Positions 1-64,000 of a DNA stretch of 64,000 nucleotides are shown piece by piece. This stretch comes from Hymenobacter mellowenesis (lineage in GTDB: Bacteria > Bacteroidota > Bacteroidia > Cytophagales > Hymenobacteraceae), in NCBI RefSeq assembly GCF_030581005.1, contig NZ_JAUQSX010000010.1, positions 62,001-126,000 of the forward strand. Direction: 5' to 3'. A model generated the notes under the pieces. It searched no databases. It was not told where the DNA came from and saw only the letters and a list, made by a program, of their open reading frames with translations. The translations under genes were made by a program, and so were the position numbers. The number at the start of each line of letters is the position of its first letter. Within the stretch, counting starts at the first letter, position 1.

Positions 1-440
1 AGGGCGGCCACATCCGAAGCGCTGCCGCCGGTGTAAAGCGGCATCTGCGGAATCTGCTGAATGCAGATGTTGGAGCGCTCCACGCCCTGGTACAGCTGGT
101 TCCAGGGGTTGTTAATCTCCGTGTTGGTGGGCAGGGCGGTGTAGCGGGCAATGCTGCGGCGGCCCCCGTCGGCGGCGCCGGCCGAGCCAATCAGCTCATC
201 CGAATCGAGCGGGTAGTACAGGCTGATGCGGGTGCCGTAGCCGTTGTCGCCCGAGAGCGGGTCGTAGGCGCCAATCACGGCGGCAGTGGCCCCACTCACG
301 GTGCTAAAGGTGTACTCCGTGGTGTTGAGGGCCACGGGGTCCACTTCGAGGTAGTCTTTGCAGGAAGAAACCAGCCCGGCGGTGCCGGCAAGGGCCACGG
401 CAGCCAGCGCCACCCGGCGGAAGGATTGAAACGATTTCAT
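1..440 (-). CDS. susD: SusD/RagB-family outer-membrane glycan-binding lipoprotein, N-terminal part
   Basis: This is the first 146 or so residues of a SusD-like lipoprotein; the rest lies beyond the window edge. The start at 440 gives a basic N-terminus, a hydrophobic stretch and a lipobox ending in Cys27 (LVSSC), followed by KDYLEVDP, the usual opening of mature SusD proteins. SusD proteins sit on the cell surface as a lid over the SusC channel and bind oligosaccharides. The gene follows susC by 28 bp on the same strand, and the operon also holds kduD and kduI, so the ligand is probably a pectic oligosaccharide; that is inference. Its leader resembles the susC leader, with CCCACCCGACTTTTT shortly before the start. 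Confidence 0.93.
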   Translation of the reverse strand, partial: MKSFQSFRRVALAAVALAGTAGLVSSCKDYLEVDPVALNTTEYTFSTVSGATAAVIGAYDPLSGDNGYGTRISLYYPLDSDELIGSAGAADGGRRSIARYTALPTNTEINNPWNQLYQGVERSNICIQQIPQMPLYTGGSASDVAA

Positions 441-468
441 ATAATCAGAGCAAAAAGTCGGGTGGGAA

Positions 469-3400
469 TTAAAGCGACAGGTTGACGCCGAAGAGGATGG
501 CGCGGCTGCGGGGGTAAGCGGCGTAGTCGACGCCCGGCGTCAGGGGCGTGGCGCGGCGGGTGTTCACTTCCGGGTCGTAGCCGGTGTACTTGGTGAAGGT
601 GTACACGTTGTTGAGCGTGGCATAGAAGCGCAGCGAGTTCACCTTGGCACGCTGGGTCAGCGTTTTGGGCAAGGTGTAGCCCACGGTGATGTTGTTCACG
701 CGCAGGAACGAGCCGTCTTCCACAGCCCAGGAGTGGAACACGAAGTTGCGGGTGGGCGTCCAGATGTTGGCCGACTGGTTCACCTCCTGCAGGCGGGTCA
801 GGGTGGTGATGGGGCTGCCATCGGCTTCGATGACGCGGTAGCGGTTGCTCATGATGTCGAGCACGTTGCTGAACTGCGTGTTGGCCGTGTTCGAGGTGAA
901 TTCAATCTTGTTGGCGTTGTAGATGTCATTGCCCAGCACGAAGTTGAGGAACAAGCTGGCATCAAAACCCTTGTAGGAGAACTGTTGGTTCAGGCCGCCC
1001 ACGGCTTTGGGGTTGGCGTTGCCAATCACCGTCTGGTCGTTGGCGTCAATCTTGTTGTCGCCGTTCAAATCCTTCAGTTTGAGCAGGCCCGGGCGGTAAG
1101 ACGATTCGCCAATCAAACCCAGGTTGTTCACGAAAGTGCGGTCGGTGCGGGGCGTCCAGGTGCCCAGGGCGCCGTTGGCGCCGGGCACGTAGCCCGTGAA
1201 GTCATCGGCGGTGAGGTAGCCGTCGGTCACGTAGCCGTACATCTGGCCCACCGGCTGGCCCACGCGGGCCACGTAGTCCGGAATCAGCGACGCCGTGGAG
1301 CCGGCCCAGCCCGACGAGATGGCCGGGATTTCGGTCTGGTTGCCGCCCAGGCTTTCGATGCGGCCGCGGTTGAACGAGGCGTTGGCCGTGGCCGTCCAGC
1401 TGAAGTTTTCGTTGCGCAGCACCGTGGCGGTCAGTTGCATTTCCAGGCCCTTGTTCGAGGTCGAGCCGATGTTCTGCAGCTGCGAGGTGTAGCCCAGGAA
1501 GGCCGGAATCGGTTTGTTGAGCAGCAGGTCGTTGGTGGTGTTGTAATAAGCGTCGGCCGTGAACTGGAAGCGGTTGTCAAGCAGCGAGAGGTCGATGCCG
1601 ATGTTGCGCGACGTAGTGGTTTCCCACTTCAGGTTGGGGTTGGCCAGGCTGGTGGCCGACGAGCCGAGCACGATGCTGTGGTTCAGGGCGTACGGCGCGT
1701 TGCCGGCCGTGAACAGTTGAGCGTAGAGGAAGTCGTTGATGCGGTTGTTGCCGGCCTGGCCGTAGCTCAGGCGCAGTTTCAGGTCCGAAATGGTGGGGAT
1801 GCCCTTGAAGAACTCCTCACGCGAAATACGCCAGGCCACCGAGGCGCCGGGGAAGTAGCCCACGCGGTTGCCTTCGGGGAATTTCGACGAGCCGTCGGCG
1901 CGCAACGTACCCGTAAACAGGTACTTGTCGTCGTACGAGTAAGTCAGGCGGCCGAAGCCCGAGAGCAGGCGGTAATCGGCCGGAATGCTGGTCTGGGGCA
2001 GCACCGGCTGGGCAGTCTGGCCAGCGGGCAGTACGCCTTGGTTGATGTTGGCCAGGGCCCGCTCGGCGGTGATGTCAACCGGCAGGAAGTTGGTCTGGAT
2101 GTAGAGCTGCTTGGTTTGCTGCTGGTATACTTCCTCGCCCACGAGCAGGCCGAAAGCGTGCTTGCCAATCTTCTTCGAGTAGTCCAGCACGTTCGAGTTG
2201 TTGAGCGTGGTCTGGGTGCTTTGGGTGATGGTGGCAAACGGCAGGTTGGCGTAGCCGCCCGACGCCGAGCGCAGCACCGGCGAAAACTGGCCGTTGAAGG
2301 TACCCAGGTTGATGTCGGTGATGTCGAAACCGGCCGTAGTGCGGAAGGTCAGGCCCTTGGCCAGTTCCAGCGACGCGTTGGCGCCGATGTTGATGGTGCG
2401 GCGCTTGTCCTTGCGGTACTCGTTATCGATGGTCACGATGGGATTGGCCAGCGACGACTGGTCGAAGAATTCCGGGTCAAACGCCGAAATGTCCACCACC
2501 TGGCCGTTGGCCTTGGGCACCTGCAGCGGCTGGTACTGCACGGCGTTGCGCAGGCGCGAGGTCGTGTTCGAGCCCGACGTGGAAGTGCCGGCGCCCATCG
2601 TGCCCTGGTCGTTGAAACGAGCATTCAAACCCACGCGCAGTTTGTCGGTGGCTTTGGTGTCGAAGCGGAAGTTTATCAGGTTGCGGGTGTAGTCGGAGCC
2701 GCGCTGAATGCCCTGCTCGTCGTTGTGCGTCAAACTCAGCGAATAGGTCGTGGCTTTCGAGCCGCCGGCTACCGATACGTTGTGCGTCTGCTGGAATGCC
2801 TCGCGGCCGAAGACTTCGTCCTGCCAGTCGATGAAAGGGGCATTGCGGGCGCGCTGCAGCGTGTCGCTGTTGAAGTTGGTGCTGCCAAACAGGCTCTTGA
2901 ACGTGGGCAGGCCGCCCGACGTGTTGCCGATGACGCGGGCCCGCTCAAACTGGTAGTTCAGGTAATCGTTGGGGTTCAACACGCCCAGCGTCTTCGTGAT
3001 TTTGCGGAAGCCGGCAAAGCCGTTGTAGCTCACCACCGTGCGGCCTTCCGAGCCCTTCTTAGTGGTGATGATGATAACGCCGTTGGCGCCACGGGCACCG
3101 TAGATGGCCGTGGCCGACGCATCCTTCAGCACATCCACCGAGGCAATGTCCTGCGGGGCAATCACGCTCAGCGCGTTTTCAATCTGGATGCCGTCCACCA
3201 CGTACAGCGGCGAGTTGTCCTGCGTTACCGAGCCGCCACCGCGCACGCGCACCTGCACGTTCAGGTTGCCGGGGGTGCCCTCGGCGCTGGTCAGCTGCAC
3301 GCCGGCCAGACGGCCGGTGAGCGCCTCAGCGGCCGAGTTCACCGGAATGTCCTTAATCTGCTGCGCGCTCACCGACGAAACCGAGCCGGTTACGTCGCGG

Positions 3401-3753
3401 CGCTGCACTTCCTGGTAGCCGATTACCACCACGTCTTCCAGCTGCTTGCTGTCGGAAGCGAGGGAGACGTTGATGGTCGTGCGGTCGCCAATGGTTTCTT
3501 CTTTCGACACAAAACCCACGAAGCTGAAACGCAGCTTGGCACCGGCTGCGGTAGTGGCCGGAATCGAAAGGCTGTAGCTACCGTCGGCACCGGTCGAGGC
3601 GCCGTTGGTGGTGCCTTCTACCAGCACCGTCACGCCCGGCAGGGTTTCGCCCTCCGCCGATTTGACGACGCCTTGCACCTGGCGGTTTTGCGCCACGGCC
3701 AGCCCGATGCTCCCGAAGAACAGGAGCCAGACCAAGAGAAAATGTTTTTTCAT
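469..3753 (-). CDS. susC: SusC/RagA-family TonB-dependent outer-membrane transporter
   Basis: This protein of 1094 residues is a SusC-type TonB-dependent channel for oligosaccharide uptake. After a signal peptide ending around AVAQ (residue 22) comes a carboxypeptidase-regulatory-like beta-sandwich (about residues 25-110). A plug domain follows with the typical SusC segments ASVDVLKDASATAIYGARG and NGVIIITTKKG. The rest is a large barrel that ends in an aromatic/hydrophobic beta strand (AILFGVNLSL). The start at 3753 is preferred to an in-frame upstream ATG at 3885, because only the later start begins with a signal peptide and the longer frame would run into kduI. It lies 37 bp after kduI and just before susD. 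Pectic oligomers are the inferred cargo. Confidence 0.96.
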   Translation of the reverse strand: MKKHFLLVWLLFFGSIGLAVAQNRQVQGVVKSAEGETLPGVTVLVEGTTNGASTGADGSYSLSIPATTAAGAKLRFSFVGFVSKEETIGDRTTINVSLASDSKQLEDVVVIGYQEVQRRDVTGSVSSVSAQQIKDIPVNSAAEALTGRLAGVQLTSAEGTPGNLNVQVRVRGGGSVTQDNSPLYVVDGIQIENALSVIAPQDIASVDVLKDASATAIYGARGANGVIIITTKKGSEGRTVVSYNGFAGFRKITKTLGVLNPNDYLNYQFERARVIGNTSGGLPTFKSLFGSTNFNSDTLQRARNAPFIDWQDEVFGREAFQQTHNVSVAGGSKATTYSLSLTHNDEQGIQRGSDYTRNLINFRFDTKATDKLRVGLNARFNDQGTMGAGTSTSGSNTTSRLRNAVQYQPLQVPKANGQVVDISAFDPEFFDQSSLANPIVTIDNEYRKDKRRTINIGANASLELAKGLTFRTTAGFDITDINLGTFNGQFSPVLRSASGGYANLPFATITQSTQTTLNNSNVLDYSKKIGKHAFGLLVGEEVYQQQTKQLYIQTNFLPVDITAERALANINQGVLPAGQTAQPVLPQTSIPADYRLLSGFGRLTYSYDDKYLFTGTLRADGSSKFPEGNRVGYFPGASVAWRISREEFFKGIPTISDLKLRLSYGQAGNNRINDFLYAQLFTAGNAPYALNHSIVLGSSATSLANPNLKWETTTSRNIGIDLSLLDNRFQFTADAYYNTTNDLLLNKPIPAFLGYTSQLQNIGSTSNKGLEMQLTATVLRNENFSWTATANASFNRGRIESLGGNQTEIPAISSGWAGSTASLIPDYVARVGQPVGQMYGYVTDGYLTADDFTGYVPGANGALGTWTPRTDRTFVNNLGLIGESSYRPGLLKLKDLNGDNKIDANDQTVIGNANPKAVGGLNQQFSYKGFDASLFLNFVLGNDIYNANKIEFTSNTANTQFSNVLDIMSNRYRVIEADGSPITTLTRLQEVNQSANIWTPTRNFVFHSWAVEDGSFLRVNNITVGYTLPKTLTQRAKVNSLRFYATLNNVYTFTKYTGYDPEVNTRRATPLTPGVDYAAYPRSRAILFGVNLSL

Positions 3754-3790
3754 GAGTGAAAAAGTTGGGTGGGAGTTTTTAAAAGTCGGG

Positions 3791-4621
3791 TTAGCGTAGC
3801 GCGTCGAGCGGTACGGCGTCCATGTCGGTGTATTCGCGGTTTTCGCCGGCCATGCCCCAGATGAAGGCATAGTTGCTGGAGCCACAGCCCGTGTGGATGG
3901 ACCACGGCGGCGAGAGAATGGCCTGCTCGTTGCTCACCCACAGCGGGCGGGTTTCGGTGGGCTCGCCCAGCAGGTGCAGCACGCGCTGGCCCTGGGGCAG
4001 GTTGAAGTAGAGGTAGGCCTCCATGCGGCGGTCGTGGGTGTGGCTCGGCATAGTGTTCCACACGTTGCCAGGCTTGAGCTGCGTGAGGCCCATCACCAGC
4101 TGGCAGCTTTGGATGCCTTCCTGGTAGATGTATTTGTAGATGGTGCGCTCGTTGGCCGTTTCCATGGCGCCCATTTCCACGGGCGTTGCTTCGGCCTGGG
4201 TGCGGCGCGCGGTGGGGTGCACCGCGTGCGCCGGCGAAGACAGCAGGTAGAACTTGGCTGGCTGGGCCGCGTCCACGCTGGCAAAAACCACTTCTTTCGA
4301 GCCCATGCCCACGTAGAGGCAGTCCTGGTTGCCCAGTTCGTACACCGTGCCGTCTACGGTGATGGTGCCCGCGCCGCCTACGTTCAAGGTGCCCAATTCG
4401 CGGCGCTCCAGAAAGAAGTTGGCTTTCAGCGACTCGGGGCAGGGCAAAGTCAGCGCCGTGCCGGTGGGCTGGGCCCCGCCCACAATCATGCGGTCGTAGT
4501 GCGTGTAGGTTAGCTCGATTTCGCCGGGCGTGAAGATGTTTTCAATCAGGAAATGCTCCCGAATTCCGCTCGTGTTGAGCGTGGCAGTTTCGCGGGGGCC
4601 GATGGCAAAGCGCTGGGTCAT
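3791..4621 (-). CDS. kduI: 5-dehydro-4-deoxy-D-glucuronate isomerase
   Basis: KduI converts 5-keto-4-deoxyuronate, formed from unsaturated galacturonate, to 2,5-diketo-3-deoxygluconate in the cytoplasm. The protein has 276 residues, the normal family length, in a cupin fold. The metal ligands known from E. coli KduI (two His, one Glu and a distal His) are all present as His194, His196, Glu201 and His243, in the segments PSHTHDRRMEAYLYF and PPWSIHTGCGSSNY. It sits between kduD upstream and susC downstream, all on the minus strand, so uptake and the first cytoplasmic steps appear co-transcribed. An inverted repeat of AT-rich words fills the gap to kduD. Confidence 0.97.
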   Translation of the reverse strand: MTQRFAIGPRETATLNTSGIREHFLIENIFTPGEIELTYTHYDRMIVGGAQPTGTALTLPCPESLKANFFLERRELGTLNVGGAGTITVDGTVYELGNQDCLYVGMGSKEVVFASVDAAQPAKFYLLSSPAHAVHPTARRTQAEATPVEMGAMETANERTIYKYIYQEGIQSCQLVMGLTQLKPGNVWNTMPSHTHDRRMEAYLYFNLPQGQRVLHLLGEPTETRPLWVSNEQAILSPPWSIHTGCGSSNYAFIWGMAGENREYTDMDAVPLDALR

Positions 4622-4724
4622 GGTTGAATTATGAATTATGAGTTATGAATTATGAGTTGGGGCCGATTTAAAACCGAATCAGAGCGCAAAACTCATAATT
4701 CATAACTCATAATTCACAATTAAT

Positions 4725-5495
4725 CTACCGCCCCATCCAGCCGCCGTCGACGGTGAGGATGGTGCCGTGCACGTAGTCCGAAGCGGCCGAGGCCAGGAAC
4801 ACGGCGGGGCCGGCGTAGTCGGAGGGCAGGGCCCAGCGGCCGGCCGGAATGCGCGAGAGGATGGCGGCGCTGCGCTCCTCGTCCTGGCGCAGGGCGGCGG
4901 TGTTGTCGGTGGCCACGTAGCCGGGGGCAATGGCGTTCACGTTCACGCCGCGGCCGGCCCATTCGTTGGCGAGGGCCTTCACCAGGCTGCCCACACCGCC
5001 CTTACTGGCCGCGTAGCTGGGCACGTTGATGCCGCCCTGGAAGGTGAGCAGCGAGGCCGTGAAGACAATTTTGCCGGAGCCGTTCTGCAGCATCTGGCCG
5101 CCAATGGCGCGGGCCAGGCGGAAGGGCGCGTCGAGGTTGATGCTAAGCACGGCGTCCCAGTCCTCGTCGGAGTGCTCGGCAGCCGGCGCGCGGCGGATGA
5201 TGCCGGCGTTGTTGAACAGAATGTCGATGACCGGAAAGTCAGCCTGCACCTGTTTGATGAAACCCTGCAGTTCTTCCAGCTTCCCGAAATCGGCTTGGTA
5301 GCCTTTGTATTCGCGGCCCAGGGCCTGCACGGCCAACTCGGTTTCGCCGCCCGCCGGCATGTGCATGGATACGCCGATGATGTCGGCGCCGACCTCGGCC
5401 AGGCCGAGGGCAATGGCTTGCCCGATACCCCGGTCGCAACCCGTCACGAGGGCGCGCTTACCAGCCAAACTAAATGCGGAGGAGAAAGCAGTCAT
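4725..5495 (-). CDS. kduD: 2-dehydro-3-deoxy-D-gluconate 5-dehydrogenase
   Basis: KduD is a short-chain dehydrogenase that reduces 2,5-diketo-3-deoxygluconate to 2-keto-3-deoxygluconate with NAD(P)H, the step after KduI. The 256 residues carry the cofactor motif TGCDRGIG (18-25), NNAG (95-98), catalytic Ser148 and the Tyr161/Lys165 pair (YAASK). The start at 5495 gives the usual family length; an in-frame ATG at 5540 would add 15 atypical residues. It is the first gene of the apparent operon kduD-kduI-susC-susD. A LacI-type operator lies 132 bp upstream of the start, at 5627-5644. General SDR similarity leaves other oxidoreductases possible, but the pairing with kduI makes KduD the best call. 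Confidence 0.93.
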   Translation of the reverse strand: MTAFSSAFSLAGKRALVTGCDRGIGQAIALGLAEVGADIIGVSMHMPAGGETELAVQALGREYKGYQADFGKLEELQGFIKQVQADFPVIDILFNNAGIIRRAPAAEHSDEDWDAVLSINLDAPFRLARAIGGQMLQNGSGKIVFTASLLTFQGGINVPSYAASKGGVGSLVKALANEWAGRGVNVNAIAPGYVATDNTAALRQDEERSAAILSRIPAGRWALPSDYAGPAVFLASAASDYVHGTILTVDGGWMGR

Positions 5496-5626
5496 ACTAA
5501 AGGGACAATGCGAAGGGAGGAGAACTATTGAAATGGACAAAACCCTCGGATTGGGGACGGCTTTGCTTCATAAAGATTTCATTCGCTTCAGCCAAAAGCA
5601 AGAGTTGGACAATCTATTTTTGTGCA

Positions 5627-5644
5627 ATCGTTGCCGGGAACGAT
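5627..5644. promoter_or_regulatory. Predicted LacI-family operator upstream of kduD-kduI-susC-susD
   Basis: The 18-bp sequence ATCGTTGCCGGGAACGAT is an inverted repeat around a central CCGG, flanked by GCA on the left. It matches four other sites in the window, all upstream of pectin genes. It lies 132 bp before the kduD start. The proposed binder is the LacI-family protein encoded at 21093-22124; this is inference from motif shape and co-location. Confidence 0.75.
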
Positions 5645-5863
5645 GCCATACGCCTAATTCCTGTACCTCCCAGTTCTGAAAACGCCTCTACAAGCCTAAA
5701 AAACCACAAATCCACTCTTCCTTTCGCCAAACGACACCGCGCCCAATAAATTGAATTTTTCCAATAAAACCAAAATTTAGCAAACGGTTGATTACGTCGA
5801 CAAAATGGCTTGCTCAACAGAGCCAGTTCCGCTGTAACCGTTGGTATGCCCCTTAAAAGACGA

Positions 5864-5895
5864 CGGCAGCCAGGACCAATTGGTCCTGGCTGCCG
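5864..5895 (-). terminator. Perfect 32-bp palindrome after pemA, likely terminator
   Basis: Sixteen bases (CGGCAGCCAGGACCAA) are followed directly by their exact reverse complement. The palindrome begins 27 bp past the pemA stop on the minus strand and is followed by only a short T-rich stretch (GTCGTCTTTT), so termination is plausible but not certain. It could also be a protein-binding or structural repeat. Confidence 0.5.
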
Positions 5896-5922
5896 CCATT
5901 TGAAATACCATAAAATCCCGGG

Positions 5923-6882
5923 CTAGTCCACGCTCACAGTGGGGTCCCAGTTATTGAGCACACTTTCGCGGGTGTAGAAGGCGGCCTGCTGCGGCGTGAG
6001 CTGGCGCGACCACAGGATGCGCGCCTTGGGCGCCGCGCCGGGCCCGGTGGACTTGTACTCGGCAAAAAAGGCGTCCTGCTTGTTGCTCTCCTTGCCCCAG
6101 TGGTCCCAGCCTTTGGGCTTGATGATGTTCGAGAGTTCGCAGTTCAGCAGTACGGTTTTGCCGGTGGGCTTCCAGGGACGGGCCAGGAAGTAAGATTCGG
6201 GCGGGGCCTCGCCGCCAATCTTGCAACGCTGCATCACGATGCCGTAGCGGACGCTGTCGGGCGTGGAAGCGGCGATGATGACGGTGCCGCCCGTTTTGCA
6301 AAACAGCGTGCAGTCTTCAAACCACGCCGTGGCCGAACCCAGAATATAGTCGGTGGTGCCTTCGATGTAGCAGTCTTTATAGTACTGCCGGCTGCCGTAG
6401 CCGTACACGTAGAGCGTATCGCGGAAGCCCAGGAAACGGCAGCCCACGAAGCGGGCGCGGTCGCCATACACCCACATGGCGGGGCCCTGCCCTACCGTGC
6501 CGGCGGTGTTTTCGAAGGTGATGTTTTCGGCCGAAAAGTCGGCGCCGAACACGCGGAAGGTGGAGGCTTCGGAGGTGCCCAGGGGCTCGCCGTTGGCGGG
6601 GGTGCGGCCGTTGTAGTCGTCGAAGGTGAGGATGGTGGTGTTTACGTCCTCGCCCTTGAGGCGCACGAAGTTCTTCTTTTTGGCCAGGTTCAGCTTCTCC
6701 TTATAGATGCCTTTGCGGATGAAGATGACCGTGGGCGTGCGGTTGTTGAGGGGCACGGCGTCGAGGGCGGCCTGCACGGTGCGGAAGTTGCCGGAGCCGT
6801 CCTGGGCCACCACCACGTTTTTGGTTTGGGCGAAACCGGTGAAGCTGACAAGCAGCAGGGCTAACAGTATAAACTTGGACAT
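5923..6882 (-). CDS. pemA: Secreted pectin methylesterase, CE8 family
   Basis: A pectinesterase of 319 residues that removes methyl esters from galacturonan. A signal peptide (MSKFILLALLLVSFTGFAQ) is followed by the right-handed beta-helix domain that occupies nearly the whole protein. The CE8 catalytic features are seen as Gln132, Asp155 in RDTLY, Asp178 in DYILG and Arg235 in ARPW. The usual QDTLY motif reads RDTLY here, so the second oxyanion-hole Gln is replaced by Arg154; the two catalytic Asp and the Arg remain. There is no T9SS tail, so it is probably periplasmic or secreted by another route. It is the single-domain relative of the large esterase at 15410-18016. Confidence 0.92.
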   Translation of the reverse strand: MSKFILLALLLVSFTGFAQTKNVVVAQDGSGNFRTVQAALDAVPLNNRTPTVIFIRKGIYKEKLNLAKKKNFVRLKGEDVNTTILTFDDYNGRTPANGEPLGTSEASTFRVFGADFSAENITFENTAGTVGQGPAMWVYGDRARFVGCRFLGFRDTLYVYGYGSRQYYKDCYIEGTTDYILGSATAWFEDCTLFCKTGGTVIIAASTPDSVRYGIVMQRCKIGGEAPPESYFLARPWKPTGKTVLLNCELSNIIKPKGWDHWGKESNKQDAFFAEYKSTGPGAAPKARILWSRQLTPQQAAFYTRESVLNNWDPTVSVD

Positions 6883-7160
6883 AATTAACGGGCGGGATGA
6901 AGGAAGGGAATAAGCCCCGGAGGGTGAAATCGGGTTGGGCGAATTTAAGAAGTTATTCCCGACTAGTCCTAATCAATATTGCCTCAACTGGCTTTTTTGA
7001 CAGTTCGACTACCAAATAAGTCTATTTTTTTGTCTTAAAGGTACTTGCTCAACCAGCTATTGCCAGCCACGTTCTGCCACCTGCCCAAAAGCACGAATGG
7101 CCCGCCGGCTTTCGCCAACGGGCCACACGGATACCATGCGCCAAAAAGAAGACTAGCCGC

Positions 7161-8855
7161 CTACCAGTAAATGGTGTAGAGTGCAGTGAGAATCACAATA
7201 ATGGACGCCGCGCCAATCACAAAGCTGGGCTGTGGCTTGAACATGCTGCTGTCGATTTCCAGGCCCTTGGTTTTCACCCCGCGGGCGTTTTCGAACAAGC
7301 TGATGATGACCATCATAATGATGCATATGACGAACACGAAGCCCATGCGGTCGAGGAACGGAATCTCATACACGCTGGAGCCGGCGGGCTTCACCGCGAA
7401 GCCGAACGGGGCCAGGAACGACAGGTCCGTGTAGGTAGGCAGGAACTTGAACATCACCGAGAGCAGGAAGCCGCCGATGGTGGCAAACAGGGCCGCGGTG
7501 GAGGTCGTTTTCTTCCAGAAGAAGCCCAGGATGAACATGGCAAAAATACCCGGCGACACGAAGCCCGTGTATTCCTGAATGTACTGGAAACCACCCTTTT
7601 TGTCGATGCCGAGGTGCGGCGCGATGAGCACGCCCAGAATCATAGCCACGACCACCGCGATTTTGCCGGTGGCCACCAACTGCTTCTCGGTGGCATCGGT
7701 TTTGAAGACTTTGTGGTACACGTCGAGCGTGAAGATGGTGGCAATCGAGTTGGCTTTGCCAGCCAGCGAAGCCACCACGGCGGCCGTGAGGGCGGCGAAG
7801 GAGAGGCCCTTGAGGCCCACCGGCAGGATGTTGAGCAGCACGGGGTAAGCACGGTCGGGGTTCAGGTCGGCACCCGCGCCGAACTCGGCGGCACCGAAGA
7901 CGTCCTGCTTGTAAAGCACGTAGGCGGCGATGCCGGGCAGCACCACAATTACGGGCATGAGCAGCTTGAGGAAGGCGGCAAACAAAATGCCGGAGCGGGC
8001 CGTGGGCAGGTCGGCGCCCAGGGCGCGCTGGGTGATGTACTGGTTGCAACCCCAGTAGTTGAGGTTCACAATCCACATGCCGCCGAGCAGCACCGTAAGC
8101 CCTGGCAAATCGAGGTAATGCTCGTTGTCGCGCTTGAAAATCATCTGGAAGTGGTCGGAGGCGTGCTCGGTCATCAGGTTGAAGCCGCTGATGGCGCCCG
8201 AGGAACCGTAGTGCGTAGCCACCAGGTTGAGGGCCAGGTAAGTAGTGGCTAGGCCGCCGAGAATCAGGAAGAACACCTGAATGACGTCGGTGAAGCCAAT
8301 CACCTTCATGCCGCCCAGCGTGATGATGACGGCGAAACCGGCCAGCATGTACATGCAGAAGTTGAGGTTCAGGCCCGCGATGCTGCTGATGGCGATGGCG
8401 CCGAGGTAGAGAATCGAGGTCAGGTTCACCACCACGTACAACGCCAGCCAGAACAGCGCCATAATCATGGCCACCGTCGAGTTGTACCGCTGGCTGAGGA
8501 ACTGCGGCATGGTGGCAATGTTGTTCTTCAAATACACCGGAATGAAGAACACGGCCACGATGACCAGCGTGATGGCCGCCATCCACTCATAGGTGGCAAT
8601 GGCCAGGCCCATGGCAAAGCCCGAGCCCGACATGCCCACGAACTGCTCGGCCGAGATGTTGGAGGCGATGAGTGAGGACCCAATGGCCCACCACGTCAGA
8701 GAGCCTTCAGCGAGGAAGTAGTCCTTGGAATTGCCCTCCAGGGTACCGTCGTGGCCGGTTTTGCGCCGGTATACCCAGATGCCGTAGCCGGATACGATGA
8801 TGAAGTAAACGAAGAATACGATGTAGTCAATCGTACTAAGGGTGTGCTGGTTCAT
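7161..8855 (-). CDS. Sodium:solute symporter family (SSS) transporter, probable uronate or sugar importer
   Basis: An inner-membrane protein of 564 residues of the solute:sodium symporter family, most like SGLT-type sugar transporters. It starts MNQHTLSTIDYIVFFVYF, so the first helix follows closely after the N-terminus. Then come many hydrophobic helices (about 14), including the family segment around GSSLIASNISAEQFVGMSG and a conserved region NLNYWGCNQYITQRALGA. The gene lies on the minus strand upstream of pemA with a 278-bp gap, within the pectin locus. Its cargo is probably galacturonate, an unsaturated uronate or a short oligomer. That assignment comes only from the neighbours. Confidence 0.88.
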   Translation of the reverse strand: MNQHTLSTIDYIVFFVYFIIVSGYGIWVYRRKTGHDGTLEGNSKDYFLAEGSLTWWAIGSSLIASNISAEQFVGMSGSGFAMGLAIATYEWMAAITLVIVAVFFIPVYLKNNIATMPQFLSQRYNSTVAMIMALFWLALYVVVNLTSILYLGAIAISSIAGLNLNFCMYMLAGFAVIITLGGMKVIGFTDVIQVFFLILGGLATTYLALNLVATHYGSSGAISGFNLMTEHASDHFQMIFKRDNEHYLDLPGLTVLLGGMWIVNLNYWGCNQYITQRALGADLPTARSGILFAAFLKLLMPVIVVLPGIAAYVLYKQDVFGAAEFGAGADLNPDRAYPVLLNILPVGLKGLSFAALTAAVVASLAGKANSIATIFTLDVYHKVFKTDATEKQLVATGKIAVVVAMILGVLIAPHLGIDKKGGFQYIQEYTGFVSPGIFAMFILGFFWKKTTSTAALFATIGGFLLSVMFKFLPTYTDLSFLAPFGFAVKPAGSSVYEIPFLDRMGFVFVICIIMMVIISLFENARGVKTKGLEIDSSMFKPQPSFVIGAASIIVILTALYTIYW

Positions 8856-9074
8856 TGAAGGTGCTAATGGGAGGAGGTTGACAGAGCGAAGATTGAGACC
8901 AGATTAGGGCATTCAAAAGGTAATGTTCCGGCAAAAAAACCGTTTCTGAAAGGACTTTCTTTTGAAGTCCTCACTTACCGACCGCAAGTTCAAACAAACG
9001 ATTGCGGAGGTCGGGCCCTAGATTCGTCATACATCCACCTCAAATTCGTCAGTAGGCGCTGGATAGTGGAAATG

Positions 9075-9104
9075 AAAAAGGCCGGGCGAGTGCCCGGCCT
9101 TTTT
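9075..9104. terminator. Bidirectional rho-independent terminator
   Basis: A GC-rich stem (GGCCGGGC, loop GAGT, GCCCGGCC) is bordered by A5 on the left and T5 on the right, so it can work on both strands. On the minus strand it lies downstream of the GH105 gene and closes that transcript before the symporter. Confidence 0.8.
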
Positions 9105-9142
9105 ATTGCAGCGAAGTCGTTTGTAAAAGACATCAAAAGCAC

Positions 9143-9231
9143 GTCATGCTGAGCGCAGCCGAAGCATCTCTACCGCGAGAGTAAATGATTACGTTGCGCG
9201 GTAGAGATACTTCAGCTTCGCTCAGCATGAC
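9143..9231. repeat. Dispersed intergenic palindrome, copy 1
   Basis: The arms GTCATGCTGAGCGCAGCC... and ...CTCAGCATGAC pair over about 33 bases with a few mismatches and a loop of about 20 bases. The copy lies downstream of the GH105 gene. The same element occurs ten times in the window, always between genes. Confidence 0.85.
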
Positions 9232-9259
9232 CGTTCTTCCGTTTGCGTTTCTACTTCCT

Positions 9260-11185
9260 CTACTTGCCCAGCAGCCAGGTGGCCAAATCTTTGCCGGCCT
9301 GGAAATTCTGAAATGAGGCCGGAATCTTGCGGCCGTCGGTGTACTCGTTGTACAGCCACGGGTCGCCAAGAATGAAGACCTTACCCTTGCCCAGGCGGGC
9401 CGTGGCCATGATGACTTTGCCGTTGTTCGTCACCAGCGGCTGGGCTGGCGCGGCCACCGACAGCACTGACAGTTCCTTCACGTAGGCCGTGTTGGCATTC
9501 TTGAACACAGCTTTGCCGGAGGTCAAATCCACTTTGCCCTGCTCGAACTGCGAGCCCTGCACCATGTTGACGCTCTGGTTGGTGAACTGCACGCCGAAGT
9601 TTTTGGCCAGCTCGTTGAAGTGTTTGGTTTCGCAGTTGGCCGTGTCGTTGGCTAGCAGCACGAGGGTGCCGCCGCCCTTCACCCACTCGGTGATGACCTT
9701 GCTGTCGGCGGGCTGGATGTAGTTGGGCTTGGGCGACTCCTTGCGCGAGTCCGGGTCGACGATGATGTAGACGCTCAGGGGCTTAAGGCTGGCGGCCGTG
9801 GGGGCGGCTGGCACAGCTACGGTTTTGGCGCCCAGCTCGCGGAACTGGTTGCCCCACAGCCAGAAGCCACCGTGCTGGCGCTCTTCCCAGGTGTAGTGCC
9901 ACTGCTCCTGCTCGCCGCTGAGCGGGCTTTTACGCATCTCGTGGTTGAAAAAGTAGTCGAGGCCCACGGTTTTGCCCTGGCCGAGGCCATCTTCGGCGGC
10001 AATTTCCATCTCGGTGCTGGCCAGAATGAAGGGCCCAACGCCCTTGTAGTCGTTTTTGCGCAGCTTCTCGGTGAGGTAGTAGTCGAAGGTGCCGTCGCGG
10101 TAGGGCTTGCCGCCCAGGCCGCCCACGCTCACGGTGCCGTTGTAGGCCAGCGCGCCGTTTTCATCAGCCACGAAGGCTTTCAGAATGCCGTCGTAGCCTT
10201 TTTTGGCCACGGCCGCGTACTTTTTATCGAGGTAGCCCAGGCGCACGCCCTTGGCCAGCGCGTACACAAACATACTGCTGCCCGAGGCTTCGGCGTAGTT
10301 GCCCTTGCGGCCTTCCTGGCCCATCACGAGGCTCCAGGTGCCGGTTTTGGGGTCCTGGTACTTGGCCAGCACGGGCGCCAGCCGCTGCAGGGCTTTGATG
10401 AGGGCGGGGCGCTGCGGGTGGTTGGCGGGGAAGTAGTCGAGCACGTCGACCAACGCCATGCCGTACCAGCCAATGGCGCGGTCCCAGAAAGTGGGGCTCT
10501 GGCCGGTGGCTTTGTTGGCCCAGGGCTGCTCCCGGCTTTCGTCCCAGCCGTGGTAGAGCAAGCCGGTTTTGGGGTCGACCAGATTCTTCTCAATCAGTGC
10601 AAACTGCTTGGCGATGTCATCGAAGCCAGCGGGTTGATTGAACACGCGGCTGTACTCGGCATAGAACGGCTCGGCCATGTACAAGCCGTCGAGCCACATC
10701 TGATTGGGGTAGATTTTCTTATGCCAGAAGCCGCCTTCCTTGGTGCGTGGCTGGGTGTCGAGCTGCTTGCGCAGCAGTTGCGCGGCCTTGATATACTTGT
10801 CCTGGTCAGGCACCGAGCCCAGCTGGCTCAGCAGCAGCAGCCCGCGGCCGGGCGTGATGTGGTCGAGTTGAAACTCGTCGGCCCGGTAAGTGCGGATGCT
10901 GCCGTCCTTCTGCACGAAGCGGTTGAGGTCCTTCTGAATGTAATTGGCGTAGCGCGGGTCGCCGGTGCGCTCCCAGACGCGCTCCAGGGCTGTGTACATC
11001 AGGCCCTGCTCGTAGTTCCAACGGCTGGCCTTCGCCTCGCCCACCACAATGGAATCGGGGTTCCAGGAGATGAAGGCGTCGGCCATGCGCTGCGAGTAGG
11101 GCTTGGCGGCCGTTTGGGCAGCGGCGGTTTCGCTGAGCAGCGCGAGTGACAGCAGCGGCAGCAGGAAAGGGGTGGGTTGTTTCAT
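9260..11185 (-). CDS. GH105 unsaturated rhamnogalacturonyl/galacturonyl hydrolase with extra C-terminal domain
   Basis: A secreted or periplasmic enzyme of 641 residues. The signal peptide ends near AAAQ (24). The GH105 (YteR/RhiN-like) alpha/alpha-barrel covers about residues 28-420. It contains MWLDGLYM with the probable catalytic Asp166, and later FWDRAIGWYGMAL and EASGSSMF. Family members remove the 4,5-unsaturated uronate left at the non-reducing end by pectin lyases. Residues from about 460 to 641 form a second domain (SVYIIVDPDSRKE..., EWVKGGGTLVLLANDT..., KVFILGDPWLYNE) resembling DUF4350/GATase-like folds, absent from minimal GH105 enzymes. The start at 11185 is chosen because an upstream in-frame ATG at 11227 lies in a repeat and precedes no signal peptide. 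Confidence 0.92.
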   Translation of the reverse strand: MKQPTPFLLPLLSLALLSETAAAQTAAKPYSQRMADAFISWNPDSIVVGEAKASRWNYEQGLMYTALERVWERTGDPRYANYIQKDLNRFVQKDGSIRTYRADEFQLDHITPGRGLLLLSQLGSVPDQDKYIKAAQLLRKQLDTQPRTKEGGFWHKKIYPNQMWLDGLYMAEPFYAEYSRVFNQPAGFDDIAKQFALIEKNLVDPKTGLLYHGWDESREQPWANKATGQSPTFWDRAIGWYGMALVDVLDYFPANHPQRPALIKALQRLAPVLAKYQDPKTGTWSLVMGQEGRKGNYAEASGSSMFVYALAKGVRLGYLDKKYAAVAKKGYDGILKAFVADENGALAYNGTVSVGGLGGKPYRDGTFDYYLTEKLRKNDYKGVGPFILASTEMEIAAEDGLGQGKTVGLDYFFNHEMRKSPLSGEQEQWHYTWEERQHGGFWLWGNQFRELGAKTVAVPAAPTAASLKPLSVYIIVDPDSRKESPKPNYIQPADSKVITEWVKGGGTLVLLANDTANCETKHFNELAKNFGVQFTNQSVNMVQGSQFEQGKVDLTSGKAVFKNANTAYVKELSVLSVAAPAQPLVTNNGKVIMATARLGKGKVFILGDPWLYNEYTDGRKIPASFQNFQAGKDLATWLLGK

Positions 11186-11203
11186 ATCGAATATTAATGG
11201 ACC

Positions 11204-11307
11204 GTCATGCAGAGCGCAGCGAAGCATCTCGCGTGCCGAAGTAACTCAATCGTTCAACGATTTTAATTACTTCGGCACGCGAGATGCTTCGCTGCGCTCT
11301 GCATGAC
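11204..11307. repeat. Dispersed intergenic palindrome, copy 2, perfect 41-bp arms
   Basis: Two exactly complementary 41-base arms, starting GTCATGCAGAGCGCAGCG, surround a 22-base loop. The element lies between the CE12-GH28 stop and the GH105 start, only 18 bp from the latter, so it would be in the GH105 leader. Its sequence differs from the other copies on both arms in parallel. Confidence 0.88.
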
Positions 11308-11353
11308 GGGCGGCTGATGACGTTCTTCTGATGTTCAGTTAAAGTAAAAAACT

Positions 11354-13717
11354 TTAGCGCTGGGCCACGCTCACCGTTTTCTTGGCCAGCTTGTCGCCCA
11401 GCTGCACGTCTTTTTTGGCCTTCTTCGTGTCAGTGTTGGTCAGGCGGATGTCCTTGCTGCGGTCGCCGGTCACGCGCAGCAGCAGCTCGGCGCCGTTGGT
11501 GTAGCGGATGCCGTCGAACGCCAGGTTGCGGCTGTTCTGCACCTCCATCACCGGGGCGGTATCGGACGAGAGCAGGGTCACGTTTTTCAGGCGAATATTC
11601 TCGGCTTCCTGGCACACGAGGCCTTTTTTGCATTCAATCACTGCGTTTTCGATGCTGATGTCCTTGATGCTCATCTCGGGTAGGCCGCGCACCAGGATGC
11701 CGGTGGTGGCGCCCTTGCAATACACATTTTTGATGCGGAAGCCTTTAAACTGCGGCGTGCCTTCGTTCAGCGGCATGGCGGCGATGACGGGCGGCGCGGT
11801 GCTTTCACCGGCCAGCGGCACGGGGTCTTTGGCGGCGTAGTACATGTCGAACAGGATGGCCTCGCCGGCAATGTTGGTCATGTCGACGCCATCCACGAAG
11901 ATGTTCTCAACCACGCCGCCGCGGCCCCGGGCCGTCTTGAAGCGCAGCCCCACATCGGTGCCGATGAAGGTGCAGTTGCTCACATACAGGTTGCGCGCGC
12001 CGCCCGACATCTCGGAGCCAATCACGAAGCCGCCGTGGGCGTGGTACACCTTCGTGTCGCGGATGATGAAGTTTTCGGTGGGCACGCCGCGCTTGCGGCC
12101 CTGCTCGTCGCGGCCCGATTTGATGCAGATGCCGTCATCGCCCACGTCGAACGTGCAGCCTTCCACGATGCCGTTGCGGCACGATTCCAGGTCCAGCGCG
12201 TCGGTGTTCTGGCCGTACCAGGGGTTGCGGGCCGTCACGTTGCGCAGGGTGATGTTTTCGCAGAGCAAGGGGTGAATGGTCCAAGCCGGCGAGTTCTGAA
12301 TTACGAATCCTTCGAGCAGAATTTGCTTGCAGCGCGTGAGGCTGAGCATGTTGGGCCGCAGAAAGTCGCGGATATCATCAAAATCATTCACGTTGAGGCT
12401 CTTACGGGGCGCGTCTTCGGCCTTCATCGTGTTACCTTTCATCGAGCTGGCCGAGGGGTACCACATGTCCTTTTTCGCGCTCAGCACGCCACCCGAAGCC
12501 ACCAGGTTTTGCCACTGCGTCTCGTTGAGCTTGCTTTTCTTCACGGGCCGCCAGGCATCGCCGGCGCCATCAAAGGTGCCGTTGCCGGTGATGGCAATAT
12601 TGGTGAGGTCCACGCCCGAAATGGGAGCCTGGCTGCGGATGGCATCCTCCCCTTCCCAAGTGGTTTTGATGAGCGGGTACTGGCTGCGGTCGGCCGTGAA
12701 CTGCACGAGCGCGCCGGTGGCTAGGTGCAGGTTCACGTTGCTTTTCAGGGTGATGGGGCCCGTCAGCCACAGGCCGCGGGGCACCAGCACGGTGCCGCCG
12801 CCCACGGCGCAGGCGTCGATGGCCTTGCGGAAGGCCTCGGTGTTCAGCGTCTGGCCGTCGGCCACGGCGCCGTACTTGGCCAGGTTGAAGGTGTCCTTCT
12901 TAAAGGAAGGCTGGAGCACCACCGGCAGGTCAGCCACGAGCTTGCCGTCGAAGGGCGCGCGGCTGAGGTGGCTGGCCAGCCCGAGATGCTGGGCCTGCAC
13001 GTCTTCGGCCACGAGTTGGGCCACGCGGGTGGCGCCGTACTCCGAGAAGTGGGTGTTGTCGTTTTTGGCGGGGGCCACGGGGTTGGGCTGGTAGTAGCCA
13101 TTCTGGTAGCTCCAGAACAGCGGCCGGGTGCCCGCCTCGCCCAATTGGGAGTACATCTTCCAGCTTTGCTCGTACAGGTCAATCAGCGGCACTTTCTGGG
13201 TTTTGGCCACCTCGCGCACCACGCTGGGGTACTGGCCGTGGTCGTCCTTGCGCTGGCCTTTGTCGTCAAAGTAGCGGCGTCCTACTGGTGTAAGTAGCAC
13301 CGGATTGGCGCCCTTGGCTTTGGCTTCCTGCACGAACCGGGTGAGGAACTGCCGGTACGTCGTCTGGGCCGGGGCCGCGCGCACGCTGTCGTCGGCCTTC
13401 GAGTCGTTGTGGCCGAACTGGATGAACACCCAGTCGCCGGGCTTCAGGCCTTCGAGCACCTTGGCCCAGCGGCCTTCGCGGTAGAAGCTTTTGGTGCTGC
13501 GCCCGTTCACGGCCGTGTTGCGAATGACGACGTTGTTGTCGAAATACTGGCCAAACTCCATGCCCCAGCCGCGCTCGGGCTTGGTCAGGTCGGGCTTGTC
13601 GGCCATGGTGGAATCGCCGACGAGGAACACCTGCGTTTTGGGCACGTCCGCCGGGTGGAATGCCACCGACAGGGAAGTCGTCAGGCCAGCCAGCAGCACC
13701 ATCAAAGTTGATTTCAT
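11354..13717 (-). CDS. Fusion of CE12 rhamnogalacturonan acetylesterase and GH28 polygalacturonase
   Basis: A secreted two-enzyme protein of 787 residues. After a signal peptide comes an SGNH/CE12 esterase (about 26-260) with GDST (nucleophile Ser36), NGRST, GHND and the catalytic pair Asp220/His223 in DNTHF. A GH28 parallel beta-helix follows (about 274-770) with all family motifs: NTD (504-506), GDD (526-528), the His at 561 in HAHGG and RFK (592-594). The first domain would remove acetyl groups and the second hydrolyse galacturonan or rhamnogalacturonan backbones. There is no T9SS tail. The start at 13717 gives the signal peptide directly; an ATG at 13771 is less likely. Two LacI-type operators lie upstream. 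Confidence 0.93.
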   Translation of the reverse strand: MKSTLMVLLAGLTTSLSVAFHPADVPKTQVFLVGDSTMADKPDLTKPERGWGMEFGQYFDNNVVIRNTAVNGRSTKSFYREGRWAKVLEGLKPGDWVFIQFGHNDSKADDSVRAAPAQTTYRQFLTRFVQEAKAKGANPVLLTPVGRRYFDDKGQRKDDHGQYPSVVREVAKTQKVPLIDLYEQSWKMYSQLGEAGTRPLFWSYQNGYYQPNPVAPAKNDNTHFSEYGATRVAQLVAEDVQAQHLGLASHLSRAPFDGKLVADLPVVLQPSFKKDTFNLAKYGAVADGQTLNTEAFRKAIDACAVGGGTVLVPRGLWLTGPITLKSNVNLHLATGALVQFTADRSQYPLIKTTWEGEDAIRSQAPISGVDLTNIAITGNGTFDGAGDAWRPVKKSKLNETQWQNLVASGGVLSAKKDMWYPSASSMKGNTMKAEDAPRKSLNVNDFDDIRDFLRPNMLSLTRCKQILLEGFVIQNSPAWTIHPLLCENITLRNVTARNPWYGQNTDALDLESCRNGIVEGCTFDVGDDGICIKSGRDEQGRKRGVPTENFIIRDTKVYHAHGGFVIGSEMSGGARNLYVSNCTFIGTDVGLRFKTARGRGGVVENIFVDGVDMTNIAGEAILFDMYYAAKDPVPLAGESTAPPVIAAMPLNEGTPQFKGFRIKNVYCKGATTGILVRGLPEMSIKDISIENAVIECKKGLVCQEAENIRLKNVTLLSSDTAPVMEVQNSRNLAFDGIRYTNGAELLLRVTGDRSKDIRLTNTDTKKAKKDVQLGDKLAKKTVSVAQR

Positions 13718-13855
13718 GGGAATCGAAAAAGGAGCCAAACCTGCGGGTTCGGCCCGTGCGAATAGAAGCAAAGGCAGGATTGCCCTAACAATATTAGGCC
13801 CGTTCGGAGGTCATCGGCCCCTCATTCTGGCGGGCCAGGCGCCTTTTTTTGCGCA

Positions 13856-13873
13856 ATCGTTGCCGGGAACGTT
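13856..13873. promoter_or_regulatory. Predicted LacI-family operator upstream of CE12-GH28
   Basis: ATCGTTGCCGGGAACGTT, one base off the shared palindrome, preceded by GCGCA. It lies 139 bp before the start of the leftward CE12-GH28 gene. It is read as a site for the LacI-family protein at 21093-22124. Confidence 0.7.
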
Positions 13874-13933
13874 CTCGCATGAGGCCGCAACTGGTCAGAA
13901 AATTGAGCTACCCTGGCTGCAGACGCAACTGAC

Positions 13934-13951
13934 ATCGTTACCGGGAACGAT
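13934..13951. promoter_or_regulatory. Predicted LacI-family operator upstream of the T9SS protein gene
   Basis: ATCGTTACCGGGAACGAT followed by TGCGCAA. It lies 142 bp before the rightward start at 14093 and 78 bp from the neighbouring operator, centre to centre. The outer TGCGCA is shared with other sites in mirror orientation. Confidence 0.72.
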
Positions 13952-14092
13952 TGCGCAACTAAAGGCAACCGACTGCTTGGCAATGCCCGTATAAATAGGG
14001 AAATTGCATGAGCAATAGCTTATCAGCATTGCTAATAAGCACTTTTTTTGCACTTTTCCTCACACGCCCTCCCACCTTATCCCACCAGCATT

Positions 14093-15148
14093 ATGAAAAA
14101 TTCGCTACTCATCACTGGCTTGCTGGCCGGCAGCCTGGCCCTCGCTGGCCAGGCCTCGGCCCAGACGACCCCCATCTACAAATTCTGGTCGCTGAAAGTA
14201 AACGCCACGGACAGCGCCGCCCTGCGTTCGCCGAGCACCATGCCAGCCAGTAATGCCATACTGCGCAAGCTCGTGCTTTCCAGCGGCTTGCCCGTTGTAA
14301 CCACGGCTACGCCACCGGTCACCATCATCACCCCTCCCCCGTTCAGCTCGCAGTACGGCATGGCCTTCGCGCCGGCGGCCGATGGCGGCGGCTGGAGCTC
14401 CAACGCGACGCCCCCTGGTCCGGGCAGCGTTTTGCGCCGCACTTTCGGCGTTCAGTTCACCGCCACGGCTCCGGCCGGCGTCACGCTGCGGGCCGACTCG
14501 CTCGTGATGAACCTGACATTTCTGAACACGACCAGTGGCACCAACATCGCCATTGTGTATTCCAAGAACAACTTTGGCACGCCCGCCGACTCGACCGAGT
14601 CGAGCGGAGGCGGCAAAGGTCCCAACGGCGCACTCGTGCCGGTGGCCAACGGCAGCACTTTTTTCAATACGTACCCTATTACCAACTCGCTGTCAGCCAT
14701 TTCTGCCACGGGTTCCAACCCGCCGAACAATTTCCGATACAGCGTGGCGCTGAACGGGGCCAACGGCGTGACCATTGCCCCCGGCCAAACCCTCACCCTG
14801 CGGATGTACGTGAGTTGCAGCAGTGGCAGCCAGGGCCGCCACGCCCTGCTGCGCAACGTAGCGCTGAAAAGCCTGCAGGCACCGCTGGCCGTCCGCCCGG
14901 CCCTGCAAACCAACCTGGCCGTGTATCCCAACCCGACGCAGAACCAGCTTAACGTGCCCCACACCGCCGCCAGCCGCGACGCCCACGTGACCTTATTCGG
15001 CACCACCGGCGCTAAAGTGGCCGCCTTCGCGGTGCAGGCCGGCAGCACCGAGACGGCTGTGGACCTGGGTGCCCTGCCCAAAGGCCTGTACCTGATAGAA
15101 TACGCCGACGGCGTGCAGCGCAGCAGCGCCCGCATTGTGAAGGAATAG
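14093..15148 (+). CDS. T9SS-exported protein with an uncharacterised module shared with the pectin methylesterase
   Basis: A secreted protein of 351 residues with no recognised enzyme domain. A signal peptide (ending near QASAQ) is followed by a module of about 235 residues beginning YKFWSLKVNATDSAALRS. The same module sits before the sorting tail of the methylesterase at 15410-18016. The C-terminus is a T9SS type A sorting domain (VYPNPTQNQLNV... to IVKE), which would lead to export and anchoring at or release from the cell surface. With one operator upstream and pectinases on both sides, a pectin-binding or surface-assembly role is likely; I infer this from context. The start at 14093 gives the signal peptide at once. 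Confidence 0.85.
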   Translation: MKNSLLITGLLAGSLALAGQASAQTTPIYKFWSLKVNATDSAALRSPSTMPASNAILRKLVLSSGLPVVTTATPPVTIITPPPFSSQYGMAFAPAADGGGWSSNATPPGPGSVLRRTFGVQFTATAPAGVTLRADSLVMNLTFLNTTSGTNIAIVYSKNNFGTPADSTESSGGGKGPNGALVPVANGSTFFNTYPITNSLSAISATGSNPPNNFRYSVALNGANGVTIAPGQTLTLRMYVSCSSGSQGRHALLRNVALKSLQAPLAVRPALQTNLAVYPNPTQNQLNVPHTAASRDAHVTLFGTTGAKVAAFAVQAGSTETAVDLGALPKGLYLIEYADGVQRSSARIVKE

Positions 15149-15170
15149 CTTTTTTGCCAGCTCGTTTTTT

Positions 15171-15211
15171 GAAAGCGCCTCCAGCTAAGTTGGGGGCGCT
15201 TTCTGCTTTTT
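15171..15211 (+). terminator. Rho-independent terminator after the T9SS protein gene
   Basis: Stem GAAAGCGCC / GGCGCTTTC with a loop of 16 bases, followed by TGCTTTTT. It begins 23 bp after the stop codon at 15148. Confidence 0.75.
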
Positions 15212-15298
15212 GGCGCGGGGCTAGAGTCTATTGATAAAGCATTTGGCTGGCGTTAGCATCGGCGGGCTGCCAACGCGGCTTCTTTGGGCGACGCTGGC

Positions 15299-15316
15299 AA
15301 CGTTCCCGGCAACGAT
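15299..15316. promoter_or_regulatory. Predicted LacI-family operator upstream of the large pectin methylesterase
   Basis: AACGTTCCCGGCAACGAT, one base off the shared palindrome, followed by TGCGCAAATAAG. It lies 94 bp before the start at 15410, closer than the other sites are to their genes. Confidence 0.7.
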
Positions 15317-15409
15317 TGCGCAAATAAGCAACTGGCATTAAGTGTCGTTTGGGCGGGTAGCGGGGTAATATTGAAGGGAATTCTCACCCAACACCCTACT
15401 CACTTCTCT

Positions 15410-18016
15410 ATGTTAAACTTTTTCTCGACGCACTTTGCCTGGCGACGCCCGGCCGCCCGTTTCTGGGTGCTGCTGAGCTTTATGGCGCTGGCCGCCAGCC
15501 GCGCCTTCGCCTACGACGTGACCGTGGCCCAGGACGGCACCGGCAACTACACCACCGTGGCGGCCGCCATTGCCGCCGCACCCACCGGCCGCACCACGGT
15601 GTACAGCATCTTCATCAAAAACGGCGTTTATCGCGAGAAAATCAGCATTCCGGCCACCAAGCCGTTCATTCAGCTGGAGGGCGAAAGCGTGGCCAACACC
15701 ATTCTGACCTACACCGACGGCGCCAGCACCATTGTGGGCGGCGTGGCCCTGGGCACCCAGAACTCGGCCAGCTTCAGCGTGAATGCCAACGACTTTTCGG
15801 CCCTGAACCTGACGTTTGAGAATTCGTTTGGCGACGGCTCACAGGCCGTGGCGGTGCTGGTGAACGCCGACCGCGCGGTGTTCAAGAACTGCCGCTTTCT
15901 GGGCAACCAGGACACGCTGTACGTGAAGGGCTCGGGCGCGCCGATGCACTACTTCCGCGACTGCTACATTGATGGCAACGTGGACTTTATCTTCGGCAGC
16001 TCGATTGACATTTTCGACCGCTGCGTGATTTACGCCAAGTCGCGCTCCACCAACGGCGCCTCCTACATCACGGCGGCCAACACGCCGCCCGGCCAGGCGT
16101 TCGGCTTCATTTTCCACGATGCCAAAATCCCGTCGAACACCGGCGCTACGCTTTACTACCTGGGCCGGCCCTGGCAGAATTCGACCGGCAGCGTGCCCCT
16201 GACGCAGAACAAGGTGGTGCTCATCAAGCCCACGCTGGGCTTCAACCAGATTCAGCCCGCCGGCTGGACTACCTGGGATGCCGGTACCGACACGAACATC
16301 ATTACCTACGCTGAATTCCGGCCCCGCTACTTCAGCGGCCGCAACGTGAATGTGAGCCAGCGCGTGACCTGGTCGCGCCAGCTGGCCGTGGCCGACACCG
16401 CCCAGTACCAGACCAGCACCGTATTCGGCACATGGAACCCCTGCGCCGTGGCTCCCAGCGTATGCACGGCGTTCACGCCAGCTATTGCCGTGTCGAACTT
16501 CCGCGCCACCAAAGGCGCCACCCAAACCACGCTGGACTGGAACATCAGCTGGGCTATGGCCGGCATCCGCTACGACCTGCTGCGTTCGACGGACAACGTC
16601 AACTTCAGCCAGATTAACACCGTAACGGCGGCCAACGACTCGACCTACAACTTCCAAATGACCGACGCGCTGCCCGCCGCCGGCAACGTGTATTACTACA
16701 AAGTGCAGGCCTCGAAAGCCGGCCTAGCCACGCACACCACGCTCACGGCCACGGTATCGAGCATCGCTACCATTGTGGCCAATACCACGGCCCTGGGCAC
16801 GTTTGCGCAGTACCAGACCGGCGCTTCGGCCACGCAGACGTACTCGCTCTCGGCCACCAACCTGACGGCTAACCTGACGGTGACGCCCCCGGCGGGCTAC
16901 GAAGTATCGGCCAACGGCGGCACCAACTGGTACACCAATACCACGCCACTGGTGCTCACGCCCACGGCCAACACCGTGGCCGCCACCACCATCAGCGTGC
17001 GCCTGAACGCCACGGCGGCCGGCACCTACGCCGGCAACATCGTGCACACCAGCACGGCCGCTACCACGCAGAACGTGGCCGTGACCGGCTCGAAAGTGAA
17101 CACCGCCGCCCCGGTGTCGGACCCGCTGAAATGGTGGTCGCTGAAAGTGAGCGACCAGGACAGCGCGGCCATCCGCTCGGCCGCCACCACGGCCAGCACG
17201 CCCATCCTGCGCCGCTTCGTGCTCTCGAACGGCACCACGGTGACGGCCTATCCGGCCCGCTCCACGCGCTACGGCCAGGCGTTCGCCGCCACCGCCGATG
17301 GCTTGTGGAGCGCATCCGCCCCCACCAACGGCCCCGGCAGCAACGTCGACCGTCGTTTTTATGAGCAGTTTACCATCACGGCCGGAGCCAACCGCTCGGT
17401 TCGGATTGACTCGGTGCTGCTGTGGTCGGCGTTCTACAATACCACTGGCAAGCTGGCCGTGGTGTACTCGAAGAGCAACTTCACTACCGACTCCACGGAC
17501 GTAACCGGGGGCCGCGGCCCGGCCGGCGTGCTGCCCGCTACGGCCAACGGCGCCTTCGCCACGCCCATCGCGCTGGCCAACCAGAACACCGGCACCAACC
17601 AGACCTACCGCTTCGCGCTGAACAACGCCCTTGGCACGACCCTCACGGCCGGCCAGACGCTGACTGTGCGCCTGTACTTCGCCTGCGCCAGCTCCAGCTC
17701 GGGCCGCTACGCGCTGCTGAAAGACGTGGTGCTCAAAGGCCAGGCCACCACCGTGACGGCCACCCGCGTCGCCCTCCACGGCATGGCCCTGTCGGTGTAC
17801 CCGAACCCTTCGGCTGGGCAAACCACGATTGAGCTGCTCGGCTCGTCGAAGCCGGCCACGCTCACCGTGCTCAATGCCCTCGGGCAGGTAGTACACACCC
17901 AAGCCGTGGCAGCCGGCGCGGCGCAGCTGAACACCACCAAACTGGCCCCCGGCGTGTACCTGGTGCGCGTAAGCACGGCCGACGGCACGCTCTCGCAGCA
18001 ACTGGTGCGCGAGTAA
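15410..18016 (+). CDS. Multidomain T9SS-exported pectin methylesterase, CE8 family
   Basis: A surface or extracellular pectinesterase of 868 residues. Order: signal peptide (to about 34); CE8 beta-helix (about 35-345) with Gln145, Gln167-Asp168 in QDTLY, Asp192 in DFIFG and Arg253 in GRPW, all intact; a fibronectin-III-like domain (about 365-455); a beta-sandwich domain (about 460-560) with TNLTANLTVTPPAGYEVS; a module of about 210 residues beginning KWWSLKVSDQDSAAIRS that matches the upstream T9SS protein; and a T9SS type A sorting tail (VYPNPSAGQTTIELL... to LVRE). The start at 15410 gives a signal peptide with the late hydrophobic core FWVLLSFMALAAS. A longer frame from 15284 would include the operator and is rejected. 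Confidence 0.94.
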   Translation: MLNFFSTHFAWRRPAARFWVLLSFMALAASRAFAYDVTVAQDGTGNYTTVAAAIAAAPTGRTTVYSIFIKNGVYREKISIPATKPFIQLEGESVANTILTYTDGASTIVGGVALGTQNSASFSVNANDFSALNLTFENSFGDGSQAVAVLVNADRAVFKNCRFLGNQDTLYVKGSGAPMHYFRDCYIDGNVDFIFGSSIDIFDRCVIYAKSRSTNGASYITAANTPPGQAFGFIFHDAKIPSNTGATLYYLGRPWQNSTGSVPLTQNKVVLIKPTLGFNQIQPAGWTTWDAGTDTNIITYAEFRPRYFSGRNVNVSQRVTWSRQLAVADTAQYQTSTVFGTWNPCAVAPSVCTAFTPAIAVSNFRATKGATQTTLDWNISWAMAGIRYDLLRSTDNVNFSQINTVTAANDSTYNFQMTDALPAAGNVYYYKVQASKAGLATHTTLTATVSSIATIVANTTALGTFAQYQTGASATQTYSLSATNLTANLTVTPPAGYEVSANGGTNWYTNTTPLVLTPTANTVAATTISVRLNATAAGTYAGNIVHTSTAATTQNVAVTGSKVNTAAPVSDPLKWWSLKVSDQDSAAIRSAATTASTPILRRFVLSNGTTVTAYPARSTRYGQAFAATADGLWSASAPTNGPGSNVDRRFYEQFTITAGANRSVRIDSVLLWSAFYNTTGKLAVVYSKSNFTTDSTDVTGGRGPAGVLPATANGAFATPIALANQNTGTNQTYRFALNNALGTTLTAGQTLTVRLYFACASSSSGRYALLKDVVLKGQATTVTATRVALHGMALSVYPNPSAGQTTIELLGSSKPATLTVLNALGQVVHTQAVAAGAAQLNTTKLAPGVYLVRVSTADGTLSQQLVRE

Positions 18017-18035
18017 CGCCTGATATTTTTTCAAC

Positions 18036-18071
18036 AAAAAGCCCCGCTGGCATCGCCGGCGGGGCTTTTTT
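18036..18071. terminator. Bidirectional rho-independent terminator
   Basis: AAAAAGCCCCGC, a short loop, then GCGGGGCTTTTTT, 19 bp after the methylesterase stop. The A and T runs on the two sides allow function on both strands; the gene on the right is convergent. Confidence 0.88.
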
Positions 18072-18095
18072 GTTGGTTGGAAGTAATACTAGAAC

Positions 18096-18185
18096 GTCAT
18101 GTTGAGCGCAGTCGAAGCATCTCTGCCACGCAAGTAATCAGATTTAGTAATGCGGTAGAGATGCTTCGGCTGCGCTCAGCATGAC
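18096..18185. repeat. Dispersed intergenic palindrome, copy 3
   Basis: Begins GTCATGTTGAGCGCAGTCG and ends CTGCGCTCAGCATGAC. It sits between two convergent genes, next to a terminator. Confidence 0.85.
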
Positions 18186-18211
18186 GTGCTGTTTTATTCG
18201 CGGTAACTACC

Positions 18212-20713
18212 CTACTTCCCATTCACCGCGAAGTTGCTGGAGGTGCCTTGCGCGGGCTGGCCGTCTAGGCTCAGGCCTTCGGCGATGGCTTGGAAGGTGC
18301 CCCCGCCGTCGGCGGTGAAGAAATGCAGCTCGGCTTGGCCGTTGGCGTTGGTGCGCACCAAGGGGTTCCAGTAGAGGGTGCTGGTGCGCAGGTCGGCGGG
18401 CGGATTGGTGAGCAGGGCGTTGTAGCGCGGCTGGTAGAACTCGCGGGCGGGGTAGAAACCGGGCAGTTTCACGGTGGCAATGCCGGGCGAGGCACCCAGC
18501 GGACCCTTGTAGTTGGGGTTGGCGCGCTTGGTGTAAATGGCAATTGCCCCGCCACTGCCGCCAAAAATCGCCGCTTCGTTGCCCTTGAAAACCTCCACCG
18601 ACTCCACATCCGCCGAATTGATGGTGCTGATGGCGTCAATGTCCACCTTCATGCCATCGAGGATGAAGAGCGGGCTGCCGCTGTTCCGAATCTGGGCCGT
18701 CATGTTGGGCGGGCTGCCGCTGATGGTGAGGCCGGCCACCCGGCCCTGCAGCATCTGCAGAATATTCATGCCGGATTTGGCAGTGGGGTCGTTGGCAAAA
18801 TCAATCACCGTGCCGCCGGTGGCGCCGTAGAGGCGGCGCGGGTCGTCGCGCGGCACGGTTTCGCGCTTGGCCGTGACGGACACGTTGCCGAGGTTGATGT
18901 TGCGGATGGCTTTCTCGGGGTGCAGGTCCAGGTCGGCGGCTTGGGCCTGGCGGCTGCGTTTGATGAACGAGGCCACGCCCGCCGGCGCGGCCGAAAGCTG
19001 CGGCAGCAGCGGCAGCGGCCCACCCGTGGGGTCGGGGCCAAAATCGGGCTTGATGAGGACGTTGGAGCCGCCCTGCGCACGCCGGGCCTGCAGCGTGATG
19101 AGGGCCGTGTCGGTGACGGGAATGCCGGCGAAACTGAAGCGGCCGTTTGCGTCGGTAGTGCCAGTGGCCACCACTTTGCCGGGGCGCATCTGCAAGAAGG
19201 TCAGCTGGCTGTTCGGAATGGGGCGGTTGCCGTTGGCACTCACCACCTGGCCTACTAGGCTGATGTCGTGTTCCGGGGTGAAGTGCATGGGCGGCGCCTG
19301 CCCGGCCAGCACTTCCTTCCACACAAAACGGCGCCAGCCCTGGGTGAGCAGCAGGTCATCGAGCGCCTGGGCGGTGGCGGCCGAGGGTTCGCGGAAATAG
19401 TAGCCGGGGTTTTCGACGTAGCCCACCAAGTCGGAAGTCAGCAGCAGATTGGAGGCAATGGTTTCGGCCTGCGGGTCAATGGCCGTCAGGCCGGCATCGC
19501 TCACGCCCAGCGAGAAGTTGGTGGCCACGGGCTTGCCGGCGGCGTCGGTCACGCGCACGTTGAGCTGCACCGGGGCGTGCGGCCCGTAGTTAGTCTGGTC
19601 GGAAGTAATGGCGATGCGCAGCGCGCTGGGGCCGTTCAGCACGAAGGCCAGCCGCTCGCACTGCGGCGCGCCCTGCCCATCGAACAGCGTGAAATGCACG
19701 ATGCCGCTGGGGTAGTTTTTCTTGGGCATGCGCCAGCTCACGGGCGCGTCGGCGGTGAGGGTGCGCGGGCCGGGGTAGGCCACTACGCCGCGCACTTCGG
19801 TCATGAGCTGCACGGGGCCGGGCGCGGCGCCCCGATAACGGGCCTCCACGATGAAGTCGTCGGCGCTTTCCACCACGTGCAGCGTGTAGCCGCTGGGCTG
19901 CGACGCCGGCAGCGGGTAGTCGGTGGCCGTGCCGTCGGGCAGCACGATGCGGGCGTGGTAGCGCTGCCCCGCGCCGGGCACGAAGGCGAAGCGCCCCATG
20001 CCGGCGTGGCGGCTGCTGAAGGCCGGTACCACCACCGCATTCTGCGCGTTCATAATCTGGCCTTTCACGGCCAGGCTGCGGCCGGTGACGTCGGTGGCTT
20101 TCACGGCCACCACGGCGGGCAGGCCTTCCACGAGGTAGCCGCCCTCGGGAAAGAACTGAATGTCGGGCTGGCCGGGGCGGGCCACGCGGCGCACGTTGCT
20201 GCCCGCGCCGCCGGGGGTGCTGGTGGGCACATCGGGCGGGCTCAGGGGCGAGGCGGGCCACACGCTGAGGCGGCGGCTATAAATAAAATCTTCGCCGGCG
20301 TTGCGCATCCAGTTGGTGTAGGCGCGCAGCACATAGGTACCGGCCGTGAGCGAGTCGGCAATGTCGATGTCGCCGCTGGCGCGGCCACCCTGCAGGCGAA
20401 TGGTGCGGCGGGCCACCACCTTGCGCTGGGGCGAAAGCAAATCGACGTGCAGCACCTGACTGAGCGAGTCCAGTTGGTGGCGCGAGGCATCTACCACGTA
20501 GGCGCTGAACCAGATGGTTTCGCCGGTGGCATACACCGGGCGGTCGAGGTGCAGGTAGGCTTTTTCCTGGCGGGCCGTGAGGTAGTACTCGCCCACTTGG
20601 CGCGCAATGCGCTGCAGCAGTGTTTCATCGGTGGGCCGGGGCCGAAACGCGGTGAGGGCCACGCCACCGGCCAGCAAGGTGATAAGAAGTGCTTTGGGCA
20701 AGCGCATGGGCAT
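18212..20713 (-). CDS. MG2-like and TonB-receptor-plug domain protein without a barrel
   Basis: A protein of 833 residues with an N-terminal signal or anchor helix (about 7-24). It has an MG2/macroglobulin-like region opening with KAYLHLDRPVYATGETIWF, further beta-sandwich repeats, a carboxypeptidase-regulatory-like segment (GQVVSANGNRPIPNSQLTF) and, near residues 630-750, a TonB plug-like segment (ILQMLQGRVAGLTISG, LFILDGMKVD, VESVEVFKGNEAAIFGGSGG). No transmembrane barrel follows the plug; the protein ends about 80 residues later. Such proteins are common in Bacteroidota and are thought to act at the envelope, but their function is not settled. It lies in the pectin locus but has no regulatory palindrome upstream. 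A second ATG at 20707 is an equally possible start. Confidence 0.82.
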   Translation of the reverse strand: MPMRLPKALLITLLAGGVALTAFRPRPTDETLLQRIARQVGEYYLTARQEKAYLHLDRPVYATGETIWFSAYVVDASRHQLDSLSQVLHVDLLSPQRKVVARRTIRLQGGRASGDIDIADSLTAGTYVLRAYTNWMRNAGEDFIYSRRLSVWPASPLSPPDVPTSTPGGAGSNVRRVARPGQPDIQFFPEGGYLVEGLPAVVAVKATDVTGRSLAVKGQIMNAQNAVVVPAFSSRHAGMGRFAFVPGAGQRYHARIVLPDGTATDYPLPASQPSGYTLHVVESADDFIVEARYRGAAPGPVQLMTEVRGVVAYPGPRTLTADAPVSWRMPKKNYPSGIVHFTLFDGQGAPQCERLAFVLNGPSALRIAITSDQTNYGPHAPVQLNVRVTDAAGKPVATNFSLGVSDAGLTAIDPQAETIASNLLLTSDLVGYVENPGYYFREPSAATAQALDDLLLTQGWRRFVWKEVLAGQAPPMHFTPEHDISLVGQVVSANGNRPIPNSQLTFLQMRPGKVVATGTTDANGRFSFAGIPVTDTALITLQARRAQGGSNVLIKPDFGPDPTGGPLPLLPQLSAAPAGVASFIKRSRQAQAADLDLHPEKAIRNINLGNVSVTAKRETVPRDDPRRLYGATGGTVIDFANDPTAKSGMNILQMLQGRVAGLTISGSPPNMTAQIRNSGSPLFILDGMKVDIDAISTINSADVESVEVFKGNEAAIFGGSGGAIAIYTKRANPNYKGPLGASPGIATVKLPGFYPAREFYQPRYNALLTNPPADLRTSTLYWNPLVRTNANGQAELHFFTADGGGTFQAIAEGLSLDGQPAQGTSSNFAVNGK

Positions 20714-21092
20714 CGGGGAAATGTTCGGAACAGAAAAGGTAGGCCAGCCAGCCGGAACTACCCGCGAGATTAGGCCACAAAGATGGCGACGCCATGAAGC
20801 CGACCGGCGCGGCGAGGTCGGCGAAATGCAGGGTTTGGTCGAGTTCTGCGCCTCTTCTCGCGCGACTTAGCCAGATTTTCGTTACTCTTGTATCCGGATT
20901 GGCCCGATGAAGACTTTTTGAAGGAGTGAGCGGCGGCCCCGGCCCCTTGGTGGGGCGCCCGGCAACGGCACGTCGGGCGGTGGCTAGCAGGCTTTTTGCC
21001 GGATGAAACTATTCGGGATGCCAATCTGCTAGCTTCATGTGGGCCGGCCGTTTCGACCACCGCCGTTTTTCTTACTTCCTTTCTCAACGCGC
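20714..21092. other. Divergent intergenic region before the LacI-family gene
   Basis: This 379-bp region separates the leftward MG2/TonB-plug gene from the rightward regulator gene. I see no copy of the pectin operator here, so autoregulation through that motif is not supported. No gene or clear hairpin was found; only frames with biased, low-complexity composition. Confidence 0.5.
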
Positions 21093-22124
21093 TTGGACCC
21101 CGTCACCATCAAGGATATTGCGCATGCCCTCAACCTGTCGACTTCGACGGTGTCCAGGGCCCTGCGCGACAGCTACGAAATCAGCCCCGAAACGAAGCGG
21201 CTGGTGATGGAGTATGCCGAACGGCTCAACTACCGCCCCAACCCCATTGCCCTCAGCCTGAAGGGCAGCAGCAGCAAGGCCCTGGCCGTCATCGTGCCCC
21301 AGATTGCGAACAACTTCTTTTCGCAGGCCATCAACGGCATCGAGGCCATTGCCTACAACCGCGGCTACCACGTCATCATTTTCCAGACGCACGAAAGCTA
21401 CGAGCGCGAGGTGGCCAATGTGCAGCAAGCCGTGTCGCGCCGCGTCGATGGCCTGCTACTCTCGCTCTCCAGCGAAACCTCCGACGTGAAGCACCTGCAA
21501 GCCCTCATCGACCAGGGCATGCCGCTGGTGCTTTTTGACCGCGTGGCCGCCGAGCTGCCCGTGACGCAGGTGGTGGCCGACAACTTTGGCGGGGCCTACG
21601 CCGCTACGTCGCACCTGCTCCAAACCGGCCGGCGGCGTATTGCCCACCTCACCATTCCGCCCTATCTCAGCATTGCGCAGGAGCGCCTGGCCGGCTACCG
21701 CGCCGCCCTGGAGCAGTACGGCGTGCCCTACGACGAAAATCTGGTGCGCTACGGCACTTTCGGCCCCGACGAGGCCGGGCCCCTCGTCGACGAGCTGCTG
21801 GCCCTCTCCCCGCCCCCGGATGCGTTTTTCACGGCCTCCGACCGCCTCGCCCTGGGCTGCCTGGGCGCCCTGCGCCAGCGCGGCATCGACGTGCCCGGTC
21901 AGGTGGCGCTGCTCAGCTTCACCAACTCGCAGTCGGCCCACCTGCTCAACCCGCCCTTGAGTACCGTGACGCAACCGGCTCAGGAAATCGGCCAGCTCGC
22001 CGCCGAGCGCCTCATCGAGCTTATCGAGCGCAAACACAAAAGCACCGGCCCCAGCACCATGAAGCTGCCCACCACGCTGGTCGTGCGCGAGTCGTCGCGC
22101 CCGCTGGCGAAGGTGGTGAGTTAA
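21093..22124 (+). CDS. LacI/GalR-family transcriptional regulator of the pectin locus
   Basis: A DNA-binding regulator of 343 residues. The N-terminal helix-turn-helix reads VTIKDIAHALNLSTSTVSRA, then comes a hinge region (RPNPIALSLKG) and a periplasmic-binding-protein-like effector domain (from about residue 58) with TASDRLALGCLGAL and a late STVTQPAQEIGQLAAERLI. I place the start at TTG 21093, which gives the typical MDPVTIKDIA opening; an ATG at 21039 would add 18 residues unlike the family. Position inside the locus and five matching palindromes upstream of pectin genes make it the likely pectin regulator, comparable in role to LacI-type KdgR of Bacillus. The effector, perhaps KDG or a related keto-uronate, is a guess. 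Confidence 0.93.
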   Translation: MDPVTIKDIAHALNLSTSTVSRALRDSYEISPETKRLVMEYAERLNYRPNPIALSLKGSSSKALAVIVPQIANNFFSQAINGIEAIAYNRGYHVIIFQTHESYEREVANVQQAVSRRVDGLLLSLSSETSDVKHLQALIDQGMPLVLFDRVAAELPVTQVVADNFGGAYAATSHLLQTGRRRIAHLTIPPYLSIAQERLAGYRAALEQYGVPYDENLVRYGTFGPDEAGPLVDELLALSPPPDAFFTASDRLALGCLGALRQRGIDVPGQVALLSFTNSQSAHLLNPPLSTVTQPAQEIGQLAAERLIELIERKHKSTGPSTMKLPTTLVVRESSRPLAKVVS

Positions 22125-22149
22125 CGGAGAAACGGTTTTAAAACAGAAC

Positions 22150-22239
22150 GTCATGCTGAGCGCAGCCGAAGCATCTCTACTGCTGCACTAAATCAAATTA
22201 GTTGCGCGGTAGAGATGCTTCGGCTGCGCTCAGCATGAC
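22150..22239. repeat. Dispersed intergenic palindrome, copy 4
   Basis: Begins GTCATGCTGAGCGCAGCCG and ends CTGCGCTCAGCATGAC, with GAAC/GTTC extending the pairing. It is the only element between the convergent regulator and pectate lyase genes and may stop both transcripts. Confidence 0.87.
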
Positions 22240-22262
22240 GTTCTGTTTATTCCATTACTGCT

Positions 22263-24035
22263 CTACTCCCGCGTGCACTTCGCCGTTAGGCTCACGTCGG
22301 CATCGGTGTACACCACCAGGTAGTTGCCTTTAGCTAAAGACCCCAGATTGACCGGCGTAGCAACGCCGCCCGCAGTAGGCGTGAGCGTGGCCACGCGCTG
22401 GCCCACGAAGTTGTACACCGTGAGGCGGGCGGCGGCCGTGGCCCGCGGGTGCATCACCGTCAGCTGCTCGCTGGCAGGGTTGGGATAAAGCTGCAGCGGC
22501 GTCACGTTGGCGCCGGTAGGCTTGCTGGCCGTCACGACGGTGACGAGGCCGTTGAGATAGTTTTCGAGGTTGGTGTAGCCGTTAGCGGCGATGAATTGGC
22601 GGTCGGCGGGGTTCAAGGGCGCGAGGCCGTTGTTCAATTCGTACGCATCGGGCATGCCGTCGTGGTCGGAATCGACGGGCGCGGCGCCGCAGGTGAGCAC
22701 CGGCCAGGCCACCTGCGAGGTGCTGATGGGCGTGCCGTGCGGGAATCCGCCCTGCACGTCGATAACGGCCCCGGTGCGGTTCTGCACGTCGTTGATGATG
22801 CGCTGGTCGAGCGGGTCGCGCACGGGCAGCACGCAGCCCACGCCCTGCAGCACCGAGGCGTAGGCGGCCTGGGCCGTTTGGGTGTTCAGGGGGGCCACGT
22901 TGAAGGGCGTGGTTACTTTCGATTGAACCGTATCGGCGGCAGTGCCGCCGTTCATCGACACCCCTTTCCAGTTGGCAGCCGTCACCGTGGGGCTGCCATC
23001 TACGTAGTTACCAGCGATGTACAGCTGCGGGTAAGGCAGCACCGGCGCCGTGGTCTGCTTGTACGCTTGAAACACCCGCGAGCGGTTGGTGGTGCTGGTG
23101 CCGGTGGTGGGGCCGTACTTGTAGTAATTGTTCACCATGTTGTAGTTGCCGCCCTCGCCGCCGTAGGCGTTGGCGCCGGCGCCCCAGTTGTAGATGACGT
23201 TATTGCGGAAATCGCAGTTTTCCGAGCCGATGGCGGCGCCGTAGCGGGTGCCGTTCCAGCGCGGGGTGCGGCTCACGCAGTGGGCAAACAGGTTGTGGTG
23301 AAACGTGGCCCGCCGGCCGCCCCAGATGCCGCCGTAGCCGTGGCGCTCGTAGTCGGTGTCACCGGTTTCGAAGTGGTAGGAGTAGTTCAGCGGCTCCGAA
23401 ATCAGGTTCCACTGCAGGGTCATCGAGTCGTTGGTGGCGCCATAGAAGGTGAAAGCTTCGTCCATGCTCCAGCTCATGGTGCAGTGGTCAATCACAATGT
23501 TCTTGCGCTCGGTGCTGCTCAGGGCATCTTCGTCGCCGTTGCCGTTGGTCATGCCGATGCCGGTTTGCTGCGGGTAGGAATCGCCGGTGCGGAAGCGCAC
23601 GAAGCGGATAATCACGTTGTTGCCGTTCACCGTCACCTGGCGGTCGGCAATGCAGATGCCGTCGCCTGGGGCCGTCTGGCCCGCAATGGTGGTATTAGCC
23701 GGAATGTTCATCCGGGCAGTGAGGTGGATGGTGCCGCACACCCGAAACACGATGGTGCGAAACGGTGCCGCCGTAGCCGACTGGCTGATGGCGTAGCGCA
23801 GCGTGCCCTGGGTGTTGGTATCGGCCAGGCTGGTCACTTCAAACACCGTGGTGGGCGTCGAAGTCCGGCCCCGGCCGCCGGTCACGAAGCGGCCGGCCCC
23901 TTCCACGCCGGGGAAAGCCAGCTGCTGCGCTTGGGCCGGAGCGGCCGCCGCCAGGCCGCCCACCGTGGCCAGCAGGCTTAGCCCTAGGCGCGCCCGGGAG
24001 AGAGAAGAAACAGTGCGAGGGAAGAAAAAAATCAT
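22263..24035 (-). CDS. T9SS-exported pectate lyase, PL1-like
   Basis: A secreted lyase of 590 residues. A signal peptide ending in APAQAQ is followed by AFPGVEGAGRFVTGGRG, the standard opening of Bacteroidota PL1 pectate lyases, and a parallel beta-helix to about residue 400. Conserved pieces include the calcium-region residues in GDEDALSS and IDHCTMSWSMDEAF, and SRTPRWNG with the probable catalytic Arg. A short linker with DSDHDGMPDAYE and a T9SS type A tail (LYPNPASEQLTV... to CTRE) close the protein. It would cut demethylated galacturonan and leave unsaturated ends for the GH105 enzyme. An operator lies 138 bp upstream. The start at 24035 is favoured over 24107 by the signal peptide. Confidence 0.93.
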   Translation of the reverse strand: MIFFFPRTVSSLSRARLGLSLLATVGGLAAAAPAQAQQLAFPGVEGAGRFVTGGRGRTSTPTTVFEVTSLADTNTQGTLRYAISQSATAAPFRTIVFRVCGTIHLTARMNIPANTTIAGQTAPGDGICIADRQVTVNGNNVIIRFVRFRTGDSYPQQTGIGMTNGNGDEDALSSTERKNIVIDHCTMSWSMDEAFTFYGATNDSMTLQWNLISEPLNYSYHFETGDTDYERHGYGGIWGGRRATFHHNLFAHCVSRTPRWNGTRYGAAIGSENCDFRNNVIYNWGAGANAYGGEGGNYNMVNNYYKYGPTTGTSTTNRSRVFQAYKQTTAPVLPYPQLYIAGNYVDGSPTVTAANWKGVSMNGGTAADTVQSKVTTPFNVAPLNTQTAQAAYASVLQGVGCVLPVRDPLDQRIINDVQNRTGAVIDVQGGFPHGTPISTSQVAWPVLTCGAAPVDSDHDGMPDAYELNNGLAPLNPADRQFIAANGYTNLENYLNGLVTVVTASKPTGANVTPLQLYPNPASEQLTVMHPRATAAARLTVYNFVGQRVATLTPTAGGVATPVNLGSLAKGNYLVVYTDADVSLTAKCTRE

Positions 24036-24172
24036 TGCGGGAAGGTTGGGAGTCGAAGGGAAAACTGCCGGGCGCCACCGTCTCCAAACGGCAGCAAAAC
24101 CCGGCAATTCCCCTATAAATATTACGCTTTAAAGGCCCGGCAACTGCTGCCCGGCGGCTTTTTATTCGCGCA

Positions 24173-24190
24173 ATCGTTCCCGGCAACGAT
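24173..24190. promoter_or_regulatory. Predicted LacI-family operator upstream of the pectate lyase
   Basis: ATCGTTCCCGGCAACGAT, a perfect match to the shared palindrome, preceded by CGCGCA. It lies 138 bp before the pectate lyase start on the minus strand, just beyond the 3' end of prmA. Confidence 0.75.
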
Positions 24191-24221
24191 GCCATCATCT
24201 GCCCTTCATCCGACCCTCACG

Positions 24222-25052
24222 CTACTCCTTCTCAAAAAGAGCCGACACCCAGCTGCGCAATGTGCGGTGGCGCTGGTAGCGCAGGCCGTGCTTGCTGGCC
24301 TCGGCCTGAATTTTCGGCAGGTCTTCCTCGTAGAAGCCGCTGAACAGGATGGGCCGGCCGCTGGGCAGCAGGCGGGCATACTCGTGCATGTCTTCGAGCA
24401 GCACGTTGCGGTTGATGTTGGCCAGAATCAAGTCGAAAGGCTCCTCGTTGGCGAGTGTCTCGACGCCACCCAGGCGGCACTTGATGTTGTGGCACTGGTT
24501 TTCGGCGGCGTTGTCGCGGGCGTTTTCCACGGTCCAAGGCTCGGTATCGACGGCCAACACCTGGCGGGCGCCCAGCATCTCGGCCAGGATGGCCAGAATG
24601 CCGGTGCCGGTGCCCATGTCCAGCACCCGCAGGCCTTTATGGTTTACATCCAGCTGGTTTTCAATCATCAGCGCCGTGGTTTCGTGGTGGCCCGTGCCGA
24701 ACGACATGCGCGGCATAATCACGATGTCGTAGTCGACGCCGGCCGGCTCGGGGTGGAACGGCGCCCTCACCGACACTCGCTCGGCGATGATGAGGGGCTG
24801 GAAATTCTTCTCCCACTCGGCGTTCCAGTTCTGGCGGGTGATGACACGGTGTGAGTGGTTCAAATCGCCAATACCCGAGTAGCGCGCCATGATTTCCTCC
24901 ACGGCATCGGGGTTGAAAACCTCTTCGGTGGTATAGGCGCGAAAGCCTTCATCGGTGTCCTCAAAAGTGTCGAAGCCTACTTCGGCCAGCTCAGCCACGA
25001 GAATGTCGGCCATCTCGCGCGGGGCTTCTACGGTCAGTTCAATAAAATCCAT
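24222..25052 (-). CDS. prmA: Ribosomal protein L11 methyltransferase
   Basis: PrmA trimethylates ribosomal protein L11 using S-adenosylmethionine. The 276 residues show the family segment MPRMSFGTGHHETT (114-127), the SAM-binding loop VLDMGTGTGILAI (143-155) and the NPPF-like motif replaced by LILANINRNVLLE. The N-terminal domain is present, so the enzyme is full length. The start at 25052 (MDFIELTVEA) is preferred to an upstream ATG at 25100, which adds residues with no family resemblance. It marks the right end of the pectin locus. Confidence 0.95.
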   Translation of the reverse strand: MDFIELTVEAPREMADILVAELAEVGFDTFEDTDEGFRAYTTEEVFNPDAVEEIMARYSGIGDLNHSHRVITRQNWNAEWEKNFQPLIIAERVSVRAPFHPEPAGVDYDIVIMPRMSFGTGHHETTALMIENQLDVNHKGLRVLDMGTGTGILAILAEMLGARQVLAVDTEPWTVENARDNAAENQCHNIKCRLGGVETLANEEPFDLILANINRNVLLEDMHEYARLLPSGRPILFSGFYEEDLPKIQAEASKHGLRYQRHRTLRSWVSALFEKE

Positions 25053-25114
25053 TTGGGTTAGGTAAGGAATTGAGAAGGAAGATTGGGGAATGGAGAACAA
25101 AGATGTAAAAAGCC

Positions 25115-25204
25115 GTCATGCTGAGCGCAGCCGAAGCATCTCTACTGCGCAACTAATCAGGTTTAGTATTGCGGTAGAGATGCTTCGGCTGCGCTCAGCA
25201 TGAC
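25115..25204. repeat. Dispersed intergenic palindrome, copy 5
   Basis: Begins GTCATGCTGAGCGCAGCCG and ends CTGCGCTCAGCATGAC. It sits between the 5' end of prmA and the 3' end of the ABC permease gene. Confidence 0.87.
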
Positions 25205-25256
25205 GTTCTGTTACTGTTCTTTTCCCATTCTAGACCACAAAGGTCGCCCCAAAAAC

Positions 25257-26627
25257 TCAGGCCCCGATGCCGCGCCAGAGGCTGCGGCGCAGCTCGCCGT
25301 TGTTGCGCAGCACCTCGCGCACAGGCCACGCGGCCGACACCGTGACCAGCCCCGCCAGCAGAATGCGCAGCCACCACCACGGAATGAAGTAGAGCAGCGC
25401 CGCCAAGCCGATGGTACACAAGCTCATCACCCGCGACGCATTGTTGCGCAAAGCGCCAAAATCAACCGCCCCGGCCACCGGCTTGGCCTGGTAGAGACTG
25501 CCCCACAAGCCCAGGCTGCTGAAGGCCGCCGCGCTCAGTGGCAGCAGCCCCAGCAGCGGCCAATGCCGGGCCGGATACAAGCCCAACAGCAAGGCGGCCG
25601 ACAGCAGGCAATCAATCAGCACCACCGGCCCCACAATGCGCGCATACAGTACCAGCAGGCGCGAAGTGAGCCCCAATCGCTGCAGCTCATTGGCCACAAA
25701 CGGGCCCAAGTAGCCGAATAGGTTGTTGTTGGCGTAGGTGAAGCCGATGACGGGCAGAAAGGCGAAATAGAAAAAGCCCTGGCTCTCAAAATCCCCGTTT
25801 TCATCGATAAGAAACAGGCCCGTGGCGCCCACCATGCCCACCTTGAAGAGCAGGCCGATGAGCAGCGGCATCCACGTTTTGCGGGCGTATACTTTCCACT
25901 CCAGCGGCAGGCGGGCCAGCGTTTCACTGGAAGTAGCGCCGGTTTCAACGGGCAGGTAGCGGGCACTAAAGTAGGGGGCCAGCCAGTAAAGCTGAGCCGC
26001 CCACAGTGCCCATGGCAGCAGCGCCATGCCCACGCCCAAGGCCGTGTGGTATGGGGCGGTGGGGTGCGCTAGCCACCACAGCATCAGAGCTAGGCTGCTG
26101 GCGTGCAGGGCCAGCAGCGGGTGCCACCCGCGCCGCAGGGCAAACAGCAGCCGCACGTTGAAGCTCAGCGCCGCCGCACCCAGCACCAGCAGCAGCGTGA
26201 AGCCCGGCACCAGCGCATGCCGCGGCGCTACGGCCAGCGCCACCAGCAGCGCCGCCACGATGATAAGCCGCCGCAGCGTAATCAAATCCAGCAAAAAGGC
26301 GGTGAATACGTTCTGGCGGGCCGAGACGGGGAAATGCTCCGGCAGAGGCCGCGTCACGGGCCGCAGCATGGGCAGAAAATCGACCAGCAGCGCCGATACC
26401 AGCAAGCTGGCATTCACGCCAATCAGCAGCGGGGGTAGCATTTCGGCCACCTTCTCCGAGTCGCTGTGGTTCAGCATCACGCCGAAGCCGGCACCATAGC
26501 CCATCATCAGCACCAGCACAAACAGGGACGAAATGCGGCCCGGCACGCTGTCGGGCCAGAGCACGGCCTGCAGGCGGCGCCCCAGCAGGTAGGGCAGAAA
26601 GTGCCCTAGCGTTGCGTAGTCAGCCAT
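25257..26627 (-). CDS. ABC transporter membrane protein, DUF5687-like
   Basis: An integral membrane protein of 456 residues with about 12 hydrophobic helices and a polar N-terminus (MADYATLGHFLPYLLG). It resembles Bacteroidota proteins grouped as DUF5687, which occur next to ABC ATPases and are thought to be their permeases. Its start overlaps the end of the ATPase gene by 22 bp on the same strand, which argues for translational coupling and one complex. The substrate cannot be read from the sequence. Confidence 0.85.
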   Translation of the reverse strand: MADYATLGHFLPYLLGRRLQAVLWPDSVPGRISSLFVLVLMMGYGAGFGVMLNHSDSEKVAEMLPPLLIGVNASLLVSALLVDFLPMLRPVTRPLPEHFPVSARQNVFTAFLLDLITLRRLIIVAALLVALAVAPRHALVPGFTLLLVLGAAALSFNVRLLFALRRGWHPLLALHASSLALMLWWLAHPTAPYHTALGVGMALLPWALWAAQLYWLAPYFSARYLPVETGATSSETLARLPLEWKVYARKTWMPLLIGLLFKVGMVGATGLFLIDENGDFESQGFFYFAFLPVIGFTYANNNLFGYLGPFVANELQRLGLTSRLLVLYARIVGPVVLIDCLLSAALLLGLYPARHWPLLGLLPLSAAAFSSLGLWGSLYQAKPVAGAVDFGALRNNASRVMSLCTIGLAALLYFIPWWWLRILLAGLVTVSAAWPVREVLRNNGELRRSLWRGIGA

Positions 26628-27367
26628 GTCAGGTCCTGAGCGGTGTTGGCGGCGGGGTGAATGAGCTGGAGCAGGGCATCGCCGAGGAAGGCTTGCTCGC
26701 CGCTCAGGAAGTCGTGCATCGAACCCCAGTACTTCACCTCGCTCTCGTCGATGACGAGCAGGTGGGTAGCCACTTTCTCAATGTGCGCCAGGTTGTGCGA
26801 CGACACGAAAGTGAGGGCCTGCGGCCGGTAGCTGTTCAGCAGCGAGAGCACGCTCTCGGCCGAAAACACGTCGAGGCCGTTGAAGGGCTCGTCCAGAATC
26901 AGCAGTTCGGGCCGGTGCAACAGGCAGGAGGCAATAGCCACTTTCTGCTTCATACCCGTCGAGAATGAGCTGATGCGCTTGGTGCGCACGGCGTCGTAGT
27001 CTTCCAACAAGTGCCTCAGCAGGCTCTCGATGCGGGTCTGGGCATCGGGCAGGTCATAGATGCGCGCCACGAAGCGCAGGTATTCCTCCGGCGTGAGCTG
27101 CTCCACCAAATAGGCTTGGTTCACCAGCGCACCCATGCGGCGCTTCACGGCCACGGGGAATGTCTCGCCCAGTGGCTGGGCGTCGAGCAGCATCTGGCCG
27201 CTGTCGGGCAGCAGTACATTTGTGAGCAAGTTGAAGAGCGTGCTTTTGCCGGCGCCGTTGCGGCCCAGCACGCCCACGCACATGCCGGTGGTTGCGGTCA
27301 GACTCACGTCGCGCAGCACGGTTTTCGGGCCGAAGGATTTTGTGAGGTTTTGTAGGGATAATTCCAT
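26606..27367 (-). CDS. ABC transporter ATP-binding protein
   Basis: A cytoplasmic ATPase of 253 residues with Walker A GRNGAGKST (35-43), signature-like FSTGMKQKV, Walker B LLILDEPFNGLD and the H-loop SSHNLAHIE. The signature lacks the canonical LSGGQ, as in many export-type ABC-2 ATPases. It is the first gene of a two-gene operon with the DUF5687-like permease. The start at 27367 gives the standard MELSLQNLTKSFG; an ATG at 27409 is further from family form. Confidence 0.94.
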   Translation of the reverse strand: MELSLQNLTKSFGPKTVLRDVSLTATTGMCVGVLGRNGAGKSTLFNLLTNVLLPDSGQMLLDAQPLGETFPVAVKRRMGALVNQAYLVEQLTPEEYLRFVARIYDLPDAQTRIESLLRHLLEDYDAVRTKRISSFSTGMKQKVAIASCLLHRPELLILDEPFNGLDVFSAESVLSLLNSYRPQALTFVSSHNLAHIEKVATHLLVIDESEVKYWGSMHDFLSGEQAFLGDALLQLIHPAANTAQDLTWLTTQR

Positions 27368-27404
27368 GAACTGGGTAGAAATCAAAACGTCGTAAAAGTA
27401 GAAC

Positions 27405-27492
27405 GTCATGCTGAGCGCAGCCGAAGCATCTCTCTCGCAATAGTAATTAGTTACCTACCCGGGAGAGATACTTCGGCTGCGCTCAGCATGAC
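27405..27492. repeat. Dispersed intergenic palindrome, copy 6
   Basis: Begins GTCATGCTGAGCGCAGCCG and ends CTGCGCTCAGCATGAC. Between the ABC ATPase start and the small secreted protein stop. Confidence 0.87.
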
Positions 27493-27515
27493 GTTCTGGT
27501 CACACGAGGCTTGGT

Positions 27516-27869
27516 CTAGTTGTTCGATTTGCAGCCCGCAAACGACCGCACTTTGGTGTAGTGAATGCTGAAATCGGCGCGGCTGCGGTCCGTTACTACC
27601 AGTAGCACGTAGTCGGCGAAGTTGCGGGCAGGGGCGTCGGCCCACAGGCCAGCCTTGTCGGCAAAAAGCTTGTTGTTCTCCTTGAAAACCAGCACATCGG
27701 CAAAGGCCTCCTCGGGCTCCACGTACACCGTGCCGTAGCAGTAGCTGCGCCGGCCAGGGTCGGTTTCGAGGTACACCGAGCCGAAGATGCGGCACGGCTC
27801 CAGCGGGCCGGCGGCTGGGCTTTTGGCGGGCAGCAAGGCCAGCAGGAAGGTGAGGATGACGGAGAGCAT
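27516..27869 (-). CDS. Small secreted protein, DUF6150-like
   Basis: A protein of 117 residues with a short signal peptide (MLSVILTFLLALLPAKSPAA). The rest contains repeated short segments built around F/Y-A-D (EAFADVLVF, NFADYVLLV, SRADFSIHY, RSFAGC) that suggest a small repetitive beta-sheet, as in proteins called DUF6150. The function is unknown. The start at 27869 is chosen for the signal peptide. The neighbours give no functional clue. Confidence 0.7.
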   Translation of the reverse strand: MLSVILTFLLALLPAKSPAAGPLEPCRIFGSVYLETDPGRRSYCYGTVYVEPEEAFADVLVFKENNKLFADKAGLWADAPARNFADYVLLVVTDRSRADFSIHYTKVRSFAGCKSNN

Positions 27870-27879
27870 CGGGGGAGGA

Positions 27880-27972
27880 AGTGTTGAGTTTTGAATGTGG
27901 AAGGTTGAATGTAAAATGCAGTGCCGCGTTGTGCTTTTCAACTCGACCCTCAACCCTAAAAATTCAACCCTT
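27880..27972. repeat. Imperfect inverted repeat of GTTGAA/TTCAAC words
   Basis: Words such as GTTGAGTTTTGAATG and AAGGTTGAATG on the left face TTCAACTCGACCCTCAACCC and ATTCAACCC on the right. Pairing is loose. It fills the gap between tpiA and the small secreted protein gene and resembles the other word-based repeats in the window. Confidence 0.4.
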
Positions 27973-27974
27973 CT

Positions 27975-28730
27975 TTAAAACGACTGAATAATTGTCGTAA
28001 AGTCAGCCGCTTTCAGCGAGGCGCCGCCAATCAGGCCGCCGTCCACATCGGGCTGCGAAAACAGCTCGCGCGCGTTTTGCGCGTTGGCCGAGCCGCCGTA
28101 GAGAATGGTGGTATTCAGGGCCGCTTCGGCGTCGTAGGCGCGGGCAATCTGCTCGCGGATGAAGGCGTGCACCTCCTGCGCCTGGGCGCTGGTGGCGGTG
28201 CGGCCCGTGCCAATGGCCCAGATGGGCTCATAAGCCACAGTGACATGCGCAAACTCCTCGTTGCTGAGGTGGAACAGGCCCGAAGCCAGCTGCTGGCCAA
28301 TGAAGTCGAACGTCTCGTCGGCCTCGCGGGTGTCCAGCGACTCGCCCACGCAGAAAATGGGTTTCAGACTGGCGGCCAGGGCGGCTTTCAGCTTCTGGCT
28401 CAGCAGCTCATCGTCCTCGCCAAAATACTGGCGGCGCTCCGAGTGGCCCAGAATGACATATTCGCAGCCCACCGAAGCCAGCATTTTGGCCGAGACTTCG
28501 CCGGTGAAGGCGCCGCTTTCTTTCTGGTGGCAGTTTTGGGCGCCGAGGTGCAGCTTGCCGCCCTGCGGCAGGGCCTGGCCCACGCCCTGCAGGAACGGGA
28601 ACGGCGGGCAAACCACCACTTCCGGCCCGGTGCCGGCTGCGTTCAATCGAACAATTTCTTCTACCAGGGCAAGGCCTTCCTGGTAGGTCAGATTCATTTT
28701 CCAGTTGCCGGCAACGAGGTTTTGGCGCAT
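27975..28730 (-). CDS. tpiA: Triosephosphate isomerase
   Basis: TpiA interconverts dihydroxyacetone phosphate and glyceraldehyde 3-phosphate in glycolysis. The 251 residues are the usual length, with the active-site Lys11 in GNWKMN, the catalytic His in ILGHSERRQYF, the catalytic Glu in AYEPIWAIGTGRT and the phosphate loop YGGSANAQN near the end. The start at 28730 is the standard N-terminus. Confidence 0.97.
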   Translation of the reverse strand: MRQNLVAGNWKMNLTYQEGLALVEEIVRLNAAGTGPEVVVCPPFPFLQGVGQALPQGGKLHLGAQNCHQKESGAFTGEVSAKMLASVGCEYVILGHSERRQYFGEDDELLSQKLKAALAASLKPIFCVGESLDTREADETFDFIGQQLASGLFHLSNEEFAHVTVAYEPIWAIGTGRTATSAQAQEVHAFIREQIARAYDAEAALNTTILYGGSANAQNARELFSQPDVDGGLIGGASLKAADFTTIIQSF

Positions 28731-28804
28731 ACTAAGCGGGGCGAATTAAGTGGGAGTTCGTCGCAAAGCTACGGGCCAAACCGCCGGCCGGGCGCCCCGC
28801 CGCC

Positions 28805-29686
28805 TTAGCGTTTTTGGCTGGCCGCGTTGCGGGCGGCAATCTCGGCCTCAATGGCTTTGGCGGCCTCGTCGCGCAGCTGCCAGGGCGTTTTGCGGCCGCC
28901 CACGCGCGACAGCGTGAAGCCCAGCACAATGCACACCACCGCGCCGGCCAGCGCGGCCCAGCCCAGCTCGGGCACCTCGTGCAGGCGGGCCACCCAGAGC
29001 CACGCCAGCGCCCAAGCCACCACCAGCGGAAACACTAGGTCGCGAAATACACGGCTCATTATCAGGGCCAGTATCACAATGATAAACAGCAGACTCAAGG
29101 TGAGCACCACCGAAACGCCTTCGGCCGTTTGCCAGCCCAGCTGCCGGATACCAATAGTGAGGTTGATGACGGAAGCCACCGAAATCCAGCCCAGAAACAG
29201 CGAGAAGGGCACGCCCACCCAGGCTGGGGCGGCCTCGGCAAAAATGCGGCGGCGCACCCGGCCGTAGGCCACGGCCACGCCGATAAGGATAAGCAGCATC
29301 ACGCCTACGCTGGGCAAAATCATCTCGTGGGCAAATAGCACTACCCAGGCGCTGGTACCCAAGCAAGCCAGTGTAAGCGGTTTGGCCACAGCGTCGGGCA
29401 ACGACAGCTTCTGCTGAGCCGGCAGCAGTTGCCACACCGAATACACCACCAACCCTAGGAATATCAGCCCCCATATACTGAACGCGTACCCCGCCGGCGT
29501 GAGCAGCGTGGGGTATTTGGCCGACACCTGCCCCATGGTCTGGCCATTGAAGGGATGGGTATTGGCGTAATAATTTACGAAAACAGTGCTCCAGATGGAT
29601 AAAGCAGTGAGCCAGCGCCAGGCAAAGCCGGCAGCGGTGGCTCTTGGGGCAGCGTATTGGTCAGGGGCGGTGACGGTGGTGGGCAT
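28805..29686 (-). CDS. Polytopic membrane protein resembling tryptophan-rich sensory (TspO-like) proteins
   Basis: A membrane protein of 293 residues with about nine hydrophobic helices, many Trp residues (FAWRWLTALSIW, YAFSIWGLIFLG, VAWALAWLWVARL) and a basic C-terminal tail rich in Ala, Glu, Arg and Lys. Relatives in Bacteroidota are often labelled tryptophan-rich sensory protein, a loose link to TspO/MBR. The role is unknown. It lies 75 bp downstream... of nothing on its own strand; tpiA begins 74 bp further along the same strand and could be co-transcribed. Confidence 0.7.
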   Translation of the reverse strand: MPTTVTAPDQYAAPRATAAGFAWRWLTALSIWSTVFVNYYANTHPFNGQTMGQVSAKYPTLLTPAGYAFSIWGLIFLGLVVYSVWQLLPAQQKLSLPDAVAKPLTLACLGTSAWVVLFAHEMILPSVGVMLLILIGVAVAYGRVRRRIFAEAAPAWVGVPFSLFLGWISVASVINLTIGIRQLGWQTAEGVSVVLTLSLLFIIVILALIMSRVFRDLVFPLVVAWALAWLWVARLHEVPELGWAALAGAVVCIVLGFTLSRVGGRKTPWQLRDEAAKAIEAEIAARNAASQKR

Positions 29687-29911
29687 TGTGCAGAAGGGTG
29701 GGTGGTATTACCTACGTGCCAGTGAGCAAGTTGGATTAAACACGCGGCGCCCCAACCTGCGCGCCGAAATGCAGGCTTATTTCCATTCAATACTGGAAAC
29801 AATTGCCGCCCGTTGCTCGCGGCGCGGCGCTTGGGGCTACAACGTTACACTTTCTTCATCAAAAACTAACACCTGAGCTTTTACAATCAGCCCGGTTATT
29901 GACAGCCAGCA

Positions 29912-30982
29912 CTATCCGCCAACCTGAAAACGCTGGCTGAGCGTAGTGGCGGCACCTTGCACCACCAGCAGGTAGAGGCCGGGGGCCAGGCCGCTCAGTT
30001 GCACGTCGGAGCCGGCTCCGGGTTGCACGTTGGGGTGCACCCGCTGGCCCAGGACCGTGTATACGCTCAGCGGCGCCCCACTCAGTGCGGGTGACAGACG
30101 CACCGTGAGGCTGCCACCCGGCGCCGGGTTAGGGAACACCTGCACCTGGGCACCAGCCGGGCGGGCGGTCACGGCGGCCAGGGCTAGCGTGTGCAGGGCC
30201 TGGGCTTCGGCGGCCGTCACGGCCCGGTTGTAGAAGCGGGCTTCATCGAGGCTGCCGTTGAAGTTGAGGCCGAAGCGGTTGGCATCAGTTAGAACTCCGG
30301 TACGGCTGGGGCTGTAGCCGGGGTTGAGGTCGACAAACATGGTGGACGTGGTGGTGAGCTGAAACACCGTGCCGCTGATGGTGCCGTAGTCGGGCCGCGA
30401 CGACACGTAGGTGAGCGGCTGGGCCACGCCATCCACGTACAGCACGATTTGGCGGGTGCCGCGGTTCACCGTGGCAGTGGCCGTGTGCCACTGGCCGTCG
30501 TTGAAGGAGCTTTGGGTGGCCAGGCCCAAGTTGCCGTTGTAGGAGCTGGCGGCCACCAAGTTGAAGTACACCTTGCCTACCTGGGCATTGTCGAAGCCCA
30601 GGCTCCAGCCGCGCGCGCCGGTGCCCGTGTTGCCGCTGGCCGAGTAGTAGCCCTGGTTGCTGAAAAATGCCTGCGTGGCCGATGACAACGTCCGGAAAGC
30701 CACCGAGAAGCTAAAGTCGCCGGTGGTGCCGAAGCTGAGCAGGCCGTTGGGCAAAATCCATACTTCGCCGGTGCCACCAAGCTGCAGGGCGGCATTGGGC
30801 TGGTTGCGCCGGTCGGGGCCGTAACCCGCGTTGGTGGCGCTGTTGGTGCTCATGTTGCCGGTGGCGTAGGTGGTGATGCCATCGAACGGAAAACGGCCCA
30901 GCAGGCCGCTGTTCAGGTTTTGTGCGTTGACATGTTGGCCTAACAAGCAGCCCAATAATACCCAGAGTAACTTTTTCTTCAT
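29912..30982 (-). CDS. LamG-like jelly-roll protein with T9SS sorting tail
   Basis: A secreted protein of 356 residues. A signal peptide ending in NVNAQ is followed by a LamG/concanavalin-like jelly-roll (about 22-260) with the typical pieces FSFSVAFRT, GWSLGFDN, WHTATATVNRGTRQIVLYVDG and LDEARFYNRAVTAAEAQAL. The end is a T9SS type A tail (VFPNPAPGGSLTVRL...). Such domains bind glycans or proteins; no enzyme motif is seen. It is flanked by unrelated genes, so the context gives no partner. Confidence 0.87.
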   Translation of the reverse strand: MKKKLLWVLLGCLLGQHVNAQNLNSGLLGRFPFDGITTYATGNMSTNSATNAGYGPDRRNQPNAALQLGGTGEVWILPNGLLSFGTTGDFSFSVAFRTLSSATQAFFSNQGYYSASGNTGTGARGWSLGFDNAQVGKVYFNLVAASSYNGNLGLATQSSFNDGQWHTATATVNRGTRQIVLYVDGVAQPLTYVSSRPDYGTISGTVFQLTTTSTMFVDLNPGYSPSRTGVLTDANRFGLNFNGSLDEARFYNRAVTAAEAQALHTLALAAVTARPAGAQVQVFPNPAPGGSLTVRLSPALSGAPLSVYTVLGQRVHPNVQPGAGSDVQLSGLAPGLYLLVVQGAATTLSQRFQVGG

Positions 30983-31040
30983 TGAGAATTGATACTGTTC
31001 AATAATTGAAACACATGCCTGACTGAAACAACCTGATGCG

Positions 31041-31089
31041 CAACGGTCGGGCTAAAAACGAATTGATTCCCGCTTTAGCCCGACCGTTG
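31041..31089. repeat. Inverted repeat between uvrA and the LamG gene
   Basis: CAACGGTCGGGCTAAA pairs exactly with TTTAGCCCGACCGTTG across a 17-base loop. It begins 22 bp after the uvrA stop. Neither side has a T run, so it may be a structural end or a protein site and not a classical terminator. Confidence 0.6.
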
Positions 31090-31110
31090 CCGCCTCAACC
31101 AGCTTCAAAA

Positions 31111-33963
31111 TTACACCTTATCGGCCAGGAAGCGGGCGGTGTGGTTGGTGTCCTTCAGCTTCACCATGTCCTCCGGCGTGCCTTCGAAGAGCAGGTGGCC
31201 GCCATTTAGCCCACCCTCGGGGCCGAGGTCGATAATCCAGTCGGCGCACTTGATGATGTCGACATTGTGCTCGATGATGAGCACCGAGTTACCCTGCTCA
31301 ATCAGCGCGGTGAGTGCGCCTAGCAGCTTGGCAATGTCGTGGAAGTGCAGGCCGGTGCTGGGCTCGTCGAAGATGAACAGAATCTTATCCTGCTGCAGCG
31401 TAGCGCCTTTGGTGAGGAAGCTGGCCAGCTTCACGCGCTGGGCCTCGCCGCCGCTCAGCGTATTGGCCGACTGCCCGAGGCGGATGTAGCCCAGGCCCAC
31501 GTCCTCCAAGGGCTTGAGGCGCTCGGCCACTTTGGGGTGGAGCTGGAAGAACTGCACGGCGTCCGTCACCGTCATTTCCAGCACCTCATCGATGCTCTTG
31601 TCCTGGTATTTAATCTCCAGAATGTCCTGCTTGAATTTGTGGCCGCCGCAGCCCTCGCAGGTCAGGTAAATATCGGCCATGAACTGCATCTCGATTTTCA
31701 CCTGGCCCTCGCCCTGGCACACCTCGCAGCGCCCACCGTCCACGTTGAAGCTAAAGTGCGACGGCTTGAGCCCCCGCGCTTTGGCCAGCGGCTGCTCCGA
31801 AAACAGCGTCCGGATGGCATCGTAGGCCTTCACGTAGGTAACGGGGTTGGAGCGCGACGACTTGCCGATGGGGTTCTGGTCCACGAACTCGACGTGCGAC
31901 ACCTGCCCGTTCACGCCGGTGAGGCGGTCGAACTTGCCGGTACTTTCGCCCGCGCCGCCGCCCAGCATCTTCATCAAAGCCGGGGCCAGAATGCGCTTGA
32001 TGAGCGTGCTTTTGCCCGAGCCCGACACGCCGGTAACGACGGTCATCACGCCCAGCGGCAGCTTCACGCTCACGTTTTTAAGGTTGTTTTCGCGGGCGCC
32101 GGTCAGCTCCAGGGCGTTGCGCCAGGGGCGGCGCACCTTGGGTACGGGCACTTCCATGCGGCCGCTCAGATACTGGCCGGTGTAGGTGCTGGTGTCCTGC
32201 AGCAAGGCTTCCATAGTGCCCTGAAACATGAGGTTGCCGCCGCCGCTGCCGGCTTCGGGGCCGATGTCGATAATCTGGTCGGCGGCCTCCATCATCTTTT
32301 CCTCGTGCTCCACCACCACCACTGTATTGCCGAGCTGCTGCAAGGAGCGCAGCACGCCGATGAGCTGCTCCGCATCCTTGGGGTGCAGGCCAATCGATGG
32401 TTCATCCAACACGTACATCGAGCCTACCAGCGCTGAACCCAGCGAGGTGGCCAGCGAGATGCGCTGGCTTTCGCCGCCGCTCAGCGTGTTGCTCAGACGG
32501 TTCAGCGTCAGGTAGCCCAGGCCCACGCGGTTGAGGTAGCCGAGGCGGTTGGTGATTTCCGTCACAAGGCGTTCGGCCACTTTGGCGTCGTGCTCGCTCA
32601 GGGGCATGTTTTCGAAGAATTTCAGCGCTTCCGAAATGGGCAGCAGCACGATGTCGGCAATGCTGCGGCCGTCAATCTTCACGTACTGCGCATCTTTACG
32701 CAGGCGGGTGCCGCGGCAGTCGGGGCAGGTGGTGCGGCCCCGGTAGCGGCTTTGCAGCACGCGGTACTGGATTTTGTGGGTCTGCTCGCTCACCCACTTG
32801 AAGTAGGAATCGAGGCCCTGGAAGTGCTTGTTGCCGGTCCAGAGCAAGCGCTGCTCGGCCTCGCTCAGCTCGTTGTAGGGGCGGTGGATGGGGAAATCGA
32901 AGCGGATGCCGTTTTTCAGCAGCGGCTTCAGCCACTCGCCCTGCTTTTCGGTGCGCCAGGGCGCAATCGCACCTTCGTACACCGTCAGGCTCTTGTCGGG
33001 AATCACCAAATCCTCGTCGATGCCCAGCACCGAGCCGAAGCCCTCGCAGGTCTGGCAGGCGCCGTAGGGGTTGTTGAAGGAGAAGAAGTTGACGCTGGGC
33101 TCTTCAAACGTAATGCCGTCAAGCTCAAATTTGTCGGAGAAGGTGCGAGTTTCGGGCTCGCGGTCGGCGCCGGACATCTGCACTAGGCAGGTGCCGTGGC
33201 CTTCGAAAAACGCGGTTTGCACCGAGTCCGACAAGCGGAAAAGCAGGTCCTCGTCGTCGGGGCGCAGCACGGCGCGGTCAATCATGATGTACACGTCGCC
33301 CTTCACTTCGGGCCGGCCCTCCCCTATCAGGTCCTCAATCTGGGCGGTTTCGCCGTTCACCACCACGCGGCTGTAGCCTTTTTGCAGCAGCAAATCCAGC
33401 TCCTTGCTCATGGCGCGCGTCGGGTCGGGGCGGTGCAGCGGGGCCAGAATCATGGCGCGGGTACCCTCGGGCTGCGCGGCCAGGAAATCGACCACATCGG
33501 CCACGTTGTCCTTGCGCACCTGCTCGCCGCTGACGGGCGAATACGTTTTGCCCACCCGCGCAAACAGCAGTTTGAGGTAGTCGTAAATCTCGGTGCTGGT
33601 GCCCACCGTCGAGCGGTTGTTCTTGATGCTGACCTTCTGCTCGATGGCGATGGCCGGCGAAATGCCCCGGATGTAGTCCACGTCGGGCTTGTCCATGCGG
33701 CCCAGAAACTGGCGGGCGTAGCTGCTCAGGCTTTCCACGTACATGCGCTGGCCTTCAGCGTAAAGCGTATCGAAGGCGAGGCTGGATTTGCCCGAGCCCG
33801 AGAGGCCCGTGACAACGATGAACTGATTGCGCGGCAGGGCCACGCTGAGGTTTTTGAGGTTGTGAACCCGGGCGTTTTTGATGAGGATAAATTCGCGCGG
33901 GTCGAGGTTATCAATGGCGTTGTCGGCGGGGGCCGAAACTTGCAAAGCGTCTTTTTTGGGCAT
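31111..33963 (-). CDS. uvrA: Excinuclease ABC subunit A
   Basis: UvrA recognises bulky DNA damage and loads UvrB in nucleotide excision repair. The 950 residues have both ATPase halves: Walker A TGLSGSGKSS and TGVSGSGKST, signatures LSGGESQRI and LSGGEAQRV, and Walker B VLDEPSIGLH and IFDEPSTGLH. Zinc modules are seen at CPDCRGTRL and CEVCQGEGQ...CEGC. The start at 33963 (MPKKDALQ) gives normal length and leaves 7 bp to the end of the upstream hypothetical gene. In-frame ATGs further up would overlap that gene. Confidence 0.97.
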   Translation of the reverse strand: MPKKDALQVSAPADNAIDNLDPREFILIKNARVHNLKNLSVALPRNQFIVVTGLSGSGKSSLAFDTLYAEGQRMYVESLSSYARQFLGRMDKPDVDYIRGISPAIAIEQKVSIKNNRSTVGTSTEIYDYLKLLFARVGKTYSPVSGEQVRKDNVADVVDFLAAQPEGTRAMILAPLHRPDPTRAMSKELDLLLQKGYSRVVVNGETAQIEDLIGEGRPEVKGDVYIMIDRAVLRPDDEDLLFRLSDSVQTAFFEGHGTCLVQMSGADREPETRTFSDKFELDGITFEEPSVNFFSFNNPYGACQTCEGFGSVLGIDEDLVIPDKSLTVYEGAIAPWRTEKQGEWLKPLLKNGIRFDFPIHRPYNELSEAEQRLLWTGNKHFQGLDSYFKWVSEQTHKIQYRVLQSRYRGRTTCPDCRGTRLRKDAQYVKIDGRSIADIVLLPISEALKFFENMPLSEHDAKVAERLVTEITNRLGYLNRVGLGYLTLNRLSNTLSGGESQRISLATSLGSALVGSMYVLDEPSIGLHPKDAEQLIGVLRSLQQLGNTVVVVEHEEKMMEAADQIIDIGPEAGSGGGNLMFQGTMEALLQDTSTYTGQYLSGRMEVPVPKVRRPWRNALELTGARENNLKNVSVKLPLGVMTVVTGVSGSGKSTLIKRILAPALMKMLGGGAGESTGKFDRLTGVNGQVSHVEFVDQNPIGKSSRSNPVTYVKAYDAIRTLFSEQPLAKARGLKPSHFSFNVDGGRCEVCQGEGQVKIEMQFMADIYLTCEGCGGHKFKQDILEIKYQDKSIDEVLEMTVTDAVQFFQLHPKVAERLKPLEDVGLGYIRLGQSANTLSGGEAQRVKLASFLTKGATLQQDKILFIFDEPSTGLHFHDIAKLLGALTALIEQGNSVLIIEHNVDIIKCADWIIDLGPEGGLNGGHLLFEGTPEDMVKLKDTNHTARFLADKV

Positions 33964-33970
33964 AAACAAA

Positions 33971-34735
33971 CTAACAGCCAAACCGGGCCGGAAGGTTTCG
34001 GCCGCGGGCATTTGCTGAGAGTACGAAGGTACGGCCGGGGCGGAGGGCGATGGAAGCTTCGGCAATGCAACGCGTCACATAGTAGCTGAAGTAGCGACTG
34101 TCGCCATTTATTTCTTTGGCTTTCAACAAATTGATTCTGTTGCTCACTAAATCGCTCCAGTAAACCTTGGGAGGTCTTGCCTTTTTGGTTGTGTTTCTTT
34201 TCTTCGATTTTTTCGAACGCCGCCCGTCATCCTCATACCCTAACCTTACGCTGGCATAGCTGAAATCTTCAAAATTTGGGCCAAAATCCAGAAAGCCCAG
34301 TTTGAAGAAATGCGTGCTGTCTTGCTTTTGAGCTTCACCAGCATCCCCGCTTATGAGCAGCAACGGGCATCTAAATATCGCCGCTTCGCCCACTGGAATC
34401 GACACAACGGTTGGTGCATTTTTATCACACCTTGGCTGCATAGCGGCATGAAACAGGCCGCGCGGTCCCTTGGCAATCCAAAAGCTCGGCCAGTCGCAAC
34501 TCATCATGAAAATATCACGGACGTGGTTCGTGGTATTGCGGATGGTCATCTGTGCATAAAGTACAATTCTTGGGTGCTCTTCTTTCAGATGGGGCGAGGC
34601 ATTCGGGGCGTACCCAATTATCTCGGCCGTTACGATTAAGTCGGCTAAGTCGGCAGGTGCTGGCACGGCAGTCTGTCCGGCAGCTTTTGATATCAATGCC
34701 AGCAAAACGGTTATCAAGAGAAAAAGGCTTTTCAC
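33971..34735 (-). CDS. Hypothetical secreted protein of lower GC content
   Basis: A protein of 254 residues that I do not recognise. It begins with a signal peptide (MKSLFLLITVLLALISKAAG) and has a segment with several aromatic residues and Cys (MMSCDWPSFWIAKGPRG). A highly basic stretch follows (RRSKKSKKRNTTKKARPPK, about 175-193) and the protein ends in Cys. The DNA is visibly less GC-rich than both neighbours and its codon choice differs, which suggests acquisition by transfer. It ends 7 bp before uvrA. Confidence 0.6.
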   Translation of the reverse strand: MKSLFLLITVLLALISKAAGQTAVPAPADLADLIVTAEIIGYAPNASPHLKEEHPRIVLYAQMTIRNTTNHVRDIFMMSCDWPSFWIAKGPRGLFHAAMQPRCDKNAPTVVSIPVGEAAIFRCPLLLISGDAGEAQKQDSTHFFKLGFLDFGPNFEDFSYASVRLGYEDDGRRSKKSKKRNTTKKARPPKVYWSDLVSNRINLLKAKEINGDSRYFSYYVTRCIAEASIALRPGRTFVLSANARGRNLPARFGC

Positions 34736-34796
34736 GAATTGAATATAAAGCCCGGTACCAAACGAAATAGTGGCTACACCGGAAACTTGTTTTTTA

Positions 34797-34820
34797 ATAA
34801 TTAGAAATTTGTCTAATTAT
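34797..34820. promoter_or_regulatory. Palindromic AT-rich site, possible MarR-type operator
   Basis: ATAATTAGA and TCTAATTAT form a perfect 9-bp inverted repeat around AATTTG, 39 bp before the first alpha/beta hydrolase start at 34860. Its spacing and AT-rich arms resemble MarR- or TetR-family operators. No such regulator is adjacent, so the binder is unknown. Confidence 0.4.
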
Positions 34821-34859
34821 CTTCGTACCATTGCAGCGTCATCTAACCAACTCTCTTCC

Positions 34860-36260
34860 ATGCCCAACTTTACCCGTTTCCTCCTCGCCACCGCCGCTGC
34901 CGCCCTGCTCAGTTTCCCCAGCGCCTGCGCCCAACCGGCCCGGTCCAGCCTTACCGGCGACTGGACCGGCACACTCGGTCCGCTGGAATTCACCGCTCAC
35001 CTCACCGACCCGGCCGGCGGGCCGCGCACGGCTACGCTGGACATTCCGGCCCAGCACGCCAACGGGCTGGTGCTGCAGTTCACCACACCGGCCGACAGCG
35101 TGTATCTGCGCCTGCGCCAACCCGTGGCCGCGCAGTTTGCCGGCCGCCGCTCGGCCGATGGGCAGCAGCTGGTGGGTGAGTGGCAGCAGGGCCTGCGCTC
35201 GTTTCCGCTCACGCTCAGCCGCGCGGGTAACGTCACCGCCAAAACCACCGGCCCCAAGCGCCCCCAGACGCCGCAGCCGCCCTTCCCCTACCAATCGGCC
35301 GACGTGACTTTTCGCAACGAGAAAGCCGGCATCACCCTGGCCGGCACCTACACCGTGCCCGCTGGCAAAGGCCCGTTTCCGGCCGTAGTGCTGCTCACCG
35401 GTTCGGGGCCGGAAGACCGCAACGAAACCGTTCTGGGCCACCAGCCCTTTGCCGTGCTGGCCGACTACCTCACCCGCCACGGCGTGGCCGTGCTGCGCTT
35501 CGACGACCGGGGCGTGGGCCAGAGCGGCGGCACCCTCAAAGGCAGCACCAGCGCCGACTACACCACCGATGCCCAGGCCGCGCTGGCCTGGCTGCGCGCC
35601 CAGCCCGGTATCCGCAAAAACCAGGTGGGCGCGCTGGGCCACAGCCAGGGCGGCACGGCGGCCATTGGGGCGGCCATTGCGCCGGCGGGGCCCGATTTCC
35701 TGGTGCTGCTGGCCTCACCGGCGCTGCCGGGCGATGAGTTGATTGTGCAGCAGTCGCTAGCCCTGGCCCGCCTGCAAACCACCGACGCCGCGCAACTGGC
35801 CACCACCGAAAAAATGCAGCGCGCCATGACCGATATTATTCAGAACAACGCCGACGACGCGCAGGCCAAAACCAAGCTGCTGGCTTATTACACCGCCATC
35901 AGCCCGCAGCTGGCCGCGCAGGTGGAGCCGCAGCTGCCCCTGCTCACCTCGCCCGACTACCGCCACCTGCTGGCTGACCGCCCCGCCCAAACGCTGAGCA
36001 AAGTGCATTGCCCGGTGCTGGCCCTCGGCGGCAGCAAGGACCGGCAGGTGCCCGCCACGCAAAACCTGGCCGCTACCGCCGCCGCCCTCAAAGCCGCCAA
36101 CAACCGCGACGTGACCGTGAAGGAAATGCCCGGCCTCAACCATCTTTTCCAGACAGCCACCACCGGCGGGCCGGACGAATACGGTACCATTGAAGAAACC
36201 TTTTCGCCCGCGGCGCTCCAGGTTATCGGCGACTGGATTGGGCAGCAAACCCGGAAATAG
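34860..36260 (+). CDS. Secreted alpha/beta hydrolase, intact triad
   Basis: A hydrolase of 466 residues with a signal peptide (to about 25), an N-terminal beta-rich domain (about 30-125, GDWTGTLGPLEFTAHL) and an alpha/beta-hydrolase domain. The nucleophile elbow is GHSQG with Ser262; the acid is in GGSKDRQVP and the His in GLNHLF. Oxyanion-region residues lie near LLTGSGPEDRNE. Family members include esterases and peptidases; the substrate is unknown. The next gene downstream is a paralogue. A palindrome upstream may control it. Confidence 0.88.
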   Translation: MPNFTRFLLATAAAALLSFPSACAQPARSSLTGDWTGTLGPLEFTAHLTDPAGGPRTATLDIPAQHANGLVLQFTTPADSVYLRLRQPVAAQFAGRRSADGQQLVGEWQQGLRSFPLTLSRAGNVTAKTTGPKRPQTPQPPFPYQSADVTFRNEKAGITLAGTYTVPAGKGPFPAVVLLTGSGPEDRNETVLGHQPFAVLADYLTRHGVAVLRFDDRGVGQSGGTLKGSTSADYTTDAQAALAWLRAQPGIRKNQVGALGHSQGGTAAIGAAIAPAGPDFLVLLASPALPGDELIVQQSLALARLQTTDAAQLATTEKMQRAMTDIIQNNADDAQAKTKLLAYYTAISPQLAAQVEPQLPLLTSPDYRHLLADRPAQTLSKVHCPVLALGGSKDRQVPATQNLAATAAALKAANNRDVTVKEMPGLNHLFQTATTGGPDEYGTIEETFSPAALQVIGDWIGQQTRK

Positions 36261-36289
36261 CCAAGCACTACAGTTGGCAATGACTACTT

Positions 36290-36316
36290 AAGGCCGCTCT
36301 ACCCGGGCGGCCTTTC
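36290..36316 (+). terminator. Rho-independent terminator after the first hydrolase
   Basis: AAGGCCGC and GCGGCCTT form a stem with loop TCTACCCGG, followed by TCTTATT. It lies 30 bp after the stop codon and separates the two paralogous hydrolase genes. Confidence 0.65.
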
Positions 36317-36436
36317 TTATTGCTCAATTGGGTATTTCAAGGTTTACTTTCTGTCGCTTTCAAATACCCATGTTGTACTTTTCACTATAACTTTACCTCA
36401 ATAAGCCATTTGGCATTCGTTTTATTGTCTGATTCC

Positions 36437-37918
36437 ATGACAAGATTTATACAGACCGCATTATTTTTTCTTGCTCTTGTTATCCAATTCTCAGGTGCCT
36501 TGGCAGCCCCACTGAATCCGGCCCCACTCAATGGCCAGTGGCGGGGGCCCCTGAAGCTGCTAGGGGGCGAAATCACCATTGTCATCACCATTGTGCCGCT
36601 CACCAACGGCACATACTACGCCGCCCTCGACGCGCCCCAGCAGCGCATCAGCCGCATGCCGGTGGAAGTGGAAGTGAAAGACGACAACCTGACGCTGCGC
36701 ATCGAGCAAGCGGGCAGCAGCTTCGTGGGCAAAATTCAGGACGACGGGGCCACCCTCAGCGGCACCTGGAAGCAGCCCGGCGTGACCGCCCCGATGGTGC
36801 TGAAACGGGCCATCGCCTCGACCCAGGCCGCCACCAAGTTCAAAGCCACGCCGCCTTATCGCCAAACCGACGTCACCTTCACCAACCCCACCACCAAACA
36901 GCGCCTGGCGGGCACCCTCACGGTGCCCGCCGGCGAGGGCCCGTTTGCGGGCGTAGTGCTGCTGTCCGACTCGGGCCCGCAGAGCCGGGAGGTGGAAGTG
37001 CCTGGCTACCGCATGTTTGGCCAGCTGGCCGATTACCTCACCCGCCACGGCGTGGCCGTGCTACGCTTCGACGACCGGGGCGTGGGCAAATCGGGCGGCA
37101 CCTACGCCAACGCCACCACCGCCGACCTGGTGACCGATGCCCAGGCCGCGCTGGCCTGCCTGCGCGCCAACCCGCTGGTGTCGGCGCACCGCGTGGGGCT
37201 GCTGGGGCACGGCGAAGGGGCCAACGTGGCCCTGCTGGCGGCGGCTGGGGCCGGCCGGGCGCCGGCGTTTGTGGTGTCGCTGGCCGGCTACGGGCAAACG
37301 GGCTACGACGTGCTGCTGCGCCAGCAAGGCGAAATAATGCGCCTCATCGGGGCCGACCCGGCCCAGGTGAAGGCCGCGCAGGACGTGTACCAGCGCACGG
37401 TGAGCGTCATCCGCCAGACGCCCGACAACGCTGCGGCCCGCACCAAGGTGGCCGCGCTGCTGGCCGGGGCCAACCTGGGCCTCGACGGCGGCATGGCCCG
37501 GGCCCGCGCCGTGCAGCTCACCTCGCCCTGGGCTCGTTATTTCTTTGATTTCGACCCGCAGGCCAAGCTCGACAAGGTGCAGTGCTCGGTGCTGCTGCTC
37601 AATGGCACGGCCGACTTGCAGGTATCGGCCCGGCGCAATATGACGCCGCTCTATAAGGCGCTGCGCCACGCCAACCGCACCGCTACGTCCTACAAGCTCA
37701 CCGGCGTCAACCACCTGTTTCAGGCCCCGCCGGCCCAGTGGCCGTTGGTGAACGCGGCCCCGCAAGCCGTTTTCTCGCCCGAGGCACTGAAGCTCGTGCA
37801 CACCTGGATAGCTCAAGAAACCAAGTTGCCCGGAGGCCCGCTGCCCGTCACGGTGAAGCGGCCCGGCCCCTCCCGCAAGGCCAGCCGCACGCCCAGCATC
37901 ACGCGCACACGCAGCTAG
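36437..37918 (+). CDS. Secreted alpha/beta-hydrolase paralogue lacking the nucleophile serine
   Basis: A protein of 493 residues with the same order as its upstream neighbour: signal peptide (to about 23), an N-terminal beta-rich domain (QWRGPLKLLGGEITIVI) and an alpha/beta-hydrolase domain. The elbow that reads GHSQG in the neighbour reads GHGEG here: residue 259 is Gly, encoded by GGC at 37211-37213, one base from the Ser codon AGC. The acid (NGTADLQV) and His (GVNHLF) are kept. It is therefore probably inactive as a serine hydrolase, or uses another residue. The frame is otherwise intact. It ends in a basic tail with several RT/SR pairs. Confidence 0.87.
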   Translation: MTRFIQTALFFLALVIQFSGALAAPLNPAPLNGQWRGPLKLLGGEITIVITIVPLTNGTYYAALDAPQQRISRMPVEVEVKDDNLTLRIEQAGSSFVGKIQDDGATLSGTWKQPGVTAPMVLKRAIASTQAATKFKATPPYRQTDVTFTNPTTKQRLAGTLTVPAGEGPFAGVVLLSDSGPQSREVEVPGYRMFGQLADYLTRHGVAVLRFDDRGVGKSGGTYANATTADLVTDAQAALACLRANPLVSAHRVGLLGHGEGANVALLAAAGAGRAPAFVVSLAGYGQTGYDVLLRQQGEIMRLIGADPAQVKAAQDVYQRTVSVIRQTPDNAAARTKVAALLAGANLGLDGGMARARAVQLTSPWARYFFDFDPQAKLDKVQCSVLLLNGTADLQVSARRNMTPLYKALRHANRTATSYKLTGVNHLFQAPPAQWPLVNAAPQAVFSPEALKLVHTWIAQETKLPGGPLPVTVKRPGPSRKASRTPSITRTRS

Positions 37919-38046
37919 GCACGGAACAACACGTCCCATAGCAGAACCGATAGATTTATTCCTATCATTGCGCATAAGCTGGCCTAAGGGGTTGGCTGTC
38001 TGCTCTGGTTCTACCCCCTTGGGCCGCTAGCCGGCCCCGCCCGCCT

Positions 38047-39099
38047 ATGGCACCTCCTCCCCCATCCCGGCCCCCGTGGTCCTGGGAAAACTCGGCCCCG
38101 ATGCGCTGGATACGGCGCTCCTTCGGCTACTCGCGCGGCGAGGCCCGGGGCCTGGCTGGGCTGCTGGTCATCATGCTGCTCACCATTTTGGCGCCCATTC
38201 TGCTGCGGCCGGAGCTGCCCACCTACCTGCCGGCCGCCGACCAAAAGGGCGTTGATGAGCTGGCCACTCAACTAAAAGAGCACCGTACTGTAGAACAGGG
38301 CTTTGCCTTGCGCTTTCCGAAGCGAGAGTACCGAAAATATGAGCGCCGAAGCCCGCGCTACCCAGCCGTGCCGCAAGTGCGCCTCAGCCCTTTCGACCCC
38401 AATGCCCTGACGGCAGAAGACTGGGAAGCGCGTGGGGTTCCGCATTTCGTAGCGGCGCGCATGGTGAAGTACGGCCAGGCGGCGGGCGGCTTCAAGGCCA
38501 AGGTGCAGATGAAGAAAATGTACGGGCTGGAAGACTCGGTGTACCAGCGCCTGGCCCCGTTTATGCAGCTGCCCGACGAGGCGCCAAAGCGCGACTACGC
38601 CGCCAAACGGCCCGGGCCCGATGGCAAATTTCCGCCCTTCGCTTCCGGCGATGCCACTCCCTCAAAATTCCCGCGTAAGCCCCGCAACCTCCAGCCCTTC
38701 GACCTGAACACGGCCGATACCACGCAGTTGATGCAGATTCGCGGCATCGGCGCGGGTCGGGCGAAATGGGTAGTGAAGTACCGCAACCAACTGGGCGGCT
38801 ACGTGCGCGAAGACCAGCTGGACGAGGTGTTTGTGCTGCGCGATGCCCCCGACCTGCGCGACAGCCTCAAGAAATACACTTTTGTGGCGTCAGGCTTCGC
38901 CCCCAAAACGGTGAACGTGAATACTGCCAGCTTCGACGAGCTGTATCTGCAGCCCTACATCGGCAAGCCCCGGGCGCGACTCATCGTGGCCTACCGCCAG
39001 CAGCACGGCCCGTTCAAGTCGGTCGAGGATTTGAAGCAGATGCCCACCCTCAAACCGGCCGACTGGGAGAAAATGCGGCCCTACGTGCGCTGCGAATAG
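38047..39099 (+). CDS. Helix-hairpin-helix protein, ComEA-like, with one membrane helix
   Basis: A protein of 350 residues with a Pro-rich N-terminus, one hydrophobic helix (about 37-56) and three related helix-hairpin-helix-like segments. These are DPNALTAEDWEARGV, DLNTADTTQLMQIRGIGAGRAKWVVKY and NVNTASFDELYLQPYIGKPRARLIVAY. ComEA-type HhH domains bind DNA without sequence specificity; a membrane-anchored form could take part in DNA uptake or repair at the envelope. That role is inference. An ATG at 38101 is an alternative start with less of the Pro-rich stretch. Confidence 0.85.
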   Translation: MAPPPPSRPPWSWENSAPMRWIRRSFGYSRGEARGLAGLLVIMLLTILAPILLRPELPTYLPAADQKGVDELATQLKEHRTVEQGFALRFPKREYRKYERRSPRYPAVPQVRLSPFDPNALTAEDWEARGVPHFVAARMVKYGQAAGGFKAKVQMKKMYGLEDSVYQRLAPFMQLPDEAPKRDYAAKRPGPDGKFPPFASGDATPSKFPRKPRNLQPFDLNTADTTQLMQIRGIGAGRAKWVVKYRNQLGGYVREDQLDEVFVLRDAPDLRDSLKKYTFVASGFAPKTVNVNTASFDELYLQPYIGKPRARLIVAYRQQHGPFKSVEDLKQMPTLKPADWEKMRPYVRCE

Positions 39100-39285
39100 A
39101 GACGGTAGCGCAATAGCGGTGTGAATACCGCCATCGAAACCGAGGCCACCACAGTCGTTCGAATATCGAAAACCTACCATAGTGCACTATTCAAACCGCT
39201 CTTTATCCGGCAAATAAGCCAGGGCGTTCTGCCAACAATTACGGGATGAATCAAGTATTACTAGCCCGGCTAATCCCCTCGCGCT

Positions 39286-39924
39286 ATGACTGACGATTTC
39301 CTCCCCTCCCCCACCGGCCCCGACGACCTGGAGCCCAACGACGGCCGCCGCACCTTCATCAAGCAAGCCTCGGGGCTGCTGGGGCTGGCCCTGGCGCCGC
39401 CCTTGGTGGGCCAGGCCGAGCGCCTCACCACCATGGCCAAAAAAGTGGAAGGTGTGACCGAAATGCGCCTCAAAGTGAACGGCACCCTGCGCACCATCAA
39501 GGCCGAGCCGCGGGTGAGCTTGCTTGACGCGCTGCGCGAAAAGCTCGACCTCACCGGCTCGAAAAAGGGCTGCGACCACGGCCAGTGCGGCGCCTGCACC
39601 GTGCTGGTAGACGGCCGCCGCGTGAACAGCTGCCTCACCCTGGCCGTGATGGCACAGGGCAAGGAAATCACCACCGTGGAGGGCCTGGCCAAAGGCGAAG
39701 ACCTGCACCCGCTGCAGCAAGCCTTCCTCGACCACGACGGCTTCCAGTGCGGCTATTGCACGCCGGGCCAGCTCATGTCAGGCGTGGCCTGCCTGAAAGA
39801 AGGCCACGCCAAAACCGACGGCGACGTGCGCGAATGGATGAGCGGCAACCTCTGCCGCTGCGGCGCCTACCCCAACATCGTGGCCGCCATCCGCGAAGTG
39901 GAGAAGAGTGGGTTTAAAGGGTAA
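39286..39924 (+). CDS. paoA: Aldehyde/xanthine-type dehydrogenase, [2Fe-2S] subunit
   Basis: The iron-sulphur subunit of a periplasmic molybdenum hydroxylase, 212 residues. A twin-arginine leader (DGRRTFIKQASGLLGLAL) indicates Tat export of the folded complex. A plant-type [2Fe-2S] domain (GCDHGQCGACTVLVDG...C) is followed by a second [2Fe-2S] domain (CGYCTPGQ...CRCGAYPNI). Length and order match E. coli PaoA/YagT. It heads a three-gene set with the FAD and molybdenum subunits; in E. coli PaoABC oxidises aromatic aldehydes. The actual substrate here is unknown. Confidence 0.94.
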   Translation: MTDDFLPSPTGPDDLEPNDGRRTFIKQASGLLGLALAPPLVGQAERLTTMAKKVEGVTEMRLKVNGTLRTIKAEPRVSLLDALREKLDLTGSKKGCDHGQCGACTVLVDGRRVNSCLTLAVMAQGKEITTVEGLAKGEDLHPLQQAFLDHDGFQCGYCTPGQLMSGVACLKEGHAKTDGDVREWMSGNLCRCGAYPNIVAAIREVEKSGFKG

Positions 39925-39929
39925 AAATA

Positions 39930-40021
39930 GTAGTGAGTAGAAAGTATTGAGTAGTGAGATGAATGGCCGGATGAGGCCAGGTTTCCTTCCCAATACTCAC
40001 TACTTAATACTCATGACTAAT
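39930..40021. repeat. Imperfect inverted repeat of AGTAGTGAGTATT words
   Basis: AGTATTGAGTAGTGAG on the left pairs, with one mismatch, to CTCACTACTTAATACT on the right, and the flanks add further partial words. It fills the gap between paoA and paoB. Confidence 0.6.
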
Positions 40022-40030
40022 GACTAAAAA

Positions 40031-41014
40031 ATGAACAACTTCTCCTACCTCTCCACCGCCACGGCCAAAGATGCCACCGCCGCCGTGACCGGCACCAAGG
40101 GCGCGGCCTTCATTGCGGGCGGCACCACGGTGCTCGACTTGATGAAGCTCAACGTGGAAAACCACGCCGAGCTGGTCGACATCAACATGGTGCCCTTCAA
40201 AGGCATTGAGCAAACCGCCGAGGGTCTGCGCATTGGCGCGCTGGAGCGCATGAGCGACGTGGGCGAACACCCACTGGTGGTGCAGAATTACCCCATGATT
40301 TCGCAGGCGCTGCTGCAGGCGGCCTCCCCGCAGCTACGCAACATGGCCAGCATCGGCGGCAACCTACTCCAACGCACTCGCTGCGGCTACTTCCGCGACG
40401 TGGCGTTTCCGTGCAACAAGCGGCAGCCCGGCTCCGGCTGCCCCGCGCAGGAGGGCGAAAACCGGGGCTTAGCCATTCTGGGCGGCAGCAAGGATTGCAT
40501 CGCCACCCATCCCGGCGACCTTGGCGTGGCCCTGGCTGCCCTGGATGCCGTGCTGCTCTTGGAAAACGCCAAGGGCAAGCAGCGCCGCGTGCCGCTGGTC
40601 GATTTCCACGTGGTGCCCGGCAGCACGCCCCAGCGCGAAACCGTGCTGGAACCCGGCGAGTTGATTGTATCGGTGACCATTCCGGCGGCGGCCCACGCCA
40701 AAAAGTCGATGTATCTGAAAGTGCGCGACCGCGCCTCCTACGCCTTCGCGCTGGCCTCGGCCGCCGTGGGGCTTGATGTGCAGGGCGGGCAGATTCGCTC
40801 GGCGCGGGTGGCGCTGGGCGGCGTGGGCACCAAGCCCTGGCGCTCCCTGGCGGCGGAGAAAATCCTGACCGGCGCCCCGGCCACGGAAGCCACCTTCCGG
40901 GCCGCCGCCGCCGCCGCCGTGCGCGACGCCCAGCCCCGCGAGCAAAATCGCTTCAAAGTAGAGCTGGCCCAGAATACGCTGGTGCGGGCCCTGCTGGAAT
41001 TGTCAGCGGCGTAG
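40031..41014 (+). CDS. paoB: Aldehyde/xanthine-type dehydrogenase, FAD-binding subunit
   Basis: A flavoprotein subunit of 327 residues. FAD-binding segments include FIAGGTTVLDLMK and NMASIGGNLLQRTRC. It contains CGYFRDVAFPCNKRQPGSGC and DCIATHP, the extra cysteine pattern that binds a [4Fe-4S] cluster in PaoB/YagS. It therefore belongs to the PaoABC type and not to simple xanthine dehydrogenases. It passes electrons from the molybdenum subunit onward. It follows paoA after an inverted repeat and precedes paoC. Confidence 0.94.
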   Translation: MNNFSYLSTATAKDATAAVTGTKGAAFIAGGTTVLDLMKLNVENHAELVDINMVPFKGIEQTAEGLRIGALERMSDVGEHPLVVQNYPMISQALLQAASPQLRNMASIGGNLLQRTRCGYFRDVAFPCNKRQPGSGCPAQEGENRGLAILGGSKDCIATHPGDLGVALAALDAVLLLENAKGKQRRVPLVDFHVVPGSTPQRETVLEPGELIVSVTIPAAAHAKKSMYLKVRDRASYAFALASAAVGLDVQGGQIRSARVALGGVGTKPWRSLAAEKILTGAPATEATFRAAAAAAVRDAQPREQNRFKVELAQNTLVRALLELSAA

Positions 41015-41030
41015 GTTGGCGCAAAATGGT

Positions 41031-41133
41031 GTAGAGACGCGACACTTCGCTTCTCCTCATTGAACGACGACGCCCAAACGTTCTACTAAGACCAACGAAG
41101 CCAACGCCGAGACGCGAAATGTCACGTCTCTAC
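41031..41133. repeat. Inverted repeat beginning GTAGAGACGCGACACTTCGC
   Basis: The left arm GTAGAGACGCGACACTTCGC pairs with the right arm GCGAAATGTCACGTCTCTAC with two mismatches around a 63-base loop. It lies between paoB and paoC, 29 bp before the paoC start. It is a different family from the ten-copy palindrome. Confidence 0.7.
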
Positions 41134-41162
41134 ATCGTTCATAATTGCCGCTTTCATTTCTC

Positions 41163-43493
41163 ATGGACCACGAACCCGCTTTCTTCGAAACCTCCCCCAA
41201 GCCCGGCGTCGTCGGCATGCCGCTGAACCGCGTGGACGGGCGCGACAAGGTGATGGGCAAGGCCAAATACTCGGCCGAATACCCGCTGCCGGGCCTGGTG
41301 TACGGCGTGCTAAAAACCAGCGCCATCGCCAAAGGCCGGGTGCAGAGCATCGACACCAGTCTGGCGATGAAAGAGCCCGGCGTGCTGCAGATTCTCACGC
41401 ACCTCAACCTGCCCAAGCTGGCCAAAACGCCCAACGACCCGGAGGGAAAAAAGGCCATCGGCGCGCCCATGGGCTTTCTGCCGCTGACCTCGGACGTCAT
41501 TTACTACGCCGGCCAGCCGGTGGCCCTTGTGGTGGCTGATACCTTCGAGCGCGCCACCCAGGCCGCCGCGCTCATCCGCGTGAACTACGCCGCCGAAGCG
41601 CCCATTGCCGCTTACACCGACAAGCGCGCCCAGATTTTCAACCCCGAGAAAATTCAGGATGGCAAAGCCGACGGCTATACCCGACGCGGCGACGCCCGCG
41701 CCGCCCTGGCCGGCGCGCCCATCAAGATGACGGCCGTGTACACCCACGCCATCAACCACCACAACCCCATGGAACCGGGCGCCACCACCGCCATCTGGGA
41801 AGCGCCCGACCGCGTGACAGTGTACGAATCGACCCAGGGCGTGACGCGCACGCAGAAGGCGCTGTCGGCCTACTTGGGCCTGCCGCAGGACCAGGTGCGC
41901 GTCATCACCAAGTTCTTGGGCGGGGGCTTTGGGTGCAAGGGCTCGTGCTGGCCGCACACCGTGCTCACGGTGCAGGCGGCCAAGATGGTGGGTCGGCCGG
42001 TGAAGCTGGTGCTTACGCGTCCGCAGCAGTTCACGAGCATGGGCCACCGCGAAGACCAGACCCAGACCCTCACGCTAGGCGCGAGCAAGGAAGGCAAGCT
42101 GCTGGCCCTCATCCACGAGAAAACCTCCACCACCTCGCCTTGGGACAACTATGCCGAGGCCAACAGCAAAATCATCAACCTGCTGTACGAATGCCCCACG
42201 TTCGAGTCGCATTACGAGTTGGGCCGGGCCAACGTGATGACGTCCACCTTCACCCGCGCCCCCGGCGAAGCGCCGGGCTCGTTCGCCATTGAGTCTTCAA
42301 TGGATGATTTGGCCTACCAATTGGGCATCGACCCCATCGAAATCCGCCTGCGCAACTACGCCGAGAAAGACCCCAGCACCGGCCAGCCCTGGAGCAGCAA
42401 AAGCCTGCGCCAATGCTACGCCCGCGGCGCCGAGCTGTTCGGCTGGAGCAAGCGCAACCCCAAAGCCGGCGTGACCAAGAACGGCCGCCTGCTGGTGGGT
42501 TACGGCATGGCCACGGCCAGCTACCCGGTGCACAACTCGCAGGGCACCGCCCGCGTGCGCCTCTACGCCGACGGCCACGCCGTGGTGCAGGCGGGCGCCA
42601 CCGACCTCGGTACCGGCACCTACACCGTGATGACGCAGGTAGCCGCCGACTCGCTGGGCCTCGCGCCCGACAAAATCCGCTTCGAGCTGGGCGATACCAA
42701 GCTGCCCACGGCTCCCAACTCGGGCGGCTCGGTGGCGGCGGGCACGGTGTCGTCTTCCGTTTATATGGCCGCGCAGGATGTGTGGGAACGCCTCACCAAA
42801 ATGGCCATCAAAGACCCCAAATCCCCGCTTTTCAAGGCCAAAGCGGAAGACGTGGCGATGGAAAACGGCCGTCTGCAGTTGAAGAAGGACGCTTCGAAAG
42901 GCGAAGACTTCAAGGCGCTGATGAAGCGCGCCGGCATTGATGACATCGAAGGCAGCGGGCAGGGCAAGTACGGTTCGGGCTACGAGGCTGGGCAGTCGGC
43001 CGCCAACGCCAGCGACGCCCACAAGGACGAGGCCGGCAAGCACTCCATGCACTCCTTCGGCGCGCACTTCTGCGAGGTGCAGGTCGACCCCGATTTGGGC
43101 ACCGTGCGCGTCACGCGCTGGGTGAGCGTGCACGGCGCGGGCCGCATCCTCAACGCCAAAACCGCCCGCAGCCAGATTATCGGCGGCAGCATTTTCGGCA
43201 TCGGCGCGGCCCTGATGGAAGCCACCGCCCGCGACCCGCACTACGCCCGCTACACCAATGCCGACCTCGGCGACTACCATATTCCCGTGAACGCCGACAT
43301 CCCGGACATGACCGTGGAGTTTATCGATGAGCACGACCCCTACATCAACGCCATGGGCGTGAAGGGCATCGGCGAAATCTCCATGGTGGGCGTCTCAGCC
43401 GCCGTGGCTAACGCCGTGTTCCACGCCACCGGCAAACGCGTGCGCGATTTGCCGATTACGCCGGATAAAATTCTGGGCACGAAGTCGGCGTAG
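41163..43493 (+). CDS. paoC: Aldehyde/xanthine-type dehydrogenase, molybdopterin-binding subunit
   Basis: The catalytic subunit of 776 residues. It opens with the aldehyde oxidase a/b hammerhead region (PLNRVDGRDKVMGKAKYSAE) and then has molybdopterin-contact segments GGGFGCKGSCWPHT and GSFAIESSMDDL. The catalytic Glu is in KGIGEISMVG near the C-terminus. It matches the PaoC/YagR layout. With paoA and paoB it completes the trimer. The next gene is a MocA-like protein, which fits the need for a cytosine-form molybdenum cofactor in this enzyme family. The start at 41163 avoids an upstream ATG at 41145 that lacks family resemblance. Confidence 0.95.
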   Translation: MDHEPAFFETSPKPGVVGMPLNRVDGRDKVMGKAKYSAEYPLPGLVYGVLKTSAIAKGRVQSIDTSLAMKEPGVLQILTHLNLPKLAKTPNDPEGKKAIGAPMGFLPLTSDVIYYAGQPVALVVADTFERATQAAALIRVNYAAEAPIAAYTDKRAQIFNPEKIQDGKADGYTRRGDARAALAGAPIKMTAVYTHAINHHNPMEPGATTAIWEAPDRVTVYESTQGVTRTQKALSAYLGLPQDQVRVITKFLGGGFGCKGSCWPHTVLTVQAAKMVGRPVKLVLTRPQQFTSMGHREDQTQTLTLGASKEGKLLALIHEKTSTTSPWDNYAEANSKIINLLYECPTFESHYELGRANVMTSTFTRAPGEAPGSFAIESSMDDLAYQLGIDPIEIRLRNYAEKDPSTGQPWSSKSLRQCYARGAELFGWSKRNPKAGVTKNGRLLVGYGMATASYPVHNSQGTARVRLYADGHAVVQAGATDLGTGTYTVMTQVAADSLGLAPDKIRFELGDTKLPTAPNSGGSVAAGTVSSSVYMAAQDVWERLTKMAIKDPKSPLFKAKAEDVAMENGRLQLKKDASKGEDFKALMKRAGIDDIEGSGQGKYGSGYEAGQSAANASDAHKDEAGKHSMHSFGAHFCEVQVDPDLGTVRVTRWVSVHGAGRILNAKTARSQIIGGSIFGIGAALMEATARDPHYARYTNADLGDYHIPVNADIPDMTVEFIDEHDPYINAMGVKGIGEISMVGVSAAVANAVFHATGKRVRDLPITPDKILGTKSA

Positions 43494-43528
43494 GGCAGTA
43501 ATCCATTTAGACGCAAATAAACCAGCAC

Positions 43529-43626
43529 GTCATGCTGAGCGCAGTCGAAGCATCTCTACCGCGAGAGTAATCCAATCGAGAGGATTTACTATTCCAGTAG
43601 AGATGCTTCGACAAGCTCAGCATGAC
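43529..43626. repeat. Dispersed intergenic palindrome, copy 7
   Basis: Begins GTCATGCTGAGCGCAGTCG and ends GACAAGCTCAGCATGAC; the right arm departs from the usual GGCTGCGCTCAGC form, so the pairing has a mismatch bulge. Between paoC and the MocA-like gene. Confidence 0.82.
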
Positions 43627-43644
43627 GTGCTGGTTTGTTCAAAG

Positions 43645-44256
43645 ATGAACCCAATGCAAACCGCTACCCCCGTCGCCCTCCTCCTGCTGGCCGCCGGCGC
43701 CTCCACCCGCATGGGCCAGCCCAAGCAGCTCCTGCCATACCGCGGCCGCACCCTACTCCGCCACGCCGCCAAAACGGCCGTAGCCAGCGGCTGCGCGCCC
43801 ATCGTGCTGGTGACTGGGGCGTTGCACGAAGCCTTAGTCGCCGAAGTAGCGGGCCTGCCAATTCAGGACGTGCATAACCCAGATTGGGAAACGGGTATGG
43901 CTTCCTCCATTCGTGCGGGCTTGGCGGCAGTGCAGGCTGCGCAGCCGTGCGCCGTCCTCATCATGCTCTCCGACCAGCCGCACCTGACGCCGGAGTTACT
44001 TCAAACACTGGTGCAGCGGCAGCAGCAAAGCGGGGCGCCCATCGTGGCCGCCGCCTATGGCGATACGCTGGGCGTCCCAGCCGTCTTCGCCGACAAAGTG
44101 TTTCCTGAGTTGCTTAAGTTGCAGGGCCAAGCCGGCGCGGGTCGTCTCATTGCCGCATATAGTGAAACGGTGGAACAGGTGCCGTTTCCGGCCGGCTTAC
44201 TTGACGTGGACACGCCCGCGCAATACGCCGCGTTACTGGACGGCGACGCAGCCTGA
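43645..44256 (+). CDS. mocA: Molybdenum cofactor cytidylyltransferase-like nucleotidyltransferase
   Basis: A protein of 203 residues of the MobA/MocA nucleotidyltransferase type. The nucleotide loop is LLLAAGASTRMGQPKQLLPY, followed by GMASSIRAGL and MLSDQPHLTPELL. MocA adds CMP to molybdopterin, giving the cofactor that PaoABC-type enzymes need, and its place directly behind paoC supports this. A related activity such as MobA (GMP transfer) cannot be excluded, but the neighbourhood favours MocA. The start at 43645 is the one next to the core motif; an ATG in the repeat upstream is rejected. Confidence 0.86.
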   Translation: MNPMQTATPVALLLLAAGASTRMGQPKQLLPYRGRTLLRHAAKTAVASGCAPIVLVTGALHEALVAEVAGLPIQDVHNPDWETGMASSIRAGLAAVQAAQPCAVLIMLSDQPHLTPELLQTLVQRQQQSGAPIVAAAYGDTLGVPAVFADKVFPELLKLQGQAGAGRLIAAYSETVEQVPFPAGLLDVDTPAQYAALLDGDAA

Positions 44257-44278
44257 TTACCGCGTCATATTTCCATCA

Positions 44279-44917
44279 ATGAATCCCGATTTTGACTTTC
44301 TCAGCATTGCGCAACGCCTGCAAGCCATTGCCCAGGCCGGCCTGGCCTACGAGCCCCACGCCTACGACCACGAGCGTTACCAGGAAGTACAAGCCCTGAG
44401 TTTGCGCCTGATGGCGCTGCTCACCGGCGAGCCCGTGGCTCAGCTCAACGCGCTGTTTGCCAACGAAACCAGCTACCCCACGCCCAAGGTCGACGTGCGG
44501 GCCGTCCTCTTTCGCGGGACCGACGAGATGCTGCTGGTGCAGGAAAAATCGGACGGCCACCGCTGGACCCTGCCCGGCGGTTGGGCCGACATCGGCTACA
44601 CGCCTTTTGAGGTGGCCGTAAAGGAAACGCTGGAAGAAACCGGCCTCGAAACCGAAGCCGTGCGCCTGCTGGCCCTGCTCGACAAGAAGCGCCACGCCCA
44701 CCCGCCCCAGCCGTGGTACGTGTACAAGGCCTTCGTGCTGTGCCGGGCCACCGGCGGCGCGCTGCAAGCCGAAACCTCCGAAACCGCGCAGGCGCGCTGG
44801 GTACATCGCGCCGAACTGCCCGCCCTGCCCTTATCGAACGACCGGGCCACGCTGGCACAGCTGGAAACCATGTTTCAGTTTGCCACCAATCCAGACTTAC
44901 CCACGCTCTGCGATTGA
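44279..44917 (+). CDS. Nudix hydrolase with N-terminal Nudix-associated domain
   Basis: A protein of 212 residues. The N-terminal helical part (about 1-65) is like the domain found before Nudix domains of ADP-ribose pyrophosphatase-like enzymes. The Nudix box reads GWADIGYTPFEVAVKETLEE followed by TGL; the first Glu of the consensus is Tyr and the Arg of REUXEE is Lys, both seen in this subfamily. It probably hydrolyses a nucleoside diphosphate derivative. It lies 22 bp after the MocA-like gene. Confidence 0.88.
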   Translation: MNPDFDFLSIAQRLQAIAQAGLAYEPHAYDHERYQEVQALSLRLMALLTGEPVAQLNALFANETSYPTPKVDVRAVLFRGTDEMLLVQEKSDGHRWTLPGGWADIGYTPFEVAVKETLEETGLETEAVRLLALLDKKRHAHPPQPWYVYKAFVLCRATGGALQAETSETAQARWVHRAELPALPLSNDRATLAQLETMFQFATNPDLPTLCD

Positions 44918-44937
44918 GTAAGCGGCCTTTCGGCGTT

Positions 44938-46212
44938 CTACTTCGTGCCCGATTCCAACTTGCGCAGCTTGTCGGCTTTCCAGGTGGTGATGGCCACCAC
45001 CAGCAGCGTCATCAGCCCGCCAAACACCACCGAGCGCACCGTGCCCAGCAGCCGCGCCGCCGTGCCGCTCTCGAAGGCCCCAATCTCGTTGCTGGAACCA
45101 ATAAAAATGTTGTTCACGGCCGACACCCGGCCCTTCATGTACTCCGGCGTGTAGACGTGGATGAGCGTGGAGCGCACAATCACCGACACCGAATCGAATA
45201 CGCCCGTGAGGAAGAGCAGGAACAGCGACAGATAAAAGTTGGTCGACAGCGCGAAGCAGATAGTGGCCAGCCCGAATCCTGCCACCGCGCCCAGCAGCTT
45301 CCACCCGGCCCGGCGCTTCAGCGGGTAGTACGTCAGGAAAACGGCCATCAGCACTGAGCCAATGGCGGGCGCCGCCTCCAGCTGCCCGAAGCCGCGCGCG
45401 CCCACTTTCAGAATATCCGACGCAAACACCGGCAGCAGCGCCACCGCCCCGCCAAAGAGCACCGCGAACATATCCAGCGACAGCGCCGCCAGCACCAGCT
45501 GGTTGCCAAATATGAAACGCAGGCCGCTCAGCACGCTGTCTTTCAGGTTGAGGCGCTCGCCCTCGGTGGGCGGCAGCGGCCGGTCGGCAATGCGCGCAAA
45601 CTGCACCAAGCCCAGCAGCAGCAGCCCCAGCCCCACCGCGTAGGACCAGGCCACGCCCAACGGCTCAATCAGAAACCCGCCCACGGCCGGCCCCAGCACC
45701 GCCGAGGCCTGGTACGTGGTGCTGTTCCAGGTAATGGCGTTGGGCAGCAGCGCCCGGTCGGGCAGCAGCTGCGGCATAAACGAAAACAGCGCCGGCCCCA
45801 TAAAGCCCCGCGCCAGCCCACTCACAAAAATCACCGCGTACAGCGGCAGCGTATACAGCGCCCCCTTGGCAAGCAGCCCAATGCCGTAGGGGCTGGCCAG
45901 CGCCGCCAGGGCCGCCGCGCACAGCACCAGCACCGCCAGCGCCGCCACCACAATGCGCTTGCGCCGCACGGTATCGGCCACGTAGCCGGCATAGAGCGAC
46001 ACCACAATGCTCGGAATAGCCTCCGACAGCCCGATGAGCCCCAGCGCCAGCGGGTCACCGGTGAGGTGGTAAATCTGCCAGCTCACCACCAGCCCCTGAA
46101 TGCGCGTGGCCACTGTGAGCAAGGTGCGGGTCGAAACCAGGCGGCGAAAATCGGGCACCCGCAGGGCCGCGTACGGGTCGTGGGCCGGGGCCGAATCAGC
46201 GGAAGGCAGCAT
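44938..46212 (-). CDS. Major facilitator superfamily transporter, EntS-like
   Basis: An inner-membrane transporter of 424 residues with about 12 helices. The region DFRRLVSTRTLLTVATRIQG is typical of the EntS/MFS_3 group, and YAGYVADTVRRKRIVV is the loop between helices 2 and 3. Members export siderophores or drugs; the substrate here is unknown. The start at 46212 gives a normal N-terminal tail; an ATG at 46254 is possible but less likely. It converges with the Nudix gene with a 20-bp gap. Confidence 0.88.
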   Translation of the reverse strand: MLPSADSAPAHDPYAALRVPDFRRLVSTRTLLTVATRIQGLVVSWQIYHLTGDPLALGLIGLSEAIPSIVVSLYAGYVADTVRRKRIVVAALAVLVLCAAALAALASPYGIGLLAKGALYTLPLYAVIFVSGLARGFMGPALFSFMPQLLPDRALLPNAITWNSTTYQASAVLGPAVGGFLIEPLGVAWSYAVGLGLLLLGLVQFARIADRPLPPTEGERLNLKDSVLSGLRFIFGNQLVLAALSLDMFAVLFGGAVALLPVFASDILKVGARGFGQLEAAPAIGSVLMAVFLTYYPLKRRAGWKLLGAVAGFGLATICFALSTNFYLSLFLLFLTGVFDSVSVIVRSTLIHVYTPEYMKGRVSAVNNIFIGSSNEIGAFESGTAARLLGTVRSVVFGGLMTLLVVAITTWKADKLRKLESGTK

Positions 46213-46345
46213 TATAATAACTTCAAAAGGCGCCAGTGCGGCGTGGACTGGCAAAGGTAGCCCCCGCCCGCCCCGCCCCCTAGGTCCGGCCGTCCGTTTC
46301 GCCTACCTTGTGAGCCTCATCCTCACCGCCCGCGCCGCCCGGCTC

Positions 46346-46750
46346 ATGCCCAACTTTGGCCTCGACATCACGCCCCGCCCCGACCTGCCGGCCATCGTGG
46401 CCCGCTGGCAGCGCGAAATCACCGCCCCCGAGCTGCAGGCCGGCTACCTGGCCATTCTCGCCGCCGCCGATGCCCTCGGCTGCTGGCGCTGGCTGCTCGA
46501 CCTGCGCCGCCGCGACGAGTTGGTGTCGCCCGAGCTCACGCACTGGGTCAATACCGAATTTTTCCCGCAGCTACCCGGCCGCTACCTGGCGCCGGTGCGC
46601 ATTGCCTTTCTGATTTCGCCCCTGCGCGCCCAGCAGCAACAGTCGGCCAGTTCCGTAGCCGTTATCAGCGCCGCCACCCAGCCCGAGCACGGCTACCACA
46701 CCGCTTTGTTCACCGAAGAAGCCGCTGCCTATCAGTGGTTAGGAAGCTGA
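46346..46750 (+). CDS. Small cytoplasmic protein of unknown function, possibly STAS/SpoIIAA-like
   Basis: A soluble protein of 134 residues without a signal peptide. The pattern of alternating helices and strands (MPNFGLDITPRPDLPAIVARW..., CWRWLLDLRRRDELVSPELTHWV, IAFLISPLR) resembles STAS/SpoIIAA-like folds, but I see no decisive motif. The start at 46346 is chosen because the 82 codons before it are of low-complexity, Arg-rich character and overlap the divergent transporter gene. Confidence 0.55.
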   Translation: MPNFGLDITPRPDLPAIVARWQREITAPELQAGYLAILAAADALGCWRWLLDLRRRDELVSPELTHWVNTEFFPQLPGRYLAPVRIAFLISPLRAQQQQSASSVAVISAATQPEHGYHTALFTEEAAAYQWLGS

Positions 46751-47042
46751 AAGAGGGCCGTTGAGAAAATAAAAAAATATTTTTGAAACTTTTTTCAGAT
46801 TTTTTATTCCTCAATTATGCGTTAGCAGCGCGTAGATGAAGTTTTGCGGAAGGTTGCTCCGTTTTACCTACAGAATTTTGTCATTTTTTAGTTGAGGGGT
46901 ATTGCGGATGTGCATTTCGTCGCTCTACATTTGGAACGATTCTAGCGGGCAAAAACCCGACTACCGGTCGCTCCCCAAATTTTTTCTCGGTAACTGCATA
47001 CTATGGCCTAAAGCTCTACGTTCCCTTATTCCGTAGCCCTTT
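46751..47042 (+). promoter_or_regulatory. AT-rich upstream region of the sigma factor gene
   Basis: A 292-bp stretch that is far more AT-rich than the rest of the window, with long A and T runs around 46768-46810. It contains no gene. It probably holds the promoter of the sigma factor gene, but no single match to the Bacteroidota promoter consensus stands out. Confidence 0.45.
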
Positions 47043-47681
47043 ATGGACCTCTTGCAACCGAGCGACTCCGCGCTCATCTCGCTCTACCTGGCCGGCCAGG
47101 AATCCGCCTTCGCTATCCTGCTGGAGCGGCATCGCAGTCGTGTGTTCACGACCATCCTCCTCATCGTGCGCGACGAGGACGTGGCCGAGGACCTGTTGCA
47201 GGACACGTTCATCAAGGCCATTCACACCCTCAAAGGCGGGCGCTACAACGAAGAGGGCAAGTTTGCTCCCTGGATTTGCCGCATCGCCCACAACCTGGCC
47301 ATCGATTCGTTCCGGCGCGGCAAGCGGACGCCCCACGTCAGCCTCTCCGACAACGACCGGTTGGCTAACACCCTCACCCTCGCCGACGACGGCCCGGACG
47401 ACATCCTGGCCCGCGAGGAAACCCATACCCGCCTTCGGGCGTTAATCCAGGAACTGCCCGCCGCCCAGAAGGAGGTGCTGCTGATGCGCCACTACGGCGA
47501 CATGAGCTTCCAGGAGATTGCCGACGCAACCGGCGTCAGCATCAACACGGCCCTCGGCCGGATGCGCTATGCGCTGATTAACCTGCGGAAGAAAATGACC
47601 GCAAATTCCCTGCATCATTATGATTCAAACCTTACCCCATTCGACACTGCTCCAGTATGTGTACAACGAATTGCCTCCTGA
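47043..47681 (+). CDS. ECF-type RNA polymerase sigma factor
   Basis: A sigma-70 family factor of 212 residues. Region 2 covers the segment FAILLERHRSRVFTTILLIV to FAPWICRIAHNLAIDSFRR, with DVAEDLLQDTFIKA between. Region 4 covers LPAAQKEVLLMRHYGDMSFQEIA to TALGRMRYALINLRKKM. There is no region 1 or 3, as in ECF factors. The last 20 codons overlap the next gene in another frame, so the tail after RKKM is probably not functional but is constrained by the overlap. The target promoters are unknown. Confidence 0.94.
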   Translation: MDLLQPSDSALISLYLAGQESAFAILLERHRSRVFTTILLIVRDEDVAEDLLQDTFIKAIHTLKGGRYNEEGKFAPWICRIAHNLAIDSFRRGKRTPHVSLSDNDRLANTLTLADDGPDDILAREETHTRLRALIQELPAAQKEVLLMRHYGDMSFQEIADATGVSINTALGRMRYALINLRKKMTANSLHHYDSNLTPFDTAPVCVQRIAS

Positions 47682-47850
47682 AAGGCAGCGCGAGGTAGAG
47701 GAGGCGTTGCAGCACGACCCGGAACTGGCAGCCACGTGCGCCGACCTCCTTTTGGCCCAGCGGGCCCTCGACGGCGTTCGCCGCGAGCCGCGGGCCCACA
47801 CCTCCGAGGCCATTTTGCGCTACTCGCGTACTTTTTTAGCCAAATCCTGA
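47620..47850 (+). CDS. Putative small anti-sigma factor
   Basis: A protein of 76 residues starting inside the sigma factor gene (62-bp overlap, other frame), which is the arrangement of coupled sigma/anti-sigma pairs. The segment LLQYVYNELPPERQREVEEA followed by a helix is like the N-terminal helix of zinc-finger anti-sigma factors. The zinc ligands His-x3-Cys-x2-Cys are missing, with one lone Cys, and there is no membrane helix, so any binding would be soluble and zinc-free. The function is inferred mainly from position. Confidence 0.7.
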   Translation: MIQTLPHSTLLQYVYNELPPERQREVEEALQHDPELAATCADLLLAQRALDGVRREPRAHTSEAILRYSRTFLAKS

Positions 47851-47947
47851 GTCCGTTTAATTTCCTCTGGCAACCGCTTCAGCCCCTGCGCCGAAGCCGG
47901 AAGAATAAGAGCTAAAGGATTCTCAAATTCTAAAACCGAGAGAAACG

Positions 47948-48047
47948 GTCATGCTGAGCGCAGCCGAAGCATCTCTACCGCAGTACTAAACTCCAGTCAA
48001 AAGGAATAGTATTGCGGTAGAGATGCTTCGGCTGCGCTCAGCATGAC
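47948..48047. repeat. Dispersed intergenic palindrome, copy 8
   Basis: Begins GTCATGCTGAGCGCAGCCG and ends CTGCGCTCAGCATGAC, with flanking AAACG/CGTTT extending the pairing. Between the anti-sigma gene and nth. Confidence 0.87.
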
Positions 48048-48080
48048 CGTTTACTTTTGTGGGGCACCTACTTTCGCCTC

Positions 48081-48761
48081 ATGCGCCGCGCCGACCGATT
48101 CAAGTACTTCCTCGATTACTTCACCACCAATTTCCCGGAGCCCAAAACAGAGCTGGCCTACGGCAACCCGTATGAGCTGATAGTGGCCGTGGTGCTCAGC
48201 GCGCAGTGCACAGACAAGCGCGTGAACCTAGTGATGCCCGCGCTATTGGAGCAGTTTCCCACCGCCGCGCATCTCGGCGCCGCCACGGCCGACGACATTT
48301 TTCCCTTCATCCGCAGCGTTTCCTACCCCAACAACAAGGCCAAGCACCTGGCAGGTTTGGGCCGAATGCTCACCGAAGAGTTCGGCGGCGAAGTGCCCAG
48401 CCAGCTCGATGAGCTGCAACGCCTGCCCGGCGTGGGCCGCAAAACCGCCAACGTGGTGGCTTCCGTTATCTACAACCAGCCCACCATGGCCGTGGATACG
48501 CACGTGTTTCGGGTGTCGCACCGCCTCGGGCTCGTACCGAAAACGGCTACCACGCCGCTGGCCGTAGAGAAAGCCTTGGTGAAGCACATCCCTGAAGAGC
48601 TGATTCCCAAAGCCCACCATTGGCTGATTTTGCACGGGCGGTACATCTGCGTGGCCCGCTCGCCGAAGTGCAGTTCCTGCCCACTGGCACCCAGCTGCGC
48701 TTATTTTGAGAAGCATTTTGGCAAAGCCGCAGCCTATGTGCCGTTGCCAGAAGATGCCTGA
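48081..48761 (+). CDS. nth: Endonuclease III
   Basis: A DNA glycosylase/AP lyase for oxidised pyrimidines, 226 residues from the start at 48081 (an in-frame start at 48057 would add 8). It has the helix-hairpin-helix LPGVGRKTANVV with the catalytic Lys, the catalytic Asp in AVDTHVFRVSHRLGLV, and the [4Fe-4S] motif C-x6-C-x2-C-x5-C in CVARSPKCSSCPLAPSC. This gives base excision repair together with mutY later in the window. Confidence 0.96.
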   Translation: MRRADRFKYFLDYFTTNFPEPKTELAYGNPYELIVAVVLSAQCTDKRVNLVMPALLEQFPTAAHLGAATADDIFPFIRSVSYPNNKAKHLAGLGRMLTEEFGGEVPSQLDELQRLPGVGRKTANVVASVIYNQPTMAVDTHVFRVSHRLGLVPKTATTPLAVEKALVKHIPEELIPKAHHWLILHGRYICVARSPKCSSCPLAPSCAYFEKHFGKAAAYVPLPEDA

Positions 48762-48857
48762 GATGGCTCTTTCACTCACTACAGGCAGCCTTTTTAGTAC
48801 ACAAAGTTCAATCGGCAGTACATGGCGGCACAAAAGACCGTGCCGTGAGTACAACGA

Positions 48858-50060
48858 TTAGTAAGCGGCATTCTCCAAAATATGCTGTACCCGGACGGCC
48901 AACTGCCAGCGGTCAAATTCCTGGGCTGCTAGCCGGCGGCCCCTATTTCCCGCTTCCAGCAGCACATCAGGCTGCGTGAGCAGTTGGTGTAGCTGTGCGG
49001 CCAGCGCGTCAGCGTTGCCGGCCGGCACGTACCAGCCGCAGCCGTGCTGCTCCACCAGCGCTTTGGTCCAGCCTTGGTTGGTGACGATGACCGGCGTGCC
49101 CACCGCCAGCGAATCATAGAGCTTGGCCGGCGAGTTAGAATCCAGCACCGGCAAATCCAGAAACGACACCACCGACACCGCCGCCAGCGCAAACCAGCCA
49201 AAAACCTGGTGCCGCGCCTGCCCGCCCACCAGCCGGATGCGCCCCGGCCAGCGCGCCGCCGCCGCCGCAATCAGTGGTTCATAAAAACCGTGGCCCAGAA
49301 ACAGCCACACCACATCCGTTTCGGTGGCCGCCACGGCTTCGGCCGCCGCTACCAGCGTCGGAATATCGTTGGCCCGGCCAAAGGTGCCCGCGTAGAGAAT
49401 GACCCGTTTGCCAGCCAGCCCCTGCTCCTGCCGCAGTTGGGCCACGGTTTCGAGCGTAGCGCGGGCAGCCAGTTCCAGGTCTGTGCCGTTGAGCACGGTG
49501 GTCACTTTTCCAGCATCAATGCCCAAATCCGTTACGTAACGCGTCATGTCGGGCGAGAGCGGCAGCACGTGCCGGGCACTCTGGTACAAGCGTTTTTCGA
49601 GCCGGAAAAGCTGCTGCCGCGCCAGAGCTGTGGGCACCGCGCCCATGGCGATTGGAAACGAAGGCCACAAATCCTGCACCTCAAACACCCACGGCACCCG
49701 ACGCCAGCGCGCCACCTGCGCCGCCGCCCAAGCGGCTGTGAGCGGCGTGCTGATGCCCCAAATCACGTCCGGCTTATCAATTCGCAGCCCCTCCCGCACC
49801 GCCCAGGCCGCGTACTGCGCAAAGGCCAACGCCCGGCGGGCCGGCCCCATCTTGTTCTCGTAAGGCACCTGCGCTTCGCGGATTTCCATGCCGGGCGGCA
49901 CCCACGGAAACTCATGCGTCAGCTGCTGGGGCTTCCAGGCGGGAGTAGTCAGCAGCGTCACACGGTGCGTTTTCGCGATGTGCGCCAGTAGCGTATAGTG
50001 CCGGCTGGTGGCCGGGCAATCGGGGCTGGTGTGATACTGGCTAAAAACGGCGATGTGCAT
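48858..50060 (-). CDS. Glycosyltransferase family 4 protein
   Basis: A cytoplasmic or membrane-associated glycosyltransferase of 400 residues. The GT-B fold shows in the N-terminal MHIAVFSQYHTSPDCPATSR, in ILYAGTFGRANDIPTLVAA and in the C-terminal PVIVTNQGWTKALVEQHG followed by GNADALAAQLHQLL. The likely role is in cell-surface polysaccharide or glycolipid synthesis; donor and acceptor are unknown. The start at 50060 is at the fold's first strand; an ATG at 50108 lies in a repeat. Confidence 0.9.
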   Translation of the reverse strand: MHIAVFSQYHTSPDCPATSRHYTLLAHIAKTHRVTLLTTPAWKPQQLTHEFPWVPPGMEIREAQVPYENKMGPARRALAFAQYAAWAVREGLRIDKPDVIWGISTPLTAAWAAAQVARWRRVPWVFEVQDLWPSFPIAMGAVPTALARQQLFRLEKRLYQSARHVLPLSPDMTRYVTDLGIDAGKVTTVLNGTDLELAARATLETVAQLRQEQGLAGKRVILYAGTFGRANDIPTLVAAAEAVAATETDVVWLFLGHGFYEPLIAAAAARWPGRIRLVGGQARHQVFGWFALAAVSVVSFLDLPVLDSNSPAKLYDSLAVGTPVIVTNQGWTKALVEQHGCGWYVPAGNADALAAQLHQLLTQPDVLLEAGNRGRRLAAQEFDRWQLAVRVQHILENAAY

Positions 50061-50076
50061 GAGGTTGTGAGAAACT

Positions 50077-50175
50077 GTCATCCTGAGCGCAGCGAAGGAC
50101 CTTATCACGCTCGCACAATTGAATTACTGCTAGCCGCTCATCGGTGATAAGGTCCTTCGCTCCGCTCAGGATGAC
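50077..50175. repeat. Dispersed intergenic palindrome, copy 9, divergent variant
   Basis: Begins GTCATCCTGAGCGCAGCG and ends CGCTCAGGATGAC. Both arms carry the paired substitution CCTGAG/CTCAGG relative to the usual CTGAG form, and the inner arm AGGACCTTATCAC pairs with GTGATAAGGTCCT. Between the glycosyltransferase start and the gldB stop. Confidence 0.83.
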
Positions 50176-50182
50176 AACCACC

Positions 50183-51214
50183 TCATTTTGAATCGTGCAT
50201 GGGCCGGTAGTGCGACTCGTTCAGGATGCGCTGGGCGTTTTTCTCGGCCATCAGACGACCCAGCGTCACGTCGGGGTGCAGTTCCACGTATTTGCGCACG
50301 ATTTGCAGGCCCACCCACTGACCCACGCGGCCAGGGCAGGTTTTGTCGATTTCGGGCACGTTGGGTCGCTCGCCCACATACTTCTGCAGCAGGAAAGGAG
50401 TAGTGGAGTACAGCAGGTTCTTCTCTAGAAAATGCCCCCACACGCGGGGCTCGTTGGCTTCTAGGCCCACCATTTCGCGCGTGGTGTAGCCCATGAGTAG
50501 CGAATCAGGCACGCAGGGCAGCATCTGACTGGCAAAGTAGAGGGCCTTGCCCTCGTGCACCATGGCGTCGAGCATCGTATTGGCCGTCAGTTCGTGGCGA
50601 TTGTACTTGCTCGACACGTTGTGTGCCAGCAGCGGCATCAGGCCGGCCGGGGTGTAGCGGCGTAGCATGTACTGCGGCAGGTCGGGCCGCTTGCTGGCTT
50701 TCGGGCCCACAAACCAATCCAGACTCAGCACCAATAAGCTGTCGTTCACATAAATATCCTTGGCCAGAAAGCCGCTGACGTAGGTATTGGCAGGCGGCAC
50801 CCGGAAATCAGGGAAGTAATAATGCACCCGCCGGAACACCTCGCCCAAATCGCGCCGTAGCGCCGCGCTGTCAGGGAAGGCGGCGGCCGTTTCGCGCCCC
50901 AGCTGTTGCAATGCGGCGTTGGTCGCCAGCTGCACTAGGCTGGCTTCCAACTCCTTTTCGGTGGCCGGCTGGCGTTGCAGGTAGTACCGCGCAAAGGCCG
51001 GATTTGCATCCATAAACTGCTGGGCATCGGCCGGCGTCTTGATTGTGAAGAAAGGCTGCTCCAGGTGCTTTAGCCGCACGGGCACAGCCGGCGCGTCGGC
51101 GGCGGCATCGGCACGGCAGCCCTCCGCTGGCCCCTTCTTACAGGCGGCCAAGCCGAGGCTTGCTACTAAAAACAGGGGCAGCCAACGCCGCCAGGCAAAA
51201 TTATTCGTATTCAC
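50183..51214 (-). CDS. gldB: Gliding motility lipoprotein GldB
   Basis: A lipoprotein of 343 residues with the lipobox LGLAAC (Cys25). The body contains VNDSLLVLSLDWFVGP and DAMVHEGKALYF, which fit GldB and its predicted metalloprotease-like fold. GldB is needed for gliding in Flavobacterium and is a widespread Bacteroidota gene. In this window gldD also occurs, at 57484. A general DUF2268-type protein is the alternative. Confidence 0.88.
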   Translation of the reverse strand: MNTNNFAWRRWLPLFLVASLGLAACKKGPAEGCRADAAADAPAVPVRLKHLEQPFFTIKTPADAQQFMDANPAFARYYLQRQPATEKELEASLVQLATNAALQQLGRETAAAFPDSAALRRDLGEVFRRVHYYFPDFRVPPANTYVSGFLAKDIYVNDSLLVLSLDWFVGPKASKRPDLPQYMLRRYTPAGLMPLLAHNVSSKYNRHELTANTMLDAMVHEGKALYFASQMLPCVPDSLLMGYTTREMVGLEANEPRVWGHFLEKNLLYSTTPFLLQKYVGERPNVPEIDKTCPGRVGQWVGLQIVRKYVELHPDVTLGRLMAEKNAQRILNESHYRPMHDSK

Positions 51215-51293
51215 GCGCGTTACTTTGGCGTAAAATTAGCCAAAACCTACCGGCAGTCGGTAGTTTCCATCAGCAGTAGCCGTATCTGTGCAT

Positions 51294-51986
51294 ATGAAAA
51301 AGATATTCCTTGCCGCCTTCGCTCTCGCCGCCACCGTTGGCACCGCTTCGGCCCAGGTCGAAATCGGCCTCAAAGTGTCGCCCACCATCACCAGCCTGCG
51401 GGCCGAGTCGACGTCCAAAAATGGCTTCGCCAGCGACGGCAGCCAGCTCGGTTTCAGCGGCGGTTTGGTGGTCGACTACTTCTTCGGTGAGAATTATGCC
51501 TTCAGCACCGGCCTGGAACTGGCCGGCAAAGGTGGCACCGTGCGCTACACCGATTTTTACAACAATGGCAACGGGGTGGGCAACGCGTTCCAGACGTCTT
51601 ATAAAATGAGCACGCAGTACCTGCAGCTGCCGCTTTCCGTCAAGCTATTCACGAATGAAATCGCGCCGGCCACGCGCCTGTATTTTCAGGTAGGCGGCTC
51701 GCTGAACGTGCCTATCGGCACCCGCATCAACAGCAGCAAGTTCTACACCGACCCCGCCACCGGCACCGAAAACAAAGCCGGCGACTACGTCTACTTCTTC
51801 GACGCCGACGCCCTGTTAGGAGCCGGCGCCGAATACGCGCTGGGCAGCAGCACCAAGCTTTTTGCCGGCCTCGGCTACCACCGCGGCCTGGTTGATATCG
51901 ACCATTATTTCGAAAGCAAGCGCAACTTCACCGATGTCACCATCAAAAACAGCTCGTTCGGCCTCGATTTAGGCATCAAGTTTTAA
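51294..51986 (+). CDS. Outer-membrane beta-barrel protein, PorT-like
   Basis: A protein of 230 residues with a signal peptide (MKKIFLAAFALAATVGTASA) and a run of amphipathic strands (GLKVSPTITSLRAE, FSTGLELAGKGG, LYFQVGGSLNVPIG, SFGLDLGIKF) ending in Phe, as expected for an outer-membrane barrel. It fits the outer_membrane_beta_barrel/PorT-like group, for which a role is often not known. The start at ATG 51294 is favoured over a GTG at 51288. Confidence 0.86.
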   Translation: MKKIFLAAFALAATVGTASAQVEIGLKVSPTITSLRAESTSKNGFASDGSQLGFSGGLVVDYFFGENYAFSTGLELAGKGGTVRYTDFYNNGNGVGNAFQTSYKMSTQYLQLPLSVKLFTNEIAPATRLYFQVGGSLNVPIGTRINSSKFYTDPATGTENKAGDYVYFFDADALLGAGAEYALGSSTKLFAGLGYHRGLVDIDHYFESKRNFTDVTIKNSSFGLDLGIKF

Positions 51987-52004
51987 GAATTCCCTGACGC
52001 AACG

Positions 52005-52039
52005 AAAAGCCCCAGCTTCTCACGAGGCTGGGGCTTTTT
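52005..52039. terminator. Bidirectional rho-independent terminator
   Basis: AAAAGCCCCAGC and GCTGGGGCTTTTT form a perfect stem with a 10-base loop. It lies 18 bp after the outer-membrane protein gene and 33 bp before the end of the convergent rng gene, so it can serve both. Confidence 0.9.
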
Positions 52040-52071
52040 GTTGTGTCAAGCTATTGTAAATCAGCTAAACG

Positions 52072-53679
52072 CTAATCCACGATTTCCACTTCACGGTCCT
52101 GCAAGCGGCTCATGGCGGCGGCCGACGAACGCAGTTGGATTTCCTCGCCCCGCTCGTCTTCGATGCGGTAGTCGGTGAGGCCCAGGCTGCTGTCGTTCAC
52201 CACCTTCACCCACTTGTAGTACTTGAGGTACCACTTCATCTGGCGCGAAATCAGCCCTTTAGTGTAATAAGCGTACAGGAACGGGTGCACCGACAGCGTG
52301 ATGCCCGACTGGTTCTGGTTTACCAGCAGGTCGTCGATGCTGTTGTCGATGTCGTCCGTCACCTGAATGGAGGCCGAAATCTTGCCGGTGCCGCCGCAGG
52401 TGGGGCACACCTCGCCGGTCACGATGTTCTCGGCCGGTCGCACCCGCTGCCGCGTAATCTGCAGCAGACCAAACTTGGTAATGGGCAGCACCGTGAACTT
52501 GGCCTTGTCGTGCTTCATCACGTCGCGCACGGCGTCTTCCACCTTCTTGCGGCTTTCGGCCGAGCGCATGTCAATAAAGTCGACCACGATGATGCCGCCC
52601 ATGTCGCGCAGGCGCAGCTGCCGAGCCACTTCTTTGGCCGCCAGCATGTTAATCATGAGCGCCGTCGCTTCCTGGTCGTTTTCCTGGTTGCTCTTGCTGC
52701 CCGAGTTCACGTCGATGACGTGCAGGGCTTCGGTGTGCTCAATGACGAGGTAGCCGCCGCCGGGAACGGTCACCGTCTTGCCAAACAGCGTTTTCAGCTG
52801 CTTCTCAATACCGGTTTGCTCGAAAATCTTGATTTTCGAGTTGTGCAGCTTCAGCAAACCGAGCTTGTCGGGCGCGATTTTCTGGATGTAGTCGCGCATC
52901 TCCTCGTACATCGTCGGCGCGTCGACCATGATGCTGTCGAAGGACTCGTTCAGCATGTCGCGGAGCATGGAGGAAGTGCGGCCGAGTTCGCCCAGCACCT
53001 TGTCGTCGGGCTTGGCGGTGCGCAGCGTGCTGTAGAGCTGCTCCCACTTCGCCACCATGTCCTGCATGTCCTTGTCCAGCTCAGCCACCTCGCGGCCTTC
53101 GGCCACGGTGCGGATGATGACGCCGAAGTTTTCGGGCTTAATGCTGGCAATGAGCCGCTTGAGCCGGTCGCGCTCCGCTTTGCTCACTATCTTTTTGCTC
53201 ACGCTGATGGTGTTCGAAAACGGCATCAGCACGAGGTAGCGCCCGGCCATCGAAATGTCGGTGCTCACGCGCGGGCCCTTCGTCGAGATGGGCTCCTTAA
53301 TAATCTGAACCACAATCTGCTGGCCCTTTTTAAACACGTTTTCGGCCTTGCCCACTTTGTCGAGGACGGGCTCAAACGTGAATTTTTCGAGGCCGGCGGT
53401 GGCGGCGCGGCCGCTTTGCACGGTGCGCGCCCACTTCGTGAACGAGTTGTACTGCTCGCCAAGGTCGCCGTAATGCAAAAACGCATCTTTTTCGTAGCCA
53501 ATGTCCACGAATGCTGCGTTCAGGCCGGGCATCACCTTTTTCACGGTGCCCAGGAAGATGTCGCCTACTGAGTAATTGGTGTCGTTGCGGTCGAAATGGT
53601 ATTCAATCAGCCGCTTGTCTTGCAACAACGCAATCCGCTCGCCTTCCTGAGTAGAATTAATGACTAATTCATTACTCAA
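52072..53679 (-). CDS. rng: Ribonuclease G/E
   Basis: An endoribonuclease of 535 residues of the RNase E/G family, which processes rRNA and starts mRNA decay. The N-terminal S1-like domain is opened by the segment YSVGDIFLGTVKKVMPGLNA. The catalytic metal-site Asp residues are in IDVNSG and VVDFIDM, and the Zn-link is CPTCGGTG. The length is that of RNase G, without the long C-terminal RNase E tail. The gene lies downstream of HU, the TPR protein and the 29-residue basic protein, a block often seen in this order in Bacteroidota. Confidence 0.95.
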   Translation of the reverse strand: MSNELVINSTQEGERIALLQDKRLIEYHFDRNDTNYSVGDIFLGTVKKVMPGLNAAFVDIGYEKDAFLHYGDLGEQYNSFTKWARTVQSGRAATAGLEKFTFEPVLDKVGKAENVFKKGQQIVVQIIKEPISTKGPRVSTDISMAGRYLVLMPFSNTISVSKKIVSKAERDRLKRLIASIKPENFGVIIRTVAEGREVAELDKDMQDMVAKWEQLYSTLRTAKPDDKVLGELGRTSSMLRDMLNESFDSIMVDAPTMYEEMRDYIQKIAPDKLGLLKLHNSKIKIFEQTGIEKQLKTLFGKTVTVPGGGYLVIEHTEALHVIDVNSGSKSNQENDQEATALMINMLAAKEVARQLRLRDMGGIIVVDFIDMRSAESRKKVEDAVRDVMKHDKAKFTVLPITKFGLLQITRQRVRPAENIVTGEVCPTCGGTGKISASIQVTDDIDNSIDDLLVNQNQSGITLSVHPFLYAYYTKGLISRQMKWYLKYYKWVKVVNDSSLGLTDYRIEDERGEEIQLRSSAAAMSRLQDREVEIVD

Positions 53680-53744
53680 AGCCTTGATTTAGTTAAAGTA
53701 ACCTGCCAGCCGTGCCGCCGCAGCACTACCCCGAAACCGGCAAA

Positions 53745-53775
53745 GGGAAGCCAGAACCATAAGTTCTGGCTTCCC
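53745..53775 (-). terminator. Hairpin between rng and the 29-residue basic protein gene
   Basis: GGGAAGCCAGAAC and GTTCTGGCTTCCC form a perfect 13-bp stem with a 5-base loop. On the minus strand it is downstream of the small gene and is followed by only CTTTG, so it could be a weak terminator, a processing site or a leader structure of rng. Confidence 0.55.
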
Positions 53776-53892
53776 TCGCGAGCCACGGGAAAAGCGCCCA
53801 ACGCGGCCACACCCGGGAGGCTACGTGAGAGATAGGCGGCTGGCTCCCTTCCCGTTAGGAAAACTGCCGGCCGCCGCTACGCCCCGTGAGGC

Positions 53893-53982
53893 TTACTTCT
53901 TCTTGTGGCGGTTCTTGCGCAGGCGCTTCTTACGCTTGTGGGTGGCAATCTTATGACGCTTTCTTTTTTTACCGCAGGGCAT
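53893..53982 (-). CDS. 29-residue highly basic protein, AURKAIP1/COX24-domain type
   Basis: A very short frame encoding MPCGKKRKRHKIATHKRKKR and nine more residues, mostly Lys, Arg and His. It is nearly identical to small Bacteroidota proteins labelled AURKAIP1/COX24-domain, related to the C-terminus of mitochondrial ribosomal protein mS38. A ribosomal or ribosome-assembly role is likely by that family link. It lies upstream of rng and downstream of the TPR protein gene, its usual neighbourhood. Its shortness means gene finders often miss it. Confidence 0.85.
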   Translation of the reverse strand: MPCGKKRKRHKIATHKRKKRLRKNRHKKK

Positions 53983-54019
53983 GATGCTTGGGGGTTAAGT
54001 TGGTTGATGTTTAGTTGTC

Positions 54020-54088
54020 AGTTGTTCGTTGTCAGTTGTTAGCGTCGTTGGGTTGCAGTAAGAGACTAACAACTGACAACGAGCAACT
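54020..54088. repeat. Inverted repeat of GTTGTCAGTTGTTAG words
   Basis: AGTTGTTCGTTGTCAGTTGT followed by TAG on the left pairs, with one mismatch, to CTAACAACTGACAACGAGCA followed by ACT on the right. The repeat runs two bases into the 3' end of the TPR protein gene. Confidence 0.7.
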
Positions 54089-55046
54089 ACTTCAATTTGG
54101 CGATTTCCTCTTCTACCGAAGCCGCCAGCGCCGGGTCGTTGCTGAGGGCTTTGGCGGCGAGGAACGCCTGTTTGGCTTCGGCTTTGGCGCCGGTGCGGGC
54201 CAAAGTTACGCCGAGATAAAACTGACCGTTCACGTTTTTCGGATTGACTTTCACCAAATCCTGGAAACGCTTCACGGCCTTGTCGTACTGGTTGCTTTGC
54301 ACCGCGAGGTAGCCCATGTTGTACAGGGCTTTCTCGTTGCGGGGGTCGACTTCCAGCACTTCGCGCAGGTAAGTGACGCCCTGCACGGGGTTGTCGGAGG
54401 CCATGTAGGCCATACCGAGGTTGGTTTTGGCGTCGAGGTTGCCGGGCTGCTCCTTCAGCACCTTCACATACAGTTCCCGCGCCTTGCCGCCGAGCAGTTT
54501 TATCCGCTCGTCGGAAGCCGCGAAGCTGAATGCCTGAAAGTAGGCATCGGCGGCCTGCTGCAAGTTGGCGGCAGTGGGCCGGGCCAATGCTACCTGCTCC
54601 AGGTAGTAGCCGGCGCTGTCGAACCGCTCCACGTCGTTGTAGCGGCGGGCCAGGGTGGTAGCCACCGTGGCTTTGGCAGCCGCATTGGGGGCGGTGTTGT
54701 ACTCGGCCAGCAGGCGGGTTAGCTCCTGCCGCTGGGCAGCCGTGGCCGTGGTGTGCGGCGCGGCGGCCGTGGCACTGTGGTCGTGGCCGTCGTCATCGGA
54801 ATGAGCACCGCCGTTGTCCGTCGCCGTGGCCGGCACCGGCCCCGAGGAAGCCTCGGTTTTGGAGCCGTTGGTTTTGGCACCGCCGCCATCACGGTTGGCC
54901 GTGGCGGCGGCGTCCTTGTTCAGTTCCGAGCGGCTTTCCTTGGGCTTCATGATGCCTTTTGGCAACACAAAAAGTCCTCCTACCAGCGCGAGCGCGGCAG
55001 CGAGGACAACCAATTGATGCGAAGCAGAAGAGGACGTAGTAGCCAT
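54087..55046 (-). CDS. Tetratricopeptide-repeat protein with N-terminal anchor
   Basis: A protein of 319 residues. One hydrophobic helix (about 11-28) is followed by a low-complexity linker rich in Ala, Thr, Gly, Ser, Asp and His (about 35-100), then several TPR motifs. Clear ones include LDAKTNLGMAYMASDNPVQG, NEKALYNMGYLAVQSNQYDK and NVNGQFYLGVTLARTGAKAE. TPRs mediate protein contacts; the anchor points to the periplasmic or cytoplasmic membrane face. The partner is unknown. Confidence 0.88.
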   Translation of the reverse strand: MATTSSSASHQLVVLAAALALVGGLFVLPKGIMKPKESRSELNKDAAATANRDGGGAKTNGSKTEASSGPVPATATDNGGAHSDDDGHDHSATAAAPHTTATAAQRQELTRLLAEYNTAPNAAAKATVATTLARRYNDVERFDSAGYYLEQVALARPTAANLQQAADAYFQAFSFAASDERIKLLGGKARELYVKVLKEQPGNLDAKTNLGMAYMASDNPVQGVTYLREVLEVDPRNEKALYNMGYLAVQSNQYDKAVKRFQDLVKVNPKNVNGQFYLGVTLARTGAKAEAKQAFLAAKALSNDPALAASVEEEIAKLK

Positions 55047-55169
55047 GGGCTGAAAAAAGCCGGCCGCCGGGCTTTCCCTCGCGGAAAAGACACCGGCGGC
55101 GCGGCCGGCAATTTTCAGTGGTTATGGGCCGATGGCCGGGACAACCACTAACAGTTAATCGTTGATAGA

Positions 55170-55478
55170 CTAAGCTTTAGCAGCCGTAGCTTTTACTTTC
55201 TTGCTGTTTTTGATTTTAGCAACGAAAGTTTTCGACGGCTTGAAGCTCGGGATGTAGTGCTCCTCGATGATGAGCGACGTGTTTTTCGAGATGTTACGGG
55301 CCACTTTCCGGGCGCGTTTTTTGTTGACGAACGAGCCGAAGCCACGAACATAGATGTTGTTGCCTTCCGTCATGGAATCTTTCACGACTTTGAAGAAAGC
55401 CTCAACAGTCATCAATACGTCTGCTTTCTCGATGCCGGTCTTGGTGGAGATTTCGGCGATTACCTCAGCTTTAGTCAC
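55170..55478 (-). CDS. HU/IHF-family DNA-binding protein
   Basis: A histone-like protein of 102 residues that bends and compacts DNA. MTKAEVIAEISTKTGIEK opens the standard dimerisation helices and GFGSFVNKKRARKVARN is the start of the DNA-binding arm. A Lys-rich tail follows (VAKIKNSKKVKATAAKA). It starts an apparent minus-strand block and diverges from mutY. Confidence 0.96.
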   Translation of the reverse strand: MTKAEVIAEISTKTGIEKADVLMTVEAFFKVVKDSMTEGNNIYVRGFGSFVNKKRARKVARNISKNTSLIIEEHYIPSFKPSKTFVAKIKNSKKVKATAAKA

Positions 55479-55667
55479 GTTGGTATGGTACTTAGGTGGT
55501 TGAAAAAATTACGTTTTTAGGCAAAAAAATCCCGAATTCCAGCGTAAGCCTTTGCCTGGCAGGCGGTTCGCCCTCGAATTGGGGCCACAAAGGTAACCCC
55601 ATTTTTTGGTTTTACCAATCTACCCTCCCAAACAAAGGCTGGGGCCAAATTATTCTCTTTCAAAATT

Positions 55668-56750
55668 TTGACAAAAACGCTCTCCCATCCCTCCTTTCTG
55701 GCGTCGGCCCTGCTGGCGTGGTATCCGCGCCACCACCGCGACCTGCCCTGGCGCCACACCCGCGACCCGTACGCCATCTGGCTGTCGGAGGTAATTCTGC
55801 AGCAAACCCGTGTTGCTCAGGGCCTCCCCTACTACGAAACCTTCCTGGCTGCCTACCCTACCGTGCAGGACCTGGCCGCCGCGCCCGAAGCCGAGGTGCT
55901 GCGCTACTGGCAGGGCCTGGGCTACTACTCCCGGGCCCGCAACATGCACCGCACCGCCCAGCAGGTGGTGGCTGAATACGGCAGCAAATTCCCTGACAAT
56001 TATGCGGAGTTGCTGAAGCTGCGCGGTATCGGGCCATATACGGCCGCGGCTATTGCTTCCTTTGCGTTCGATGAGGCTGTGGCGGTGCTCGATGGTAATG
56101 TGTACCGGGTGCTGGCCCGCATTTTTGGGCTGCATTCGGATATCGCGGCGCCCAGCTCGCGCAAGGAGTTTCAGGCCGTGGCTGACCAGCACATTCCGGC
56201 CACCGCACCGGCTGATTTCAACCAGGCCATTATGGAGTTTGGGGCCATTCAGTGCACTCCCGCCAAGCCGGACTGCCTGTTCTGCCCGCTGCAAAGCACC
56301 TGCTGGGCGTTTCAGCACGGGCAGGTGGCGCTGCTGCCGGTGAAGAGCAAGGCGAAGGCGGCGCGCACGCGCTACTTCCACTACTTCGTGCTGCGCCACG
56401 GTGAGCAGACTTATCTGCGCGAACGACGGGAGAAGGACATCTGGCAGGGCTTGTATGACTTCGCTTTGGCCGAAACTACCGTGGCGGAGCTGCCGCCGGC
56501 GGAGTTGGTCCGCCACCTCGACGCGCTTGGCGCAACCTTGGATACCAGCCAAGCCGCCGAGCCCACCGCTGCCTATCGCCACGTGCTGAGCCACCAGAAA
56601 CTGGAGGTACGCTTCCACCCGATGACGCTGGCAAAGCCGCTGCCCGAGGCCACTCTGCGTGATTTGGGGCTGCGGGCTTACTCGCTGGCGGAGATTGAAA
56701 CACTGCCCAAGCCCGTGCTCATTGCTAATTATGTTGAGCAGAACCGGTGA
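55668..56750 (+). CDS. mutY: Adenine DNA glycosylase
   Basis: MutY removes adenine opposite 8-oxoguanine. The 360 residues have the helix-hairpin-helix LRGIGPYTAAAIASFAF, the catalytic Glu in LSEVILQQT, the catalytic Asp in VLDGNVYRVLAR and the [4Fe-4S] motif CTPAKPDCLFCPLQSTC. A C-terminal Nudix-like domain follows (from about 230) that recognises the oxidised guanine. The start is TTG at 55668, since no ATG lies near; this is inferred from family length. It is followed by ssb, gldD and recG on the same strand. Confidence 0.95.
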   Translation: MTKTLSHPSFLASALLAWYPRHHRDLPWRHTRDPYAIWLSEVILQQTRVAQGLPYYETFLAAYPTVQDLAAAPEAEVLRYWQGLGYYSRARNMHRTAQQVVAEYGSKFPDNYAELLKLRGIGPYTAAAIASFAFDEAVAVLDGNVYRVLARIFGLHSDIAAPSSRKEFQAVADQHIPATAPADFNQAIMEFGAIQCTPAKPDCLFCPLQSTCWAFQHGQVALLPVKSKAKAARTRYFHYFVLRHGEQTYLRERREKDIWQGLYDFALAETTVAELPPAELVRHLDALGATLDTSQAAEPTAAYRHVLSHQKLEVRFHPMTLAKPLPEATLRDLGLRAYSLAEIETLPKPVLIANYVEQNR

Positions 56751-56892
56751 TTAAGTCATTAGCCAATATTTTTAGATTTATGGGCAAAAATTATTAGCAA
56801 ATTATTTTGCTTTTCTGATTTAAGCTACTATCTTTGAGACAAGAAATGGCCGGGTGGCTTTTTCGATTCTGTATTTCCTAACGTGCAATAAT

Positions 56893-57327
56893 ATGGCCGG
56901 AGTGAACAAGGTGATTTTGGTAGGCAACCTGGGGAAAGACCCCGAAGTGCGCCATTTGGAAGGCGGTGTGAGCGTGGCTCACTTTACCCTCGCCACCAAC
57001 GACTATTACAAGGACAAGCAAGGCAACCGCGTGGAGCGCACCGAGTGGCACAACATCTCGGCGTGGCGCGGCTTGGCCGACATGGCGGATAAATACCTCA
57101 AAAAGGGCCAGCAGGTGTATATCGAAGGCAAGCTGCGCACCCGCCAGTACCAGGACAAGGACCAGCAGACGCGCTACATCACCGAAATCATCGCCGATGA
57201 GATTTCGATGCTGGGTGGCCGGCCGCAGGGCGCCAATGGTGCCGCTGGCGAAGCCAACGGCGCGGTCACGGCCGAAACCCAGCAGACCTTCCGGCAGGAG
57301 CCGGAGCTGGACCAGCTGCCGTTCTGA
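56893..57327 (+). CDS. ssb: Single-stranded DNA-binding protein
   Basis: SSB coats single-stranded DNA in replication, repair and recombination. The 144 residues have the OB-fold core (VNKVILVGNLGKDPEVRH, FTLATNDYYKDKQGNRVERT, WHNISAWRGLADMADKYL), a Gly/Ala-rich linker and the C-terminal tip ELDQLPF. The canonical tip is DDDLPF or similar, so the acidic tip is reduced here. The start at 56893 (MAGVNKVI) is the family standard. Confidence 0.95.
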   Translation: MAGVNKVILVGNLGKDPEVRHLEGGVSVAHFTLATNDYYKDKQGNRVERTEWHNISAWRGLADMADKYLKKGQQVYIEGKLRTRQYQDKDQQTRYITEIIADEISMLGGRPQGANGAAGEANGAVTAETQQTFRQEPELDQLPF

Positions 57328-57387
57328 ATGCCGGGCGTGGGACTGACGGGCCTGTGGCTGCAGCTGTCCAAATCGATTATTAGTAAG

Positions 57388-57416
57388 GAGCCCTGGCACT
57401 GTGCCGGGGCTTTTTT
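57388..57416 (+). terminator. Rho-independent terminator between ssb and gldD
   Basis: A GC-rich stem (AGCCCTGGCAC / GTGCCGGGGCT) with an almost absent loop and a T6 run, 60 bp after the ssb stop. It means gldD is probably at least partly transcribed from its own promoter. Confidence 0.8.
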
Positions 57417-57483
57417 CGTTGCGGTGCTGGTTACCTTTGAAGCTACGAAGGCTGGGCCATTTCAGGCTGGGGCCGCTTTTTGC

Positions 57484-58068
57484 ATGAGATATTTTTCGAC
57501 CGTGTCGTTGCTGATGGGGCTGGCGCTGCTGGCTAGCTGCTCGTCGGCACCGGATTTCACGCCCAAGCCGAAGGGCTACAACCGCATCGACCTGCCGGCG
57601 CACCGCTACCAGCTGCTGGGCGGCGGGCACCCGTATGAGTTCGAATACTCGAAGGAAGCGGTGATAAAGCGCGATTCGTCGTACATGGCGCAGCCGCACT
57701 GGCTGAACGTGTATTACCCTAGGCTGCACGCCAACGTGCAGATTACCTACATGGACGTGCAGCGCGACCGGCGCCTCTACAATAAGATGATGGAGGATGC
57801 GCGCAAGCTCACCGGCAAGCACGAAATCAAAGCCACGGCCATTGATGAGCGGATTTTGAAGACGCCGAGTGGCATGCGCGCCTCGGTGTTTGAGCTATCG
57901 GGCGAGGTGCCGAGTCAGTTTCAGTTTTACACCACGGATAGCACGAAACACTTCTTGCGCGGCGCGCTCTATTTCCGCACGGCCACGGCGAACGACTCGC
58001 TGGCTCCGGTGATTGAGTACGTGAAGACGGACATGGTGCGGATGCTGAATACGCTTAAGTACAAATAA
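57484..58068 (+). CDS. gldD: Gliding motility lipoprotein GldD
   Basis: A lipoprotein of 194 residues with lipobox LLASC (Cys19). The start of the mature protein, PKPKGYNRIDLPAHRYQLL, is the typical GldD sequence. In Flavobacterium GldD is needed for gliding and is encoded near mutY, ssb and gldE. Here gldE is not between ssb and gldD. The start at 57484 gives the signal peptide; an upstream in-frame frame from 57328 is rejected. Confidence 0.92.
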   Translation: MRYFSTVSLLMGLALLASCSSAPDFTPKPKGYNRIDLPAHRYQLLGGGHPYEFEYSKEAVIKRDSSYMAQPHWLNVYYPRLHANVQITYMDVQRDRRLYNKMMEDARKLTGKHEIKATAIDERILKTPSGMRASVFELSGEVPSQFQFYTTDSTKHFLRGALYFRTATANDSLAPVIEYVKTDMVRMLNTLKYK

Positions 58069-58070
58069 CT

Positions 58071-58153
58071 GTTATGCTGAGCTTGCGAAGCATCTTTTCA
58101 CGTTTGCGAAAGCAGTACAGCAGTGAAAAGATGCTTCGCAAGCTCAGCATGAC
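58071..58153. repeat. Dispersed intergenic palindrome, copy 10, shortened variant
   Basis: Begins GTTATGCTGAGCTTGCGAAG and ends TTCGCAAGCTCAGCATGAC. The centre differs from the other copies, but TTGCGAAGCATCTTTTCAC pairs almost throughout with GTGAAAAGATGCTTCGCAA. It fills the gap between gldD and recG. Confidence 0.82.
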
Positions 58154-58164
58154 AGCCTGATTTA

Positions 58165-60264
58165 ATGAGTAACTTTTTCAACACCCGGCTGGAGTTTTTG
58201 CGCTCGGTGGGCAGCCTGCAGCGGGCGCAGCTGCTGGGCAAGGAGCTGAATCTGTTCACCTACGGCGACCTGATTCAGCGCTACCCGTTCCGCTACCTCG
58301 ACCGGACGCAGGTGTACCGCATTGCCGACCTTAACGACGACCTGCCTTATGTGCAGGTGCGCGGGATGCTGCGCGGCAAAGAATTGGTGGGCGAAGGGCC
58401 CAAGCAGCGCCTGACGGCCAAGGTGGGCGATGGCACCGGCGAATTGGAGCTGGTGTGGTTCAAGGGCGTGAAGTGGGTACAGCAGGTGGCCCGGAACAAC
58501 CAGGAATACATTGTTTTCGGCAAGCCGACGATGTTTAACGGCCGGCCCCAGATGGCCCACCCGGAACTGGAGGAAGTGAGCGAAAGCAAGCCGGGCCAGA
58601 GCTTCTTGCAGCCGGTGTACAACACCTCGGAGAAGCTCAAAAACTATAATCGAATTGATAGCAAGGCCATTATGCGGATGGTGGCTGAGCTGCTGAAGCT
58701 GGCCTTGCCGCACATTCAGGAGTCGTTGTCGCCGGCTCTGATTGAGCACTACGGGCTGATGCCCAAGGCGCAGGCCATGCAGCAGATTCACTTCCCGCAG
58801 AGCCCGGAGCTGCTGGCGGCGGCCAAGTTCAGGTTGAAGTTTGAGGAGTTGTTTTTTGTGCAGCTCAAGCTGCTGCGGCAGCGCGACCAGCGCAAGGTGA
58901 CGCTGGCCGGGCAGATTTTCAAGGAGGTGCCTACGCTGGTGGACTTCTATAAAAACCACCTCACCTTCGACCTGACCGGCGCGCAGAAGCGGGTTATCCA
59001 CGACATTTACAAGGATTTCTGCGCGGGCAAGCAGATGAACCGGCTGCTGCAGGGCGACGTGGGCTCGGGCAAAACCATCGTGGCCTTCATCTCCATGCTG
59101 ATGGCGGCCGACAACGGCGCGCAAAGCTGCCTGATGGCGCCCACCGAAATCCTGGCCGACCAGCATTATGTAGGCCTAAAGGTGTACGCCGACGCGCTGG
59201 GCATCAAAATCGGCAAGCTCACGGGCAGCACCCGCACCTCGGAGCGGCGCGTGCTGCACGAGGAATTGCGCAACGGCACCATGCACATGCTGGTGGGCAC
59301 CCACGCGCTGCTGGAGGACGTGGTGCAGTTCCGCAACCTGGGACTGACCATTATGGACGAGCAGCACCGCTTCGGGGTGGCGCAGCGCTCGAAGCTGTGG
59401 CAGAAAAATCCGCACGTCATTCCGCACGTGCTGGTGATGACGGCCACGCCCATTCCGCGCACGCTGGCCATGACCTTGTATGGCGACCTCGACGTGAGTG
59501 TGATTGACGAGCTGCCGGCTGGCCGCAAGCCCATCGTGACGGTGCACCGCTTCGACGCCAACCGCCTGAAGGTGTTCGAGTTTATTCGGGACCAGGTGAA
59601 GCTGGGGCGGCAGGTGTACATCGTGTACCCGCTGATTGAGGAGTCGGAAACGATGGACTATAAGGACCTGACCGACGGCTACGAAAGCGTGGCCCGGGCT
59701 TTCCCGGAGATGCAAATCAGCATCGTGCACGGGCGCATGAAGGCCGAGGAAAAAGATTACGAGATGCAGCGCTTCATCAAGCGCGAAACCCAGATAATGG
59801 TGGCCACCACCGTGATTGAGGTGGGCGTGAACGTGCCCAACGCCTCGGTGATGGTGATTGAGTCGGCCGAGCGGTTCGGGCTCTCACAGCTGCACCAGTT
59901 GCGCGGACGCGTGGGCCGCGGCGCCGACCAGAGCTACTGCATCCTGATGACGGGCTTCAAGCTGAGCAAGGACGCCCGCACCCGCCTCGAAACGATGGTG
60001 CGGACCAACAACGGCTTCGAAATTGCCGACATCGACCTCAAGCTGCGCGGCCCCGGCGACCTGATGGGCACCCAGCAAAGCGGCGTGCTCGACCTGCTCA
60101 TTGCCGATTTGGCCAAGGACGGCCGCATTCTGAGCGAAAGCCGGGCCGCGGCGCAGGCCTTGCTCACGGAAGACCCGGGCCTCACGCATCCCGACAATGC
60201 TAACATCCGGCGGCACATCGATAGCCTGCCGGCTACAGCCGTGAATTGGAGCCGGATTAGTTAG
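58165..60264 (+). CDS. recG: ATP-dependent DNA helicase RecG
   Basis: RecG reverses stalled forks and branch-migrates recombination intermediates. The 699 residues have an N-terminal wedge/OB domain, Walker A GDVGSGKTIVAFI, DEQHRFGV (DExH box), TATPIPRTLAM and the late motif QLRGRVGRG. Length and order match the family. It begins 11 bp after a repeat copy, 96 bp after gldD. Confidence 0.96.
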   Translation: MSNFFNTRLEFLRSVGSLQRAQLLGKELNLFTYGDLIQRYPFRYLDRTQVYRIADLNDDLPYVQVRGMLRGKELVGEGPKQRLTAKVGDGTGELELVWFKGVKWVQQVARNNQEYIVFGKPTMFNGRPQMAHPELEEVSESKPGQSFLQPVYNTSEKLKNYNRIDSKAIMRMVAELLKLALPHIQESLSPALIEHYGLMPKAQAMQQIHFPQSPELLAAAKFRLKFEELFFVQLKLLRQRDQRKVTLAGQIFKEVPTLVDFYKNHLTFDLTGAQKRVIHDIYKDFCAGKQMNRLLQGDVGSGKTIVAFISMLMAADNGAQSCLMAPTEILADQHYVGLKVYADALGIKIGKLTGSTRTSERRVLHEELRNGTMHMLVGTHALLEDVVQFRNLGLTIMDEQHRFGVAQRSKLWQKNPHVIPHVLVMTATPIPRTLAMTLYGDLDVSVIDELPAGRKPIVTVHRFDANRLKVFEFIRDQVKLGRQVYIVYPLIEESETMDYKDLTDGYESVARAFPEMQISIVHGRMKAEEKDYEMQRFIKRETQIMVATTVIEVGVNVPNASVMVIESAERFGLSQLHQLRGRVGRGADQSYCILMTGFKLSKDARTRLETMVRTNNGFEIADIDLKLRGPGDLMGTQQSGVLDLLIADLAKDGRILSESRAAAQALLTEDPGLTHPDNANIRRHIDSLPATAVNWSRIS

Positions 60265-60291
60265 AACAGCAACGAGCTTACCCGGCCGGGC

Positions 60292-60319
60292 AAAAAAAAA
60301 CGACTTTGTTAAAAGTCGT
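60292..60319 (-). terminator. Minus-strand terminator after the small secreted protein gene
   Basis: ACGACTTT and AAAGTCGT form an 8-bp stem with a 4-base loop, followed on the minus strand by a run of nine T. It lies 14 bp past the stop of the small gene at 60333 and supports that gene being real. Confidence 0.8.
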
Positions 60320-60332
60320 TGGGGTGTTCCGG

Positions 60333-60560
60333 TTAGTACAGCTCTGTGATGAGGCCGCTACCGCTCTGCTGCGGCGAAGCCTGCTCTCGGTTGGGCTTCA
60401 CGGGCTCAGAAGTGAGTACTTGGTGTACTAATACAACCGAGCTATCGGGCCGGCTCTGGAAAGTGTTGGATTGGGCGGTAGTGGCGGGTGTGCTCGTTTT
60501 GGCAAACCTACCTCCGATGATAAGCGCTGACAAAAGCGAGAATTTTAAGAGTGACTTCAT
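60333..60560 (-). CDS. Small secreted protein of unknown function
   Basis: A protein of 75 residues that I do not recognise. It begins with a signal-peptide-like stretch (MKSLLKFSLLSALIIGGRFA) and continues with a polar tail rich in Ser, Thr, Gln and Pro (STPATTAQSNTFQSRPDSS). A strong minus-strand terminator lies just after its stop, and an AT-rich region precedes its start, so expression is likely. It converges with recG. Confidence 0.6.
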   Translation of the reverse strand: MKSLLKFSLLSALIIGGRFAKTSTPATTAQSNTFQSRPDSSVVLVHQVLTSEPVKPNREQASPQQSGSGLITELY

Positions 60561-60883
60561 AACTATATATATAATAACGGGAACAAAAGTAATGCTGCGG
60601 ATTTATTGTTCGCACAGTAGGCCAAAACTTTATACACCCGTTAATGGGGAACCGGCAAGTTGAAAAGGTGGTAGAGAAACCTTGCGGACAGGGCTGCGAT
60701 TGAGTTCCATATCCTGACGCAAAGTTAACGGGTTCCCTGTACGGAGGTGTCGATAATAGTGTTATGGTTGGGCTAACATTTTTTTACCAGACCCTTAGTA
60801 TCATAGCCTTGGGCCTGAAAACACCCCATACAAGCATTAAAATGGCTACTTTTGAAGGCTTGCTTAGGCCAAAAACTTATTTT
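60561..60883. other. Divergent intergenic region
   Basis: This 323-bp stretch between the leftward small secreted protein gene and the rightward secreted protein gene is AT-rich at its left end (about 60563-60620). It holds no gene or hairpin that I could support. It probably carries both promoters. Confidence 0.45.
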
Positions 60884-62356
60884 ATGATTCAATCGCACGT
60901 AAAAAATCTGATGCAGCGCGCCTGCCTGTTGGGCACACTGGGGCTGGCCCTTGCGAGCACGCCCGCTTTGGCTCAAAAAGTAAAGTCGACTCCGTTTAGC
61001 TACCTGCCTGAGCAGGGCACCGACCGTTACGACATGCGTGTGCCGCGCAAGACCCTGCCCCTGGCCGACGGCTCGGGCTTCGTGATACTGGCCCACCAGA
61101 GTGCCGGTGGCTATGCCGTGGAGCGCTACGACGCCGACCTGAAAAAGCAGTGGAGCACCACCATTCCGGTGACGCCCGGCGAAACGCTCGAAGCCTTCGG
61201 GCGGGGCGATAAGCAGGCGCTGGTGGTGTTGCACCACAAAGACGACGCTGGCCAGAACCTGGCCGTGGTGGCCGTGAACCTGCAAAGTGGCCAGCGCAGC
61301 CCCGCCAAAGTGGTGATGGGCGTGAGCCCGCGCGACCGGCGGCCGGGCGTGTCCATCTCGCCCGATGGCAGCCGGCTACTGGCCTTCCGCTACCTCACTT
61401 ACGGCCAGCAGGTGAAGAGCATTGCGGCCACGCTGTTTGACCAGAATGTGCTGCAGCTGGAAGAAAAGAGCTATGACTTCCGCGATGTGGGCGACTTTTT
61501 CTCGCCCGCTGTGCACGTGGCCAACGATGGCACGCAATACGTGACGCTGGTGAGCGACGGCATGAAAAAACTCACCGTGCGCCGCTACCTGCCCGGGACG
61601 AACAAGGACGTTAAGGTGTTGGGCGTGCCGGTGGGCGGCGTATTCGGCGGCCGGCCCGTAACGGTGCGCGACACCAAATTCACGGTGCTGAATGATGGCA
61701 GCCTGTATGCCGCCGCGCTGTGCGCAGACTACGCCACCGGCGAATACTATAGCCTGAAAGTGGTGAAATACGATTTCAGCGGCAACGGCGACATGAAGTT
61801 TTCACCGGAGTTTCGCTTCACCCCTGCCTACCTGGCCGAGGTAAGCAAGGCCAGCGGCCTGGACGTGAAGCGGCTGGATGACGTGTATTTGGCCGATTTG
61901 CTGCTCACGGCCGACAAGCAGCTGGTGGTGGTGGCCGAAAAGCACTTCGAGGAAGGCGGCAGCGAGGCGCCGGTGCACGCTCGCGAGCTGCACTTGTTCG
62001 GCTACAATGAGTTTGGGGCGCCTACCTGGCACAGTCTGGTGGCCAAAGACCAGGTGGCCCCGGCCGTGGATGCCTACACCGGCATCGGCTACCGGGCGGC
62101 CGTGTTTGGCAACACGGTGCAGCTGCTCACGCTCGAAAATATCAACAAGAAATCGGACCTCTACCTGCGCCGCGTGAATGCCCAGACCGGCGTGGTGAGC
62201 CTGCCCGAACGCCTGAAGCTCAACGTGGCCGACGACCAGCAACTGGCCTACGTGAAAGATTTCACGGCTTGGCTAGGCGAGAAAACCATCGTAGGCGTGA
62301 GCCGGCCGAGCAAGAAATCGGCGGCGCTACAGCTGGAGAAGATTGTGGTGAAATAG
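60884..62356 (+). CDS. Secreted protein of unknown function, possible beta-propeller
   Basis: A protein of 490 residues with a signal peptide (LMQRACLLGTLGLALASTPALAQ, starting after a short N-terminal extension). The body is a series of strand-rich segments with repeated D/N-G turns, such as RRPGVSISPDGSRLLAF, VHVANDGTQYVTLVSDG and TKFTVLNDGSLYAAALCAD. These suggest a beta-propeller, though no family motif is clear. The start at 60884 is preferred over 60764; a further ATG at 60911 would also keep the signal peptide. No catalytic motif was seen. Confidence 0.75.
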   Translation: MIQSHVKNLMQRACLLGTLGLALASTPALAQKVKSTPFSYLPEQGTDRYDMRVPRKTLPLADGSGFVILAHQSAGGYAVERYDADLKKQWSTTIPVTPGETLEAFGRGDKQALVVLHHKDDAGQNLAVVAVNLQSGQRSPAKVVMGVSPRDRRPGVSISPDGSRLLAFRYLTYGQQVKSIAATLFDQNVLQLEEKSYDFRDVGDFFSPAVHVANDGTQYVTLVSDGMKKLTVRRYLPGTNKDVKVLGVPVGGVFGGRPVTVRDTKFTVLNDGSLYAAALCADYATGEYYSLKVVKYDFSGNGDMKFSPEFRFTPAYLAEVSKASGLDVKRLDDVYLADLLLTADKQLVVVAEKHFEEGGSEAPVHARELHLFGYNEFGAPTWHSLVAKDQVAPAVDAYTGIGYRAAVFGNTVQLLTLENINKKSDLYLRRVNAQTGVVSLPERLKLNVADDQQLAYVKDFTAWLGEKTIVGVSRPSKKSAALQLEKIVVK

Positions 62357-62410
62357 AACGGACTAGGCTGGCCGTTTTTGGCCAGTTCGACCTGCCTGTT
62401 TGTTCACACA

Positions 62411-62444
62411 AAAAAGCCGCTCCTGAAACAGGAGCGGCTTTTTT
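62411..62444. terminator. Bidirectional rho-independent terminator
   Basis: AAAAAGCCGCTCCTG and CAGGAGCGGCTTTTTT form a perfect stem around AAA. It lies between two convergent genes. Confidence 0.92.
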
Positions 62445-62460
62445 GGTGCGATAACAACTT

Positions 62461-63657
62461 CTATTCAACCGCTAATCGCTGGCTGGCCGTTTGGCTGCCC
62501 GCCGCCACGCGCAAGGTATAGAGGCCCGGTGCCACGCCCGTCAAATCAAGAGAAGTGCGGGTTTCGGCGCCCGCCAGCGGCACAGTGAGCACCCGGATTT
62601 GCTGGCCCAGCCCATTGAGCAACACCACCCGCGCCTGCGTAGCTCCGGCCACGGCCGGCAGCACCAGATTGGCGGCGCGGCGGGCCGGATTGGGAAACAC
62701 TTCCACCGCAGCTCCGCCCAGTGCGGCCCGGGCGCCCAGCGTGCCCCGGAACGAATAAGTGATGGGCGTACCGGCCGTGTAAGTGACAGTGGTACCGGTG
62801 CCGCAGGTGCTCCTGACCTGAATGGTGTAGGTGCGGCCGGGCACCAGGCCGGTGAGCGTGATGGGTGAAGTGTTGGAAATCACCCAGCGCGACGAATCAT
62901 TCGGCACGTAGTAGGTTACCGTGAACTGGGTGTTGTTGGCGCCGGGCGTGAAGCTGACCGTGGCCGTGGAGGCGCTGGTGGCCGTCACCACCACGTTGGT
63001 GACCGCGCCGCACGGCACCGGAATGGCCTGGGTGCGTAAGGTAATCAGCCTGGCGGCCGATGTAGCGCCGCTGCAATTGCTGAAAACGCGAACGATGTAC
63101 TGCGTGCCCGGCAGCAAGCCGCTGAGCCCAATGGGCGAACCGGCCACGGTTTGCGTAATGGCGTTGATGCTGTCGCCAAGGGCATAATATACCACGCGGT
63201 AGCTACCGGCACCGGCCGCCCCTGTGAAGGAGATGGAAGCCGTGGTGGTAGTCAATCCGGTAACGGCAAGGCTGGTTGGCGCCGCGCAGCCCGTGGGATT
63301 GGAACCGCCGCCCGTGGTCTGGAACCCAACCCAGGGCGACGACGTGTTGAGGCCGCCCGCGCAGTTGCTCATCACCGATACCCGGTGGAAGCGCCCCGCT
63401 ACCAGCCCCGTCAGCGTCACCGGCGAGGCGGTGGTGTTGATGCTGGTGATGCCTGCCGCCGTGCTATCGATGGAATAAAAGCGCACCGTATAGCTGCTGG
63501 CGGTGGCCGAAGGCGTGAAGCTGACCACTGCGCTGGCATTCGTCACATTGGTTATGACAACGTTGGTGGGCGGCGCACAAGACTGGGCCTGGGCGGCGGG
63601 CGTTAGCCAGCCCAACGATGCTGCCAGCACTGTCAGGAGAAGCGTAAAGGTTTTCAT
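62461..63657 (-). CDS. Fibronectin type III repeat protein with T9SS sorting tail
   Basis: A secreted protein of 398 residues. A signal peptide ending near AAQAQ is followed by three fibronectin-III-like repeats of about 90 residues. Each repeat starts near a Cys-Ala/Gly-x-x-T segment and ends with RVFSNC or a similar Cys: CAPPTNVVITNVT, CAAPTSLAVTGLT and CGAVTNVVVTATS. A T9SS type A tail (VFPNPARRAANLVL...) closes it. The repeats may form disulphide-stabilised spacers or adhesive units. No enzyme domain is present. An ATG at 63663 is an alternative start. Confidence 0.88.
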   Translation of the reverse strand: MKTFTLLLTVLAASLGWLTPAAQAQSCAPPTNVVITNVTNASAVVSFTPSATASSYTVRFYSIDSTAAGITSINTTASPVTLTGLVAGRFHRVSVMSNCAGGLNTSSPWVGFQTTGGGSNPTGCAAPTSLAVTGLTTTTASISFTGAAGAGSYRVVYYALGDSINAITQTVAGSPIGLSGLLPGTQYIVRVFSNCSGATSAARLITLRTQAIPVPCGAVTNVVVTATSASTATVSFTPGANNTQFTVTYYVPNDSSRWVISNTSPITLTGLVPGRTYTIQVRSTCGTGTTVTYTAGTPITYSFRGTLGARAALGGAAVEVFPNPARRAANLVLPAVAGATQARVVLLNGLGQQIRVLTVPLAGAETRTSLDLTGVAPGLYTLRVAAGSQTASQRLAVE

Positions 63658-63815
63658 AAACATAGAAAGAAAAGGAGTGATGAATGCTTGAAGCCGGGCG
63701 GCCGCGCCGTGCTTTCCTACCAGACCATGCCCAAAACCAAAAGGCTTCTCAATATCTCAACTTTTCTACAAATTGTTTTTCCGATATCTGCTCATTCTCA
63801 AGCCAGGCGCAACAA

Positions 63816-63847
63816 AAAGGCCGCCCCTGAACCCAGAAGCGGCCTTT
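63816..63847 (-). terminator. Terminator for the minus-strand gene at the window end
   Basis: AAAGGCCGC and GCGGCCTTT form a 9-bp stem; on the minus strand a T5 run follows it directly. It lies 66 bp past the stop of the partial gene at 63913. Confidence 0.8.
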
Positions 63848-63912
63848 CTCAATCGTCTACAAATCCGTCGTTAAATCCGACGAACCCAAGTCCCGCGAAG
63901 TTAATCCGTGGG

Positions 63913-64000
63913 TTAAACAGCGTACTCGTTGGCCGTAATCAGCTTGGCGGCAATACGGCGACGGGCTTCCTTCACGTTCAGCAACTCCGTTTTGGTGAAG
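63913..64000 (-). CDS. Unidentified protein, C-terminal 28 residues only
   Basis: The 3' end of a gene whose start lies beyond the window. The visible end reads TELLNVKEARRRIAAKLITA followed by NEYAV, a basic helical tail that I cannot assign to a family. The clean terminator downstream supports a real gene. Confidence 0.6.
   Translation of the reverse strand, partial: FTKTELLNVKEARRRIAAKLITANEYAV

Follow-up and report, generated by a model that had tools for sequence, protein, structure and literature searches.

A CBM-like jelly-roll module shared by two T9SS-tailed proteins of a Hymenobacter pectin locus, probably a pectin-binding family of Bacteroidota

What is the module that two proteins of a pectin locus in Hymenobacter mellowenesis have in common, and what might it do for them? 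The window analyzed here, 64,000 nucleotides of contig NZ_JAUQSX010000010.1 (positions 62,001 to 126,000; assembly GCF_030581005.1), carries on its reverse strand a TonB-dependent receptor with a CarboxypepD_reg domain (469..3885), a KduI/IolB-family protein (3791..4621), a CE8 pectinesterase with neither the module nor a T9SS tail (5923..6882), a GH88/GH105-type unsaturated glycuronyl hydrolase (PF07470; 9260..11227), a CE12-like GDSL esterase fused to GH28 (11354..13771) and a pectate lyase that has a T9SS tail and lacks the module (22263..24107; a modest match to PF00544, 32.4 bits against a cut-off of 24); a homologue of SusD is encoded shortly beyond the window (G000:C1:60542-61540). The two module-bearing genes lie on the forward strand. 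Our analysis suggests that their common module probably represents an undescribed CBM-like jelly-roll family, which is distributed across the phylum mainly on pectin-active enzymes and most likely binds pectic chains.

The first gene product, P0001 (14093..15148, 351 aa), is composed of an N-terminus that by eye resembles a signal peptide, module A (14171..14887, 239 aa) and a C-terminal T9SS sorting domain (14921..15133, residues 277-347), and thus consists of little besides the module, as the preliminary description had proposed. The second, P0002 (15410..18016, 868 aa), begins with a CE8 pectinesterase catalytic domain (15515..16414, residues 36-335; PF01095 202 bits, cut-off 27; 1gq8, E 7e-38), followed by a linker of Fn3-like and Ig-like domains named from the appearance of their sequence (16460..17119, residues about 351-570), module B (17123..17749, 209 aa, with an AlphaFold2 jelly-roll model) and a T9SS sorting domain (17795..18004, residues 796-865). 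Both tails score above the cut-offs for type A C-terminal sorting domains, P0001 with 41.2 and P0002 with 47.1 bits for PF18962 (cut-off 27) and with 32.7 and 51.7, respectively, for TIGR04183 (cut-off 23), and in the AlphaFold2 model of P0001 (m81586c2c3957; pLDDT 84.0) the tail part resembles solved T9SS C-terminal domains (8qb1, Z 8.3; 8glj, Z 7.7). A consensus scan places a terminator-like hairpin after each gene (15171..15203 and 18036..18070, forward strand).

The likeness of the two modules is far beyond chance: their alignment gives 45% identity across 230 aa (153 bits, with E 9e-45 against a small database of the locus), and module A used as query against the whole genome retrieved, besides itself, module B alone (E 7.8e-41). 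The claim that both proteins contain the same module was thus borne out, with coordinates within a few bases of those first given. The motifs described at its start (around SLKV and DSAA) and end (around GQTLT) also held, with the exception of the middle one, which reads (I/V)VYSK(N/S)NF and not V(V/L)YSK; the mark of the module is an invariant R-x-Y in its penultimate strand, formed in module B by Arg183 and Tyr185. At the DNA level, the longest stretch reported as common to the two copies spans 61 nt with no more than 75% identity, which indicates an old protein homology and led us to reject a recent DNA duplication within the window.

We could not assign the module to a known family, in agreement with the initial view that none could be named. 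A Pfam scan of 26 module copies gave a best match at E 0.027; five families reached E <= 1, with neither CBM4/22 (Pfam CBM_4_9) nor CBM6 (Pfam CBM_6) among them, the sub-cut-off matches of CBM_4_9 in one carrier (L111) and of CBM_6 in another (L230) both lying outside the modules. Pfam and NCBIfam searches of P0001 and P0002 found nothing beyond chance over the module region. Sequence searches of the PDB with P0001 and three profiles gave no match at E <= 0.001; with the distant-branch profile described below, the top entry was 3msw (E 0.016). CBM77 was neither matched in the Pfam scan nor named among the VIA-align matches listed, in libraries whose CBM77 content is unconfirmed. In the parts of the literature available to us, no description of the module was found, unless the CE8-CBM37 label discussed below refers to it, and its unpublished status is therefore not proven.

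A structure prediction was then compared with known CBM folds, a check suggested at the outset. The AlphaFold2 model of module B (m67f47f84ce71) is a confident beta-sandwich (pLDDT 91.4, pTM 0.90). Foldseek alone found no PDB match to it at E <= 1e-3; its best VIA-align match was CBM4-2 (Z 10.1, 138 of 209 residues, rmsd 3.0), with CBM61 (Z 9.6), CBM22 (9.4) and CBM35 (9.0) among the others and the protein-binding domains of meprin (Z 9.9) and reelin (9.4) nearly tied with them. The predicted fold of module A resembles meprin MAM, CBM27, CBM15 and CBM61 (Z 8.9-9.3), with meprin ranking first. These values (8.9-9.3 for A, 9.0-10.1 for B) lie slightly above the 7 to 8 that is usual as background. 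The beta-sandwich of the CBM jelly rolls is thus present in the predicted models, and the module is best regarded as a predicted CBM-like jelly roll.

The module is closely tied to pectinesterases in related bacteria, by counts that are lower bounds, the genome searches having scored a restricted set of candidates, 7 or 8 per genome in those across the phylum. Across 120 Hymenobacter genomes, CE8 is present in 43 of 46 genomes with the module versus 42 of 74 without it, and all 63 full-span matches to the P0002 Fn3-Ig linker (E <= 1.1e-24) run directly into a module; in five module-free frames of 471-566 aa, the linker is represented by its Fn3 part alone or slightly more. Among 20 regions fetched from Chitinophagaceae, 20 of 21 module genes contain CE8; eight Chitinophagaceae CE8 genes were also matched by the pectate lyase of the window, PF00544 being found in one (L177) of the four scanned with Pfam. 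Of 33 solo genes encoding a module and a T9SS tail, 27 have pectin genes next to them, versus none of 20 control stretches. Solo proteins occur, too, outside the class to which the window belongs, L246 lying beside GH88, CE12-like and GH28 genes and L238, with three modules, near KduI and a TonB receptor. The neighbor seeds were taken from the window's own pectin locus, and the search therefore favors finding pectin links.

A more distant branch of the family, related to A1 with an hhalign probability of 97.0 (E 7.9e-11) in a single comparison, provides a broader view. Catalytic fusions were found in 19 of its 29 carriers, comprising CE8 (11), PL1-like (5), PL9 (1) and CE12-like GDSL (2) domains; in two of the CE8 cases (L227 and L244) the match covers about the first two thirds of the domain only. 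The PL1-like domains of L230, L243 and L249 were confirmed by PF00544, whereas those of L241 and of the second L242 gene have no PF00544 match and are named from similarity to the window's pectate lyase only. The module precedes CE8, PL9 and four of the PL1-like domains, lies between two PL1-like domains in L241 and follows the GDSL domain. When two non-catalytic proteins encoded in pectin loci are added, the carriers tied to pectin number 21 of 29 (17 of 25 without the four used to build the profile). The other eight (L235, L240 and L251-L256) show neither a named catalytic domain nor a pectin tie; three of these (L253, L254 and L255) were covered by our own seeds only, and L251 has BNR-type similarity to 3b7f ('Glycosyl hydrolase, BNR repeat') and a neighbor matched by the unreliable PL1b seed, a broad lyase seed that also matches non-lyase stretches such as one in L222.

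The tie to pectin loci is therefore strong and repeated, but it is not exclusive: no pectin seed was found in the fetched surroundings of 15 large surface proteins of the Ig/Fn3 type and of 6 of the 33 solo proteins, and occurrence in unrelated loci was one part of what had been named at the outset as counting against the idea. Neighbors were sampled at six of these loci, three of them encoding large Ig/Fn3 proteins, one beside genes such as recG and that of an acyl-CoA dehydrogenase (L005) and one beside a ClpB-type ATPase gene (L064). Such carriers would be expected if the module were a general surface beta-sandwich of T9SS cargo, acting as a spacer, a stalk or a site of protein-protein contacts, whose frequency near pectin genes stems from one old inherited fusion. 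This explanation also accommodates the few changes of context needed on the tree, the occurrence of very remote relatives in cadherin/PA14/Calx-beta proteins and in one protein bearing a PEP-CTERM motif, and a fold that is common to meprin, reelin and ephrin-receptor domains. However, at least two arrangements exist, with the module following CE8 in Hymenobacter and Chitinophagaceae and preceding CE8, PL1-like or PL9 domains elsewhere; the pectin tie spans different catalytic families; and stand-alone modules stay in pectin loci with no module-bearing CE8 in the stretch (L101, L113, L116 and L120). We thus consider a general sandwich fairly unlikely.

An unlikely alternative that partly overlaps our preferred reading is that the module binds a neutral carbohydrate, such as galactan or arabinan side chains, cellulose or xylan, and so anchors its carrier to the cell wall. 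The best-matching folds include CBM4, CBM22 and CBM61, with xylan, xyloglucan and galactan as listed ligands, and net charge is not conserved, but pectin is the substrate of the catalytic partners identified. Mean module charge is +2.0 to +8.3 across the Hymenobacter classes, +1.9 in the Chitinophagaceae CE8 proteins and -4.7 in the distant branch; pooled over 174 Hymenobacter and Chitinophagaceae modules it is +6.0, versus +0.9 for the linker. We had considered this positive charge as a sign of a polyanionic ligand and dropped the idea, because the T9SS tails are per residue as basic as the modules and the distant branch is negative.

It is quite improbable, and in function would overlap our reading, that CAZy already lists the module as CBM37. 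In the part of the source available (PMC6004670), a metasecretome protein whose best match is a Runella T9SS protein is annotated as CE8-CBM37, an architecture of the same class, T9SS CE8 plus accessory module; however, this automatic label is known from annotation rather than sequence comparison and could equally sit on the tail. Finally, the module adjoins the T9SS tail in both P0001 and P0002, but it is very improbable that the two act together in T9SS assembly or surface attachment, since the genome has just two copies, so that the T9SS protein at 22263-24107 in the same locus goes without, since there are the five module-free frames described above, which may be T9SS-tailed, and since the majority of distant copies stand at the N-terminal end, separated from the C-terminus and the T9SS tail by hundreds of residues; of the two roles first suggested, carbohydrate binding thus gains from the CBM-like fold and pectin context, and pure surface assembly is disfavored.

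Under the preferred reading, a pectin-binding CBM-like module, module B would hold the extracellular CE8 pectin methylesterase of P0002 on its polymer, homogalacturonan or another pectic chain, during removal of the methyl groups, and may thereby affect the enzyme. P0001 would be a non-catalytic binder that leaves the cell through the type IX system and is presented at its surface, anchored rather than released, where it could capture pectin near the locus's enzymes and its SusC/SusD uptake pair. More tentatively, with somewhat less than even confidence, we propose an unnamed CBM superfamily that serves largely for pectin across the phylum and whose stand-alone T9SS versions form a second, non-lipoprotein class of surface pectin-capture proteins at pectin loci in more than one class of Bacteroidota. 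If binding holds true, the module would found a new CBM family with the simple R-x-Y mark, offer a sequence handle on the secreted pectin-degrading proteins of environmental Bacteroidota and suggest that surface glycan-binding lipoproteins have a counterpart delivered by the T9SS; in addition, a CBM specific for pectin would be a useful probe of plant cell walls.

Several known systems resemble this one in part. Butyrivibrio PmeC5, as presented in the part of the source available, is a multidomain pectin methylesterase that combines CE8 with accessory, presumed carbohydrate-binding domains and PL9 (PMC12109409); it belongs to another organism group, has other named domains and is likened here by description, not by sequence. 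The CBM4, CBM22, CBM35 and CBM61 families, also fused to carbohydrate-active enzymes, share the predicted beta-sandwich of module B (Z 9.0-10.1, with 123-138 residues aligned at an rmsd of about 3 A), but identity is 7-13%, about 70 module residues stay unaligned and no Pfam match links them. CBM77 is a pectin-binding CBM and, like other such CBMs, would have a pectic ligand in common with the module; no sequence match between them was found in the searches described above. The adhesin domain of gingipain Kgp (3m1h), likewise part of a T9SS cargo protein, aligns with module B over 147 residues (Z 8.9), but with 12% identity and no sequence-family link found. The surface glycan-binding proteins of Bacteroidota PULs are typically lipoproteins, whereas P0001 carries a different domain and ends in a T9SS tail; what P0001, as proposed, would have in common with them is the non-catalytic capture of glycans at the outer surface.

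The module shared by the small protein P0001 (14093-15148, 351 aa) and the pectinesterase P0002 (15410-18016, 868 aa) occurs only in these two copies, module A (14171-14887) and module B (17123-17749), when module A is searched against the whole 6.42-Mb genome, in which the window is G000:C1:62001-126000. In P0001, a signal-peptide-like start precedes the module and a type IX secretion (T9SS) tail follows it; P0002 runs from a CE8 pectinesterase (residues 36-335) through Fn3-like and Ig-like stretches, so named by appearance, to the module, and ends in a T9SS type A tail. With tails counted, the proteins are 41% identical over 324 aa (BLASTP, E 7e-54); for the modules alone the identity is 45% over 230 aa, confirming the preliminary description, which had placed one module in both proteins at these positions. 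Its quoted motifs also stand, except the middle one, which really reads (I/V)VYSK(N/S)NF. A consensus scan for terminators (7 sites seen versus 4.5 expected) placed long terminator-like hairpins 3' of the P0001 gene (15171-15203) and the P0002 gene (18036-18070), which makes it probable that the two genes are transcribed separately.

The locus is a pectin locus, with genes for a GH88-type hydrolase, a CE12-like GDSL protein fused to GH28, a second CE8 enzyme and a KduI family member, together with a sodium-solute symporter, a TonB receptor and a T9SS pectate lyase; a SusD homologue lies immediately beyond the window edge. The pectate lyase (22263-24107) carries a T9SS tail and no module; thus, the module is no general mark of T9SS cargo here. 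The same locus encodes an 833-aa protein (18212-20713) that combines MG2 and TonB plug domains with a carboxypeptidase-regulatory-like stretch; homologues of this protein adjoin the module-plus-tail gene in many Hymenobacter pectin loci.

From 15 related loci, 13 of them assigned by name to Hymenobacter and two to Chitinophagaceae, we built an alignment of 26 modules (A1); by these relatives, the window's genome probably belongs to Hymenobacter. The best Pfam row for any of the 26 had an E value of 0.027, in agreement with the earlier statement that no family could be named, and neither P0001 nor the A1 profile found a solved structure for the module by sequence. The module is present in 46 of 120 Hymenobacter genomes, in 5 of 395 sampled Bacteroidota genomes (A1, E <= 0.001; one a weak match) and in 29 of 294 genomes of a second family (that of genome G253, presumed from named relatives to be Chitinophagaceae). 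Across a 175-module alignment, residues R183 and Y185 (module B numbering) are invariant (frequency 1.00), an R-x-Y pattern stands near the C-terminus in 175/175 modules, and R-[ILVF]-[YF]-[PS] is found in 39 of 42 distant modules. The strand pattern suggests that R183 and Y185 share one face, where they may contribute to binding or pair structurally.

In Hymenobacter, the order CE8-Fn3-Ig-module(s)-tail predominates, with the module occurring once or twice. To avoid selecting by the module, we used the Fn3-Ig linker of P0002 as the sole query against these 120 genomes and set the match coordinates by hand against those of the module. There were 66 matches at E <= 1.1e-24, and a module lay within about 30 bases after all 63 that spanned at least 195 residues. 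No module accompanied the remaining three strong and two weaker matches (G420, G421, G461, G474 and G495), which cover the Fn3 part or little more in frames of 471-566 aa, or three weaker near-full-span matches (G416, G442 and G480). CE8 is found in 43/46 module-bearing Hymenobacter genomes versus 42/74 without the module (Fisher p 9e-6, for related and hence non-independent genomes). At L129:4362-7131, a CE8-module gene is apparently split into overlapping frames. In the second family, CE8 is carried by 20 of 21 module genes (20 regions, one per genome, from 20 of the 29 positive genomes), and the exception (L176:3271-5724) adjoins a CE8 gene bearing two modules. Eight of these CE8 module genes match the window's pectate lyase; a Pfam pectate lyase domain was present in one (L177) of the four scanned.

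Stand-alone genes like that of P0001 (module plus tail, 340-430 codons) number 33 in Hymenobacter, a count that omits L065 (a 426-codon frame, no tail detected) and two fragments. Homologues of the window's own pectin genes (GH28, GH88/105, CE8, CE12-like, KduI and PL1) lie near 27 of the 33 in fetched stretches of 9 to 19 kb, whereas 20 arbitrarily chosen 13-kb stretches of module-bearing genomes contain none (Fisher p 1.1e-9, with neither T9SS genes nor stretch length matched in the control). In four stretches without any module-bearing CE8 (L101, L113, L116 and L120), the stand-alone gene stays between a GH28 gene and an MG2/Plug gene.

A broader profile of 50 modules, free of catalytic residues (A2), matched 31/395 Bacteroidota genomes at E <= 0.01, mostly weakly and with those already known counted in. 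Among 20 fetched A2 regions, seven encode CE8 enzymes in which the match precedes the catalytic domain (L220, L221, L223, L224, L227, L234 and L236), one encodes a pectate lyase (L230) and one a CE12-like GDSL esterase (L232). A distant-branch profile, A4, was built from eleven repeats in four proteins of these regions (L220, L223, L236 and L238); it aligns with A1 (hhalign probability 97.0, E 7.9e-11, 114 columns), recovers an A1-type CE8-module protein (G253, E 4e-7) and matches 35/395 Bacteroidota genomes at E <= 1e-5. The 29 carriers at E <= 3.4e-17 comprise 11 CE8, five PL1-like (three confirmed with PF00544, two by similarity to the window's lyase only), one PL9 (matching 1ru4, E 1.2e-59), two CE12-like GDSL, two non-catalytic proteins within pectin loci (L238 and L246) and eight others; once the four A4-building carriers are removed, 17/25 are pectin-linked. 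In the CE8 and PL9 carriers and in four of the five PL1-like ones, the A4 copy precedes the catalytic domain; in L241 it is flanked by two PL1-like domains, and in L232 and L250 it follows the GDSL domain. Strikingly, L246 offers the closest parallel to P0001: this gene (L246:3923-4855, 311 codons), from a genome outside the window's class, encodes a single module and what looks like a tail, and adjoins GH88, CE12-like and GH28 genes. The three modules of the L238 protein (L238:1315-3408, 698 codons) are strongly acidic (net charge -15 to -21); the protein also has a T9SS tail, and KduI and TonB receptor genes lie nearby. Remoter relatives include two short T9SS proteins (L222 and L225) and a very distant one with a PEP-CTERM motif from a phylum-sampled genome (L226:2925-3662, 246 codons).

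Substrate binding by the module would be the most economical explanation. Because the module, a single predicted jelly-roll domain, flanks several pectin-active catalytic families on one side or the other and is also retained as a stand-alone secreted protein within pectin loci, we propose that it may behave like a carbohydrate-binding module (CBM). Homogalacturonan is the favoured putative ligand, since CE8 and lyases dominate; module net charge gives no general support for it.

The AlphaFold2 model of module B (pLDDT 91.4, pTM 0.90) has twelve strands and no long helix. Foldseek found nothing in the PDB at E <= 1e-3; the top VIA-align row on its candidates was an engineered CBM4-2 variant (2y64, Z 10.1, 138 residues, rmsd 3.0), the next CBMs being CBM61, CBM4, CBM22, CBM35 and CBM29 and the non-CBM rows meprin (9.9), Elapor1 (9.6) and reelin (9.4). 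In the model of mature P0001 (pLDDT 84.0), module A matched meprin and CBM27, 15 and 61 (Z 8.9-9.3), the tail matched solved T9SS C-terminal domains (Z 7.7-8.3), and the single Foldseek row at the 1e-3 limit was an endo-N-acetylglucosaminidase (TM-scores 0.25 and 0.16). The module scores exceed the usual background (7 to 8) by a small margin and so support a fold class, not a family.

The main rival is a general surface-protein role. Seventeen large Hymenobacter genes carry the module without CE8, and only two (L058 and L070) have a pectin homologue in the fetched stretch, 15 having none. In the eight scanned with Pfam, Ig or Fn3 repeats were recognized, but no catalytic domain passed its cut-off. 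Neighbours include recG, acyl-CoA dehydrogenase and thiolase (L005) and a ClpB-type ATPase and HupE/UreJ protein (L064); the one neighbour tested at L060 has no named family. Six of the 33 stand-alone genes (L102 and L122-L126) likewise have no pectin homologue in the fetched stretches, and the scanned neighbours of three of these, among them penicillin amidase, a DUF5122 propeller and a lipase-like protein, include no pectin-related gene. The module is therefore not limited to pectin loci. A tree of the 175 modules groups strongly by context (16 changes versus 91.2 in shuffles), and its stand-alone and large-protein copies are surrounded by CE8-borne ones, suggesting an origin of both from CE8 proteins, although the root is arbitrary and 57 of 172 inner branches are weak. 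Eight large Hymenobacter proteins (L060, L063, L064, L066-L069 and L081) form a compact clade with the module near the start, Ig-type repeats where scanned and stretches free of pectin homologues.

Butyrivibrio has large CE8-PL9 proteins with presumed cell-wall-binding domains (PMC12109409), and a protein whose best match is a T9SS protein from Runella is annotated CE8-CBM37 (PMC6004670). CBM37 of Ruminococcus albus is summarized in PMC12098361 and the CBM is defined in PMC5943554; the available portions of PMC8056085 and PMC6247017 do not treat the module. Because these sources, in the portions available, give no description of it, the CE8-CBM37 label (PMC6004670) aside, we judge the module to represent a hitherto undescribed family, though one of a known kind, pending comparison with CBM37.
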